DNA of 64,000 bases from Calliopum simillimum (Eukaryota; Arthropoda; Insecta; Diptera; Lauxaniidae), in the NCBI GenBank assembly GCA_951812925.1, contig OX638371.1:36182101-36246100 (forward strand), given 5' to 3'. The position numbers were made by a program, and so were the translations under genes. Shown in pieces: positions 1-64,000 of the stretch; within the stretch, counting starts at the first letter, position 1, and the number at the start of each line of letters is the position of its first letter. The notes beneath the pieces were generated by a model. The model was not told the DNA's origin. It searched no databases and saw only the letters and a list, made by a program, of their open reading frames with translations.

Positions 1-1
1 T

Positions 2-1711
2 AGGTTATTGACTGATTCTAATTCAAGGTCACATGTCTTGCGTACACCTGTCGGGGTACAGGATGGAGCAATTCCAAGTAACTTTTATGATTTTTCATCC
101 ACGATTGGAGGTGGTAACCTAGCCACTGGTTACACACAACCGGGCAGTGGCCCAATTTCAAATGCGCGACGTATATACAATCCAGCTACCGTTTTTTCAG
201 AAGGGGGTATTAGAACTCAGGCTCGTACCAAGTCCCAAGAGGGACAATTTACAAATCAGTTAAGGTCAAGGACTGGCACAAATCCTAAGCGTCCTATGCA
301 GCGTTCCTTATTAGAAGGGTTAACACCATTACCACCTGATCTTTCGAAACCACCGCCTCAAAATTCCGGACAATTTTCTATGGGCAGTTACATGCATGCA
401 AACAGAGTAAATTCACAGGCAAATACCGATAATCAATACGAATCTGTCTTGCACAGTGGGATAGTATCGGCTTTAAATATAGCGGTTTCTCAAAACGTAC
501 AAAATATAGAAAAGTCTTTAGAAGCAAAGATAGATGGACTTATAAAACCGTTCATGAAACAAGTTTTGGATCACGTGAATGTCTCTCGACAGAATAGTGA
601 TACGGGAACCAGGGTTCCTCAAAATCAAAATTGGTATAATGATTGGCACCGGGCTGATGCAAATCGGTTCCAAAATGAGGCTAGGCCAAATCACTCGAAC
701 ATCGACAACAATAGGGGAACGCCGAATGTTAATCATAATAATTTTCCGACTCAACAAGGTATAAGGGCAGGTACAGTAGGCCATGAAGCTCCTGAAAGAG
801 CTTACGAAAATGTTCATCCAGTTAAAGTCCATCAGTGGGATTTAGTGTTTGATGGCGATTCTGGAAAACTAACGGTGGAAGATTTTATTTTTAGGCTAGA
901 GCGTCTAAGGACACAATATAATCATTCTTGGCCTGAAGTTATCCGTGAATTTCATCGTTTAGTCAAAGGGGAGGCGTCAGACTGGTACTGGCTTTTCTTA
1001 ACATCTAATCCATCACCTGACTGGGACACTTTAAGCCGTGAGCTAAGGCATCAATTTCAGAGTAATAAAACTCAATTTGAAAAATTAAGAGAATTCGCAG
1101 AGAGGCGTCAGCTTCCTGATGAATCAATTGATGCGTTTTTCCATCAAGTAAAAAAATTACGTTCTTGCCTGGGGATAAATATAGATGAGTTAGAGGCGGT
1201 CAAAATTATTAAGAGAAATTTGAAAGAAAGTTTGGCCAAAGCAGTCTATCCGATGACTTCATATACTGTAGACCACTTGCGTGATCAATGTCGCGAGTAT
1301 GAATCCCTTTTTGCGCGTAAAGATTTGCGGTCTAACCAGCCAACAACGGTAAGGTTTAGACAACCTCGAGCTTACGTGAGCGAAGTGGTGGAGAGTGAAC
1401 AAGCAGGAGACCAGAATTTTTGGGGTCAAGAAGTGGAGCCTAGTGTAGAAGCTGTGCAAATGAGTCATAATATTTTAACTGAGCCTTTAAGAAGACCGTT
1501 GATTTGCTGGAATTGTTGCCAACAAGGTCATACTTACATCGACTGTCCCTCGACTGAAAGGCGGCTTTTTTGTTTTAAGTGCGGCAAAGTAGGGGTAATT
1601 ACTCCGCGTTGTCCAACCTGTTCACGGGGAAACTTGAGGGGTGCGACAAGAGCGGGTGTGTCGTGCTCGACGCAAACTCCCGCAGAAACGCCGCGATTCA
1701 ATGTGACTTAA
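2..1711 (+). CDS. gag: Retrotransposon Gag polyprotein (5' partial)
   Basis: This is the structural protein that packages element RNA into virus-like particles. The frame is open from base 2, and the first in-frame ATG is about 96 codons in, so the true start is probably upstream of the window. The first 270 or so residues are Gln/Asn/Ser-rich and low in complexity. A retrotransposon gag (capsid) domain follows at about residues 275-430, with a W-rich stretch (EASDWYWLF). Two zinc knuckles lie near the C-terminus. The first is a canonical CX2CX4HX4C (CWNCCQQGHTYIDC). The second (CFKCGKVGVITPRC) keeps the cysteines but has Val where His is expected. The 3' end overlaps pol by 133 nt in the other frame. 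Confidence 0.88.
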   Translation, partial: RLLTDSNSRSHVLRTPVGVQDGAIPSNFYDFSSTIGGGNLATGYTQPGSGPISNARRIYNPATVFSEGGIRTQARTKSQEGQFTNQLRSRTGTNPKRPMQRSLLEGLTPLPPDLSKPPPQNSGQFSMGSYMHANRVNSQANTDNQYESVLHSGIVSALNIAVSQNVQNIEKSLEAKIDGLIKPFMKQVLDHVNVSRQNSDTGTRVPQNQNWYNDWHRADANRFQNEARPNHSNIDNNRGTPNVNHNNFPTQQGIRAGTVGHEAPERAYENVHPVKVHQWDLVFDGDSGKLTVEDFIFRLERLRTQYNHSWPEVIREFHRLVKGEASDWYWLFLTSNPSPDWDTLSRELRHQFQSNKTQFEKLREFAERRQLPDESIDAFFHQVKKLRSCLGINIDELEAVKIIKRNLKESLAKAVYPMTSYTVDHLRDQCREYESLFARKDLRSNQPTTVRFRQPRAYVSEVVESEQAGDQNFWGQEVEPSVEAVQMSHNILTEPLRRPLICWNCCQQGHTYIDCPSTERRLFCFKCGKVGVITPRCPTCSRGNLRGATRAGVSCSTQTPAETPRFNVT

Positions 1712-4700
1712 GTCCCACCCACTCAAAATCGGATAATTTTGAAGAAGTCGAGGTGGGAGAAAAATTTGAAAATTATGATAAAAAGTTAAGTAAGACTAGG
1801 TTTCTGTTGAGGCACAAATCCTTAGAGGAAAGGATACGCAATTATCAGAAAGTCAGAAATAAAATTTTTGGCGAAAGTCAGCTAGTGGGAAAAAGAGAGA
1901 TTTCGAAAAAAATATTAAAAGCGAGAAATAGGTATAACCAGCGGAAAAAAATTAGACAGGAAATCGTAAGTAGTGTGACGGCAATCAAAAGCAATGATAT
2001 TCGACCATATGCGGATGTAATTATTTCTTCCATCTCTGTGCGGGGTTTGTTGGATACCGGCGCTTCTGTGAGTCTGTTAGGCAAAGGGTGTGGGAAACTG
2101 CTCAAAACTATAGGTATAGAACCAAAAGGATCAATATCTCGTGTGAGAACGGCAGGAGGCAAAACTCACTGGGTACATGGTAAAATCAAAGTACCAGTGC
2201 AGTACAAAAATCTAACAATAGATATGGAACTGTTTGTCTGTCCAACATTAGAGCAACCACTATACCTTGGCGTCGACTTTTGGAAAAAGTTCGGTTTAGC
2301 ACCCGACATTTTTGGAGTGGCATCATTGGAAGAGGAAAAACAAGAAAAGGATCCGTTGCAACACTATTTAACGTCAGATCAGGAGAAGCAGTTACAGGAG
2401 GCAGTAAAGGAGTTTAAAAGTTTTGAGGAGAACGGTCTAGGAAAAACAAGTTTGGAAAAACACACTATTATCCTGAAAGAGGGATCGGAACCAGTAAAGG
2501 ATAGACACTATCCAGTGTCACCAGCCGTGCAGGAACTTTTGTATACCGAAATCGATAATATGCTGAACTTAGGAGTTATCGAGGTGAGCAACAGTCCTTG
2601 GAGCAACAGAACCACGCTGGTGAGGAAACCCGGTAAAAATCGGCTATGTCTGGATGCAAGGAAGCTAAATGATCGCACCATTAAGGATGCATATCCCTTG
2701 CAAAATATTGAGGGCATCCTTAGCCGTATAGATGAAACAGTGTTCATTAGCAGCGTGGATCTCAAATACGCCTTTTGGCAAATTGAGTTGGAGGAAAGCT
2801 CTAGGGAGTGCACCGCGTTTACGATTCCGGGGAGACCACTTTATCAATTTGCAGTTATGCCGTTTGGGCTCTGCAACGCGGCCCAACGGTTATGCAGGCT
2901 GATGGATAAAGTGATCCCCCAGCGCCTTAAGCAAAACGTATTTGTGTACCTGGATGACCTGCTGGTGATTGCTCGAGATTTCGATACTCACTTGAAACTG
3001 TTGCGCGAAGTTGCTCAATGCCTAAGTAAAGCGAACCTGACCATCGGGTTAAAAAAATCCAAGTTTTGTATGAAGGAACTGCGCTATCTTGGGTTTGTCA
3101 TCGGAGGAGGGGTATTGAAGACGGACCCTGAAAAGGTAACTGCCGTCTCCAATATCCCAATTCCGAAGTCACCTCGAGATGTGCGTAGTTTCCTGGGGAC
3201 AGCCGGATGGTACAGGCGCTTTATAAAGGATTTTGCAACTTTGTCGTCACCGTTAAGTGATACACTGAAAAAAAGCCCAAAATTTTGTATGACCCCTCAA
3301 GCCATCGAAGCTTTCACCCAACTCAAAACTGCCTTAACGACCGCTCCTGTACTGGTACACCCAGATTTTAAACGCCGTTTCTACATACAATGTGATGCTT
3401 CACAATTCGGAATAGGGGCTGTTCTATTTCAAGTAGACGAAGAAAACAATGACAGACCGATTGCATTCTATTCCCAGAAACTCAATAGCGCTCAAAAAAA
3501 CTACAGCGTGACTGAGAAAGAATGTTTGGCGGCCGTACTGGCAATAAAAAGATTCCGACCGTACGTAGAGCTCATGCCATTTACAGTTGTCACGGACCAT
3601 GCCAGTCTCAAATGGCTGATGAGCTTGCGTGATCTCAGTGGGCGTTTAGCGCGTTGGTTATTAGAATTGCAGTCATATAACTTCGAGATAGAACACCGCA
3701 AAGGTACAGACAACGTGGTTGCGGACATGCTGTCACGAACAGTCACAGAAGATTGCGTCGATGAATTAGGATTGGATTTCGAAACTACAGAATTTAGCTC
3801 GCCTGAATACCTTCAGCTGATGGAAACAGTTAACGAAAATGGAAGTAGATTACCAGATCTAAAAGTCGTGGACGGTGTGGTATATAGAAAAACAGAATTT
3901 TCTCAGCAGGAACTGGATGAAAATCCTTGGAAAATATGGGTGCCAGAGGCACTGACTACAACAGTAATTGCTAAAGAGCATGAACCACCTTCTGTCTCAC
4001 ACGGGGGCGTAGCCAAGACTCTTTATCGAATCAGGCAAAAATATTTTTGGCCACAGATGGCTGCACAAGTGCGCAACTATGTTCGCAATTGCGTAACTTG
4101 TAAAGAAATTAAATCTCCAAATTGTGAGTTGAGGCCTAGAATGGTTAATGAGGTAGTCACGTGTAGGCCGTTCCAGAAACTTTATATAGATTTTTTGGGT
4201 AAATATCCCCGTTCCAAAACTGGTAATACTTACATATTCATTGTGTTAGACCACTTTTCGAAATTTATATTTCTTAAAGCTATGCGCGAAGCGTCGGCGA
4301 CAAACGTCACAAAATTTTTAGTTAACAATATCTTTAACACCTTTGGTGTCCCTGAATTGATCCATTCGGATAATGGAAAGCAATTCATTTCCAAAGAGTT
4401 TAAAAATATGTTGGACACTTTTAAAATCCAACATATGAAAAATGCTTTCCATTCTCCTCAGGCGAACGCCTCTGAGAGGGTAAACCAAACGGTGTTATCT
4501 GCGATAAGAGCTTATTTAGAATCCGACCATCGAGATTGGGATCTCCATCTTCCTGATATAGAATGTGCAATTCGAACAGCTGTTCACTCTTCTACCGGTT
4601 TCACACCTTATTTCGCTCTTTTTGGTCAGTCCATGTTTACCTGCGGGGAAGATTATGCCCTGGCAAGACGTTTAGGTATTTTAGAAGAAGCAAAAATTGA

Positions 4701-5007
4701 TCCGCTAAACCGAAAAGATAAAATTAGTGCCCTTAGAAACACAATTAAAGAAAACATACATAAGAGCTATGAACGCTATGCTCGACAGTACAATAAACAT
4801 AGTCGTACCATTTTATTTAAGCCAGGTCAAGAGATATACAAGAGAAATTTAATCTTGAGCGATTTCAGCAAAAATATTAATGCTAAATTTTGTAGAAAAT
4901 TTTCAAAGTGCAGGGTAGTAAAACCCATTGGTCGGAACATGTATGAGCTGGAAACTCTTCAAGGGAAATCCCTTGGGATTTTCCACGCTAAAGACATGAA
5001 ACAATAA
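1579..5007 (+). CDS. pol: Retrotransposon Pol polyprotein (protease, RT, RNase H, integrase)
   Basis: This frame encodes the element's replication and integration enzymes and is probably made as a Gag-Pol fusion, with productive reading from about 1634. Counting from 1579, the aspartic protease motif LLDTGAS is near residues 157-163. Reverse transcriptase follows, with the YLDD catalytic box near 456-459. An RNase H core (YIQCDAS) lies near 600. The integrase has an H2C2 zinc-binding region (HGGVAK then CVTC) and a D,D35E core: Asp near 870, Asp in HSDNGKQF near 929, Glu in ASERVNQ near 965. The order RT-RNase H-integrase marks Ty3/gypsy, not Ty1/copia. There is no stop or frameshift, so the copy could be active. 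The stop is TAA at 5005-5007. Confidence 0.93.
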   Translation: MRQSRGNYSALSNLFTGKLEGCDKSGCVVLDANSRRNAAIQCDLSPTHSKSDNFEEVEVGEKFENYDKKLSKTRFLLRHKSLEERIRNYQKVRNKIFGESQLVGKREISKKILKARNRYNQRKKIRQEIVSSVTAIKSNDIRPYADVIISSISVRGLLDTGASVSLLGKGCGKLLKTIGIEPKGSISRVRTAGGKTHWVHGKIKVPVQYKNLTIDMELFVCPTLEQPLYLGVDFWKKFGLAPDIFGVASLEEEKQEKDPLQHYLTSDQEKQLQEAVKEFKSFEENGLGKTSLEKHTIILKEGSEPVKDRHYPVSPAVQELLYTEIDNMLNLGVIEVSNSPWSNRTTLVRKPGKNRLCLDARKLNDRTIKDAYPLQNIEGILSRIDETVFISSVDLKYAFWQIELEESSRECTAFTIPGRPLYQFAVMPFGLCNAAQRLCRLMDKVIPQRLKQNVFVYLDDLLVIARDFDTHLKLLREVAQCLSKANLTIGLKKSKFCMKELRYLGFVIGGGVLKTDPEKVTAVSNIPIPKSPRDVRSFLGTAGWYRRFIKDFATLSSPLSDTLKKSPKFCMTPQAIEAFTQLKTALTTAPVLVHPDFKRRFYIQCDASQFGIGAVLFQVDEENNDRPIAFYSQKLNSAQKNYSVTEKECLAAVLAIKRFRPYVELMPFTVVTDHASLKWLMSLRDLSGRLARWLLELQSYNFEIEHRKGTDNVVADMLSRTVTEDCVDELGLDFETTEFSSPEYLQLMETVNENGSRLPDLKVVDGVVYRKTEFSQQELDENPWKIWVPEALTTTVIAKEHEPPSVSHGGVAKTLYRIRQKYFWPQMAAQVRNYVRNCVTCKEIKSPNCELRPRMVNEVVTCRPFQKLYIDFLGKYPRSKTGNTYIFIVLDHFSKFIFLKAMREASATNVTKFLVNNIFNTFGVPELIHSDNGKQFISKEFKNMLDTFKIQHMKNAFHSPQANASERVNQTVLSAIRAYLESDHRDWDLHLPDIECAIRTAVHSSTGFTPYFALFGQSMFTCGEDYALARRLGILEEAKIDPLNRKDKISALRNTIKENIHKSYERYARQYNKHSRTILFKPGQEIYKRNLILSDFSKNINAKFCRKFSKCRVVKPIGRNMYELETLQGKSLGIFHAKDMKQ
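1627..1633 (+). promoter_or_regulatory. Probable -1 ribosomal frameshift site (G-GGA-AAC)
   Basis: Read in the Gag frame the codons are cgG GGA AAC, a classical X-XXY-YYZ slippery heptamer. It sits inside the gag/pol overlap, downstream of the last pol-frame stop (TAA at 1576-1578) and upstream of the gag stop at 1711. A one-base slip back continues as Leu-Glu-Gly-Cys in the long pol frame. The frame relationship and heptamer are seen directly. That slippage occurs is inferred from the same arrangement in retroviruses and gypsy elements. No downstream pseudoknot was modelled. Confidence 0.65.
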
Positions 5008-5724
5008 ATTAAAACTTTACAAGAGTCATTTTTATTTTTTTTGCTACCGCTCACCATGTTAGCTTTCTCCTTGTATGCTTAAAATTTATGAGTAATTGAT
5101 TTTAGCGAGAACTGTACTACGGAACGTTTATTTCGCTCTCTTTTTATGAATTGCGTGGAGTATTCTACGTTCTTAGTCTGTACTAAGCCTATTTTACATA
5201 ATACTTATATAAGTATATAAGTTAATGTAGCTTAGATTTAAAACTTAGTTTGGGACATAGCTGTAAAACATTTCACTAAACTGAGTATACAGAGTAGAAT
5301 TACTCAGAACCACGTATGTAATAAAATTCGTTCTTACGGTTTCAGGTACCAGCGTGTAAAATGATAAAAGGGATAGATCGGATACAAAGTTTTAGCGTCG
5401 CATGATATAAATATTGGATATACATTCCACGGATTTTATAATTTTCGAGTTTTCAACATCTTTCGTCGGGGTTGCCGTAATAAATTGAAAATCAACGTTT
5501 TGGACTGTTCATAAGGGATAAACAACAAAGGTATACATCGCTTTACGTTTTATTATTTTTAAGCCCCCTAAAGACAACAAAGGCCAAAAATGATCCCAAC
5601 AAACTATTTTTCTGGGTATAAACCTTAAAATCGTTTAAGTGTTCATTTTGAGCCCGCAAGGGCATCTTTTAAGGGTAAAAGATGACGGGAGTAACGACCC
5701 TGCGTACCCTAGTGAATCCAAAAA

Positions 5725-5873
5725 GCGTCTGATCCACAGTGGGCGGCTTATTGGTCAGCGTCTGTTCCCAGATTGGGCGGCTGTGCACCCTAAGTCCAAA
5801 AACGCGTCTGTTCCCAGATTGGGCGGCTTTTTGGCCAGCGTAAGTTCCACATTGGACGGCTGTATATTTTTGT
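5725..5873 (+). repeat. Short imperfect tandem repeat, about four units
   Basis: Units of roughly 33-47 bp start with GCGTCTG or GCGTAAG, continue through TTCCCAGATTGGGCGGCT, and end in variable spacers such as TTTTTGGCCA. Four units can be aligned by eye. The repeat lies 0.7 kb after the pol stop, so it may belong to the retrotransposon's 3' region. Confidence 0.7.
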
Positions 5874-5921
5874 AGGTTACCCTAAGACTGGGGTTACATT
5901 GGATAGGACTTCGTGCGAGAA

Positions 5922-5939
5922 TTTGGTCGTACGACCAAA
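5922..5939. repeat. Perfect 18-bp palindrome
   Basis: The sequence TTTGGTCGTACGACCAAA reads the same on both strands. It lies in the presumed 3' region of the retrotransposon. A protein-binding site is possible, but nothing else supports it. Confidence 0.6.
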
Positions 5940-6589
5940 CCATTTCCCGATAGAGATGTGTGGGTGATTTTTCGATATTCATCTCCTTGTATTTGTTCGT
6001 ACGACGTCGATAGATGCGACCAAAGTTTCTTTCGTACGTGTCGGACACTAGTACGAGGCGGTGAGTGTTGGGGAATCAGCTATACTGATTTTGGTGGGAT
6101 GTTGGTTTCCTTTTTTCTCGTGCGGTTTGGTTTTCGTGCGGGGTGTAGCCAATGTAATCTTAGCCTAGGATAACTGAGCTATGCTCGAGACCACTCGGCA
6201 TACAGTCATGTCAAGGCATGCTGCTAAATAATTTTTATAAATTTTTCCAAATTTGATATATGTACCCGATCCAGACAACGGCGACATAAAGACAAGGCTG
6301 CGTTTGCGTTTGGCCAGTATTGTGTGGATTAAACACCACGTTAGTTTTGACCAAGGGCAAACGCAGGCTAATCCTCTTCAGCCAGCAGGTAGAAACGGTG
6401 GAGGTTTCACCGGGAGTCGTCATTATGCCAATGTTGGACCCATGGACATTTTTTTTATATAAGTTTTAAGTCTCTTCAATTGCGTTGCACTTGAAATCAT
6501 ACTTCTTTTTCTTTTGTCTCACCATTTCTGATGATCCTACCACGAAGAAAACTGTTTTAACTGAATACACCATCTATACCTTTTTTTTG

Positions 6590-7030
6590 GGTTGATTTCG
6601 GGGATTTCCATTTATTTTTCCGGGGATTTCGGATGTATTTCTGGATTGTTTTTTTGTTGTACTTCGGAAGCCTTACGTTTGAGAGTAGTCCATTTGTATT
6701 TTGGAGGTTTCCATTTTAGTCTAGGAGGTGTTCATTTTGATTTCGGACGGGTTTCTTTTTGTTTTGATTTCGGAGGTTTTGACGACAAAAGCACAATTTT
6801 TTTTTATATTCGCTACCTAACTAGTAGGATACACACAACAGATTTCAATCGCATATACCTATTTTAATAACTTTAAAATAGGCAAAATGATTTTGTTGTG
6901 CAATGCCTCTGGTATTAGGGCAGAATGACCTTCTGAGGTTAGGATGGGGTTTTCTTGGATTGAAGTGGGGATTTCTGAGGTGGAAATGAGTAATTCTCGG
7001 ACGTGAGTAGGGTTTTCTTGGATGCCATTA
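6590..7030. repeat. G/T-rich degenerate short repeats
   Basis: Between 6590 and 6790 motifs such as TTTCGGAGGTTT and GGGGATTTC recur irregularly. Between 6930 and 7030 the block GGGGTTTTCTTGGAT occurs twice. Open frames here are low-complexity artefacts of this composition. Confidence 0.45.
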
Positions 7031-7544
7031 AAAGTTTTTGTGAAATATTTGGAAGCCGCAGGGGTTAACTTGGAAAAGGGTAGCGCTGCCCAAAGAAGCG
7101 CCAAGGCTTCGATTACATCGGATGTTCAAAAAAAAAACTTTTCACTCATTTTGATCCAGGTTGGGTATAGTATTGACAGTAGCTCTGCAGGCAAGTTTTC
7201 TACAAGTGTTGCCATTTACATACATATTTGTATCTAACTTCTGATATGTATTTGTGGGAAAAGTCGCATGCAAATCCTGAACTAATATTTGGTCTTAAGA
7301 TGTAGTGAGAAATACAACCAAGTGGTCATAGCTTAGGCCCGGCTTGATCAGTCTGAGCATGAGTCACAATATCTCAGGGTGTGGGCGTGACCTACGTTGG
7401 GCGCGTGTGTTTTTGTTTAGCAATTATGATTGGAGAAAGTAAACAGTACCAATAAGGATTAAAAGCTGTCACAGCCCACTAGCGTTTCTTAGTAGCCTTG
7501 AAACTCTAGAGTTTTGTAGCGTGTGACTGCCCTTTAAAAAAAAA

Positions 7545-7575
7545 TATATAAAAGGTGTACGACAGGGTTAATAAA
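7545..7575 (+). promoter_or_regulatory. TATA-like box with nearby AATAAA
   Basis: TATATAAAAG at 7545-7554 is a good TATA box match, and AATAAA follows at 7570-7575. TATA box and polyadenylation signal lying this close is typical of a retrotransposon LTR, so this may be part of the 3' LTR of the gypsy element. It could instead be a chance match in AT-rich DNA. Confidence 0.3.
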
Positions 7576-7899
7576 TTCGAAGTCAATTTTGCGTTTTAGG
7601 AAACACCCTATGTTCTATACGATATTTCCCGTAATATGTACTAATACTATTACACGAAACAAAAAAAAAGATCGGTCAATTGAATGTCACTTTTAAATGA
7701 CATTGAAATTAAGAGACAAAAATTTTTGGCGCGATCTTGAAACGTCACCGAAATCTATAGGAATGAGGGAGACCAGAATAGGTTGTTAACTATTTGACGA
7801 AAGATTTTGTTTACTGGTATTAGTAAATAGATACCGAAAAATTGGGCTGTTGGCAACGAATTTAATTTGCCGAAGAGGAGTTGCGTTTTGGATTTTGGA

Positions 7900-9060
7900 C
7901 ATGTCGGTCGGTTTCGCGGTTAGTGAAAGAAAAAATAAAATGGCGTGCGTTCAGAAAATTTAATTTTTCCTTAACTCAATTTATCGTATCGTAGTAGAAA
8001 AACTACAAGAAATCTATTAGCATAAACTGTAAGTGCAGTGTGCAGTTTTTAAATTTCTTTTAATCGACTTAAAAAGTTAAGTTTAAACACAAAGTTAAAG
8101 ACACAAGATCGTAAATAGGGTTACCTATATATATATTTTTTACGTAAATAAATAACCACAAATTAAATGCTATAATACTTAAAAAGAAAAACAAGTGTTA
8201 AAGATAGAGTAAATAAAAAGTGCTAATAAGTAGGAAACTTGAAAAAAAAAAAAAGAAGACTGAAATTTTGAACGAACGCCGCTACAAATTGAGGTGTCTA
8301 CTGGAAAAACAAAAACCAAGAAAGCCAACTACAACGGCAACAATAATTTCAGAATGGTCCACCATAAATCCAACAAATTGTCATCAAAATAATAACAATT
8401 GCAGTTTAATAAGCGAGCAGCAGCAACGCAGCAAGTTTTCTTCGTCTTAACTTGAAAAAAATTGAAACGAAAAAATCGCAAAAAGTTAAAGAAAAAATTT
8501 CTGTGAAAGACATCGCCGCCTTTGTTGCTGGAGAATCAAGTTTTTTCCGTTGTAAATCGAGTTTGCCGTAGTCAGCCGTCGTTGTCGCAGTCGTCGTCTG
8601 TCGTCGTTAACCCACCACCACAGTCACCAAGTCGCCAGTCGCAGTTCGCTCACTTTAGCAGTCGCCACAGTCGAAGAGCTCACTGGTCTCTCAACAAATC
8701 AACAACAGCAACAATATCAAGAAACGCGACAGGAAAATCAAACGTCAACAATTGTTTATCCTGTCATTGATATTAAACCGCATATTGTACATAGAGAATT
8801 GCAGGCAGAGCAACAGCAACTACTCTCGCCAATAGCAATAGTTGCTGCAGAAAGTGACGAACAATTTTATCAGCAACCACAACGACATCAGAAGCAACGT
8901 ACTATTAAACGAGATCGAGAGCAACGACAATTTATATGGACAACATCAGTAACTAAAATTCTACGCAACGGAGCGGCATCAACGATCATCTAACTTCGGC
9001 AGTGTCAGCAACCAGACAGAAGCAGAAATTTTAACGCAGGTGGTAGCAGAAATTAGCGTG
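7900..9060 (+). other. CAG/CAA-rich exon-like segment, possibly 5' UTR of an unidentified gene
   Basis: Composition changes here to GTCGTCGTC, CAG and CAA-rich DNA typical of fly leader exons and opa-type repeats. A stop-free frame runs from about 8553 to 8992 (Gln-rich, QQQQQYQE near its middle) but has no ATG, so it is not a convincing protein. A possible splice donor, GCAG followed by GTGGTA, lies near 9040. It could be a host 5' UTR exon on the plus strand or the leader of a retroelement. I see no coding exon downstream to join it to. Confidence 0.3.
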
Positions 9061-9801
9061 AGGCATTATATTTCTTTTTATATACATAATCAGTATTTCT
9101 TAGGTATAATTATTTCTTTATTCTTATCATTCTTTAAAGTAGTCGACTTAGTATCTATATTGTATTTTTAAGAAATAGTCCATTATTGTTTTTTTTTTGA
9201 AATTCTGTAACAGAGGCCTCTTAAAAAAAAAAGAAAAGAAATATTACTGAATATTATTAGTTGATAATTTAGTTGCTAAAAAAAAAAAAGATACGAATTC
9301 AATATTAAAAGAAATTTAAAAGTTAAAAGCCATTTGTTCCAAATTTTGAAATGGAGTAAGTTTTAGTTAAGTGGGAGGAGGTTTCCCAAAAGAGTGGATC
9401 CATGACGTAGGAGTGGGGATAAGGGGGTTTTATTCCCCCAAGTTCGGTACATGTGAGTAATAATTTTTTTTTTTCCTCTGCGAAAATATTTCCCTTCGCT
9501 GCTTAAATTTATTTGGTTTGAGTTTTTTTTTAGTTTGATTTGATTTTTTTTGTTTATTATAAGAAAGGTTTTCTCTTCGTTAGGAAGAGAAAATCTTATT
9601 GTCGGACCCTTCGGGTAGATTGGCTGGGTTGAGGACCACCCCTCAAAATGTCGGAGAGCTAGCCGGGAAAGTTGCCAATCTGCCATGATCAAGTAAGGGA
9701 CACCACATGATATGGAAGATACAGTTCTTCATTTCTTTGGTCATTTCAATTTTGAACTGCTTGGCTCACTATCAGAATCGTGTCTTAAATCCATATTGTA
9801 G
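9061..9801. other. Gene-free stretch
   Basis: Poly-A and poly-T rich DNA, with a more GC-balanced block at 9360-9700 that contains an inverted pair of GAAAACCTTTC-like arms around 9560-9600. No ORF with coding character and no recognisable repeat family was seen. Confidence 0.4.
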
Positions 9802-9802
9802 T

Positions 9803-11024
9803 ATATCGTTAGCTTAATATGGAAAAGGCGTATCTCAAATTTTTTCGAAATTGACTTTTTTGCATATTCTCGTTGGCCACTCTCTAATACACCTCTCTAC
9901 AAAAATTAGGCATGATAATATCAAAAATAGCCAAGTTATAGTCAATTTTAAAAAAGCCCAAACACATAACAAAAAATTCTTGAAAGAAAAAAGCCCTAAC
10001 TCACAATATGTAGCGTTTAAATAGTGTTAAAATCACTCAGAAACTATTCGGTTAATTAAGTTGAAAACTTGGTAGTGAGTATATCTCAAATACGGAAAGG
10101 TTTTTATGCTGAACACGAAGGTTCCCGAAGATCATCCGAAGGTTTTCTGGTCAAAACGAAGAATATCTGGGTAAACTAGAGGAAAAACATCTATGGTAGA
10201 CTATCAATGAACCTTAGTTGATTGTTTTCTAAGACACCCGAAAGGTTTTCGAAGGCCAACTGAAGGCTTAATAGCCAAAATGAAGAATATTTCGATATAC
10301 TAGAGGGAAAATATCATTGGCGGATTTTCAAAAAGTCCTAACTGGTAGTTTTTTGGGACACCCGAAATTTTCAGAAGTTCACCCGAAGGATTCAAAATCA
10401 AAACAAAGAATTCATAGGTATACTAGAAGGAAAGCATCCATGGCGGACTATCAATAAGCTTTAATTGATAGTTTTCTAAGTCACCCAAGGGTTCCCAAAA
10501 TTCACCCGAAGGCTTCATAGTCAATACGAAGAATATCAAGGTATACCGATGGGAAAACATTAATAGCATCTATGAGTTTAGTTGCTGTGGGTACTTTATT
10601 ATCATAAGCTTTACACTTTAATGTTTTAAATTGTTGTTACCTGCTGACTGTCACCACTTTTATGATAATCTTCCATACAAAACATAAACATTTTCGTTAA
10701 AATTTTTGTCCAATCCAATTAACTTTCTTTGTAAAGGTTTTCCTTTTGATTTTGTATTGAATAACTTTAATTTTATTCATAGTTTTTGATTTATTGTAAA
10801 AAGCCCTAACTCACTTTTTTTTTTAAAAAATTTTAAAATGAAAAAACCTGACACACAAAACTACCCAAAAAACAAAGATAATAAAAAAAAAATTCTGGAA
10901 TAAAAAATGGTTGATATGTTGATTTTTTAAATGTTTGGCTTATCAAATTTTATTCAGGTTTTTCCTTCTCCTGTAAAGTAGTGAAAATGTGAGTTACTCC
11001 TTTTCCATATTAAGCTAACGATAT
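9803..11024. mobile_element. Inverted-repeat element with perfect 26-bp ends
   Basis: Bases 9803-9828 (ATATCGTTAGCTTAATATGG then AAAAGG) are the exact reverse complement of 10999-11024, and weaker complementarity continues inward. The body has no transposase ORF and contains a tandem array at 10112-10555 plus two direct copies of AAAAAGCCCTAACTCAC. This suggests a non-autonomous DNA transposon of about 1.2 kb; the family is not recognised. Confidence 0.6.
10112..10555 (+). repeat. Minisatellite, about four units of roughly 125 bp
   Basis: Each unit contains CCGAAGG, then TCAAAACGAAGAATATC, then a block ending GGCGGACTATCAATAA and TTGATAGTTTTCTAAG. Units are diverged. Related units recur at 36505-36785, which shows the array travels with a dispersed element. 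Confidence 0.7.
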
Positions 11025-11249
11025 GTGTATGAACATGCATATGGTTCTCCTAGAATTACTTTGTTAAAGCTCTGTGTCGGGTACACAGTGGGACCAATTC
11101 CGAGGCCTAAGTAAATGATGACAACATGGTCATCCCATGGATTTTACCTAACTAAGCCTACAAAAATCAATAAATCAATTAAAATTCTCTTCAAACTTGT
11201 GTTTTTCATAGTGTGCCGCCGAATTTTGATATTATTAAAAATGTGCCGT

Positions 11250-11760
11250 GACGAAAAAAAGGTTGAGAATCACTGTGTTAATTAGATATTTTGCTTTAAA
11301 TTTGTGGAGTAATATTATTACTTTGGACACAACAATTTTCAGACTTCGTGGTCAAAACAACCTAAGAGCAAAAACCAGGTTAACTCAAATAAGAAGTGGC
11401 ACCTACAAGAAAAATTTACAAAATGCTGTCTTGGAAGCGTTATTTCATATATGTAGTAATAAAATTTAGTACAAACACTGGGCAAAGTCAGTGCAAGTTC
11501 TAAATAAAAACTAGGTGAATGTGGACTTGTGGACATGGCACCTCCTACACAAACAAAATTTTCAAGATGCTGTTGGACAAGTGTTATTACAGGTAGTGCA
11601 ACCAAATTTTGCAATAACACTAGTATACAAAATTGGCATAAATCCAATTTTCGAAATTGAAATAAGAGAAAAACCACCGGCACTAGAAAATAGACTATTT
11701 AGTGCATCTAAGTGCATTTTTACAAAATACAATTACGAGCTTATTGCGGGATAAAAAAAA
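11250..11760 (+). repeat. Decayed tandem units of the HINE-like repeat
   Basis: Two or three strongly diverged copies of the roughly 130-bp unit found at 14800-15560 can be seen, for example ATGGCACCTCCTACACAAAC followed by a CAAGATGCTGTTGGA-like block. The small ORFs across this stretch are by-products of the repeat. Confidence 0.5.
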
Positions 11761-12530
11761 TGGCTATAGGCAGGGTGAAAATTGAATTTTGATTTCATTG
11801 CAATTTTGTCCCGATTTGAATATTTCGAAATAGAGGCATCAATACTATGAAATTAGAATAATATTTTTTTAAATACAAATTGTTGCACTTACAGAAAATT
11901 CATACTTTTAAAAGTACATAGCAATTAAAACTATAAACAGTAGACATTATGTTTGTGGGCTTACGTGAGTTTATCATACATTTTTACTGTGGGACCAGCT
12001 TTGGTATTGCCTATCAGAAACACTAAAAATACTGTTCCCGTTTTTGCTACTTCGGCAAATATTGCTGTTTTTTAAACAATTCTTGCTTGAAACGTGACTG
12101 TATACAGTTGAAAGTATCAAGTTTGTTATACGTTTCATCTTGTCCGAATATGCTCAGTTTTCTGCCAGATCTGGCTTATACTAATTCTACTATTTGTACG
12201 AAATTTGGTTGGAAAATCACTCTTAGGACTGAGTTTTAAGTCTGTGGTTTGTACGGGCGGTGTCACGGCCGCTTGTCCGAATTCCCTCATTTTCCTATTA
12301 CAGACGACATATGTATGCTATTATTAGCATTTGTAAGAAATTTGGTTCGATTATGGGAGGTGAAACGCCCGCTTGTTCGAATTCGGCCAGATTTTTTTTA
12401 AAGCTTAAGTAATCTATCCTCGGTATAAATGTATAATTTGGTTGCTGTATATAGCTCTGTTTATTTGATACCATTCTGTGCTTTGTCTGAAGTCTTTTGG
12501 GGACACATTTTAAAATTTTTTTATACCCCA
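11761..12530. other. Gene-free stretch
   Basis: AT-rich DNA without a coding-like frame. GCCGCTTGTCCGAATTC and GCCCGCTTGTTCGAATTC at about 12268 and 12368 form a short direct repeat about 100 bp apart. Nothing else was recognised. Confidence 0.35.
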
Positions 12531-13189
12531 CACCCATGGTATATTCACTATGTCCTTCCGTTTGTAACGCAGAGAAAGGGGCGTGGCAGATATAGAAAAG
12601 TATATATATTCTTGATCAGCGTCACCTCCTGAGTCGATATAGCCATGTCCGTCTGTCTGGCTGGCTGGGTGTCTGTCTGTCTGTGGAAGTATTTTTTACG
12701 GGAAAACTAACCAAAATAATTCGGTGAATTTTGGTACAGTGGCTTTGCCGTAAAAGTTGGATCGAAAGATTGAAAATCAGCGAAATCGGTCAATGGACAC
12801 GCCTACCGCCCATACAAAAAATGTATTCAAAATTCAACTTTAGGAGTATTTTTCACAACAATGCAACCAAAATACACATACAGTAGGTGCAAGCCAAATT
12901 CGTACACCAAACAAACTATTTTTCAATGCCCCAAAACTAAGTACGCAAAAATAATTTAAGAAATTTGAAGTACATTTTAAATAGCCTATTTAATCCTTCA
13001 ATTTTAATAAAAAACCAAACTTGAAATTTTCCGTTATTTTTGAAAATAAATAAAAAGTTACAGAAATCCAGCATATTCAGATCCAAAGCCAAAGTCGTAC
13101 ACCTTAACAAAATTATAATTTTTACATGAGTTCAGTAATTAGTGTACATTATTTTGTTTTTATTTGTCATGTTTAGTCCTTTTGACATC

Positions 13190-13690
13190 CTTTGAATTAG
13201 TTTTTCGCAATAGCTCGGATAAATTTTTTCCCATTTTCCATGAATACTCTTTTTAGTTCAGTTTTTGAAGAAATATTGTGCTGGCGAACTTTTGCGTCCA
13301 GGTAATTCCACAAGATTTTAATACCATTTTTATCTAGACCCTGCGCCAGTGTTACGAATATATTGGGGCAGTTCTATTGATTCCATGATCTCATATTATA
13401 AGGAATATGTTTGAGATCGTTTTCTTGGTAAAAAAAAATATCACTACATTGACCAAGTTTATCCTTAAATTGCAGTAAATTTAGTCTTAAAATGTTCAAA
13501 TAAATCTTATGATCCTTACTTCCATCAACGAAATGGAGTATTCTAGGCCCAGCTGCTGTAAAAGAGCCCCAAACCATTAGTGAACCACCTTCATGTTTTA
13601 CATTTGGTCTAACGTTTTTCTTTAATAAAGAAGAAGCATCAAGAGGCTCGGTTGCTGTTTGCTAAAACTCACTGCCAAAAAGATTTTTTC
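13190..13690 (-). pseudogene. Tc1-like transposase, C-terminal half, left arm (decayed)
   Basis: The frame around 13374-13577 on the minus strand reads MVWGSFTAAGPRILHFVDGS and later a degenerate form of the second catalytic block (QENDLKH, where Tc1 family members have QDNDPKH). Downstream the same tail as the plus-strand arm can be followed in broken frames. The N-terminal DNA-binding half is absent. Confidence 0.65.
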
Positions 13691-13699
13691 TTTTAGAAA

Positions 13700-14215
13700 A
13701 ATGTCCTCTTCTTGAATGAAACTAAGATTAATACTTTTGGATCAGACGGCAGACCATACATATGGAGAAAACCAACTGAAGCACCTTGTTCGAAAAACCT
13801 TAAACCATATGTAAAACATGACGATGGTTCACTAATGGGTTGGGGCTCTTTTTCAGCAGCTGGGCCTGGAACAATCCATTTTGTTGATAGTAGTAAGGAT
13901 CATAAGATGTATTTGACCATTTAGAGACTAAATTTATTGCAATATAAGGATAGACTTGGTCAATGTAGTAATAGGTACTTTTAATAAGATATCGATTTCA
14001 AACATATTTCTTATAATATGAGATCATGGATTCAATACAACTGTCCAAATGTATTCGTAACACTGGAACAGGGTCCAGATATAAATGATATTAAAATCTT
14101 GTGGAATTATCTGGACGCAAAAGTTCGCCATCACAATATTTGTTCAAAAACTGAACTGAAAAGGGTATTCATGGAAAATGGGAAAAAATTTATCCGAGCT
14201 ATTGTGAAAAACTAA
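13700..14215 (+). pseudogene. Tc1-like transposase, C-terminal half, right arm (decayed)
   Basis: Two pieces are visible. Bases 13712-13924 contain LMGWGSFSAAGPGTIHFVD, the block after the first catalytic Asp. Bases 14018-14215 contain GPDINDIKILWNYL, matching the third catalytic region ([15 protein letters not shown] in the family) but without its normal acidic residue pattern. A stop at 13924 and lost catalytic residues make it a pseudogene. It is the inverted partner of the copy at 13190-13690. Confidence 0.65.
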
Positions 14216-14437
14216 TTCAAAGGATGCCAAAAGGACTAAACATGACAAATAAAAACAAAATAATGTATAATAATTACTGAACTCATGTAAAAATTATAAT
14301 TTTGTTAAGGTGTACGTACGACTTTGGCTTTGGTACTGAATATGCTGGATTTCTGTAACTTTTTATTTATTCTCAAAAATAACGGAAAATTTCAAGTTTG
14401 GTTTTTTATTAAAATTGAAGGATTAAATAGGCTATTT

Positions 14438-14686
14438 GGACAGTGTTATGCAATAACGTGTCAACCCACTCGAAATTAGTTTTGAGATATTTACGTTTTT
14501 GTGTAGAAGTCGTACAACAGATAATATGAAAATGTCAAACAAATTTTGTTGTATTCAACCTCTTATTAACAAAATATTGTTTCGGTTTTTTGAAAATATG
14601 TACCTCATTTTATTTAGAATCTAACTATATTCATAAGTCAAAAAAAATTTGTTTGAGGGTTGACTCGTTATTGCATAACAGTGTCC
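14438..14686. mobile_element. 249-bp MITE nested in the Tc1-like element
   Basis: The ends GGACAGTGTTATGCAATAAC and its near-perfect complement enclose an AT-rich body with no ORF. ATTT stands on both sides (14434-14437 and 14687-14690). The uninterrupted sequence is preserved in the opposite arm of the palindrome near 12985, which confirms a clean insertion with a 4-bp duplication. Superfamily not assigned. Confidence 0.8.
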
Positions 14687-14799
14687 ATTTAAAATGTACT
14701 TCAAATTTCTTAAATTATTTGTGCGTATTTAGTTTTAGGGCATTGAAAAATAGTTTGTTTGGTGTACGAATTTGGCTTGGACCTACTGTAAATACTAGG

Positions 14800-15560
14800 A
14801 ATTGTAAGCGCAAGCTCTGAAAAAAAATTGGGCGAATTCGGACAAGAGGGTGTGGCACTTTTCATATAAACAAAAGCTTCAAAATGCTATACTGAAAAGG
14901 TTTTTTGAGATAAACAAACTAAATTTCACTCAGACACTAAGTATTTATTTACTAATTCGCGAGTGAAATGGGGACACTTTATTTTAGCGAACGAAAATAA
15001 AACTTCTAAAACGAAGACAAGAGAGCGCCAAACCGTCAGTGTTGCCGTTGTAGGTCAAACTTGACGAAGATTGAAGTATGTTCAGTCTTGGCGCAAACAC
15101 TAAGAACTATAAATGCAAGCTCTAAGTAAAAACTGGGTGAAATTGGACAAGAGGGCGTGGTACCTCCGATATAAGTAAAAGTTTACGGAAAGAGTTTTTT
15201 GAGATAATCCAACTAAATTTCACTCAAGTGCTAAGGACTATAAATGCACGCTCTGCGCTAAAACTAGACAAACTCGGACAAGAGCAAATGCTTCAAAACG
15301 CTATACTGAAAGCATTTTTTGAGATAATCGAACTAAATTTCGCTCAAATTCTAAGGATTATAAATACACGCTCTGAGCTTAATCTAGACAAACTCGGACA
15401 AGAGGGCGTGGCACCTCCCATATAAGCAAAACGCTATACTGAAGACGTTTTTTGAGATAATCCAACCAAATTTCACTCAGACACTAAGAATTATAAATGC
15501 AAGCTCTGAGAAAAAACTGGGTGTACTCGGACAAGAGAGCTTGGCACCTCCCCTGTAAGC
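14800..15560 (+). repeat. Tandem array of about 130-bp HINE units
   Basis: At least five units contain TATAAATGCAAGCTCTGAG, GGACAAGAGGGCGTGGCACC, CAAAACGCTATACTGAAAGC and TTTTTTGAGATAATC in this order. The same units occur in copies B and C. ORFs here are repeat by-products. Confidence 0.8.
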
Positions 15561-15772
15561 AAAATTTTCGAAATACTGCAGTGTAGAGTATTTTACGTTT
15601 GGCCAGGCCAAATCACGATTAATTTGACATCTAACATATATATATAGGGTATTCCTTATAACGTGTAAAACCATCGAAATCTTCGTAAAATCGTAAAATA
15701 TTCAAAATTCGTACTGATTTTGACAACTATAACGAGTTTATTTACACATTTTAACGAAAACCCTCATATAGT

Positions 15773-16030
15773 TGAGGAGTAATTTTTCAAAAGGGCTTAT
15801 AACCAAAACGAGGCAAAAGTAATGTCATACACATTATTTGCGTAATAATCGGTTATTGCATAAATATGATTTTTTCAACTTAATGTCATTAATTCCACGC
15901 TATCAGGTAAACTTTTCGTGAAAACAGAACCCAACTTTATTAATTTATAACAAAGTATCAGGCAATTAATATTATGACATTACTTTTGTCTCGTTTTGGT
16001 TATAAGCCCTTTTGAAAAATCACTCCTCAG
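15773..16030. mobile_element. MITE with 57-bp terminal inverted repeats
   Basis: The arm 15773-15829 (TTTTTCAAAAGGGCTTATAA near its start, AAAAGTAATGTCAT at its inner end) is the reverse complement of 15974-16030 with few mismatches. There is no ORF. Parts of the core and the GTAATGTCATA end recur at 43082-43280. Confidence 0.8.
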
Positions 16031-16657
16031 TTCGATTTAAATTTTTTTAGGAAGAAAAAAATCATATTCATCTATATCATCTAATTCGATTTCGATTGGA
16101 ACTAAATCGAATCGAGACTTTTGCTATCATATATTTTGATTTACAGAAGCGAAATCAAAAACTTTCTAAGCAGAACCGAACCAGCCTTATCATCTAATTC
16201 GATTTTAATCAAAATTGAAAATCCGCATTCGTGTCGTTTGAGTCTTTTTGACGGTTAGAGCTCGATATGTTTAAGCCATTAATTCTTAAAATATTGAAAA
16301 TCTAGAACGCACAATTTGAACGGTAGGTATGTATAAATTTATTAAAACTCATCATAATTAATTTTTTTTTTGATTTTATTTATGTTTATATACCTAATTC
16401 AGGGTATCCATGCAATCTTATAAAAACCCTGCAAGCTCATAAACTTATAGATAGGATCCTTGGTAGGATCCTTGCTTAAAAGTGCAAAAGTCACTGCAAA
16501 GAGTAAAATTAATTTTTGTCAATGGATTTGAATAGTTAAAAATATCCTCAACAAGCCATACTTATACCATTTTTCGTTGGATTACTACTTTTTGAGTTAT
16601 AAGCCATTCAAAAAAGGGGTTTTCAACGCCAAACAAGTGATTAATGATTTCGATTTT
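16031..16657. other. Gene-free stretch
   Basis: AT-rich DNA with several AATCGATTTCGATT-like short repeats near 16070-16210. No coding frame or known repeat was recognised. Confidence 0.35.
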
Positions 16658-16790
16658 AAAAACTGCTTTAGTCGACTTACATCGTAAAATAGGTTTGAGC
16701 TCCATTTTCCATTAGTTCTAGTTGTAATTGTACTTTCGTTTTTGAGCGTTTGGTTAATGCTTATTTAGAAAGTCGACTAAAGCAGTTTTT
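16658..16790. mobile_element. Small element with perfect 20-bp inverted repeats
   Basis: AAAAACTGCTTTAGTCGACT at 16658-16677 is perfectly inverted at 16771-16790. It may be a miniature element or the remnant ends of a larger one. The TTTAGTCGACTTA core is also present near 56408. Confidence 0.5.
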
Positions 16791-16794
16791 CCTT

Positions 16795-17200
16795 CCAGCC
16801 ACAGATATACGTACACAAACTAAAGGAGCCATTTTGATAAAAACTGGTGGAAAGACGGCAAAAATAAATATTATGCATTGGTCGAAAAGTAGTCGAAATC
16901 AGATTTTTAACGTGTTAAACTATCCAAACGTTAAAAAGTGGACGTGGCACTCCTTTTTCGATAGCCGTGGAAAATTTTATGTTTCAAATGGATTTAATAA
17001 GGCCGCTTTACGAATTTTAAATTCACGTTCACAACGTTTCTCCTAAGAAAAGTTGCATGAAAGCGAACTGTCTGCGATGTCTGTAGAGCATACACGACTT
17101 CGTAAACGTATCGATTTGGTGATACGAAATCGGATACTATTCCTTTTAATAGGGTCGAATATGTTCAGATATGATTTAACTACAAAATGTATGAGAATAA
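16795..17200 (+). pseudogene. Unidentified ORF with coding character, interrupted by one stop
   Basis: From the inner edge of the 20-bp repeat the frame reads without interruption to a TAA at 17044-17046 (including GGKTAKINIMHWSKSSRNQ and KKWTWHSFFDSRGKF). It then continues in the same frame for about 50 more codons (HESELSAMSVEHTRLRKRI). Residue choice looks protein-like, not random. I do not recognise the family. No good ATG begins it. It may be a passenger of a mobile element, since it sits between an inverted repeat and the Fanzor locus. Confidence 0.35.
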
Positions 17201-17204
17201 GGAG

Positions 17205-17290
17205 TTCTTTAGGTAAAATAAGGTAAACTTTGTTTAGAGGGGTTACATTTTTCGTTCTCATTTGACTAAATGTTGTATATGGGAACCAGA
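17205..17290 (+). repeat. Dispersed repeat shared with 56310-56415
   Basis: TTCTTTAGGTAAAAT, CTCATTTGACTAAAT and TATATGGGAACCAGATTTA match the order at 56310-56415, and the last block recurs near 55505. Family unknown. Confidence 0.6.
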
Positions 17291-17294
17291 TTTA

Positions 17295-17685
17295 CAGTCT
17301 TGTTCCAAAATCCTTGATTTCAATTACTTTTCATTTAGGAGGCTTTTTGTTGAAAACGGTGATTCGAACGACAAAAAGTATTAGAATCTCTTTTGTGGAA
17401 AATTAAGAGTTCTGCAAATAATATTGATTTATATTAACGAAAAAGTATCCGCTTAGGAAATATTTTGAAAAAACCACAAAAAGTCGTAAAATTCGATTTT
17501 ATCGAATATTTCCGCTAAACGGTTCCTTTTTCCTTAAAACAAATGAATATTATTTGTAGAACCTTTTTTCTCCATAAAAAGATTCTAATATTGTACTTTT
17601 TACCGTTCGACTCATCGTTTTCATCAAAAAGCCTCATAAATGAAAAGTGAATGAAACCACACGGATTACGGAACAGGCCTGTAAG
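17295..17685. mobile_element. Foldback MITE, copy 1 (second copy at 33268-33618)
   Basis: The left arm (TTACTTTTCATTTAGGAGGC, then AAAAAGTATTAGAATC) is inverted on the right side (GATTCTAATATTG... then GCCTCATAAATGAAAAGTGA). Arms are about 130 bp, with outer ends near TTCCGTAATCCG. The second copy in Cdk12 intron 1 has the same arms and core, confirming a mobile family. Confidence 0.8.
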
Positions 17686-17689
17686 TCAA

Positions 17690-18036
17690 CTTTTGGCATA
17701 AAAAGGTACCATAAATTACCTTGTGTTTGGTTCTGGAACGACGCCATTTCTTTTTTATGTAAAATCAAATTTAAATCTTACATTTCTAGATTAATTCATG
17801 AGAAGGTCCATTATAAGTTTATAGGGACATTAATAAGAGAAAAAAAGAGCCATATTTGATTTATGAAGTATATAAGATTTCTACGCATTTGCGCGATACC
17901 CTTCATTGTGTTTATTTATGTACATTTTCAATGCTAACCCTTAGACTAGTAAAAGTTAAATCATTTCTTATGAAAAATAATTAAAATTAAATTTAATAAA
18001 AAATGATCTAGTATACACATTAAATACTTAGTGCAA
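17690..18036 (-). other. 3' flank of the Fanzor gene; candidate guide-RNA region
   Basis: This AT-rich stretch lies directly downstream of the Fanzor stop codon on the Fanzor strand. In TnpB and characterised Fanzor systems the guide RNA is made from the 3' end of the gene and adjacent element end, so this is where one would be expected. I see no conserved fold by eye and no element terminus. The functional assignment is inference only. Confidence 0.25.
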
Positions 18037-19725
18037 CTATTTTTCAAAATTATAATGTTTACTTATATTATTCAGTTGGCATTCGCCCAAATATAGTATA
18101 TTTACTCCAGCATTCACGTCACGATTCCAACAAGTATTACAATTTTTGCAAAATTGGTACCGATGTGGTGACATGGATGTTTCGTTTAATTCATGGCAAT
18201 TTCCGCAAAGTTTCGTTGTTCGAAATTCATTTATGTGCATCACATGAGCACCGTGCACGCGGAACGCATCAATGAATCGTGAAAGCGGTGTACGTCTGTA
18301 GCCTTTCATTGGGGAATTAGCGGCAATTTTAGTTGAACCGACACACACCAGCTTAGGTCCCCGCATATTGCCTAAAACTGTCTTTGCAATCGCGTGATTG
18401 GTCTTTTCAACGCAAATGTATTTTTGCAACTTTACCCGAGTTACCTTTACTTGCGAAAATACACGTTGCCACTGCTGAAACTTATTTAATTGGGCACGCG
18501 TATACTGACGAAAATTAATTGTTGACATTGGTGACCATTGATTTTCGCTACTAGCAAGTAAATCTTTTCTAGTGCATTCTTTTGTGTAATGCTGCAATTT
18601 TTTCCGTCTCGATGCAAAGCCACATTCATGGTGATATTGTGAACTTTTTATTTTTATGGTTTCGGGTATATCACCATCACGAACACCATCTGCATTTTCA
18701 TATCGAATGCCGCCAACAATTAACCGCATTCCTGGATCCAGACCGATTTTTGCTACATATTTAATACTATTGGTTGGAATCTCCACAACCTTTTTCTTCT
18801 TTTCCTTATTTTTCAATGTATTTACTGATTTCCGCATTGAAAACGATATGGCCACACCGTCAGTATTAATTGAAAAATCAAATTTCTTGCTTTTTGTCTC
18901 TGGGACTTTAAAATACTGTCGCCATTCTAGGTCTCTGTCAATTGTATCGTTATGTTTCCGTAATTTGAGTCCACAAAGAAGCGAGCGAAAAGCGAATGTA
19001 TCATACCGTATATGATGTGCGCCAAATTTATTGATAGGGATTAGGGCAAAATTTTTCCAATTTTGGGACTCGTTAAATTTCGAAAGATTATAGAAAAATT
19101 TGATATGTCTCCATGGATCCATTTTTATTTTATGGAATAATTCCCCATCCCAGTTTAAGTCTGTACGCAGTAATTCCAGCAACTCTGAATCAAACTCTGT
19201 ATCAGCATTGTTGAATAAATAATTGAGAGTTAAATATGAATTCACCGTTGGTGCACGTCGCTTAAAATATTTGCGCACTCTTCTGTATGCGTGCATCCAT
19301 ATGTTGTTACAAAATATAACATCATAATTTTGAGCCGCTCTAACGAAAACATTTGACCTATTTTTTTTGCTATAAAGGCGCAAACCTGCATTACAACGCA
19401 TTTGCTTATACTCAGAGTCTAATTCATATTTAGCTTTGCTCCCGTCCAGCAAGCAATAAAAATAATCAAGGAACCGTGGCTTTGTATCACTAAACTTATC
19501 CTCCTCCCAATCTCTCATCAATGAAAAATGAATGTACCTTGAAGCTTCCACTATTAACCCAGACATTTCGTTAACATCCAAACGAATTTTATTGAAAACT
19601 TTTTCATTTAGACAGCATTTGTGAAGACATTTCTTTACGTTAACGATATTTGTGTTTTCTTCAGGTTTGGATGAAGTAGGTAGATCCTCATTCTCCAATT
19701 CAACTTTCTTTCTTTTACGTGACAT
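18037..19725 (-). CDS. Fanzor (eukaryotic TnpB-like RNA-guided nuclease), intact
   Basis: Fanzors are eukaryotic relatives of bacterial TnpB, nucleases guided by a short RNA to cut DNA, usually carried by transposons. This is a single uninterrupted 562-codon ORF starting at ATG 19725. It begins with a basic RKRKK stretch (residues 3-7) that could be a nuclear localisation signal. The TDGVAISF motif lies near 288-295. RuvC-I is KIGLDPGMRL with Asp330. Where TnpB has its RuvC-II glutamate this protein reads LVCVGSTK (about 459-466), with no acid. Glu500 in INEFRTTKLC, about 37 residues later, is the displaced glutamate typical of Fanzors. A zinc finger uses CGNC (507-510) and CKNC (526-529). 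RuvC-III is WNRDVNAG with Asp536. The family call is firm. Activity, guide RNA and the carrier element are not shown; no transposase lies beside it. Confidence 0.93.
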   Translation of the reverse strand: MSRKRKKVELENEDLPTSSKPEENTNIVNVKKCLHKCCLNEKVFNKIRLDVNEMSGLIVEASRYIHFSLMRDWEEDKFSDTKPRFLDYFYCLLDGSKAKYELDSEYKQMRCNAGLRLYSKKNRSNVFVRAAQNYDVIFCNNIWMHAYRRVRKYFKRRAPTVNSYLTLNYLFNNADTEFDSELLELLRTDLNWDGELFHKIKMDPWRHIKFFYNLSKFNESQNWKNFALIPINKFGAHHIRYDTFAFRSLLCGLKLRKHNDTIDRDLEWRQYFKVPETKSKKFDFSINTDGVAISFSMRKSVNTLKNKEKKKKVVEIPTNSIKYVAKIGLDPGMRLIVGGIRYENADGVRDGDIPETIKIKSSQYHHECGFASRRKKLQHYTKECTRKDLLASSENQWSPMSTINFRQYTRAQLNKFQQWQRVFSQVKVTRVKLQKYICVEKTNHAIAKTVLGNMRGPKLVCVGSTKIAANSPMKGYRRTPLSRFIDAFRVHGAHVMHINEFRTTKLCGNCHELNETSMSPHRYQFCKNCNTCWNRDVNAGVNILYLGECQLNNISKHYNFEK

Positions 19726-20297
19726 ATTTTAACTAACTAAAAAAAATGGTTGTTAATTTGCTTTAAAAAATATTGAAATTGAAAAACCTTATTAAGTGCG
19801 TAATTTCAACTGAAATCCGTGTCGCACGCTGTATTCAGCACAAATTAAATTTCTGCGATGGCGATCAAGCAATACACTACCAACCAGATATCTTATTTAA
19901 TTTCATTTACAAATTTTATAGTTTTTAATTCCGGAGAAAAATTCTTTTCTTTTTTTGATTTAATTCACAAAGATTTTAATTTTTTTAAATGCGTACAAGT
20001 TTTCTCGAACGTTCACTGAATAAATGATGGCTGCTTGTTCGTTCAGCTTACTCGCTAGTTCAACTAGCTTCCTTTTATAGTTTCGTTATATTTTTTTCGT
20101 TATAATTTTTAGGTACAATTATACCTTTTCCCGATTGTTAACCCTTTCAGACCCAAATAACACAATTTTATGTTAAATAATTTTTTTAATAGGTTTAATG
20201 TTTAAAAGTCGGAGAATGGTGTAATTGTACCTAAAAATGCATCGTACTTGAAAACTTGAACTCAATTTTCTCCGGAATTAAAACCTGTCAAATAATA
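19726..20297. repeat. Spacer between two divergent Fanzor copies, with nested inverted repeats
   Basis: TTTTAATTCCGGAGAAAA near 19922-19941 is perfectly inverted at 20266-20284. Inside it, TTTTTAGGTACAATTATACC near 20106-20125 is inverted at 20218-20237 with one mismatch. The arms are unequal because about 135 extra bases lie on the left. The spacer separates the Fanzor start at 19725 from the relic start at about 20298, so it may be the upstream or terminal part of the element in inverted duplication, or a foldback inserted between them. Confidence 0.65.
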
Positions 20298-20567
20298 AGT
20301 CACGTAAAATGAAGAAAACCAAAAAGCTTTGCAACAATTCGTGACCTTAGGACAACAAGGTTCTAACTGCTAAATCTGTTGCATGCAGTTAGAACATTGT
20401 TGTCCTAATGCCGCGAATTACTGCCAAGTCCACAGTTGATGTGTGTAAATAAAGCGAAAGCATCTAGATATATCCATTTGCGTTAAAAAGACAAATCATG
20501 CGATTGCACTGTGTGTCAGTTCCACTAAAATTGCCCTAATTCCCCAATGAAAGGCTACAGACGTAAA
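20298..20567 (+). pseudogene. Decayed second Fanzor copy, opposite orientation
   Basis: Bases 20471-20567 match the plus-strand complement of the intact gene at about 18295-18435 (residues around YICVEKTNHAIA to MKGYRRT). About 37 nt are deleted between the Ala codon of NHAIA and the CVGSTK block, and one G is lost before the SPMKGY block, breaking the frame. About 170 bp upstream, GTCACGTAAAA at 20300-20310 matches the first codons of the intact gene, with similar flanks. Nearly all the body is missing. The internal match is strong; the N-terminal match is short and less certain. Confidence 0.75.
20337..20420. repeat. 84-bp hairpin within the Fanzor relic, copy 1
   Basis: The arms 20337-20371 and 20386-20420 are 35 bp each and complementary with a few mismatches (core CTTAGGACAACAA / TTGTTGTCCTAA and GTTCTAACTGC / GCAGTTAGAAC), with a 14-base loop. 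Copy 2 follows at 20579-20662. Confidence 0.85.
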
Positions 20568-20578
20568 TTACTTTCAAC

Positions 20579-20662
20579 AATTTGCGACCTTAGGACAACA
20601 ATGTTCTAACTGCTATACCTTTTGTATGCAGTTAGAACATTTTTATCCTAATGTCGCTAATT
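20579..20662. repeat. 84-bp hairpin within the Fanzor relic, copy 2
   Basis: The arms 20579-20613 and 20628-20662 repeat the design and sequence of copy 1 in the same length and are preceded by the same CAACAATT. The two hairpins bracket the internal Fanzor fragment with 158 bp between them. They may be tiny palindromic MITEs or structural parts of a Fanzor-bearing element. Confidence 0.85.
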
Positions 20663-22734
20663 GTCATCAAAATAATGAAACATCAAAGTCAATGCTATTA
20701 GTCATTGATTTCAATGCTAATAATTATTTAACTTTAAATTTAAACCTTGAAGTTGTATTAGTTATTATATAATAAATTAAATTTATTTAATTAGTTATAA
20801 AAGTCCTTTACAAATAAGATATATATATGCATGATATACACATATAAAATTTGCAACTGCATGAAAGTGTAAGCATATTGCAGAGTTTTAAAACATAAAA
20901 TTAATGTATTCACTTTTGCTTGCATTAATTAATGCAGAGATTTTAGAATTATTTGTGTTCATTTAATATTGACAATGCGTTTGTTTTAACGATTTATACT
21001 TTTCTACTTTTAAAACTAAGATTTTCATGTGTTGTATTATTCTTTTTTTAATATTCTTCAGTCTCCACACACACTTAACTAAATTTTCAAGTTCAACATT
21101 TTCTTTGAATTGTAGCTTTAAATGTTTTCCAATTTTGTTTTAGTTTCCTTTATTTTTTTTACTTTACTTTTTTTAACTCCAATGATATATATAAAAAATA
21201 TACAAATTATTTTATTTTTAGTTATTTCATAAGCTTTACTATTTACCTATTTCCTCCTGTTTGTGTTAAATTTTTGATTTTTTTTTTTTAGAAAATATAA
21301 CAACTTCAATTAACATTTGTTTTTTGTTCATTTTTATTCAGAGTTTTTAGATTATTCAGTTTCTTAACACAATCAGATTTTTTTTTTAATTAAACTTAAC
21401 TATTAAACTAACATAAGTTTTAGCATAAAATTAACAACTTTAATATGAAAATGCAATACTTGCATTTAATTAAAATGTCTTGATATTTATTATATTTATT
21501 ATTATTTTCTTTTATTTATTCAATTAGATAGAATTGCATGAATATTCAATCAAGTAAATAAAAAAAAAAAACTCATAAAAATTGCAAAATTAACATACTA
21601 TACATTATAAAAAGAAATAAAAACTGAAAAATTATACTTTTTTGTCGTCCATTATCAAAAGCAAAATTATGTTGACGTGAAAATAGACCAAAAGCAAATA
21701 GTTGCATCGAAACATTTTTTTATAAACCGTAATACACTTTTTTTTAATTAAAATTGTGTGTTTGATTCACTAGGACATATGATTTATACTCTGAAAACTA
21801 AAATACGTCACAGTTTTAAAGCTATATTTGAGCACAACAAGAATTTTGATCGTGTTACCATGTACAAATGTTAAAATTACTTGAGAAAATACAATTAGTT
21901 CTGAAATGCATTTAAAAAAAAAAGAAAACTTACAGGCAAATTTTTCAAGTGATTGAAAAGAAAATCTGGGGCTGAATCGCCGCATCAGTGAGCGCACAAT
22001 TTGTGACGTAAAATCATGAATTTAGTAATGCAAAATACATGTGAAACACATGAGTTTACTTCACGAGTTGTACGTTAACGTTGTAACGTCGATTCGATCC
22101 CAGCATAGTTCTTTTGCCATTTCGAAACGATTCGGTCGAAATGTTCAATAGCTGTATTTAGGGTCTGCCTTTAAGCAAATGATGATCCATATTTATTTTT
22201 AGTGTATTTTACAACGACAACAAATAATAACTTCAGTTTTTATAAAATAAATTTGGCATTGCCCTTTAATATTTTTTTGCTATTTATATATAAATTTATA
22301 TTTTCGCTTTTATACATAATATTTCCATTATTATAATATACAAAAACTAAGGTATGTTGTTTAATTTAAAGCAGTTTTCGCATTAAACTTTAAGAAAATT
22401 GTTTCATTAAGAAAAGTAAAGAAACAACAAAAACCTAGCCTACAATTTATTTTGTTATTACAAACTACACCACGTAATATTGTAGTTTAATATATATATA
22501 TATATAAGTATATATAGTAGTTAGAACTGTTATTTTTGTTTGTTTTTTTTTTTTTTTTTCATTGAAATTAATAATTATTTATATTAATTTAATAGTAGTG
22601 AACAAATTGATCAATTCAATTCAAAATCGATTATTTATAACAACATCTATAATAATTCTTAGAACATATTTATGATTTTGTTAATATTTAGATGATGAAT
22701 ACAACCACAGTTACTGTTGTTGTAAATCTAATTG
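20663..22734. other. AT-rich stretch downstream of Cdk12
   Basis: Very AT-rich DNA with poly-T runs, a TA run near 22490-22512 and no coding frame. The part next to 22735 is probably the Cdk12 3' UTR (many TTTATT, that is AATAAA on the minus strand, so no single poly-A site can be chosen). A MITE lies at 21967-22105. Confidence 0.4.
21967..22105. mobile_element. Short MITE, copy 1 (inverted second copy at 39448-39575)
   Basis: CTGGGGCTGAATCGCCGCAT at the left and CGTCGATTCGATCCCAG at the right are imperfect inverted ends. The interior GTGACGTAAAATCATG and CACGAGTTGTACG match the second copy closely in opposite orientation. Confidence 0.7.
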
Positions 22735-22900
22735 CTAGACATTTTCCGCTACATTTCCACCATGTGTTTGTTGATATTTTATTGAAGCTACTGTCACAGC
22801 ATTTGGTATCGTTTCTTGTTGTTTTCGTAGCTGTCGTCGGCGTTCTTTGCTCCATAGTTCGTGACAATCCTGCCATGTTGGTAGTTTTGGTGTAGGCATC
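22735..22900 (-). CDS. Cdk12: Cdk12 coding exon 8 (C-terminal extension)
   Basis: Acceptor TTCTATAG at 22901. After the split Glu codon it reads [20 protein letters not shown] and RRRQLRKQQ, the extension helix region seen in CDK12/13, and ends with TAG at 22737-22735. Confidence 0.9.
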
Positions 22901-25900
22901 CTATAGAACGGAAAAAAATTTTGCGAAATTATTAATTTATTCTTAAAAATTATTATTAGCTAAGTATCAAATTATTCTAAACGCCCTTTATACTGGGCGG
23001 GCACAAGGCATTTATTTTGGCGTTTTCGATGTTTCCATACAAAGCCAACCATAAGGCTACTTGAGTATTTTCAGACAACAGCACTGAAAACCAAAATCTA
23101 CTGCGTATGCATTAAAAAAAATGGAGAGGCAGTCTTCTGGACGTACGTGCAAGAAGCGCCGCTGACATCGGCTCCGACCAACATCTTTTCGTCGCGATTA
23201 TTAGACTAAAAGTTGTCGATATCAAGCGTCTAACTAAAGAACGACGAGATCCGTATGTCTTTCGTAGAACTTAAAAAAAAAACCGATTGACTGTTGACGC
23301 ATCATGAAGAGCTGCAAAGTCTGCCTCAGGCGGAAGGAAATAACGCCCACAAAAATAAAAAAATCGACATAAAGCGCAAAATTAAAAAAAAAAAAGCGAA
23401 ACAAATATAAATGTGGGCGATACTCGATTTGGAAATAACGCCCACAATTCATTTATATGAAAATAATTTGAGTGTTATTTGATTCGTTAATTCTTTTTTT
23501 TTTAGTGGTTACTTTTTATTTTTAACGAAATAAAGCCTACATTGTATATATTTGTATAAAAAAATGTAGCCGTAATTTCGTTTTCTATTTTTTATTTTTT
23601 ATTTAATACTGGATGAGCAAGGAAAGGAGGTGAAGCGCGAAGAGAACAGAAATACTATTATCCTAAAACCTAAATTCGCCTCTGCTTTTTAACTTCTATG
23701 TTCCCACTTTGGTCTCATACGCTGATGACCGTACCAAAACAGCCAAAACAGTTTTGGGGGCCGAGCAGAGGATTAATGCGTATTTTGGTATTGTTGAGCA
23801 ATACTTAGATGATCGAGTGTACTTCCGGAGTCATAGGGTTGCCATCTTGTACTTCCTGCCCGACTCCTGGGACCCTGAAGTGTGAGATTCACTGGCACTT
23901 AATAAAGTGCTAACTCATTCACCATACTAAAAATCACTTTCGAGGGAGGCAAGGTGCACATTTGCACAATTTCGTTCGGGATACTCCATCATCTTGATGA
24001 GTTACAGGGCCCGAATCATTGAGGGCACCGCGGACCGGTGCCAATTATGCAGTAGTAATCCGCACGACAGTTCTCATTCTCCCTCCCGTCCGACCAACCT
24101 CACTCCGACTGACCTCTGGTCCCGCCCAGTAGAGGTAACCCACTTTCTGGGCCTCCCGAATTAATCTCGGCCAGATTTTCAATTTTTTTTATACCCCAAA
24201 CTAGTAGACGAAAGGAATAATTGTTTGTCTAATTTACAGACCGATGAAATAGAGGAAGCTATCCAAGACATGAAGGACAAGAGCGCCGCCGTCATTGATC
24301 AAATTTTCTATGTAACGTTTTTTTTTTTGGGGACAGTGGTCCAATTGTACGTGACTAATAAGTCTTTTAATTATCCCCTCCAAAGGTAGCTGACGTTAAA
24401 CCAAGAACGTCAAAGAGAATGGCTCATAAAGTTTCCTGCATCAGGCAAAGGACATGAAACAAATTTATTTAATTTAAATTAAACACAAAAAAAATTACAC
24501 CTTATTTGATCATTTCTCAAACTAGCATTAAACTTACTCGTCAGGATTGACATTCTTCAGCCAAGGTGATTTAAGTGCGTCTTCTGCTGTTATACGTTTG
24601 TCTGGATCCAACTCCAACATTTTATCTAGTAAATCTAAAGCAGGTATTGGCATAAATTCAAAGTCTTCCCGCAGTCGACGACGATGCTGTTTTTTTTGCT
24701 TGAGCGTATGGAAGAGCGGCAATTTGATGACATTTGGCCAAACAGCTGGAACAGCAGAACCGCATATTTTTGATATGGTTTCTAGCTGTGCCATTTCGGC
24801 ATTAGCTTGAAAGAGTGGACGCTTCAAAAACAGCTCACCCAAAATGCAACCACAAGACCAAACATCGATTGATGGTCCATAGCGTTCTTCACCCAGTAAT
24901 AATTCTGGGGGGCGATACCATAACGTTATTACTTTATTTGTATACGGTCGTTCTCGATCTTCGGCATTGTAAAGCCGAGCTAATCCGAAATCAGCAAGTT
25001 TTACTTGACCCCTGTAAAATTGACAAAAGAAAATATAAAAGCCGTCCTTTAAATGATTTGAGAAGCAAAATAGTTCGGCTAACCTTTCTTATTTGTTTTT
25101 TATTACGTTTTTTAAATAAATTTTAAGTCTAAAATCAAATAGAAAATATGAATTATTTTCTATTTGATATTAATTTCCTTTAAGTTTACCTGCCATGTTA
25201 TTAATCTTGTAATTAGGTTATTGGTTATTTTCATAGCAAATGATTGCCGACAATTTTCATGATCTCTATTGTAGTTAGAGAATGATCGTTTTGCATCGCA
25301 TTCTTCTATTTCCAAAGGAAGCATTATTTATTATTTATTAACTTATTAATTAATTAATTTAGCTATTTATAATATTAATTTTTAGTGAAAGATTTTGCAC
25401 TAACACTAAATGAATTTCTAGATAGTGAACATTTTTATTAGCACTAAGTTCACTGAAAAATTAAATTTATTGCGAAACCCCCAAGTCTGCTATTTTCTAT
25501 TTATATTAAACCACAAAATTTTTTAAAGAAATCAGAGAAGTCGAGTCAAAATTAAATTAAATTAAATTGTAAAATGTACATTTTCACTATACTCACTTAT
25601 TATTCATTAAAATGTTTGAACATTTAATATCGCGATGTAAAAAATTTTTTTTGTGGCAGTAATTGAGTCCATCCATTAATTGTTTCATTATGCTGGCATT
25701 GTTTTCCTCATTGAAATCCACCATACCTGATTCAAGCAGACCCATTAAGTCATGGTCCATATATTCAAACACTAAATAAAATGAACCCTTATCTTTGCGG
25801 AATTCCAGCGCGTCTTGTTTATCGGTTACTATTTCATGTAAATTCACAATATTTTTGTGGTTCAATTGACGTAAAATCTTTATTTCACGAACGGCGGTAA

Positions 25901-28900
25901 TAGGAAATCCTTCTTTTTCGTGCTCAAGTCGGACTTTTTTCAACGCAACCATCTCGTTAGTGTGATGATCACGTGCTTTGTACACCTATACAAAAATAAC
26001 AAATATTGATATTAAAAGAAGTATACTTCTGCCATGAAGGCGTAGTGGTATTAAAATAAAAAAAGTGTAGTAGGGATATTAATTATCTTTTGCTTTGGGA
26101 AAATCAAGGACAAATAGAAGACATTTCTTTTTTAATTTCATGAATCGCTTTCCGCTTAATCGTTTTGCTTTTGAAATGCTACAAGTTACTGGGCCTTATC
26201 ATGAATTTATCTGGAAGTTCCCTCTCAAGAATATATTCCTTTCTCGAGAGGGAAAATTTGCAGTCCAGTGAATATTTTGGGAATCGAAATTCCTTTTCAA
26301 TCAGGGATACTTTTTTTCCTACTTTTCGCCAAAAAACTACTATGTAGCCCTGATTGATTTTGACAGCTAATGTTAAAAAAAAGATCTTGATTTCATCAAA
26401 ACAAAGTAAAAAGAGTTTTCGGAAGTGCTAGTTGTACTGCGCGGTATATAGTTTGGAGCGCAACACAAAACTGATTGCTGCGCTATTTACTTGAAGATTG
26501 CGCAGCAGCTGTTGCCGGGTGCATTCATGACTACTTGACTAGAGAAGGGTTCCCAGGAGCTAACGCTTCTAACTGAGATTGCTTGGCAGTAAAATTTCAA
26601 AAGTTAAAAATTAATAAAGCGTTTCCCATAATTCACACAAGATTTAAATTTCCCGCGATTTGTGCTGTGAAGTGTTGACAGCTGACAGTTTAGGTTGAGT
26701 AAAAATATATTGAAGAAGGATATTCAACGCTGCATCAACGAAATTCAAACACATGAAGTTCAGCCATTTTGATGCAAAATGGTAATGGAAAATTTCGACA
26801 AAAGAATACGTATGTGCCAGATAGCTATTCCATACAAAACTTCATCCGATGTACTTTTTGTTTTAATAAAAAAAAAAAAAATGTGTTTTAAAATCTTACG
26901 TGAATTATGGGACACCTCAATATTCCATTATTCACTATTTCCCTACCTGCCCATATGTGCCCTCGCCGATTTGAGCAATCATTTCGAAAACATCAACGCA
27001 ACGTTCACCCCAATCTCGCACATTATTTCGTGAGTCACGTCTATTTAGTATGACTGGACGCTTTCTTTTTATTGTACCAGATGCCTGACTGCTTGATCTA
27101 GCTCCGGTTTTCGTTGTATTCTTAACATTATTTCCAGCACTACCAGTGCTACTAATGGCATCAAAATCTTCAGGACTATTTATTATTTCATCACCGCTCA
27201 GTTCTTCACTGCCTGGAACCATAGGTGGCATTGGTAGATTGAGTAAACTCTTATTAGCACCAGTACTGGTGTTGTGTAAACTGGAAGAGTTTATTGTGGA
27301 AAATGCCGCTGCGGATGAACTGCTGCTACTTCCAGATAATGAATGTTTTGTTGCACGCACTAAATTTGCTGTTACCGTCGTAACACCTGTAGACGGTGAT
27401 GTGATTGTATCCTCAGGTTGCGGCGGACTTGGTGTTGGTGCATTGGCCAAATCAGCAACACTAACACCTGGAGGCATAGGCAATGCTGTAAGGCTTTTTG
27501 GTTTCTGATTGGATTTCGATTCAGGTTGTTTCTGAGCGCTTATAGGAGTCACTGAAGAAGACGCTATATCAATTGTTGAAGTTTTAATTGCCGTTGTTGT
27601 GGAGCTACCACTATCAATAGTGTCTGCATCACCTGCTCTTGGCATGGGAATGTTTGTTATATCTACAGAAGCTTTGGCATTAACACCATTTGGGGCTATT
27701 GATAATATTGAATCAGATACTGCAATTGTTGTTGTTTTAATGCCAGTCGCCTCGATTGCGTTTGCAGCCTCGCCTGCAGTAGGTGCTAACACGCCTGGTG
27801 TGGCACCATCTGTGGAGGAACTATTGTCATTTATAACTAAAGCACCATTGCTATTGCTGTTCTCCTCTTGCCTTTCAATAATTTCCTGCAAAGTTATATA
27901 ATTTGAGAATAAGAACGAAAAGTTGTTTGTATATTTATTCAAAATACCTGCAATGCCTTGTTACGCTTATGACGATCCTTCACCAACTCTGCAAATAAGC
28001 TTGTCTCGCTAATTTTCTTGCTGTACTCAATTCGTTTCTGTTTAATATCACGTGATGTGGGTGATGGTGGTGAGGTTGAACGACTGCGTGAACTAGTACG
28101 TCCGCGATCTTTGCGATAACGTGATGATACCGAAGGCGAACGTGAATCATGATGGCGTGCATGACGCGGTGAACGACTTCTTGAATATCGTTCACGTTTT
28201 GTAGAACGTGAACGTATTGGAGAAGGTGATGATATAATGAACTTGTGTTTATGGGCGCGGGTACTACGGCTTTTTGTTGGGCTTGGACTTCTTAAATAAA
28301 AACAAACAAAAAAAATTATTGTCGTTAATGAAATATTTCACATATTGAAGCGGTATTGTACTTAATTACGATCATTTAAACAAATCTGCATTTTATTCCT
28401 TACAATTCCGCCCTTTGAAAATCGCAAAAAACCCATTACTAAGTCTTAAAAATATTCTTAAAAAATTGATATTTTTCTACCAAAACACCAATAAATTTCA
28501 TTCTTTACAATAGATGGCTTGAAGTCATGAGTCAAAAAATCAATAGTTTAGAAGTTAAACGATTTGCCCTTTTAAATCGCATTTTTTAAGCTTTATAAGG
28601 TTGGGTTTCTTCTATTACAGATTTTTATTTTTTTTTTGTTTTTAAATTATTTTTTACCTCAATTTTGCGAAAATGGACGGGGATTAAAACAAAAAAATAC
28701 AGCTTTGCATATTTAATGGGCAGTCTAATGGACACGCCATGATTGTAATATTTAAAACACTGCATCATTAATAGAGTAAAAGAAAAAATTATTAATGCGG
28801 TTTCCAAAATTTTGGAATTTTATAGATTTATACCTTTTTTTTAAACAATACACATCATACCTGGAGAAACGTTTGGAAGTATACTTTTCTTTACTGTAAC

Positions 28901-31900
28901 GTTCATAGTCATTGCTGCTGCGAACTTCTCTGTAACTGCGAGATGACGAGGCTGTAGCTGTGGCTGCGGTGGAGGCATAGTAACGTCCTCCTTGTTCGTA
29001 TATAGTTGAAGTGGAAGTACGAGTTTCATTAATTTTTCTCCTTTTATGCGGAGGAGTAGTTGGTTGATGATGATATCGATCTAATGAAAGCAGAATATGT
29101 AAGTGCATAGTTATATGAGTACAAACATTTCAAATAAAGACCTGGAGATATGATATTAAGCTTTCTAGAATCAGCAGGACCTGGACCAGGACCTGGACCA
29201 GTGTGTCGCTGATGAAAATGATGACCACTACTGTTACTCATAGATCGATGATGATGCTGATGATGATGTTGTATGCGATCGTCACCTTTTGGACTTAGCT
29301 GATTACCATAAAGATAACGTGAATTGCGTGAGTCTCTCGGTGTATCCCTGTTGCCAGCGTAAAGTGGTGGCGTATGTGGCGATGTTGCGTTTGGAAATCG
29401 CATCTTTCCCGATGCACGTGGTGGCGTGCGATGACGTATTGGAGTAATGCGTCCACCTGTCAAATTCGTACGGTTAGAAACAGTAACCTGAAGATGATGA
29501 TGCGGTACTGAACTCGATGAAGATGCCGGCACACCAATCGCCGCTGGTGTTAGATTTGTAGATTCGGAGTAATAGCTGTTATTACTATTTGGACGCAGCG
29601 GTGGTGTTTCCGTAGATATAGGACTGTTCTCCTTGGGATGTGGAGGAGGAACGGATGTTGTGGAGGTTACGGAGCGATCCGGTGTCTTGGCAGATTTATC
29701 TAAAGAACGTCTTGGTGGTGTATAATGCCGTGTGTGTTCTAGTACATCATCCAAGTCATTATCAGATATGGATTCAATACTTGAGATTGATTTTTGACGC
29801 TTTCGTTTGCGCTTCTTTGATTTCTTGTTTCGTTTATGTTTTTTGTCTTTTTTTGCCTTCTTTCTTTTCTGCTGACGCTTTAATTCGGCTTCAAGTTCAT
29901 CAGTATCGATGGTGTCGCTTGATAGAAACCTGTCCAGATCGGCATCATCAACATCCAAATCAGAATCATCATCGTCATTTGGCAGCATGGGACTAGGCGG
30001 TACCTTCTCGTGTTTGCGTGGTGAACGATGATTTGATGTCTTGGAGCTGCTAATAGAAGATGTAGCAAGTGCAGGTGTTGTTCCTGCCACTTTGGTATTT
30101 GTCGTCACTTTAGTTGGATGTATTGAGGAATTTGAGGACGAATTAATAGGCGAACCGAGTATTATGCGACGCACATGATTAGGAGACAATTTCGACAAAT
30201 TATCTAGACTTTCATTGCGTTTTCGACTATAATAGAATAAAAAAACTATTATTAAAATATATGATATAAAAGTTTACAATTTGGTTTTCAATTCGACCAA
30301 GTATGAGTCATGACAAAAGCGAGTAGCGATTTGTCTTTTAATTTTTTTATTATTTTATCGCTTGTACTTAATCGGTTAATGTTCACGTCTACTCCTCATA
30401 TAAGCATTTTAAAACATTGTTTAAGAGGTAGGCGTGAACATTAACCATTTTTAATTTCGGACAGTCTAGTACAAGTGTTTTCTTTATCAAATTTCATGCA
30501 ATTAGCTTTATCCGTTTGGCTGTAATCGTAATTTCAACAGACAAGCGGAAAAATATACCAAAAGTCCAATCAGGGCTCAAAATAAAAATCTAAAAAATCA
30601 GGGAGACATTTTTTTATAACACATCGCACGTCCGCGCGAAATGCGTTTTCTATAGGATTTTGATGAGAGGTATCTCATTTTCTTCAGGAACTTACGCTGA
30701 TGTCAAATTTGAAAGAATTTTTAAAATCCCAACGACAGTTTTTTTTTTAAGTCGGGTAAAGTGATTTTTCAGTACAAAATTTTTGACCATTTTTTTTTAA
30801 AGACCAAAATTTTGAAAACAGAGGCCTAAGAAAAAAATGTAAGCCGCAAACTTTATTTTACAGATTTTTCCCTATCATTTGATATTAAGAACATAAAAAT
30901 GTAACTGCCGTAGAAAAAGTTATAACTTTTTGAAAATGAGAGTGTTTTTTTGGTAGTTTGCACACTAAAATCTATGTATGCCAGGTAGGAAAAAATTGAA
31001 ATCGAACTGTTGTGAACTAAAAAAAGGTGTCAAATTACTCCTGAGCACTTACTAAATAAGACAAAAAAGTTTTGAAAAAAAGTTCATCGACTACTGTTTG
31101 AAAAAAGTCGAAAAACGGTACATTTGTTAAAAAGCACAACAAAACAAAACAAAAATAGTAATTTTCGATGATTTTATTAGTGGTGAATTTGAATCTGGTC
31201 CCAGAACTGCTTTATCACGTATAGTTACCGTACCGTTTTTCGACCTTTTTCAAACAGTAGTCAATGAACTTTTTTTCAAAACTTCTTTGTCTTATTTAGT
31301 AAGTGCTCAGGAGTAATTTGACACCTTTTTTTAGTTCACAACCGTTCGATTTAATTTTTTTCTACCTGCACATATAGATTTTAGTGTGCAAACTACCAAA
31401 AAAACACTCTCATTTTCAAAAGGTTATAACTTTTTCTACGGCAGTTACATTTTTATGTTCTTAATATCAAATGATAGGGAAAAATCTGTAGAATAAAGTT
31501 TGCGGCTTACATTTTTTTCTTATGCCTCTGTTTTCAAAATTTTGGTCTTTAAAAAAAAATGGTCAAAAATTTTGTACTGAAAAATCACTTTACCCGACTT
31601 AAAAAAAAAACTGTCGTTGGGATTTCAAAAATTCTTTCAAATTTGACATCAACGTAAGTTCCTGAAGAAAATGAGATACCTCCCATCAAAATCCTATAGA
31701 AAATAGTTTTTTGCCTTAAATCGCGCGGATGTGCATCGGTTGATAAGTCCGTCTAACACACAGATGGTGCGAGAAATACAAAAATGCTAAATGTTTTTAT
31801 TGGTGTTTTACATAAACACACTGAACGTAAGCTCCAAACATCAATGTGTTTTCATTGCTGTTGTTGTAGCAACTTCAACTCCGGGTCTGTAAATTAGAAA

Positions 31901-34900
31901 ACAAAAATTATTCCTTTCGTCTACTATAAATTGATAACAGGTCAAGCTTAGTCCGAGAGGCCCAGAAATTGGGCTACCTCTACTGGGCGGGACCATAGGT
32001 CAATCGTAGAGAGGTTGGTGGGACGGGAAGGACAGTTAAAAAGGTGGGAACTGTCATGCGGACTACTACTGCATAATGGGCACCGATCTATTTTTGTCCA
32101 TAAAATCAAGACAAACCCAAATTATCGGCTCCAAAAATAGTCAGTGCGAAAACTGTCCGCTGCGTGCCCCAATTTAAAGCCACTCATAATCAAAAAAAAA
32201 AAAAGCCAACAAAGTTTACTTGCCTTTGCTATGGAAGGACAGTTAAAAAGGTGGGAACTGTCATGCGGACTTCCACTGCATAATGGGCACCGATCTATTT
32301 TTGTCCATAAAATCAAGACAAACCCAAATTATCGGCTCCAAAAATAGTCAGTGCGAAAACTGTCCGCTGCGTGCCCCAATTTAAAGCCACTCATAATCAA
32401 AAAAAAAAGCCAACAAAGTTTACTTGCCTTTGCTATGGAGCTCAGTATTAGGTTTTCGCCACTATGCCATGTCATCAGATCCAAAAACCCGATTTGCACG
32501 AACGAAACTTTCAATGGAATTGTAGTGCTATTTTTTGTATAAATTTTGCAATTTTTTTTTTAACCGCCTTCTCTTGGCTTAATTGTGCTTATTTATATGT
32601 TCAAAAGTTGTTTGCACGGATTGATTTAATTTTTACTCCTTTAAAACAATTCTTTCTTATCATAGTGTTTTTTTTTACTATATTGCTGATTTTTTTAGAT
32701 CTTAGGATTCACCACAAAACAGGTTCTATTACTTTTTATCGTACGTCTCACGGTTTCAGAGATATTCTTCAAAAACCAATGTTTTCGAAGTTTTTGCAGT
32801 TTTGAACAATATCTTCTATGAATATAATTTTCTATAAATAAGTTTTTTCACCTTTTTTGTACAAGTTATTCTAACTTTAAAAGTGAAACATATTGATATG
32901 CATCTGCATGTAGCAGTTACCAGTAAACAATTTTCAACACTTTTTAAATTGGCTTATCTCTTAAACTACAAGTTGTCCGAAAACAATCCTACCACTATTT
33001 TACAGAAAATTAATTAAGCTACAAATTGCAATACAACATTTTTCTATAGAAGTAAGCGTTAGCGAGATATTTGCAAGAAACTGATTTTTTCGACCTTTGA
33101 GCCTTAATAACTTTTTATGCGCACATGACTTTGCAATAAATTTTTCACACATTATTTATCATGCATAAATAAAGATATTTCCGGTGAAAAGCTTCAATTG
33201 GAATTATTTCGCACTGCAGCTCTTTTTTCGTCTAATTTTTCTAGCCTTTCGACGGAAACAAACATACATGTCTGTTCTGTAATCCGTGTGTTTTCAATTA
33301 CTTTTCATTTAGGAGGCTTTTTGATGAAAATGGTTAGTCACACGATAAAAGTGTTGAAATCTTTTTTGTGGGGAATTACAGGTTCTACAAATAACATTGA
33401 TTTACATTAACGAAAAAGTAACCGTTTAGGAAATATCCTTAAAAAACCGCAAAAAGTTACTCTTTAGTAAATATAAATCAATATTATTTGTAGAACCTGT
33501 AATTCTCCACAAAAAAGATTCTAATACTTTTTATCGTGTGACTCACCTTTTTTTTATCAAAAAGCCTCCTAAAAGAAAAGTAATTGAAATCATGCGGATT
33601 ACGGAACATGCCTGATAGTAATCTCCAAAGATAGTATTTTAGGCCCCATGCATTTCATTGTGTTTATAAATGATGTTTGTAAATGTTTTTAGTCAGCATT
33701 TTACTTTTTGCGGATGACTTGAAGCTATTCTATAGAGTATCCCATAGTTATGATATTGCTATTTTACAATGTGATCTCAATAACCTACATTTATGGAGTT
33801 TAGTGAATTTTTTACCTTTAAATATCAAAAACTGCTTCTCGGTTTCCTTTTTTAAGTCTAGAAATCCCTGACCTCTAGCTATTTTCATGTGGGATGTCCT
33901 TTACAGGCTGTAAATTCAGTTCGAGACATGTGAGTTAATTTTGATTCGAATTTCACTTATGTTGATCATTTGAACTTGATCATACCTAAAGAATATTCTT
34001 TGCTAGCTTTTGTGCGTGGAAATAGTTCAGAATTTTCTGACCCTCACACTCTGATGTGCCTTTACAATTCGTTTTTTAGGTCTAGATCAGAGTGCGCTGC
34101 GCTCTTAAAACTTTGCAGGGTCGTTGCTTTGTTATAATTCGAGATGTATGCTTTGGATTTAAAGTTCCTTGACTCGAGTGGGAGTATTCACTATCTTATT
34201 TTTATATGCACTTGATCTTATTTCTGAAAAATTTATTGTGCTCAGCTGTTTTGTTGAATTAAACATTCCTACAAGGACGTTGCATCATTTTAATTTATTT
34301 AATAAATATTCAGCTTCATAGAACTCATTGTCTTAAATGAACCGATTACTCGAGCTTTATCATTGTTTAATGAATTATCTATGGGAAACAATTTACATCT
34401 ATAGCTTTCAAAACTATAATTTATGAAATCACTAAATAATTTATGTTTGTTTTAATTAGTTTTTATCTTTAGTATACGGAGGGCCTAACAAAAGTTCGCT
34501 TAGAAGTTGTCATGTTATGAATTTTTAGTAAATCAAAAAATTGCGTACTATTTATTATAGTCTAACGATATATCATTTTAATTTTCAGAAAGATCGGTGT
34601 GAAAATATTTAGTGAATGCCAAATAGCATATGAAGCTAATGCGCCATCCCTCGTGACTATTTCAAAGTGGTTCCGAAGATTCCAGACAGGTCATTTTTCT
34701 GTGGAGGACGAACTTCGAGAAGGCCGCCCAAAATCTTCGACTGATTATGCAAGTGTAGCGCCGGAGAAGTCTAAAATTGACGAAGATCCAAGATTGACCC
34801 AGGAAATCTTTGCTGAGCGACTGGGCTTGAATGCCATGGCTGTATCGCGAATATTAAAAAATGATCTTGGATACACGAAGAAATCTGTAAGATGGGTTCC

Positions 34901-37900
34901 TAGAATTTTAAGTGATGCTCAAAAAGAGGCACGTGTGCGTTATGCAAAGTATTTTCTTGAAAAATTCAAAAAACGGAAAATTGTAACAGGTGATGAAGCA
35001 TGGTTTTACAAGTACGACTTTGAAACCAAACAACAATCCATGGTATGGAGCCCAGAAGGTGCGAGTCCACCTGTTAAAGCAAACCAACAAAAGTCAGCAA
35101 CAAAAGTAACACCAGAGAGAAAGTTGTAGCTGCTTTTCCTTTGGAAGTGGTATACTAAAACCTGCATACCAAAAGTTTTCCAAAATTTATTGGGAAAACG
35201 CCAAAAAAGGAGCTACGTCGCTACTTTCTACATCTCAATAATGCGCCAGCGCACAATGCTGAAAAAACGACCGATTTTATTGCGCTTTCAGGCATCAAAG
35301 AAATTCGTCCAGCACTTTATTCCCCAGATCTAGCGCCTTGTGATTTCTGGTTGTTTCCAAACATAAAAAAAAAAATTTGAGAGGGAGAGTTCAACAGCAA
35401 TGTGGTTAATGATGAAATTGTAAAACTGCAAAAAGCCGATTTTGAAGACTGTTTTTCAAAATGGATTTATCGACTTCAAAAATGTATCAAAATAAATGGC
35501 GATTACGTAGAAAAAATACAAATAGATAAAGAATAAAGTTATAAATTTAAAAAAATTTGTATGGAATTTTTTCAATTCTACTAAGCGAACTTTTGTTAGG
35601 CGCCTCATATATTTCATTTTTTACTTGTCTGTAAGGAATTATAAATCCAAAGACTGAATAAATTAAACTAAACTTAAATTACTTGTCGTATTTGTCCACA
35701 AACCTCTATGTGAATTTGGCACAACTTGTTTCATCCAATTCTATTCTGAATGGCAACACATACAATATAATTAATGTGTATCCTTAGAGATACAGGTTTT
35801 TGTTATTTTTTACAAAAACCATTAATGTAGAGAATGCTAGCATTGTTTCTATACCTCTCATAAGGTAAAAAATATATGAATAGTTTTTTTTAAGTGGAAC
35901 ATGTCCATAAAGGTGACAAAAATAATGTCAAATGCATTACGTACCGTTATCGATTATTTTAACGATATAATTTTTCAACAACAAATACCTCCAAAAATGG
36001 GCATGGGCCTATTGCATTCTAAGGTATTGATATGTTTTGCTTCCAAAACATTGTCATGTTAATAATAAATTTTGCTATAATAAATGCGACTATTTTCACA
36101 TCTGTGAATAAAATAATCTTACAACATCTTATCATTGGAAGAGTGGGAGTTCTAAAATCATTGGAATTCTGCTTACGTAACGCTTCAACGCCCTCTAAAT
36201 AAAAATAACAAAATAGGTTAAAGCACCATCTCGTGAGTCCATCTGATATAATCCATATCCAAACTAATTCATACTAATATTATAAATGCGAAAGTAATTC
36301 TGTCTGTCTGTCTGTTACCTTTTCAATTTGGTACGGAGATAGTTTTAGAGCCTAGGATAGTTCCTATTTCTTAAATCTTCCCTTAAGGGGGCGAAAAGAG
36401 GGGTGGAAGTTTGTATGGAAAATGATTGTGTGTGTGCCAATTGAGCTAAAAATTCGGCACTGAGTATGTAGTATCTTAGGTAAAGGAAGATTTTTGTGCT
36501 AGACACGAAGGTTTCCGAAAGTCACGCGAAGGCTTCGTAGTCAAAACAAAGAATATCTAGATATACTAAAGGAAAAACATCTATGGCGGACTATCACCTA
36601 GCCTTAATTTATAGTTTCCTGGTAAACCCGAAGGTTTGCGGTCAACCGAAGGCTTCATAGTCAAAACGAATCTTAATTGATAGTTTTCTGGCACCCCCGT
36701 AGGTCACCCAAAGGCTTCATAGTTAAAACGAAGAATATCTAGGCATATGAGACGAAAAACATCTTTTATTGATAGTTTCCTGACATACCTGATATGAATT
36801 CCAATGTTTTTCGACAATTTTGGAATTTTACCGATATTTTGGATATATTTTGATACTTTTGGAATTTTACGATACTTTTTGACTTTTACTAATGTTGATG
36901 ATGTTTTTCGATGCTTCAGGCTTTTTACTGATTTCCTCGATGTATTTCAATAGTTTTCAATATTATTGGACTCTTATGGATATTTTAGATGTTTTACGAT
37001 ACAACACAATAACACAAAAAATTAAATTTTGATGGAATTTTTTTTTTATTTGTTTCAGTATACTCGGAAAATCATCAAGAAAAGACTCACGCTTGAACAA
37101 CGCTACGAAATTATCCAAATATACTTTGAAAATCAGTCGTCGATTCTCGCTTCATGATTTTTATGGCGCACATAATCGTCCATCGCCCGAAATCATTTTC
37201 AAATGTTAATGCCATGTATTAATCTTTCGAATAAAACCCTTTATTTGAACTTTTACCGACATCTTCGATGTATTTCAACATTTTTCGATACTTTTGGAAT
37301 TTTACCGATATATTGGATATCTTTCGATACTTTTGGACTTTTGCCAATAGGTTCAATGTATTTCAATATTTTTAGATACATTTGGACTTTTAGTTTTTAG
37401 ATGATTTTCGAAACTTTTGGATTATAACCGACATTTAAAATGATTTCCAATATTTTTGCACTTTTAGAGGTAACAATTTTATAGAATTAAATAAAATTAA
37501 TATATAGGAGCATCTATTTTGGAACATTATTTTATAAAAATAGTTTTCCTTATTAGCTTTCTTTAGTGCTTTAATCCTATAAAACATATTTTTATTAATA
37601 ATATTTGTGGAATAAGTGACATAAAACCAATTTTTTGTTTTTTCTGCCAATAATCCAGTGAAAAATAAAACATAAATCTAGCAACTCCGGGTAAAACAGC
37701 TAACTTTCCATATTTTTAAAATTAAAACACATGTGGTGGAAAAAAATGGGAGAGCATTTATTTCTTCAGGTTTAAAATTCAGCAATCATAATGATTTGTA
37801 AAATAACAAACAGCAAAAGGATTATCTTATGAGTATTTTTGAACCCGCCTGCCAAAATCTTGTTTATAATGGGTTAAAATGTTCTAGAAAAAAAAAAATC

Positions 37901-40636
37901 CACAGGAAATGTGTAAAGGAATGAATATTTTTTATTTTTTGGTACTCATGTATTGTATTTTTATTATATTTTTTACGCATTATTCTTAATAATATTCGAA
38001 GGCTATTTCTAGAAGGCTTTAACACATTTTTGAGGTTGTAATAATATAAAACCGTTTGAATCGAGATTTTGGATCACTTTTTTTGAAACCCTCTTTCTGA
38101 TTTTTGGGGTAATCGAGGCAATTCGAAGAATCGTTTTTTATTTTTTCTAATGAGACTCCTGAATGAACCTACTACTGAATTATCTCCTGATTTTCGGCCT
38201 AAGACCGAATTTCAGGAAAAATACAACTTTAAAGGATCAATGTTGGTCCGGGAGCAGTGTCGAATGCGGAAGATTGATTAGGTTAATTATTTCTTAGCAT
38301 CGTGTGTTCACAAATGTACATACATAATTAAAAATGTTTTGAGTAAATCGAAAATCGAAAACTGGAAATTTTGATGTATTCTTGCTTGTATTGATCAATA
38401 TCATATCATTAATACCATATTAATATCAAACTCGTAATATTTGGGAAAGTCTCCTGATTTTTACTCAAAATAAGTTGGCTGCTGTAGTTATGTTAAGAAA
38501 AATCACTGAGTATCTTAAGAGTTTAAAATTAAACTTGCAATGTACAGACACAGTATGCGTCATCAAAAATTAATCAAAACATGCCTTAACAGTTTAGAAG
38601 ACAAATAAAGTAAGAAATAATATGAAGATGCCAGGTCATGTGTTTCGATCTTGTTCGGGAGATGTAAGTGGAATGCATGGTATGTTTATCGTTTTTTAAT
38701 TTGTTTCTATCCGTGAAAGTCTCAAATCAAATTCGATGAGAACTTAAAAAAACTCGATTTAGCTGAAAATACGTTTAAAGTTATTTCGTTCTCAAAAGGT
38801 AAGCGTAAAAGATATTATCATTAAATTTTCACACAATATGAAGTATGATATAACAAATAATTTTGCATCATTAACTCAAAAATCTCGTTTTTTGATTTTG
38901 CAGAAAATACGTTTAAATTTTTCAATTGAAAAAGTTATTCTGTTCTCAAACAGTGGCCGTAAAAGATATTAATATGAAATTTTTGCACAATATGAAGCAT
39001 GATATAACGAATAATTCTGCATCAATAACTCAAAATTCGCGTTTTTTCAGTTGTGCCGTTAACGAGTTTACGAGGATTTCAAGGGATTTATATTTTACTT
39101 CATGCCAACATCAGTTTTAAAATATTTTTAACTTGCTCTTATGAAATTTAGTGTTGAAACACTTCTTGCACGCAATGTTTGATTCAGATGAAAAGGAAAT
39201 CACAAAAAACGAAGGTTATTGAAAATATTCAATATAATGCTGCCTGGAAAAAAGAACTTTGAAAAACTTACGGAAAGTATAATAACAAGGTGTCGTATTG
39301 GTTTATGATAAAGGAGATAGTTAAACAGAAATATTTCTCTTGAATCACTGATGTCGTATCTGTCAAGAGAGAACACACACATCTAATTAACCATGCAACC
39401 GAAGGACTTACTATCAAGCAATTGCAACGATCATACTTTTGTGGAGAGCTGGGGTCGAATCGACGGATCTCGTACAACTCGTGACCTAAAATATTGTGAA
39501 TATTCGCATTACTAAATACATGATTTTACGTCACGAATTATAAGTTCACTGATGCGGCGATTCTGTCCCTGATCTTTCGGGATGAGATAAATGATACATG
39601 AAAAATACTTTGGTAGTATGCATAGCATTTGGCTTGGTATAAATTTATTCTTCAAATAGTAATATGCAACTATCGAAACACGATCAAGTATCTATTACGA
39701 AGCAATGGGTTTACCCATTTAAATACAGAAATTGCGACTAAAATGTAACAGGGATAAATTATAATAAGACTAAGACGTGAACGGTAGAAAAAAACACGGC
39801 TAAAAGTCGGCATGCTGAGGGTCCTTTGAATGTTATCGAGAATTTGCAAATGCCATGCATGGTATCGTTTCTTTTAATTGCCTAAATATGTAATAGTCGT
39901 AAAATATTTCACATCCAATATCCAATCTTTTTATTCCACAATCAATTTATTAATAAGTGGTCGTTCAAACTCAACGAATTTATTCCAAGTGTAAACGACC
40001 ACTTAATAAAACTACATTTAAAAATGTTCTTCGTTTGACAATGAACCTCCTCCATTCGTATTCTATTTTGGCGAAATTTGGTGCAAAAAACTAAAATTTT
40101 GACAAAACTAAAAAATTTTTGAAGTTTTTTTTTCAAATTAATGAAAATTAGTAAATACTATGGACTTACCTATAGGTATCTTCATCACTGCTACCGCTAT
40201 GGTCTGCCTGTGTTACATGTCGTCGATCTTTGTTTGATTTATTTGACTCTATCTTGAGAACTGTAGTAGCCATCGTTGTTGCAGTTGATGTTGTCGTCGC
40301 TGAAACGCCGACAGTTAGCACACTTAATTTTTCTGAATGATCAGAATGAATCTCACCAGCCTCAGGATCTGAAAAATCTTCCGAGCTTACATCTGAGTAC
40401 TCAACAATTGTGGTATTTGGCTTCAATGCAGTACCCATGGTGAAAGAAGATGAATTGGCAGTTCCACTGCCATTACTTGAACGTCTGTGTGTGCTGCCAA
40501 CACTTTGTGAACTGGATTCATCGTCTCGTGAATGTCTGCTGCTCTTCTTTTGCTTTTTCGACTTTTTTTGCTTTTTTGAGACGGTGACGGCACTAGAACT
40601 TGTGTCAGCATAACGCGAATTGCGTTCCTTGTCCAT
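22735..40636 (-). CDS. Cdk12: Cyclin-dependent kinase 12, complete coding region in 8 exons
   Basis: Cdk12 with cyclin K phosphorylates the RNA polymerase II C-terminal domain (Ser2), supporting elongation and RNA processing in the nucleus. Exons in coding order: 40636-40170, 30226-29142, 29080-28861, 28290-27948, 27885-26947, 25985-25597, 25011-24538, 22900-22735. They total 4083 nt, or 1360 residues plus stop, and every junction is GT/AG with matching phase. Residues 1-1010 are low-complexity: Lys-rich, Ser-rich, an SR domain in exon 4. The kinase domain has IGEGTYGQV (about 1011-1019), catalytic Lys1034, PITAVRE (1046-1052), HRD (1135-1137), DFG (1155-1157) and T-loop Thr1172. The C-terminal extension [10 protein letters not shown] is typical of CDK12/13. 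Flies have a single CDK12/13-type gene as far as I recall. Untranslated exons were not determined. Confidence 0.93.
23690..24180 (+). pseudogene. Non-LTR retrotransposon 3' fragment in Cdk12 intron 7
   Basis: The plus strand encodes, in broken frames, [13 protein letters not shown], which fits a C-x2-C...H zinc-knuckle block, then [20 protein letters not shown], the usual end of jockey/I-like LINE ORF2. The same peptide is encoded at 31930-32020 in the other orientation. Frameshifts show it is dead. Confidence 0.65.
24240..24310 (+). pseudogene. Short LINE reverse-transcriptase relic
   Basis: [20 protein letters not shown] resembles the block before RT domain 1 in LINE ORF2 (E..AI..LK..KAPG.D in the family). 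Only about 20 residues are preserved. Confidence 0.4.
24538..25011 (-). CDS. Cdk12: Cdk12 coding exon 7 (activation segment and C-lobe)
   Basis: Acceptor TTTTACAG at 25012. It carries DFGLARL, the T-loop ([15 protein letters not shown]), DVWSCGCI and WLKNVNPD. Reading through would give GAG-TAA, but the TAA lies within a strong GTAAGT donor at 24537, and exon 8 supplies the conserved continuation. The apparent stop is therefore intronic. Confidence 0.92.
25597..25985 (-). CDS. Cdk12: Cdk12 coding exon 6 (kinase N-lobe and catalytic loop)
   Basis: It begins with GTG for Val (VYKARDHH), an internal codon and not a start. It carries catalytic Lys in VALKKV, the PITAVRE helix, the hinge FEYMDHDL and HRDIKCSN. 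The donor is GTGAGT at 25596, leaving AA of a split Lys codon. Confidence 0.92.
26947..27885 (-). CDS. Cdk12: Cdk12 coding exon 5
   Basis: Acceptor CTTTGCAG at 27886. It encodes a long Ser/Thr/Ala/Pro-rich linker with repeated LPMPP motifs, then [14 protein letters not shown], and the start of the kinase domain ending EGTYGQ at donor GTAGGG (26946). The junction with exon 6 restores the glycine-rich loop [11 protein letters not shown]. Confidence 0.9.
27948..28290 (-). CDS. Cdk12: Cdk12 coding exon 4 (SR domain)
   Basis: This exon contains no usable ATG, so it is easily missed. It opens [17 protein letters not shown] and is rich in RS/SR dipeptides ([18 protein letters not shown]), then [20 protein letters not shown] before the donor at 27947. 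RS-rich N-termini are characteristic of CDK12/13 (older name CrkRS). Confidence 0.88.
28861..29080 (-). CDS. Cdk12: Cdk12 coding exon 3
   Basis: The acceptor is TTCATTAG at 29081. It encodes [14 protein letters not shown] through a Ser/Tyr/Arg-rich tail ([12 protein letters not shown]). The donor is GTATGA after TTCTCCAG at 28861. Phase matches both neighbours. Confidence 0.85.
29142..30226 (-). CDS. Cdk12: Cdk12 coding exon 2
   Basis: The acceptor is TATTATAG at 30227 and the phase completes the exon 1 codon as Ser (then RKRNESLDN). It encodes a Lys/Arg-rich stretch ([19 protein letters not shown]), an acidic patch, and His/Ser/Pro-rich low-complexity sequence. The donor after CTCCAG is GTCTTT, which is weak. 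The frame and next exon still fit, so I keep it. Confidence 0.85.
30622..31740. mobile_element. 1.1-kb foldback element in Cdk12 intron 1
   Basis: The arm from about 30622 to 31125 is the reverse complement of about 31215 to 31740 with only scattered mismatches over roughly 500 bp (for example TCGGGTAAAGTGATTTTTCA and its complement, and TTTGCACACTAAAATCTA). A spacer of about 90 bp separates them. No ORF is present. Transcribed as part of Cdk12 pre-mRNA it would form a very long hairpin. Confidence 0.85.
31930..32440 (-). pseudogene. Non-LTR retrotransposon 3' fragment with internal tandem duplication
   Basis: On the minus strand it encodes [19 protein letters not shown] (zinc-knuckle-like), then across a junction a [15 protein letters not shown] tail. 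A block of about 207 bp is duplicated in tandem (32028-32234 and 32235-32438), each copy ending in a poly-A-containing stretch and CTATGGA. Superfamily is jockey/I-like by motif. Confidence 0.65.
33268..33618. mobile_element. Foldback MITE, copy 2
   Basis: Same family as 17295-17685. The left arm TTTTCATTTAGGAGGCTTTT and right arm AAAGCCTCCTAAAAGAAAAG are inverted, the outer ends carry TTCCGTAATCCGCATG-like sequence, and AATATTATTTGTAGAACCTG is shared between copies. Confidence 0.82.
33640..34150 (+). pseudogene. Decayed LINE reverse transcriptase in Cdk12 intron 1
   Basis: It encodes [15 protein letters not shown], a stop, then [15 protein letters not shown], the catalytic FADD box of non-LTR reverse transcriptases, followed by a degraded C-terminal tail ([11 protein letters not shown]). 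Frameshifts and stops are present. Confidence 0.7.
34477..35607 (+). mobile_element. Mariner-like element, full length but inactive
   Basis: Inverted ends containing GCCTAACAAAAGTTCGCTTA lie at both termini, each bordered by TA. The length of about 1.13 kb is normal for mariner. It lies in Cdk12 intron 1 in the opposite orientation to the gene. Confidence 0.82.
34599..35536 (+). pseudogene. Mariner transposase (D,D34D), disrupted
   Basis: Mariner transposases cut and paste their element at TA sites. The N-terminal helix-turn-helix region and the first catalytic block [11 protein letters not shown] are intact in the frame 34599-35129. The rest is in other frames: HLNNAPAHN, where the second catalytic Asp is changed to Asn, then [14 protein letters not shown] with the third Asp 34 residues after that position. 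The frameshift near 35100, a stop near 35380 and the lost Asp make it non-functional. Confidence 0.85.
35610..36500. other. Intron 1 stretch without gene
   Basis: It contains weak similarity to the 15773 MITE family (GACAAAAATAATGTCAAATG near 35920) and, at 36270-36370, ACTAATATTATAAATGCGAA followed by CTGTCTGTCTGTTACC, a motif I associate with dispersed insect repeats. No coding frame. Confidence 0.4.
36505..36785 (+). repeat. Minisatellite units related to 10112-10555
   Basis: Two to three units with CCGAAGG, GGCTTCATAGTCAAAACGAA, ACATCTATGGCGGACTATCA and TTGATAGTTT in the order seen at 10112-10555. Confidence 0.65.
36790..37470 (+). repeat. Degenerate 30-40-bp tandem repeat split by a transposase relic
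   Basis: Units such as TTTCGATACTTTTGGAATTT and TACCGATATTTTGGATAT recur at 36790-36995 and 37235-37470. The intervening 37060-37200 is a separate fragment. Confidence 0.6.
37060..37200 (+). pseudogene. Tc1/mariner-type helix-turn-helix fragment
   Basis: After a splice-acceptor-like TTTGTTTCAG it reads [20 protein letters not shown], resembling the N-terminal DNA-binding helix of mariner-type transposases, then stops. In a shifted frame [10 protein letters not shown] follows. Confidence 0.45.
37475..38750. other. Intron 1 stretch without gene
   Basis: AT-rich intronic DNA. No convincing ORF, inverted repeat or repeat family was recognised. Confidence 0.35.
38760..39050 (+). repeat. Tandem duplication, two units of about 145 bp
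   Basis: GAAAATACGTTTAAA, CGTAAAAGATATTA, CACAATATGAAG and GATATAAC occur in the same order twice, starting near 38764 and 38905. Confidence 0.7.
39448..39575. mobile_element. Short MITE, copy 2
   Basis: It matches 21967-22105 in opposite orientation: CTGGGGTCGAATCGACG at its left, CGTCACGAATTATAAG and CTGATGCGGCGATTCTG at its right. Confidence 0.7.
40170..40636 (-). CDS. Cdk12: Cdk12 coding exon 1
   Basis: It starts at ATG 40636-40634 (MDKERNSRY) and ends at donor GTAAGT (40169-40164), leaving two bases of a split codon. It encodes a Lys/Ser-rich segment with [11 protein letters not shown] and acidic Ser clusters. An upstream in-frame start exists, but MDKERN gives the better context and sits at the first conserved-looking residues. 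Confidence 0.85.
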
Positions 40637-41320
40637 TTTTATGAAATTATTGTTCTGAATTTGGACAAGATGATTGTGAAGCTTGAAAATTGATTGTTCT
40701 TGCACTTCAATTAGTTGCGATTGGGATTTTCTCGCGTGTCACTGGTTTTGTTTTCCGCACAAAAAATTGTGTTTCTAACACTTTATTTCTCACTGTTAAT
40801 GATATTACATTTTCTTTCATGAATTTATCACATGCTGTAATGAAAAATGCACATTTTATATTTTTTTGATAAATTTTCTTTTTGCATATTTTTCAATTTT
40901 TAGTTTGCCGTCGTTGTACATCTACAAAAACAATATTGTCATTTGTCACTTTGTGTATTTGAGGTTAGTTTGTTCGTAAAAGTCAATTCCAAACGTACCA
41001 CTTTGAAGTACAAAGTCAGTTCCAAACGTTCTACTAAAAAACTGGATTCTCAACTGTCAAATTAGATAAGGAATTGCCAGTAATAAAAAAAATATAGAAC
41101 CCATTTTGTTTTCCTAATTTAGTCGATTTCGATTTTCAAAAAAATTCTGAACTTTTTCTGGCCTCTCTGAATGTCATATTTTTATTTCACCGGAGAGGGT
41201 AGAAACAATGCATTTTTTTTGTGAAACGAAAACCCTTCTAGAACAATGCATTCTAGTTCTAAGTTATCTGATCAATAATGCTTAAATTTGATTTGTTGGG
41301 GTTTTTTAAAAGAATATACA
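40637..41320. other. Upstream region of Cdk12
   Basis: This must contain the Cdk12 5' UTR and promoter (minus strand). I cannot pick a TATA box or initiator with confidence. AAAGTCAGTTCCAAACG-type sequence occurs twice near 40980-41030. Confidence 0.35.
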
Positions 41321-41324
41321 GTGT

Positions 41325-42285
41325 CGGCCAAATCCTAAGCACCCCCTAAAGAAGTTTTTTCTTATATCAAATTTTTTTTGACAAAACGACGTTATTGAGT
41401 TAGTTTGTGTGTTTATTTTATTTACTTATACGTTTATTATTGACAAAAAAAAAACTTTAAAAATTCAGGGTTTTATAAGTTATAATAAACATTAAAATTT
41501 AGAAACTTCATCGGACAAAACTAAAGCACCCTCTTCTTAACATTTAATAAAAACTTTTAAAATTAATATTTAGTTGAAAACCCTTTATACTGGGTAACAT
41601 TAGCACATCTTTAAAGCATAGAGGAGATTATATTATCCTTCGATATCCCTTCCTAAGGCTACTTTTATAGCTTCAAAGAGATTTTTCTTGGTTTTGCAAT
41701 TTTCCTTGTAGATTTACGTGTTAACGATCTCCCAGAGGTTCTCAATGGGATTCAAATCTGGGGACTGGCCTGGCCAACCAAGGACTTGCATGCCATTGCT
41801 CTGAAACCAGGCTTTACAAACTTAAGCGGTATGTGTTTGGATCGTTGTCCTGTTGGAACCTCCATTTAAGTGGCATCTCTTGATCCGCATTAAGTGCATC
41901 ACATCATTTGGTATGTCAAAGTGCATAAAACAATCCATAATTCCTTTAGTCTAGTGAATTAACCCACTCCCTTGACCAGAGAAAAAACCACAGACCATTG
42001 AACTCCATCCTCCGTGCTCAACAGAGGCTTTGCAAAACTTTGGTTTCAATCTTTTTCCTTTTGGTCTGCTTACTCGCCTTATTCTATCTAACCAAGTTAC
42101 AGAACCGAATAATTTAGAAGAAAAGTTGTAAAGAGCTTTTGCAAATTTTACCCAAAGTCCGAACAGAAAAACTTATACCATGTCTAAAGTTTTAATAAAG
42201 GAAGAGAAGTTATTTTCTAATGGAGGAGATATTAATCTCAAAAAGCATTTAGTTTTCTTTCCACGATCCATGATCCGTTTATTTT
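41325..42285 (-). pseudogene. Tc1-like transposase relic
   Basis: The left end AGTGTCGGCCAAATCCTAAG looks like a Tc1 terminus. On the minus strand, in broken frames, one can read CKASVEHGGWSSMVCGFFS and then [19 protein letters not shown], the diagnostic third catalytic region of Tc1 transposases. Several stops interrupt it. The right end seems cut by the element starting at 42299. Confidence 0.7.
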
Positions 42286-42298
42286 AAAAGTGACCTAA

Positions 42299-43080
42299 TA
42301 GGGTAGACAGACGACAGCGTACATCCGGATTAAAGACGTAATAGCGGAAATGAAAATTTTACCCCGACAGACGACAGTTTCTGACAATTTCTGCATTAAG
42401 TAAACAGCTGATTTATTTGTTTACTTGTTTTTTTGACAGCGCCTGCTCATAGTCACCGAACCACGTAGTACTCTATATTTTTATTCCGTTTTTGAAATGA
42501 AGAAATTTCATTGGTTTTTATTTATATTGTACATATTTTTTATTTATTTTAAAACTTACTTTTGCTCACTTCATTTTGATTTTTTTTTTTTCTTGTTGAA
42601 TATGGGGGTTATCGTGAATAAATATTCCCTGGGAATTTTCTCAAACTGCCGTGCATTCTCTATTACAGTTTAAGAAAATTCCCCGGCAATAGAGAATGCA
42701 CGGCAGTTAGAGAAAATTCCCAGGGAATATTTATTCACGATAACCCCCATATTCAACAAGAAAAAAAAGCAAATTTAGTGAGCAAAAGTGAGTTTTAAAA
42801 TAAATAAAAAATATGAATAGATGAAAACCAATATCTCCTCCGATAACCCCCTATAAATTTAATAGAGTGAGACAACTATTGTTTTTTTTTTCTGTCTAAT
42901 TGTTACAATCTATTACAACTCGATCGCGTTACCATATTGGAATAGATCAATTCAGTAATAGTCCACTTCGATTTAATGCATTTATATTGGAGTGGATGCG
43001 GATTGTGTTGGGTATTATACCCAACAAAATTCGGATTGAGACTGCCTATGCGGATTTTTGCTGTCGTCTGTCTACCCTAT
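42299..43080. mobile_element. TIR element with a large internal hairpin
   Basis: TAGGGTAGACAGACGACAGC at the left is inverted at the right end (GCTGTCGTCTGTCTACCCTA). At 42530-42815 a nearly perfect stem of about 130 bp per arm surrounds a short loop (CAAGAATATGGGGG-type arms; TATTCCCTGGGAATTTTCTC and its complement). No transposase ORF. Confidence 0.78.
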
Positions 43081-43081
43081 A

Positions 43082-43280
43082 AGTCCAGTCAGAAGTAATG
43101 TATTTAATGTAATGTCCGATATCAATTTTTTCCATAATACCATTAATTCTACACCATGAGGTAAACTTTCTGTGAAAACAGATCCCAATTTTATTAATTT
43201 CTTACAAATTGTCAACCAATTCATATTATGACATTACTTTTGCTCTTGTGTGGACTAAGGCCACTTTCAAAAGACCTCAT
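43082..43280. repeat. Relative of the 15773-16030 MITE
   Basis: ATTAATTCTACACCATGAGG, GTGAAAACAGATCCCAA and CATATTATGACATTACTTTT align with the core and inner right arm of the 15773-16030 element. The outer arms are eroded. Confidence 0.6.
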
Positions 43281-44304
43281 TTTAAGAAAAAATCTAAAAA
43301 TTATCACCTTTAATTTTTAGTTTTTTTTTACTTTTTTATTTGAATTTAATTGAAGTCATTGAAAATGTTTTGCCTCTTTTTGCTGCAATTACATAATATG
43401 GGTAACAGAAATTGTTTTCTGATAGAACAATGTTCAAAATTTGAACACTCAATGCTTCAAAAACATTAATTTTTTTGATCTTTTTAAAAATGCTATAATC
43501 GGGATTAGAAAAACTCGAAAGTTGACATCTTTAATGGCTACACAACTTTTAGTGGTTCTGTGGAGCCATGTAGACTTAATTCGTATAATATTTTTTTAAT
43601 TATTATTCTTCTTAAATGTCTGAATAGTCTAAGATCCGGCAGTAAAAAAACGCATGGATCGAGTTTTTAGTTAAAATCTAATTTTTACATATATTTATGA
43701 ATGGGGCAATATATTTTGGCCGGGTTGCCTATCAAAATGTAGCCGCTAGTATTTTCAAATTGCGATAACTTATGAACCGTGAGTCGCACGGGGAAAAGTG
43801 CACAATTTTTTTTTATTAAGAGCTCTTCAAATAATTTTTATTATATGTAAAAAAAATTACCATTTAGAAGTTATTTATTAAACACTGATTTTTTTCCGTT
43901 TATTTACATATTATTGCGTACCTGTTTGCTTTTCTATGCCTGCCCTGTGGGAAATCATAGCTGCTTCTTTTCATGGATGTAAATTTTTTTATTTTTATTA
44001 TTATTTTATTAATTTTATTTATTTTTTAAAACGAGTAATACACATTATCGATCATGTCCGTCGGTCAAAAATTCAACAGTTTTCAATGCAGCTCACGGCT
44101 AGGAGCAACTGCACCCACGCGTTTTCTTCTGAATTGGTATCTGAGGATCTTCAGATACAATACCCGATTTTCCATATAATCGTACATGTGGCCGTTTTTG
44201 AGAAACCCCAATTTAAAGGAAATTTCCATGTTTAAAGAAAAAACCAGAAAAACTTTAACCAACAAATAAAACAAAATACATAATTTTTTATGTATTTTTC
44301 CGAA
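43281..44304. other. Gene-free stretch
   Basis: AT-rich intergenic DNA with no coding frame. The ORF across 43936-44235 is low-complexity Phe/Tyr-rich and not convincing. Confidence 0.35.
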
Positions 44305-44335
44305 TCTAGCACCAGAATTGCGCTAGCTTGTCTGG

Positions 44336-44488
44336 TTATACCCTACACCCAGGGTATATTCACTTTGTCCTTCCGTTTGTAACGCAGAGAAGGAGGCGTG
44401 GCAGATATAGAAAAGTATATATATTCTTGATCAGCGTCACCTCCTGAGTCGATATAGCCATGTCCGTCTGTCTGGCTGGCTGGCTGGG

Positions 44489-44542
<54 letters not shown>

Positions 44543-45298
44543 TGTGTTGAAATACACTTTTTGGGAAAACTGAGCAAGATAATTCAATGAAACTTGGTAC
44601 ACTACCTTCGTCACCAAAGTTAGCTCGGGGGATTGAAAATGAGCGAAATCGGTCAACGGGCACGCCTACCGCCCATACAAAAAATATATTCAAAATGCAA
44701 TTTTAGGAGTTTTTTTCACGACAATGCAACCAAAATACGCATTAATATTAAAACTTGTAAGCGCAAGCTCTGAGGAAAAACTAAGCAAATTTGGACAAGA
44801 GGGCGTGGCACCTCCCATATAAGCAAATGCTTAAAAACGCTATACTGAAAGCGTTTTTTGAAATATTCGAATCAAATTTGACTCAGACACTAAGAATCAT
44901 AAATGAAAGCTCTCAACAAAAATTGGGTGAAATCGGACAAGGGGGCGTGGTACCTCCCACATAAGCAAAAGTTTCAAAATGCTATACTGAAACAGTTTCT
45001 TGAGATAATCGAACCAAGCTTCACTCAAATACTAAATACTATAAATGCACGCTCTAAGCTAAAACTAGACGAACTTGGTCAAGAGGGCGTGGCACCTCCT
45101 ATATAAGCAAAAGCTTCAAAACGCTTTACTGAAAAAGTTTTTCACTCAGACACTTAAAACCATAAATGCAAGCGCTGAACAAAAACTGGGTGACCTCGGA
45201 CAAGAGGGCGTAGCAACTCCCATATGAGCAATATCTGAAAAATACTGCAGTGTAGGGTATTTAATGTTTGGCCAGGCCAAATTTTACACCCTTACTAG
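44336..45298 (+). mobile_element. HINE/DINE-1-like element, copy B
   Basis: It starts TATACCCTACACCC and ends with the hairpin TTTGGCCAGGCCAAA followed by CTTACTAG, then TT. The 11-bp ATACCCTACAC near the start is inverted before the 3' hairpin (GTGTAGGGTAT), a sub-terminal inverted repeat. Three to four roughly 130-bp units lie between. This is the most complete copy here and supports the HINE assignment. Confidence 0.75.
44468..44541 (+). repeat. CTGG microsatellite
   Basis: About 17 tandem CTGG units with one GGGT interruption expand a CTGTCTGG motif present in the other HINE copies, producing artefactual PASQ repeats in translation. Confidence 0.9.
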
Positions 45299-45410
45299 TT
45301 TTTGAGATATTTTAATCTAACAAGTGCAAAAAATACCATATTCTTCTCACATTTAGGTTAGGCTATCTCAAAAATCAGACAACTTAGCGCAATTCTGGTG
45401 CCAGATTCTG

Positions 45411-46195
45411 ATTCAGCATCAAAAAGTACAAATGTACAAGGGTACAAATATTTTTGTGGTTGGCTGATTACTAACAAAAAAAGGGAACAAGTCAAGCGTT
45501 GCTCCCAAAGCCAAATTTTTTTTGTTGCCAAAATATGTCTTTGGAAATTAATTACAACAACAACAGCAAAAACAAAAAGTGTCGATCAGACCTGGTTTCG
45601 GAGATATGGCAATCGGAAGATCGGGATATAGCTTTTATGAAAACAAGTATAAGTTCCGAGTCCCGTGATAGATTTTAAAAATTTTGGTGTCATATGAAAG
45701 GTATTAAAACTAGCTACCAAATTGGTGTACAAAAGTCGGTCGGTTTCGATACATGGCGATTTTAAGATAATTTTGACCAGGTTTTTTTAAAAAAACACAA
45801 TTTTTTCCAAAAAATGTCTCATCAATCCATAACTTCAGTAACAAAATATGAAAGGCCAATCTATTTTCTTTTATTAGCTATGTCATTTGTACCTGATTTT
45901 CTATATTTGTAAACTTTTTCAAAAAAAAAATAGAAGGATTAAAATTTGTATTTTATTTTATAAGATGTCTTCATCTGTTGTTGTTGTAAATTTTGCTAAA
46001 TTTCATGAAAATTTCTTTAATTTAATTTTTGTTTTTCTATAAAAAATTGCCCTAATGATGCTTTAAATGGAATACTTAATGAAGGAAAATAGATAAGGCT
46101 TCCATATTTTGTTACTACAGCTATGGGTTAATAAGGTATTTTTTTTAATTTGTAATAGCTTTTAAAAAAAACTGGTCAAAATTTTCACAAAATCA
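45411..46195. other. Gene-free stretch with dispersed-repeat similarity
   Basis: GGCAATCGGAAGATCGGGAT, GGTGTCATATGAAAGGTATT and TTGGTGTACAAAAGTC here recur, more or less altered, near 46920, 50630-50740, 52380-52480 and 58190-58290. An old dispersed repeat is likely; no family name can be given. Confidence 0.5.
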
Positions 46196-46199
46196 CCAT

Positions 46200-46750
46200 A
46201 CAGTGGCTCACAGCTTATTTCGTGCAGTATTTTTTTTAACTTTAAAACACTGTATCTTTAAAACTAATACATATATTATCAAATTTTAAATGCAGGCTTA
46301 GACGGGAATGTCTATTGTTCATAATAAGTAAAAGAAAATCCACAAAATTTGGTTCCGAGACGCTTAAGGCGGAAAAAACCAACTGAGCAGGAGAAATTCA
46401 AGTCACAGCTTATTTCGTGCAGATGCTTATTTTCCCTTTGGAGCCAGCGTTTCGCTTTATTTAATGAGAATTTTTTTTTTCTATGTTCTCTGTGTGGTAT
46501 TCTCAACCAGATGCAGCCAATTTTTAGTTTGATCATGTACATGTAAGCGTAAAAAAGTGCATTTTGCAGAAATGGGTCGTCCAGCAACGAAAATCGGTGA
46601 TAACTCATTTTAAGAACGGCAAATCTATGCGCTAAGCTTCTTAATATGTTAGTTTGAGTCCCACCCACAATGCAAAGCACAATTGAAAGCTTCGTTCATG
46701 CAAATCGGGTCCAAAATTAGGGTTAAAGTGCGTCAAACAACAATTTTAGT
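46200..46750 (+). pseudogene. Tc1-like element relic, N-terminal part
   Basis: CAGTGGCTCACAGCTTATTT near 46202 looks like a Tc1 terminus and its CACAGCTTATTTCGTGCAG part is repeated at 46405. From 46571 the plus strand reads MGRPATKIGDNS and, after a frameshift, FKNGKSMR and TMQSTIESFVHANRVQN, resembling the helix-turn-helix region of Tc1 transposases. The catalytic half is missing. Confidence 0.5.
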
Positions 46751-46759
46751 CCCGCTGAC

Positions 46760-46885
46760 GATTCATTTATGGTCTACAAAATCACTACTAACCCACATTA
46801 TTGGCTCCAAAAACCGTCTGGGATATACATCAAGAACTAAGTAACTCGTACAGTGCAAAAACTGGCGGCTGCATGTCACGAGACA
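46760..46885 (-). repeat. LINE fragment related to 32090-32160
   Basis: ATTATTGGCTCCAAAAACCG and GCAAAAACTGGCGGCTGCAT match ATTATCGGCTCCAAAAATAG and GCGAAAACTGTCCGCTGCGT of the LINE fragment in intron 1. Confidence 0.55.
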
Positions 46886-47870
46886 GAACTTCAGAACTTA
46901 TATCGGATTTTATAAAAGCTATATCCCGATCTTCCGATGGCCATATCTCCAAAACTAAATCCGAGCGACATTTTTGATGACACATTTTTTGTAAGAATTA
47001 TAGCTTTAACAAGAAAAGCTTGGTTTAAACCAAATTGGGTTCTGGGAGCAACGGTTGACTTTAGCCCAAAAAAGAAAGGTCACACACACAACCAAGAGAA
47101 ACCAAGAAAACATACGAACTTCATTGCTAGTGTGTACCCCTTTTTATAGCACTTTCCCACTTTCATTTCAAAACCTATCTCCAATACTGCTTACATTGCA
47201 GCATTTTAAAAAAATTTTCTTATATGGGAGTTCACCAAGTTTTTGTTCAGAACTCGACCTTACTGTTTCTAGCATTAGTACGTACTTATGTATTTTGTTT
47301 GAACTCCTGTAAATAATACTCTTAAAACAGCATTTTAAATGGTATTTTGCTACGTTAAACTTCTGGGTGCAGATGTTTTCTTTATGAGAACATAATTATA
47401 TCATTTAACTATTCTAACTAATATCCTTGAGCTAAGCCTGTTATTACGCATTGTGCCTGCAGACTGAACAACTGCACGAGAAGCTTCCATTCATAGACGG
47501 GAAGATTATCGTCCAATCCCAACAAACACCGTCTCTAACTAACTTAAGAGAAATTTCGATTTCTATAGTACATAAGATATCTAATGTAGATTTCTAGATA
47601 TTGTGATTAATAAAATATATTTTTTTTACGAAATGCTATCTAGTTGGTATTTTACTGCGTAACTCTTGACTCTTATCTAATATAGATCAAACTAGTTGCA
47701 ATATTGTAAAAATTTGTTGTTGGGAAGTACAATATGCGTGAACACCGCTAATAAGGCTTTTGTACGATGAAATTAGTGCATGTTAGACATTAAAAAATGA
47801 AATTTACGTTTTTTTAACAGAAATCTTATTCATGTTTACTTTTATTACAAATAAGTATAATAAACATTAT
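46886..47870. other. Gene-free stretch
   Basis: The first 150 bases carry the dispersed repeat noted at 45411. The remainder shows no coding frame or repeat that I recognise. Confidence 0.35.
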
Positions 47871-47879
47871 TGCTTTTTT

Positions 47880-48070
47880 ATGAATAAATTGATTTTTTCT
47901 GAAACACCTCCGATTAAACTTTTAATCGAATCTTCAGAGATTTTATTACTTGACACTAACCATTTTCTTGAAACAGCAACCTGTTATGTGTTCTTCATAA
48001 TCCTTTTTACCAGAGCCCAATATCTTTCGATGGGTCTGAGCTCCTGGCAGTAAGGAGGATTTGCATATCA
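47880..48070 (-). pseudogene. DDE transposase C-terminal relic
   Basis: On the minus strand PPYCQELRPIERYWALVKRI then MKNT and a stop, continuing in frame as QVAVSRKWLVSSNKISEDS. PELRPIE..WALVK-type motifs mark the last catalytic region of Tc1/mariner-superfamily transposases. It could derive from the same family as the fragment at 37060. Confidence 0.6.
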
Positions 48071-48194
48071 AGGTGCAAATTAAATAAAAATAAAGAAATA
48101 TTTAATCGGTGTGAATTAAAATTTCCAAAAAATTAAAAATCTCAAAACTAGAAAATGGGAGTTACCTAGTTGTAGTATCAAGATGATATACAAG

Positions 48195-48540
48195 AGTCTG
48201 TCTATTCGGGGGGACTCGCGTACGCGAAAGCTCAAATTAGCGTACGCGAAAAAAGCTTTCGGAAAACTTGCGTACGCGAAATCCAGTGAAGTTCTTTCCC
48301 CCGGGGCAGCTTCGTTACGCATGATTAATTTATCGTGCGCGAAATTCGCGAAAGTAGGGGTAAGTGGGCGGCCTGTGTCCGCAGCTCAGGATTTAAAACT
48401 CCCAAAAAACCAACACCGGCTTCGCGGCGGCCTTCGGCCGTGGATCAGTCTATAATATATCCAACACATAGTTTGCTAACCAAATTGCGCGCAGCGTACG
48501 CAACATTTTTTAGCGTATGCAACATTTTTTAGCGAGCGCT
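48195..48540. repeat. CpG-rich island with repeated GCGTACGCGAAA motif
   Basis: GCGTACGCGAAA occurs three times at 48218-48285, with further CGCGAAA, GCGCGCAGCGTACGCAAC and GCGTATGCAAC variants to 48530, and GGCTTCGCGGCGGCCTTCGG near 48418. The composition is unlike the AT-rich neighbours. No gene is recognised. Confidence 0.55.
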
Positions 48541-49675
48541 GCAAATACCAGAAATCAATACATAAAAAATCGTGGAACCTCAAATACAATTTTCTAAATA
48601 CCATACTGAAAGGTTATTTGAGATAACGCAAATTACACACAATAGTATGATTTGTACACTACGTTTAGAGTAACTGACACAAATTTCGGCTTAGCTTGAC
48701 GGTTGCTCCCAAAACCCAATTTGGTTTTAATTTTTTTCTTGTTAAATAAACTATCAATTCTAGCAAGGAAGGTGTAATCAAAAAGTTTGGCTCGGACAAG
48801 GGGTATGCACAAGACATCTTGAACATACATCTTATTTTAACAAATACATCAGTGCACTGTATTTAATAAAAACAACGCCTTGTCTACGAATTCATAACGC
48901 CTTGTCTTTACGAAATCGTTACGCTGTGTTTTAACGAAATCGTTACTAATTTTCGGAACAAAATCGTAACTTCGTGTCTATTCCTTCCTATTTTTTTTTA
49001 TTTCAGTTTAATTTATCTATATATGGATACATGTATGTATGTGCATGTGTATTTTCTAAAGACATGCATATATCCTTGTAAATGTCCCAGCATAGATAAC
49101 TTATTTCGCGGTATTTAATGATAACAAAATGATATTTTGTCTGTGAAATATATATTTTATTAAGCATATAATTGAAAATTGACGTAAAATTTTTTTTCAA
49201 ACAAAATGAAAAAAGAAACAAAGAGTTTAAAAAATTGTTAAGATAAATCTTTGTGAAATAGTTACGAATTTGCAACGAAATGTCGTAAGTGTCCCGATAT
49301 CGAAAGAAAAATTAATACGAAAAATCTTTGCACCACGACTCGACGTGCAATTATTCATGTTATAAATTATATTATAATTTTTTTTTATGTCAAAATTGAT
49401 GTGATTTGATGTTATGAAATTTTTATTTCATAACATTTTGGTGTCGCCACTAGATATGATTATGATTATGACCTAAACTATTGCATGATTTATTGCTCGT
49501 CGAAATAGCCAAAAAATCATACCAAAATGTCAAAAGAAAAAAAAATTTTAAAAAATTATTTCGACAAAACGTTACGAATGTGTTACGAAATGTCGAAAGA
49601 GTTTCGACTTAGTCGATGGTTGAATTACCTTTGTTGCAGCGATAACAAAGCTGCTTCTTCTTATAATTTTTAAAA
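48541..49675. other. Gene-free stretch
   Basis: AT-rich DNA. Three loosely repeated AACGCCTTGTCTTTACGAAA-like motifs lie at 48875-48970. A TTATGAAATTTTTATTTCATAA palindrome lies near 49413-49434. No coding frame. Confidence 0.4.
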
Positions 49676-49679
49676 TACG

Positions 49680-49785
49680 AAAATGTCAAAATTCTTTGTT
49701 TTTATTCTTGTCTTTTGACAGATAGCAAGGCTCCATTTTTTTATTTTGACAACTTGCCATAACCATTGTTATTGAATCATGGACT
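49680..49785. repeat. Dispersed repeat, inverted partner at 57450-57545
   Basis: TTTTGACAGATAGCAAGGCT, TTTTTATTTTGACA and TTGCCATAACCATTGTTATT are found in reverse complement at 57450-57545. Confidence 0.7.
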
Positions 49786-49838
49786 AAGTCGGGGTCCCGA
49801 AAAAGTCGTAAGGTTTGGTTTGCGGGGCTTCTCCTAAA

Positions 49839-50481
49839 GTATATCGACGGCTTATATTCAATACCCTCTATCTACAGTTTTAACGAAAATGTGTTTTCGA
49901 TGGCAAACTCTTCATTGAGTCAAATGCCATGTATGAAATTAATTACAACCGAAAAAACCACTTCTAGAGCTATCTACTATAATATTTTTTTTTGTGAATG
50001 TAATATCCTCTATGTGTACAAAAACTTCTCAAAATATTTACTAAATATTAAAAATGAAAAAACCTTTATTTTGAGACTGTTTTTTTAAAAAAATTTTATT
50101 TTGGATGCATTTCAAGCAGTTTACCGCTCATCTTCGGCAACACGACTGAAACGTAAATGTTTGAGAGACTGTGTTAAATCGTTTTTTTTTTACAAAATAA
50201 CATAATTCACAAAATACTTTAACAACAAGTGAAATAGCTTCGTAGTAAAAAATTTTAGTGTTTATTTGCTTTGGAATAAGCTCTATCTACTGTAATAACG
50301 GGAATAACATACGTTTTTAAAAAAATTTAATTTGTGGGGCGAAATAGAGCTTTTTTATTAATATTGTAGTATTCCAATTGATTAATACTTCAAATAAAAA
50401 GTGATTGAATCGGTTTTTCTACTCTCCTGAAAAATTGTGTTTTTGTAGATAGAGGGTAGTGAATATAAGCCGTCGATATAC
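49839..50481. mobile_element. TIR element with about 38-bp ends
   Basis: GTATATCGACGGCTTATATT at 49839 continues to CCCTCTATCTACA and is inverted at 50445-50481 with one mismatch. The body of about 570 bp has no transposase. A target-site duplication could not be fixed. Confidence 0.72.
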
Positions 50482-51334
50482 ACTTAACTGAACTGAAACA
50501 AATAAAACAAGACAGATCTGCTCAGTATTTTTTTATTTTTTTTTTTCTGTCAAATTCTAGTTCTGTCAACACAATGACCGAAGTGGATCATTTGATAAAT
50601 AAAAAGCGGATAGCTCGGACATAGATTCGGAGACATATCCATTGGAAGATTGCGTTTACCGGTATAAGATCTGAACTCCTTGGTGTATTTTAATAAGTTC
50701 AATATAAATTTATTTGATTGGCTACAAAGTTGGTGTACAAAAGTCTTGATCCGAGTTATGATTTTCTCCCGAAAAGGTGACTTTTCGAAAATTTTTACCA
50801 GCTTTTTTTTAAAAAAAAAAATTGTGCAATTTGTACCTGAAATTGCTTCGTTGGCACATTTTGTACAGGAAAACAAAAAATAACAAATAAATTTAACAAA
50901 GATTACAACAAAACAAAAGCAACTACAACTACTTTAAAAAAAATATGATTTAAAAAAAATTTTAAATCCTAAATCATCTCTTCTTCTTAGTTTAATAAAT
51001 AGTAGCACTTTTCACCTCGAAAAGCTACGAGGCACGCGAAAGTTACGTTCCATATGATTTTTAACATTTATTTTACGAGGCTCGAAAACTTTCGAGCTTA
51101 CGAGGCTTGCGAGCCATTTACACGTTTCAAGGAACACCCTTGGATTTAATTCAAGCTACATTAAATTTCGGATGAGTATTTTGTTATTGTTTTTGCGCGG
51201 TTTTTTGTTGTTGTTTTCTATTCTGGCGTTGCTGTTGTTAAAAGTTGTTAAATTTCAAAAAAATTGCTATGGTCATTTTTTCTTTTTTTCTATAAAATTG
51301 TCCTAATGACGCAATTCCACGTACATGTCGCATA
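50482..51334. other. Gene-free stretch
   Basis: It contains another eroded copy of the 45411-type dispersed repeat (50620-50780) and CGAAAAGCTACGAGGC / GAGGCTCGAAAACTTTCGAG short repeats near 51010-51110. No gene. Confidence 0.4.
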
Positions 51335-51338
51335 TTAA

Positions 51339-52223
51339 CCCTTTAACTGTTTATGTCGAGTATACTCGTCAGGGCGAAACGAAAATTTTTCGCATTATGT
51401 CGAGTATACTCGTCTTGAAGATAAAAAAAATCGCATTCGTATTATTAAACGAATCAACTGTATTTTTTTTTTTTTCCTGAAAAAGGGCAAATAAAGATCT
51501 TTTAAAAAATGTACATTTTAGAATGTTCGTTAGTCTGGCAACCTTATTTATTTTAATTCACAATAGCTGAAATAACAAATTCTTGGGGAAGTACCGTTAC
51601 AAAACGATTTTATGTGATATTTTTTTATTAATGAAATAAATTTTGTTTGTTAACAATGAATAGAAATATATATTTTTTAAAAAACTAAAGGCAACGGTCC
51701 ATTCAGTACGTCGAGTACGTCAAGTCGTTTTTTTCAACTGACAGCTAAGTTAAAAATATGAGTTTATATCAAGTGCGCCCCAATCAGTACGTCTACGTCA
51801 ACGCAACGTACAAAAGTTGCCCAACTCCCAACTTTCGACGTACGTCGTTTGATTTGACAACCGTAAAATAAATTTATTTTCAATTTCATTTGTTGTTTTT
51901 TTTTTTTTCTTTGTCGTTTTTGTTTTATTTTTTGAATAATATTGGAATAAAAAAATATTGGAGTTGTGCAAGTGTAAAATAAAAATTTGAAATTTGACGT
52001 ACTCGACGTACTGAATGGACCGTTGCCTTCAGTTGAAAAAACGACGTGACGTATTCGACGTATTCTATGGACCGTTCGCTTAACACGCAACTTTTGATCA
52101 TAATTGCCTACTTTTATAGGCAGAAACATTTTACTCTGTTTATGTCGAGTATACTCGTCTTCGATGGAAAATAACTAAGCAGGCAGAAAAAGTTTTTCGA
52201 AACAAAATTAAACAGTTAAAGGG
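51339..52223. mobile_element. piggyBac-like non-autonomous element (TTAA target)
   Basis: CCCTTTAACTGTTTA at 51339 and TAAACAGTTAAAGGG ending at 52223 are inverted ends, each bordered by TTAA (51335-51338 and 52224-52227). TTAA duplication with CCC-starting ends is characteristic of piggyBac. The sub-terminal ATGTCGAGTATACTCGTC occurs near both ends. No transposase. A further inverted-repeat element sits inside at 51690-52079. Confidence 0.8.
51690..52079. mobile_element. Nested inverted-repeat element with ACGTC-rich ends
   Basis: GCAACGGTCCATTCAGTACG, TCGAGTACGTCAAGTCG and TTTTTTCAACTGA at the left are inverted at 52028-52079 over about 50 bp, and another inverted copy of the outermost 30 bases lies just before it at 51996-52027. 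No ORF. Confidence 0.72.
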
Positions 52224-52227
52224 TTAA

Positions 52228-53870
52228 ATGAATGGAAATACATAGTCTCCAAAATTTTGTTACTTAAATTAAGGGTTAATAAGAAATTCTTTGGACAAAA
52301 CAGTGTTTTTTTTTTTTAAAATGACCGGTCGAATTTTCAAAAATTCGCCACCCATAACTTTGGTTTAAAACTTTTGAACACTGTAGCCTGTTAAAATACC
52401 TTGCATATGACACCATTAAATCCATCAAGGGGTTTAAAAATTATACCGGTTTTTATAAAAGCAATATCACGATCCGATGGTTGAACTATATGATGAATTA
52501 AGAAAAAAAAATAAATACAGATATGTGGAGTCTGCATCTAACCTCAATAACAACCAAGCTCGTGTTTTCAACCTAAAATATTTCAAAATCTAGAGCTGCT
52601 TGGCATATTCTGACTTCAGATTCGCATTCTACGCCGAAAGTTCCTTAGCTACCCTGCAAAAAAATCGTTATTCTAACCTGATGTACTTTTATGAATATGG
52701 CAATGCTAGCGAATGAAATGAAACTTCATAAGAAACGAAAGTGACATTTAAACCTATTAAAAAACAGTCATGAAAACTTCGCACCTTCTAAACATAACAA
52801 TGGATTCTCAATTCGCAAATTACTAAAAACTTGGAAAAAAAACTTTAGGTATGATGAAACTTTTTTTTTATTGCACTTACCCCATTAGAAAATGTTTTGA
52901 CCAGTTTTGAAAAATTCGTCTAATATGTACTTATTGTACAAGACAATCCATCTGCACACTTAAACTGTCAGCCAAGAATTTAGAAACTCTAGATGAGACA
53001 ACCTTAGAACACCAAATACATACAATCGATAACCCGAAAACACTTATAAAATTTCACTTATTTTTATAGCATTCGATTCGCACATATTTTTATTTTGCAC
53101 TTTTAAAACTGTTCTGCCGCCGTCACCGTCGGTTTACAACTTCACCAACTTAAAACTGTTCCCAAATCTTCACTGGCACTCAATCCGAACGTGAATCTAT
53201 GCGCGACCGACGAACCTCACGGCAAACGAATGAACAAATGCGGAACGGAGAACTTGTTGCCGTTTTGCGAATTGGGATAGCTTTTTGCAATCAAATGTTT
53301 TCTTCAAAAAGTTTTCTTTTTTAATTTGCTACAGTTATAAATTCATTAAATTTGCATTCTCGAATACAAATATCCGACATTCAGTGCATATTTCTTGAAT
53401 TTCTAAACAGGAAAAAATTTTTTTCCTTAAGAAAAGAAAGAAAATTTCTCCGAAAACGATTGGATTACGACAGCGGAATAATGGACTGTGTAAATTTTTT
53501 TCAACAATTTGACATTTTTGCAGAGTTGCCATTAGTCGCAAAAGCATCGACTAAAGGACATATCCCATATTCTACACTCGCCATTGCGTCAAAATTAAGC
53601 ACGAAGCAGATCAGTGAATGTTGCCGTTTTATACTGAATATTAATCGGACTTACATATTAGCTCCGTTCCAGAAGTTTTTTAGTTAAATTTTGAGTTAAG
53701 TCTTTATTTATTTATTTAAGTTTCATTTACTGAGCTGAATGCCCTTATAAATTACAATAATGATTTATTTATAATACAATTAAAAAATATAAACATTAAA
53801 ACAAATGAGCGAGATTAAAAATTATAATTTCGTATAAAAACAGCTCACAAATAAGAGCCAGGTAACAGCC
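52228..53870. other. Gene-free stretch
   Basis: 52320-52480 carries the dispersed repeat noted at 45411. A GC-richer block at 53100-53290 resembles a promoter or leader region but no gene can be attached. The ORF at 53352-53687 includes MDCVNFFQQFDIFAELP; I do not recognise it and would not call it a gene. Confidence 0.35.
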
Positions 53871-53874
53871 GGCT

Positions 53875-54325
53875 GGATCCGAAAGTAGTGGTCACAAACA
53901 AAGTAGTTCAAATAGTACCGGAACAAAGCATTATTGAAATATGCAATTTGAAAGAATACTCGCAAGAGTTTTCTTAAATTGCTTTTCTGAACTATGGCAC
54001 GGCAGAGAATGGTGCTCGCAAACCACCCTAGCGCTAGAAGCACGCTATACATTGCAACCACTATCTCGACGAAAGCGCGGGAAGGAGCGCTATGGCCACA
54101 GCGTGAGATGAAACGCTTTGTGGGAGCTGATATGATGAATGTAGTGGTTACAAAAAAAAGAAAGTGGTTCAAATAGTACCGGAACAAAGCATTATTGAAA
54201 CATGCAATTTGAGAGATACTCGCAAGAGTTTCCTTAAATTGCTATTCTAAACTCTTTAGCGCTGGAAGGAGCGGTATGGCCACAGCGTTAGATGAAACGC
54301 TTTGTGGAAGCTGGTACGATGATTA
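53875..54325 (+). repeat. Tandem duplication of about 260 bp
   Basis: GTTCAAATAGTACCGGAACA, CAATTTGA, TACTCGCAAGAGTTT and then GGCCACAGCGT and GATGAAACGCTTTGTG occur in order twice (starting near 53907 and 54167). The second copy lacks part of the middle. Confidence 0.75.
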
Positions 54326-54489
54326 AAAATCAAATTTGTCGATGATGTAACGATGCATGCCATAATAATCGTTGTATTTCTTGTCGGCTGAAAATGATAC
54401 CGTAGCTAAGCAATGTAAAGAGTTGGCACAGTTATGGACTGTGGATGCTGAAATTCAAAAGAACGCGTGCACAATGGACGGTTATTTCT

Positions 54490-55450
54490 TAAAGAAAATA
54501 GCAAAGTAGCACTCTGTGACAAGCCGCTGCAATGATGTTTTCCAAGTAATCTATAATTTTTTTATTAATTTGATGAAAGGATTCATTAAAATCGATTACA
54601 TTAAAAACCATGTTAAAATCACTACAAGAGCGTCGAAGTGACTCTTGAAGCATGTAGTTAGTTCTATGATGACGCAGATGGAAAAATTCAAAATTTCTAG
54701 TTGGGCGATAAGGTACATTAAAGGTAACCATACTTAATAAGTATTCACTAATAATATCGCCTTCTATAAGCTTAAGTAAAAAACATATGTTAAGCATGGC
54801 TCTCCGATTTTTTAGAGCAGGTAAATTGATTAGCTTCAACCGATGTCTATAAGGGGGCAAATTGAAGAAGATTTCTTAAAGCAAATAAAAGAAACTGTTT
54901 TTGAACTGATTCAATAGAATTGATATGGCATTCATAATGAGGACTCCAAATAACAGAACCATACTCTAAAATCGGTCGTACGAGCGAGGTGAATAATAAC
55001 TTTGTTAATCTAAGAAAATTCTTTAGACCAACGTTTCATGAAACCGAGAACACTATTAGCTTTGCTTATAATTTTGGAGATACTTATATAGATTAAAGCT
55101 TAGTTTGGAATCCATGGTTACTCCTAGGTCTTCAAAGGATATAAGACGTTCCAGAATGCAATCATCAACTTTGTAGTTGTAAAGAATTAAAGGCCCGCGT
55201 GAAAATGACATTAATTTGCATTTATTTAAATTTAAGGTCATGCAATCAATTAATTTTACACCAAGCAGTAAAATTATTAATATCATGTTGTAGGCAGAAA
55301 GAGTCAAATGCATTTTTGGTAGGCTTAAAAAGTTTGACGTCGTCGGCATACATTAGCACGTAACTAGTATTTATGACGGATGGCATATCATTCATAAACA
55401 AAATAAATAATAATGGACCAATATGACTGCCCTGGGGAACTCCAGATGTA
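54490..55450 (-). pseudogene. LINE (CR1/jockey-like) ORF2 relic
   Basis: Minus strand, top to bottom: PQGSHIGPLLFILFMNDM, SYVLMYADDVKLF (catalytic YADD), then LNLNKCKLMSFSRGP and FEDLGVTMDSKLSFN, then SNSVLGFMKRW-like sequence, and finally RNFEFFHLRHHRTNYMLQES. These are the palm, thumb and C-terminal region of a non-LTR reverse transcriptase. Several frameshifts and stops show decay. The element's 5' part is missing, as usual for LINEs. Confidence 0.82.
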
Positions 55451-55804
55451 AATAATTTGGGACAGTAACAGCAAAATTTCTCTCAGTAAGAGATATAACT
55501 ACAAAATTTACGGGAACAAGATTTAGTCAAAAATTTGGCTTAAGTTTTTACTGTCACAAATTAAAAAACATAAATAAACAAATTCATAAATGAAATAACT
55601 TTGTGCTATAAGAAAATGTATGCAAAACAATTTTTTAATGCATATATTTTATTTTGGAATTTAAAAAAACATTTTACATTAAAACTACAATTTTCTGCAG
55701 GTTCACTGCATTCCAAGAAAAAAAAAAAAAAACAATACACTACATAGAAACACGGCCCGTCTCCTGGCCAACTCCCATTATCATCCATTATCATTCCAGT
55801 CGTA

Positions 55805-56062
55805 CACTTCAAATTCACCTTTCGACACAAGTTATTGGTGTGTCCGCACTTCTGCGGCAATTGGTAGCTCTTTGATGCAAACGGGCATAGCATTTACGGC
55901 ACATCATTTTGTCGCAATTGTATTTTTGTGCCAAAATTTGCAAGATAGCTCAATGATACCACCATCGATTCCTCTTGAATGTGCGACCATCTTCCAATTG
56001 CTTACCAGCGAAAGCAAAACGTTATTGATCTAGGGAATACCTTCTTTTTCTTTTCAACTGTA
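55805..56062 (-). pseudogene. Ubiquitin-RpL40 fusion gene, processed pseudogene
   Basis: The minus strand encodes KEGIP, a stop, then AGKQLEDGRTF from ubiquitin. A deletion removes most of the ubiquitin C-terminus, leaving GGIIEL. Then comes [29 protein letters not shown] and, after a frameshift, KCGHTNNL, which is ribosomal protein L40. No intron is visible and the frame is broken at least three times. Retrotransposition by a LINE is the likely origin; a LINE relic lies 350 bp away. Confidence 0.85.
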
Positions 56063-56309
56063 TCGGAAAGCTCTTGGAGGTGGAGTTGATGGTTTTGCCG
56101 GTGAGGGTTTTTATGAAAATCTGCATTTTGTGGTTGTTTCTTCAGAAACGTGCAGCTAATAATGATATTGAGTTTTTATTTTCCTATTTGATTATTTTTT
56201 TTATGTATTTTTATGACGTTTAATTTATTTTTTTTTTTTTGCCCGCACCCACCGTACATATAAACTTTTTTGTCAGTTGTGAAACTTAACAAATTTTGCG
56301 TACAGAATT

Positions 56310-56415
56310 TCTTTAGGTAAAATTTGGTTATATTTGTTTGGAGGGGAAATGATCAGCCATGTTTGTTTTCGCTCTCATTTGACTAAATTTTGTATACGGG
56401 AACAAGATTTAGTCG
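56310..56415 (+). repeat. Dispersed repeat shared with 17205-17290
   Basis: TTTCTTTAGGTAAAATTTGG, CTCATTTGACTAAATTTTGT and GGGAACAAGATTTAGTC match 17205-17290. Confidence 0.6.
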
Positions 56416-56480
56416 ACTTAAGGTAACAAAAGTTAACTTTTGCTTCGTTCTACAAGAACGGAGCTAATGGCTACACATAT

Positions 56481-57122
56481 TTATACCCAACACCTAGGGT
56501 ATATTCACTTTGTCCTTCCGTTTGTAACGCAAAGAAGAAGGCGTGGCAGGTGTAGAAAAGTATATATGTATATTCTTGATCAGCGTCACCTCCTGAGTCG
56601 ATATAGCCATGTCCGTCTGTCTCGCTGGCTGGTTGGCTGTCCGTCTGTGGAAATTTTTTTACGCAAAATAATTCGATGAAATTTGATACAGTGAATTTGC
56701 CGTAAAAGTTAGCTCGAGGGATTGAAAATGAGCGAATTCGGTCAACGGACACGCCTACCGCCCATACAAAAAATATATTCAAAATGCAACTTTTAGAGTA
56801 TTTTTCACGAAAATGCAACCACCATAAAAATAAATATTAGGAATGGCTGGCGCAAGCTCTGGGCAAAAACTAAGCGAATTCGGACAAGAGGGCGTGGTAA
56901 CTTCCATATAAGCAAAAGTTTTAAAATACTGCAGTGTAGGGTATTTAATGTCTGCAAAACGCTATACTCAAAACGTTTTTTGAGACAATCCAACTAAATT
57001 GCGCACAGATACTAAGGACTATAAGTGCAAGCTCTGAGCACCTTCCATATAAGCAAAATTTTCAAAATATTGAGTGTAGGGTATTTAATGTTTGGCGAGG
57101 CCAAAGGTAACACCCTTACTAG
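56481..57122 (+). mobile_element. HINE/DINE-1-like element, copy C
   Basis: It starts TTATACCCAACACC, contains CTTGATCAGCGTCACCTCC and CACGCCTACCGCCCATAC, about two tandem units, and ends GTGTAGGGTATTTAATG, TTTGGCGAGGCCAAA and CTTACTAG. The 3' hairpin has one changed base relative to copy B. Confidence 0.72.
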
Positions 57123-58448
57123 TTATCAATTCTCGAAGAGGCAATTGGAGTTTGTTGCCAAGCGCAGGGAAGCAGTGCGGAAACTAAAGAAAAATAAAAT
57201 AATAAGGAGAAGATAGCACACAATTTTGTTTTAGAAGAACATTACTAAAACAATGCCGTCTACAAGCCGCTTTGGACTATCGATCTAGTTTGTCAGTTTT
57301 GCACTAATTTCTCTTGATTGCGTGTCTTGCTGTTATTTTTGGTCAGTCATCAGTCAATCGCAAAATGATTTTTGGTTGAGTGTAAGTCATTGGGCATATT
57401 TGACTGACGAACATGATATCTAGTGTGTACTGCGTTTTAAAGTTAAAATCATAATCATGGTTCAATAACAATGGTTATGGCAAGCTGTCAAAATAAAAAA
57501 ATGGAACCCTACATCTTGCCTTGCTATCTGTCAGAAGACTAAAATCAAAACAAAGGAAGAAAAAGCCATTTGAAAATGTTTAAATTGAAAATTTATTAAA
57601 TTGTTAATTTTTTTAAACTTTAACAATTTTTGTGCTCAGAAAAGTAGGGAAGCACGTAAGTTTTGTGTTTGCTATCGTTAATAACTCTTTAATAATTGTT
57701 TATTATTGTTTTCTGTTTAGTTACGCAAACGAAAATGGACAGGACGTACTCTGCGAAAACTAAACAGCGAATTTTGCCTTCAAACACTTGAGTGCAATGT
57801 ATAAGGTCGTGGAAGATCAAAATCCACGAGAATTGGATAAATGACCATATGGCGAAATGTTCTTTTGTACCGAAGGCAACTGTTGAGAAAAAGCAAAACT
57901 ACTCAACAGAAAAAAGTACGACGACCAAAACAACGTCCATTGAGCCTTACTTCAAGAGAAAGTGCCAGTGTTTATTTGTGTATTTTTAATTATATATTTA
58001 TGGAATTAACCATGAAATCAACTTTTTATGAACACAGTAAATTCAGTCTCAAATATATTAAATACTATAATTTTTCGACAATAATTGTGACAATCGTTTT
58101 TATTTGATTTTGTACATTTTCTTTATGTTCCAACTTCAATTTTAGTTACTTCGTGACGCTAATATAAAAATAATTTTTGAGATAAAGCCATCGAAAGATT
58201 GGAATATAGCTTTTGTAACAACCGGTTTAAGCTCCTAACTGCTTGATGAATTTTTAAAATATTGGTGTCATATGAAAGGTATTTTTTATATTGTTTGATA
58301 CGACTCCAATATTATTAAAATCCATTTAGCAGTTCCCAACTTATACAGGTTTTTCTGAAAGCCATATATGGATACTCCGATTGATATATCTCTTAAACAA
58401 AATCCGAGCGACACTTTCGTTGCTGATGTAATTTACCCCCAGAGCCTT
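57123..58448. other. Gene-free stretch
   Basis: 57450-57545 is the inverted partner of 49680-49785. 58170-58440 carries the 45411-type dispersed repeat. Between them (57720-57990) short frames rich in Lys/Thr, such as KATVEKKQNYSTEKSTTTK, show no recognisable domain. Confidence 0.4.
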
Positions 58449-59219
58449 ATACCCTTTTCACACTGGCATCGAAAACGGCTCGTTTTCGCGTCATTGATTT
58501 TGAAAACGAGATAATTAAAAATTGCATTCACACTTGTACTTCTCGTTTTTGATGACAGCTGAACAGCTGATGTCAGCTTTACATTACAAAAACAATTTGA
58601 AAATTGTGAAAACAGCTAGTAAAAAAATCACAAAAAATGGATATTTTAGCTAAAGTTTTAGTTGCTTTATTTATTATATTATTATTTATTTATTTATTTC
58701 AATTTCGCTTTAATTTTTTTAATTGAAATAAATAATGTCAAATGTAACATGTGAAAATTCACAGTTTACTACATTCATTCACAATTTACTACATTTATTC
58801 ACAATCGCACCTGTTTTCAATGACAATGGCTCGTTTTTGTAGAAAACAGCTTTTGAGATGTTTCACGGTGTGCCTTAACCCGTTCTAAATCGGACGTCGT
58901 AGCACATCAAATTTTTTTCCAGATTCTGTTTACTTATCGTTCAAATGATGTATAAAAAAATTTTCACTCGTGACTCCTCGACTAAATTTTGAGAAAATCG
59001 CTTTTCCAATTGGGGCATTTTCCCATACAAAAAGAAAAAACATTTTTTTTTAACTACATTAAACAAAAATTAAAATAATCACAATCGATGTGTTTTGCGA
59101 TGCTTAACACGCATCCAACCTAAGAATTGCCCTATCGTATATAGTTTATTAGATATTGTAACCTAAAGACCAAAAAAATTAGTTTTTTGCCATTTTTTGA
59201 AGCTATATAACTATGTAAC

Positions 59220-59515
59220 TGCCATACCTAAATTGGAGCGTCAGGCGTTGCGTTATTTAACGTTACACAAAAGCGTCAAGCGCCATACCGAAATAAAGAG
59301 CGTTGTGTTGAAGTCATTTGTTTGTCAAAATCATATTGTTGTTTCTTTTTTTACTTTTCTGCAGCTAACTTCACTCCATAACGCTTTGACAAAATTGGAA
59401 ATTCGAATAGCTCAGCGTTGAGCGTTGGCAATTTCGGTATGCGCCATACAAATTGTATGTACATGAGAAATTTTTGACAGTAAAATAACGCTGACGCTCC
59501 AATTTAGGTATGGCA
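59220..59515. mobile_element. 296-bp MITE nested in the foldback
   Basis: The ends TGCCATACCTAAATTGGAGC and complement are flanked by GTAAC on both sides (59215-59219, 59516-59520), a 5-bp duplication. The opposite arm (near 60925) shows the uninterrupted site with a single GTAAC-equivalent. No ORF. Confidence 0.85.
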
Positions 59516-60113
59516 GTAACATATGATTTATTCGTCAAATGTGGCTTAGATATTCGAAAGTCCTAATCTTTTCGTTTAAAACCTAATTTAAATTATATTT
59601 ATATCTTCATGCCTCTAAGAGATATCGTAGACCGAAATATTGTCAAAACGGGTTTTTTGCACTTTTGTGTCTTTTTAGGTTAGGATATCTTTGAGGAAAA
59701 AAAAGATATCAACATAATTTAAATTAGGTTTTAAAGGCAAAGGTTAGGACTTTAAAGTTGCTTACCAGATTCAACGAAATTAAAATTTCCTTCACATTTT
59801 AAACATGTTCGTCGAACCGACCATTTCAAAATTCAGCCGTATGCCATATACGTAACAACAACACTGGGTGTCAAACGGCTGAATTTAGAAGTAGTCGGTT
59901 CGTTGAACATGTATAAAATGTGAAGGAAATTTTAATTTCGTTAAATCTGGTAAGCAACTTTAAAGTCCTAATCTTTGCCTTTAAAACCTAATTTAAATTA
60001 TGTTGTTATCTTTTTTTTCGTCAAAGATATCCTAACCTAAAAAGACACAAAAGTGCAAAAAACCCGTTTTGACAATATTTCGGTCTACGATATCTCTTAG
60101 AAGCAAGGAGATA

Positions 60114-60844
60114 TTGGGTGTACAACTTTGCTTCCGCCGTTTTCCGATAGGTGGCTGTACCGGCTGAGGCTGGTTGAAATACATAGATGATAATGCCTTT
60201 AAAGTGAGTGTGGATAGTGCCTAACGAATTTTCATCGCCGTTTCAGTGACAGTTGTTCTTGTTTTTGTATTATTCACGCTCGAAAATGTCCGTTTATGTC
60301 CCAGTTCTCGCCATTTGCGGGAAGTTTTACTTTTCTGTTACAATTCGAAAAAAAAAACCGGGTGAAACCATCACAGGAGATCGCTACCGAACGCAACTGA
60401 TGCGCCTTAGTCGCGCGCTAAAAGAAAAGCGGCCACAATATCAAGAGCGACATGACAAAGTCATCCTCCAACACGACAATGCTCGGCCTCACGTCGCAAA
60501 AGTGGTCAAAAAGTACCTGGAAACGCTGAAATGGGAGGTCTTGCCCCACCCGCCGTATTCCCCAGATGTCGCCCCTTCTGACTTCCACCTATTCCGTTCG
60601 ATGGCACACGGCCTGGCAGATCAACATTTTCAATCCTTCGAAGAATTGGAAAAATGGATTGCTTCATGGATAGCGTCAAAAGAGGACTCCTTTTTTCGAG
60701 CCGGGATCCGAAAATTGCCGGAAAGATGGGAGAAAGTTGTCGCTAGCGACGGACAATACTTTGAATAATACATCTGTAAGCACTTTTTCGCAATAAACCT
60801 TTTAATTTTGGAAAAAAACGGCGGAAGCAAAGTTGTACACCCAA
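60114..60844 (+). mobile_element. Deleted mariner-like element nested in the foldback
   Basis: TTGGGTGTACAACTTTGCTT with CCGCCGTTTT at the left is exactly inverted at the right, with TA on both sides. At 731 bp it is about half the normal mariner length because the region for the transposase N-terminus is deleted. Confidence 0.88.
60253..60768 (+). pseudogene. Mariner transposase, C-terminal part
   Basis: From GETITGDRYRTQLMRLSRAL the frame follows a mariner transposase to its normal end (ERWEKVVASDGQYFE). The second and third catalytic Asp are present (QHDNARPH and PYSPDVAPSDFH, 34 residues between). The first Asp and the whole DNA-binding half are missing, so it cannot act alone. The first 30 or so residues of this frame are not mariner-like and mark the deletion junction. 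The clean frame suggests recent origin. Confidence 0.85.
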
Positions 60845-61397
60845 TATAAATATAAATTAAATTAGTTTTTAAAGGAAAAAATTAAGATTTTCAATTATCT
60901 AAGCCACATTTGACGAATACATGATATGTTACATAGGTATATAGCTTCAAAAAATGCCAAAAAAACTACTTTTTTGTTCTTTAGGTTACAATATCTCATA
61001 AACTATACACGATAGAGCAATTCTGAGGTTGGATTCGCGTTTAGCATCTTAAAACACATCGATTGTGATTATTTTAATTTTGTTTAATGTAGTTAAAAAA
61101 TTTTTCTTTTTTCTTTTTGTATGAGAAAATGCCCCAATTGGAAAAGTGATTTTCTCAAAATTTAGTCGAGGAGTCACGAGTAAAAATTTTTTTATACATC
61201 ATTTGAACGATAAGTAAACAGAATCTGGAAAAAAATTTGATGTGCTACGACGTCCGATTTAGAACGGATTAAGGCACACCGTGGTTTTCGTTTGATATTT
61301 AATTTGTATGGAAAACCAGCCGTTTTTGGCTGGTTTTTGCCTCAAAAACGAATGATATAGAAAACGAGCCGTTTTCGATGCCAGTGTGAAAAGGGTA

Positions 61398-62145
61398 TTT
61401 TGTATTTGTAAAGATAAGCAATCCGACAGGTGTTCATCGCTGATGAAGCAGAAATTTCCATACATATTTCTATGCAAAATCGTTGGTATCTTCATCGCGG
61501 TTCAACTTCCAGATAATGTCTTGTTATGAAATGCTGAAATTGTGGTACCAGGATCCTTGTGACTTATAGCAATTTGGGTAGCCCAATCATTCCAGCCCAT
61601 CAGTAACCTGAACTCCGTTGGCGCGATTTTCAATGCGTAATTAACTGCTTGGTAGGATTGACTACGGACGAAATTGAACCTCCCGCTAACGCTGCTCCTT
61701 CAAAAATTTGTGTATACAATTCATTTTCATTAACATTCAAAGCTTTTGAGAAAACAAAAGTGCAAATGAAAATATAACAATATTTTTTTTCATAAATGAA
61801 TTGTCACTTTTTATTTTGTTTTGCTCACTGATTTGACATTTGCGAAGGAAAAAAATAATAAGAAGAAACATAATTTTTTATTGCTGCAACCATGATCATA
61901 ATAAAATGACTTAAAATGGTAGAACGGCAGTATTGGTAAGCCGAAAAATGACATTTGACAGATAGAGTACTTGAGCCTGTGATGAAGAATATTCAAAAAA
62001 AAAAAAAGAGGAAAAGCCAAACCGTCTTTGAAAGAATAGCGTTTGTTTATATTTGAATGTTATTTATTTTTGTGCTTGATTTTTAATTAAAGCTGATGCT
62101 AAATATATGATAAATTTTGTTTGGATTAACTGCAACAAAGCGAGA
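61398..62145. other. Upstream region of SAK
   Basis: Apparently unique DNA. It should hold the SAK promoter and 5' UTR, but no TATA box or initiator can be chosen with confidence. No coding frame of its own. Confidence 0.35.
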
Positions 62146-62181
62146 ATGTCATTGCACTGTGGCCTAGGTGAAAAAATCGAG
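62146..62181 (+). CDS. SAK: SAK coding exon 1
   Basis: Twelve codons, [12 protein letters not shown], start at ATG 62146. An upstream in-frame ATG at 62107 is possible, but this start gives the usual short N-terminus before the kinase domain. The donor is GTATTT at 62182. Confidence 0.7.
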
Positions 62182-64000
62182 GTATTTATTAAAAAAGAGG
62201 AAAAATTTGTGCAATTAAAAAGCGTATATATTTTAATTTTATTAAAGGAATATGAGGTGCTGCATTTGTTGGGGAAAGGTGGATTCGCGAGCGTCTACAA
62301 AGCGCGCTGTTTGAAAACAAATCAAATGGTCGCTATAAAGATGGTAAATTACTTAAACAATAAAAAAAGCAAAAATAAATTGAAATATTTTTGCAGATTG
62401 ATAAAAAGTTGATACAAGGCGCAGGCATGGCAAACCGTGTACGGCAAGAAGTTGAGATCCATTCACGCCTGAAGCATCCTTCGATTTTAGAGTTGTATGC
62501 ATTTTTCCAGGATGTCAATTATGTTTACTTGGTATTGGAGTTGGCTCACAACGGTGAACTACATCGTTATATGAAACAGCAAATGTGTCGTCCCATGACG
62601 GAATTTGAAGCGGCGAGCATAATGCGTCAAGTGGTCAGTGGCTTATTGTATTTGCATTCGCATCAGATCTTGCATCGTGATATTTCGTTATCAAATTTGC
62701 TACTGACGAAGGATATGCAAGTGAAAATTGCCGATTTTGGTTTAGCAACGCAGTTGAAGCGTCCAGATGAAAAGCACATGACTATGTGTGGTGAGTTGAA
62801 TAGTTAAAATAATGATTAAAAAAATCGTTGTGTCTTGTTTAACTCTAAACAATAAATAATAAGTTAATGACTATGTTTATATATATAAGAACACAATTCC
62901 GGCAGAGAGTGTCGCTGACAACATCTACTAATTTTACTTGATCTAATTCGACTTAATAACTCTTTTTTCATACGTAGGCACGCCTAACTATATATCGCCA
63001 GAAGTAGTTTCACGTTCATCACATGGACTGCCCGCCGATGTTTGGGGATTGGGTTGCATGTTCTATACATTGTTAGTTGGCCAACCACCTTTTGACACAG
63101 ATGCTGTGCAGTCAACGTTAAATAAAGTGGTCATGTCCGGCTTTGATTTGCCGGAGCATTTGTCTTATGAAGCACGAGATCTTATTAACAAATTTCTACA
63201 GAAGAACCCCAACGAACGTATTGATCTAGAGAGAGTGCTCACTCATCCATTTATGCTTAAATATGCTCCAACAGCTGCTGGCACGGCTACCACTGCAGCG
63301 AGTTATCAAAGTCATAGCACAGTTTCGTCCACGGCAGATAGTGGCATCATAACTTTTGCCAGTAGTGAGTAAAATTTAATTTTTTACTTTTTCTTTTATT
63401 TATGTTTCATTCATTATATCAGGTAATTCAAGTTCCTCACGTCCACTACATGGCTCGCGTTCCGCCGAGAAGTTTGCAACGTCGCATCACCCTATGGCAC
63501 AAATTCATGAAAATCAAACGTATGCAACTAACAACAATAATAATATTTTTGCGCAGAATAATTTTCATTCATTCAGTACGGAGCGAAAATTACAACAAAA
63601 TATTTCAACAAAGTCGGCGGTGCCACATTCCCAACAACAACAGCAAGTACAATTCGATAGCATGGGCATAGAATGGCAAGCTCCACAACTTCAAAAGTCT
63701 ACTGTTTATTTTCAATACGGCAGCGATTCACGAGAAAATCAAGAGAATCCAATATCAAATTATGATTTTTTGCCAGCTAAAAGCTCTGTACAACCATCAC
63801 CACCAATTAAGTCGTTTACACAAATGATCCCAGGGATACCTCAAAGTCTTCGCATATTTAATTCAACGCCAGTGGCAGAACCTTCCTCTAGTAATGATAT
63901 TAAGCCTCCACTGCCGCTAAAAATGTCAGTGCCACCTCTAAGCACAGAACGTCTGTTACCAACACGTTATAAGACGAAAAATGCTATTATGAGTATATTA
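62146..64000 (+). CDS. SAK: Serine/threonine kinase SAK/PLK4 (3' partial)
   Basis: SAK/PLK4 is the centrosomal kinase that triggers centriole duplication. Exons: 62146-62181, 62248-62343, 62397-62790, 62978-63364, 63423 to the window edge; phases agree at every junction. The kinase domain begins [13 protein letters not shown] (Gly loop 21-26), catalytic Lys43, HRD 137-139, DFG 157-159, activation Thr173 in [15 protein letters not shown] near 196-203. DSGIIT (296-301) matches the Slimb/beta-TrCP degron that limits PLK4 levels after autophosphorylation. A Gln/Asn/Ser-rich linker follows. The last visible residues ([20 protein letters not shown]) begin the first (cryptic) polo-box region. The rest lies outside the window. 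Confidence 0.93.
62248..62343 (+). CDS. SAK: SAK coding exon 2
   Basis: It starts after TTATTAAAG (EYEVLHLL) and ends with VAIKM at donor GTAAAT. It holds the glycine loop and the ATP-binding Lys. Confidence 0.88.
62397..62790 (+). CDS. SAK: SAK coding exon 3
   Basis: It starts after TTTTTGCAG with [10 protein letters not shown], carries the HRD and DFG motifs, and ends inside the MTMCG codons at donor GTGAGT. Confidence 0.92.
62978..63364 (+). CDS. SAK: SAK coding exon 4
   Basis: It starts after TACGTAG, completing Gly176, then [10 protein letters not shown]. It ends after ITFAS at the strong donor GTGAGT (63365); reading through would hit TAA at once. The Slimb degron is encoded here. Confidence 0.9.
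63423..64000 (+). CDS. SAK: SAK coding exon 5 (continues past window)
   Basis: It starts after ATATCAG and reads [17 protein letters not shown], a Gln/Asn/Ser-rich linker, then the conserved [15 protein letters not shown] region at the edge. The frame is open to base 64000. Confidence 0.85.

What the first reader, a model, noticed from the sequence alone, without database searches (positions are those of the whole stretch)
18037..19725. Intact Fanzor (RNA-guided nuclease family) in a fly genome
The 562-codon ORF has no stop or intron and keeps RuvC-I Asp330, a four-cysteine zinc finger and RuvC-III Asp536. Seen in the sequence: all motifs. Known: Fanzors are eukaryotic TnpB relatives, and some have been shown to be programmable DNA nucleases. 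Inferred: this one may still be functional. An intact copy next to a decayed one suggests recent activity or capture of the intact gene.
Basis: partly seen in the sequence, partly recalled or inferred. Interest (0 to 1): 0.95.

Follow-up and report, generated by a model that had tools for sequence, protein, structure and literature searches.

The report
Intact Fanzor1 gene in a fly
A fly genome carries one complete gene and one wrecked remnant of Fanzor1, a mobile-DNA-borne relative of CRISPR cutting enzymes; it is a clear new member of a family already known from a few flies and insect viruses, and it looks complete enough to be worth testing in the laboratory.

Summary

It is not a first: 13 Fanzor1 families were reported from the Hessian fly in 2013. 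The nearest proteins found are unnamed, 40-49% identical; the best viral fold match is from a nudivirus. No transposon ends could be defined. Stem-loops after the stop codon could be a guide-RNA scaffold, but 4-5% of control windows fold as well. Expression, guide RNA and cutting are untested; the copy-number search did not complete.

The parts
18037..19725 (-). Intact Fanzor1 coding sequence, 562 aa, ATG to TAG
18736..18738 (-). RuvC-I catalytic Asp330 (D-P-G motif), aligned with SpuFz1 D383
   Evidence: Mg ligands named in PMC10432273
18226..18228 (-). RuvC-II alternative Glu500, six residues upstream of the zinc finger, aligned with SpuFz1 E541
   Evidence: definition in PMC10711439 section 23
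18139..18207 (-). C4 zinc finger, Cys507-Cys510 ... Cys526-Cys529
   Evidence: Pfam PF07282 match 490-543; invariant in 13 of 13
18118..18123 (-). RuvC-III Arg535-Asp536, D536 aligned with SpuFz1 D606 (in a separate stretch that scores only 0.7 bits by itself)
   Evidence: the structural alignment also spans it
18856..18864 (-). WED-domain T288-D289-G290 motif, characteristic of Fanzor1
   Evidence: motif described in PMC10711439
17935..18039 (-). Candidate guide-RNA (omegaRNA) scaffold: three consecutive stem-loops directly after the stop codon. Unproven
   Evidence: z -3.49, 1 of 200 shuffles as good; weakened (19 of 375 control windows at z -3.1 or below)
17911..17916 (-). AATAAA poly(A)-like signal 121 nt after the stop
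19737..19910 (-). Possible GT-AG intron in the 5' leader (T8AG acceptor). Unproven
20266..20317 (+). Remnant copy: leader plus start-codon region (start codon lost), inverted relative to the intact gene
   Evidence: 28 nt 89%; 24 nt 88%
20472..20576 (+). Remnant copy: two coding pieces matching 18421-18385 and 18347-18280 at 89-90%, with the bases between them missing
20659..20691 (+). Possible further remnant piece (76%, E 0.09), weak
   Evidence: 18 of these bases also match 8376-8393 exactly
20329..20419 (.). Hairpin (fold-back) repeat, copy 1, within the remnant stretch
   Evidence: D4, I5
20572..20662 (.). Hairpin (fold-back) repeat, copy 2, 87% identical to copy 1, within the remnant stretch
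   Evidence: D4, I7
20105..20238 (.). 134-bp imperfect palindrome between the two Fanzor copies: a MITE or the axis of an inverted duplication
17289..17687 (.). About 400-bp palindromic repeat directly downstream, related to 33254-33614

Best explanation
This is a coding-intact Fanzor1 gene, of a Fanzor1 lineage that has named members in flies, sitting a few kb downstream of Cdk12 in a fly chromosome and most likely left there by a small transposable element that encodes only Fanzor. Working model: the protein binds a short structured RNA made from the 3' end of its own locus, whose last roughly 15 bases come from the DNA just outside the element and act as guide. It recognises a short motif next to the target, opens the DNA and cuts both strands with one RuvC site (D330, E500, D536). 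Cutting the vacated or unoccupied copy of the site would favour repair from the element-bearing chromosome, so the element is kept or multiplied although another element's transposase moves it. Shown here: family, predicted fold, intact reading frame, catalytic residues, a decayed inverted relative beside it. Inferred from characterised Fanzors: RNA guidance and cutting. Inferred without direct evidence: transposon carriage of this copy and a role in element maintenance.
Against: No transposon ends or target-site duplication could be defined. The guide-RNA candidate is matched by about 1 in 20 control windows. I have no transcript, small-RNA or activity data. Copy number is unknown because the genome search did not complete (18 attempts). 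The single sequence, unlike the profile, did not find SpuFz1 in the PDB at E up to 1; it found mimivirus L79, LaTranC and Cas12f. In the profile search L79 and LaTranC also rank above GtFz1. The D536-D606 pair lies in a stretch of only 0.7 bits. NCBIfam TnpB models match below their curated cut-offs (25 bits against 100). Model confidence is under 50 at 1-22, 303-318, 347-350, 393-396 and 471-479, and no inter-residue distances could be measured.
Confidence: 0.85

Rival explanations
1. A recently inserted but already silent copy: correct family, intact frame, but not transcribed or lacking a working guide RNA, so it does nothing and is at the start of decay like its neighbour.
For: A decayed relative lies 0.5 kb away. 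The region is rich in hairpin and palindromic repeats. No convincing element ends, and no RNA structure clearly beyond background.
Against: Full reading frame and every catalytic residue kept. TATAAA in the leader and a poly(A)-like signal are present, although such short motifs are common.
Confidence: 0.3
2. A gene co-opted by the fly: a fixed, single-copy Fanzor kept for a host role such as control of other transposons or viruses.
For: Intact frame beside a decayed relative. No transposase recognised next to it among the pieces tested and no clear inverted ends. Third-position GC equals that of the one Cdk12 exon stretch the script could read (0.333 and 0.333).
Against: No evidence of the same location in another species. 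The GC3 match is weak: the gag frame of the neighbouring retrotransposon has 0.344 and the whole region is AT-rich. Fanzor1s elsewhere are carried by mobile elements (PMC3627910).
Confidence: 0.08
3. A piece of an integrated insect DNA virus: the gene came in with a nudivirus-like genome.
For: The best structural match among viral proteins is a Tipula oleracea nudivirus protein (TM 0.78, 33% identity); a Helicoverpa armigera granulovirus protein is third. The nearest protein relatives are unnamed contigs of 1.8-7.2 kb, which could themselves be viral.
Against: The neighbours recognised are Cdk12 exons, a Ty3/gypsy-like element and mariner remnants. The unnamed relatives at 40-49% are nearer than the nudivirus protein. 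The neighbourhood was not searched exhaustively for viral genes.
Confidence: 0.05
4. Bacterial TnpB from contamination or a bacterial insertion.
For: PF07282 is shared with TnpB (recalled), and NCBIfam TnpB models match the C-terminus weakly.
Confidence: 0.01

Closest known systems
Fanzor1 families of the Hessian fly Mayetiola destructor (13 families, Bao and Jurka 2013, PMC3627910)
   Same: Fanzor1 in a dipteran genome; the paper's motif layout D-X(125,275)-[TS][TS]-X-X-[C4]-X(5,50)-RD is met here
   Different: A gall midge (recalled), not a higher fly; their sequences could not be compared here
SpuFz1, Spizellomyces punctatus (8gkh, 9cez)
   Different: 18% identity; SpuFz1 has defined inverted repeats, a proven RNA of about 90 nt and proven cutting (PMC10432273); none of these is shown here
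Tipula oleracea nudivirus 'transposase' A0A0B4VG12
   Same: Best viral fold match, TM 0.78, 33% identity
   Different: Viral; 642 residues; seen only as a row of the fold search
Diamesa hyperborea protein P0013 and Rhagoletis zephyria LOC108365044 (P0014)
   Same: Fly relatives with 35% and 44% identity over the matched part
   Different: P0013 has a long low-complexity N-terminal extension; P0014 is 329 aa and lacks the nuclease half
SfAV and other insect-virus Fanzor1 (PMC10711439)
   Same: Fanzor1-only element in an insect setting, RNA predicted with three stems at the 3' end (passages)
   Different: There the inverted repeats are described and the RNA was sequenced; here neither is established

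Membership tests
Fanzor1 | D-P-G at RuvC-I | tested here: met
   D330-P331-G332, invariant in 13 of 13; definition PMC10711439 section 23
Fanzor1 | Alternative RuvC-II glutamate six residues before the zinc finger | tested here: met
   E500 ... C507, invariant in 13 of 13
Fanzor1 | D-X(125,275)-[TS][TS]-X-X-[C4 zinc finger]-X(5,50)-RD | tested here: met
   D330, T503-T504, C507/C510/C526/C529, R535-D536
Fanzor1 | T-D-G motif in the WED domain | tested here: met
   T288-D289-G290, 13 of 13
Fanzor1 | Fanzor1 fold | tested here: met
Fanzor1 | Carried by a DNA transposon with defined ends and target-site duplication | tested here: inconclusive
   Scan for 12-base inverted pairs with up to 2 mismatches: 82 overlapping pairs, more than in any of 10 single-base shuffles (28-63); I looked by eye at the flanks of the 40 printed and saw no duplication, without a systematic test. 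Best inverted alignment of the flanks scored 19, reached by 5.7% of 300 shuffles
Fanzor1 | Structured guide RNA from the 3' end of the locus | tested here: inconclusive
   Three stem-loops after the stop, z -3.49, but 19 of 375 control windows at z -3.1 or below and 14 of 375 at -3.66 or below; no relatives' DNA for covariation
Fanzor1 | RNA-guided cutting of double-stranded DNA | not testable with these tools
   Needs a bench assay
Fanzor2 | IS607-type element with serine-recombinase TnpA | tested here: inconclusive
   No recombinase among the 8 window pieces given to Pfam; not an exhaustive scan. Fold is nearer Fanzor1
Bacterial TnpB (IS200/IS605, IS607) | D-hydrophobic-G at RuvC-I and canonical glutamate about 50 residues before the zinc finger | tested here: not met
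   DPG present; the only invariant glutamate in the RuvC part is E500; definition

The most novel reading that the evidence does not exclude
A transposase-free Fanzor1 that is being kept as a working RNA-guided nuclease in a higher fly, with its guide supplied from the 3' side of its own locus. The inverted remnant beside it may be a spliced-RNA-derived or internally deleted derivative: it lacks almost exactly the predicted leader intron.
Probability: 0.1. Interest if true: 0.8.

Novelty: new member of a known kind. Interest (0 to 1): 0.45.

Why it matters
What Fanzors do for their hosts or elements in animals is, as far as I know, open. A coding-intact Fanzor1 in a fly would give an animal setting fairly close to Drosophila in which expression, guide RNA and effect on element spread can be tested. 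A fold relative in a nudivirus also bears on the idea, made in print in 2013 (PMC3627910), that viruses carry Fanzors between hosts.

Tried and rejected
Copies elsewhere in the host genome: the genome search 'own' did not complete (18 attempts), so copy number is not known. One search failed because I gave the wrong strand.

Relatives' DNA for an RNA covariation test: 25 stretches in viral contigs matched a pattern but none encoded a relative. Prokaryotic genomes gave 18 loci, of 298 stretches that matched a pattern, hitting only the C-terminal part; I did not pursue them. The second protein search, with the alignment, returned the same 13 proteins.

Transposon ends: the inverted-pair scan gave 82 overlapping pairs against 28-63 in 10 single-base shuffles. 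This excess is unexplained, and the shuffles did not keep dinucleotide content. Of the 40 pairs printed I saw none with a duplication, but ran no systematic test. Local alignment of the flanks: direct score 15, reached by half of 300 shuffles; inverted score 19, reached by 5.7%. I first thought a direct repeat around GGGTTA flanked the element; it is part of that direct alignment and I dropped it. The motif TAATTGTACCTAAAAAT occurs four times with up to 3 mismatches, as did 7 of 100 shuffles.

Guide RNA: Rfam found nothing in the window at its gathering thresholds. The fold scan covered 51 overlapping stretches by my count from the script; of the 27 of 90 nt, 3 were printed with z under -1.8, no richer than the 15% of 60 control windows.

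Selection test on remnant against intact copy: differences at codon positions 1, 2, 3 were 6, 7, 9 of 51, 51, 52 sites. This is close to even, as expected if the remnant drifted, and too few to say anything about the intact copy.

A resemblance of 13377-14212 to Tc1 transposase is by eye (recalled); Pfam gave no transposase hit for those three pieces.

Leader-intron idea for the remnant: a random deletion of the same length falls as close to a GT and an acceptor 3% of the time. This was thought of after seeing the data, so it is only a remark.

Full report
WHAT IS THERE. It runs ATG to TAG for 562 codons. In 30 single-base shuffles of the window the longest stop-free run was 179 codons.

WHAT IT IS. 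Pfam matches one family above its cut-off, PF07282 (Cas12f1-like TNB, 2.5e-8, residues 490-543). NCBIfam TnpB models match the same end below their cut-offs. A protein search returned 13 relatives among 3504 candidates: eight at 40-49% identity, four at 35-36%, and one truncated at 44%. Only two bear names: Diamesa hyperborea (a midge, recalled) and Rhagoletis zephyria LOC108365044 (329 aa, lacking the nuclease half). The eight nearest full-length ones are unnamed contigs, so their organisms are unknown. I aligned the window protein with 12 of the 13, leaving out the truncated one. D330, P331, G332, E500, the four cysteines, R535, D536 and T288-D289-G290 are invariant in all 13 rows. In a tree of these 13 rows the window protein falls with eight relatives (P0002-P0009) on a starred branch, its place inside that group unresolved; the program warned that long branches meet there.

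ACTIVE SITE. By single sequence the PDB gives mimivirus L79 (6.4e-6), LaTranC and, at E 0.3, Cas12f, but not SpuFz1. A profile of the alignment finds 8 distinct sequences, SpuFz1 first (7.5e-18), then L79 (a Fanzor2 by its PDB title), LaTranC, GtFz1 (2.6e-4), Cas12m and Cas12f. The printed SpuFz1 alignment pairs D330 and E500 with chain positions 777 and 935 in the main stretch (64.8 bits), and D536 with position 1000 in a second stretch that scores only 0.7 bits by itself but carries the same W-N-R-D. After taking off the 394-residue offset of the fusion (my count) these are D383, E541 and D606, which the SpuFz1 paper names as magnesium ligands (PMC10432273, passages); the fourth ligand there, N385, is G332 here. 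DPG plus a glutamate six residues before the zinc finger is called the molecular fingerprint of Fanzors (PMC10711439, section 23). TDG is given as characteristic of the Fanzor1 WED domain (passages).

HOST AND NEIGHBOURHOOD. The gene upstream on the same strand is Cdk12. Its joined exons match Cdk12 of Anastrepha, Lucilia, Haematobia, Teleopsis and other flies best (120 of 139 hits listed), with no near-identical entry among those listed. So the host is a fly, probably a higher one, not further named. The last exon used in that search ends at 24534; a further exon-like frame near 22.7-22.9 kb I recognised only by eye. The Fanzor start therefore lies about 3 to 5 kb downstream. A Ty3/gypsy-like element fills 8-5007, and mariner-like remnants lie at 34.6 and 60.3 kb. 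None is evidently part of the Fanzor element.

THE DECAYED COPY. Plus-strand pieces run collinear with the intact gene and head-to-head with it: 20266-20293 (leader, 89%), 20294-20317 (start region, start codon lost, 88%), 20472-20508 (89%), 20510-20576 (90%) and a weak 20659-20691 (76%, E 0.09). Eighteen bases of the last piece also match elsewhere in the window, so I do not lean on it. Two hairpin repeats, 87% alike, sit at 20329-20419 and 20572-20662 within this stretch. A palindrome at 20105-20238 lies between the two copies; it may be a MITE or the axis of an inverted duplication. Over 154 compared coding sites, the weak block included, the copies differ at 22 (6, 7, 9 by codon position).

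IS THE INTACT COPY YOUNG OR SELECTED? In a substitution-only simulation of 2000 copies each, 67% stayed open at 0.5% divergence, 45% at 1%, 19% at 2%, 9% at 3%, 1.85% at 5% and none at 8%. So either it arrived recently or it is under selection; these data do not separate the two.

RNA AND ELEMENT ENDS. [quoted passage not shown] In insect-virus Fanzor1s it is predicted to have three stems (PMC10711439, passages). Here 18039-17935 folds into three consecutive stem-loops (z -3.49, 1 of 200 shuffles as good). Against that, 19 of 375 control windows have z of -3.1 or lower and 14 of 375 -3.66 or lower, and the region was picked after scanning dozens of overlapping stretches, so it is a candidate only. 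No ends or target-site duplication were established. The inverted-pair scan exceeded its 10 shuffles (82 against at most 63), which I cannot explain, while the best aligned inverted flank was reached by 5.7% of shuffles.

NOVELTY. Bao and Jurka (2013, PMC3627910, passages and part of a table) list 13 Fanzor1 families in Mayetiola destructor; that this is a fly is recalled. Saito et al. list arthropods among Fanzor1 hosts. Searches for Fanzor alone (40 of 82 papers listed) and with Diptera, nudivirus, Drosophila, arthropod, tephritid, Mayetiola and a phrase on viruses, and one for the Tipula nudivirus with transposase, listed no paper whose title or shown abstract describes a Fanzor of a higher fly. 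I saw passages of six papers and one whole section, no whole texts or supplements, and subscription journals are mostly absent. This is a new member of a known kind, of interest because it is intact and in an animal group with good genetics. Copy number, expression and activity remain open.

Noticed in passing
8-5007 (+): Ty3/gypsy-like retrotransposon with long uninterrupted gag (567 aa) and pol (1142 aa) frames: gag, RT, RNase H and integrase matches above cut-off, protease-like matches below it. It may be a young copy.
   Followed up: partly
34599-35129 (+) and 60253-60768 (+): Mariner-type transposase pieces (N-terminal and C-terminal parts respectively), all Pfam matches below cut-off.
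   Followed up: partly
13377-14212: Broken frames that look by eye like Tc1-type transposase; Pfam gave no transposase match.
   Followed up: partly
17289-17687 and 33254-33614: Two related long palindromic repeats of about 400 bp, one directly downstream of the Fanzor gene.
   Followed up: no
20329-20419 and 20572-20662: Two 91-bp hairpin repeats, 87% alike, both within the Fanzor remnant; no other place in the window matched them over most of their length, only short edge matches.
   Followed up: partly
20293/20294 (+) against 19912-19729 (-): The remnant lacks almost exactly the predicted GT-AG leader intron of the intact gene; a random deletion does this 3% of the time. Unexplained.
   Followed up: partly
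17690-18036 and 19726-20480: More short inverted pairs between the two Fanzor flanks (82) than in any of 10 single-base shuffles (28-63); may be AT-rich composition or worn ends.
   Followed up: partly
15174-15559: Three tandem copies of a 133-nt unit spaced 120 and 133 nt apart, 73-81% identical to the reference copy.
   Followed up: no
P0014, Rhagoletis zephyria LOC108365044: Predicted as an uncharacterised protein; it matches the N-terminal half of this Fanzor1 at 44% and lacks the nuclease half, perhaps a broken copy or a gene-model error.
   Followed up: no
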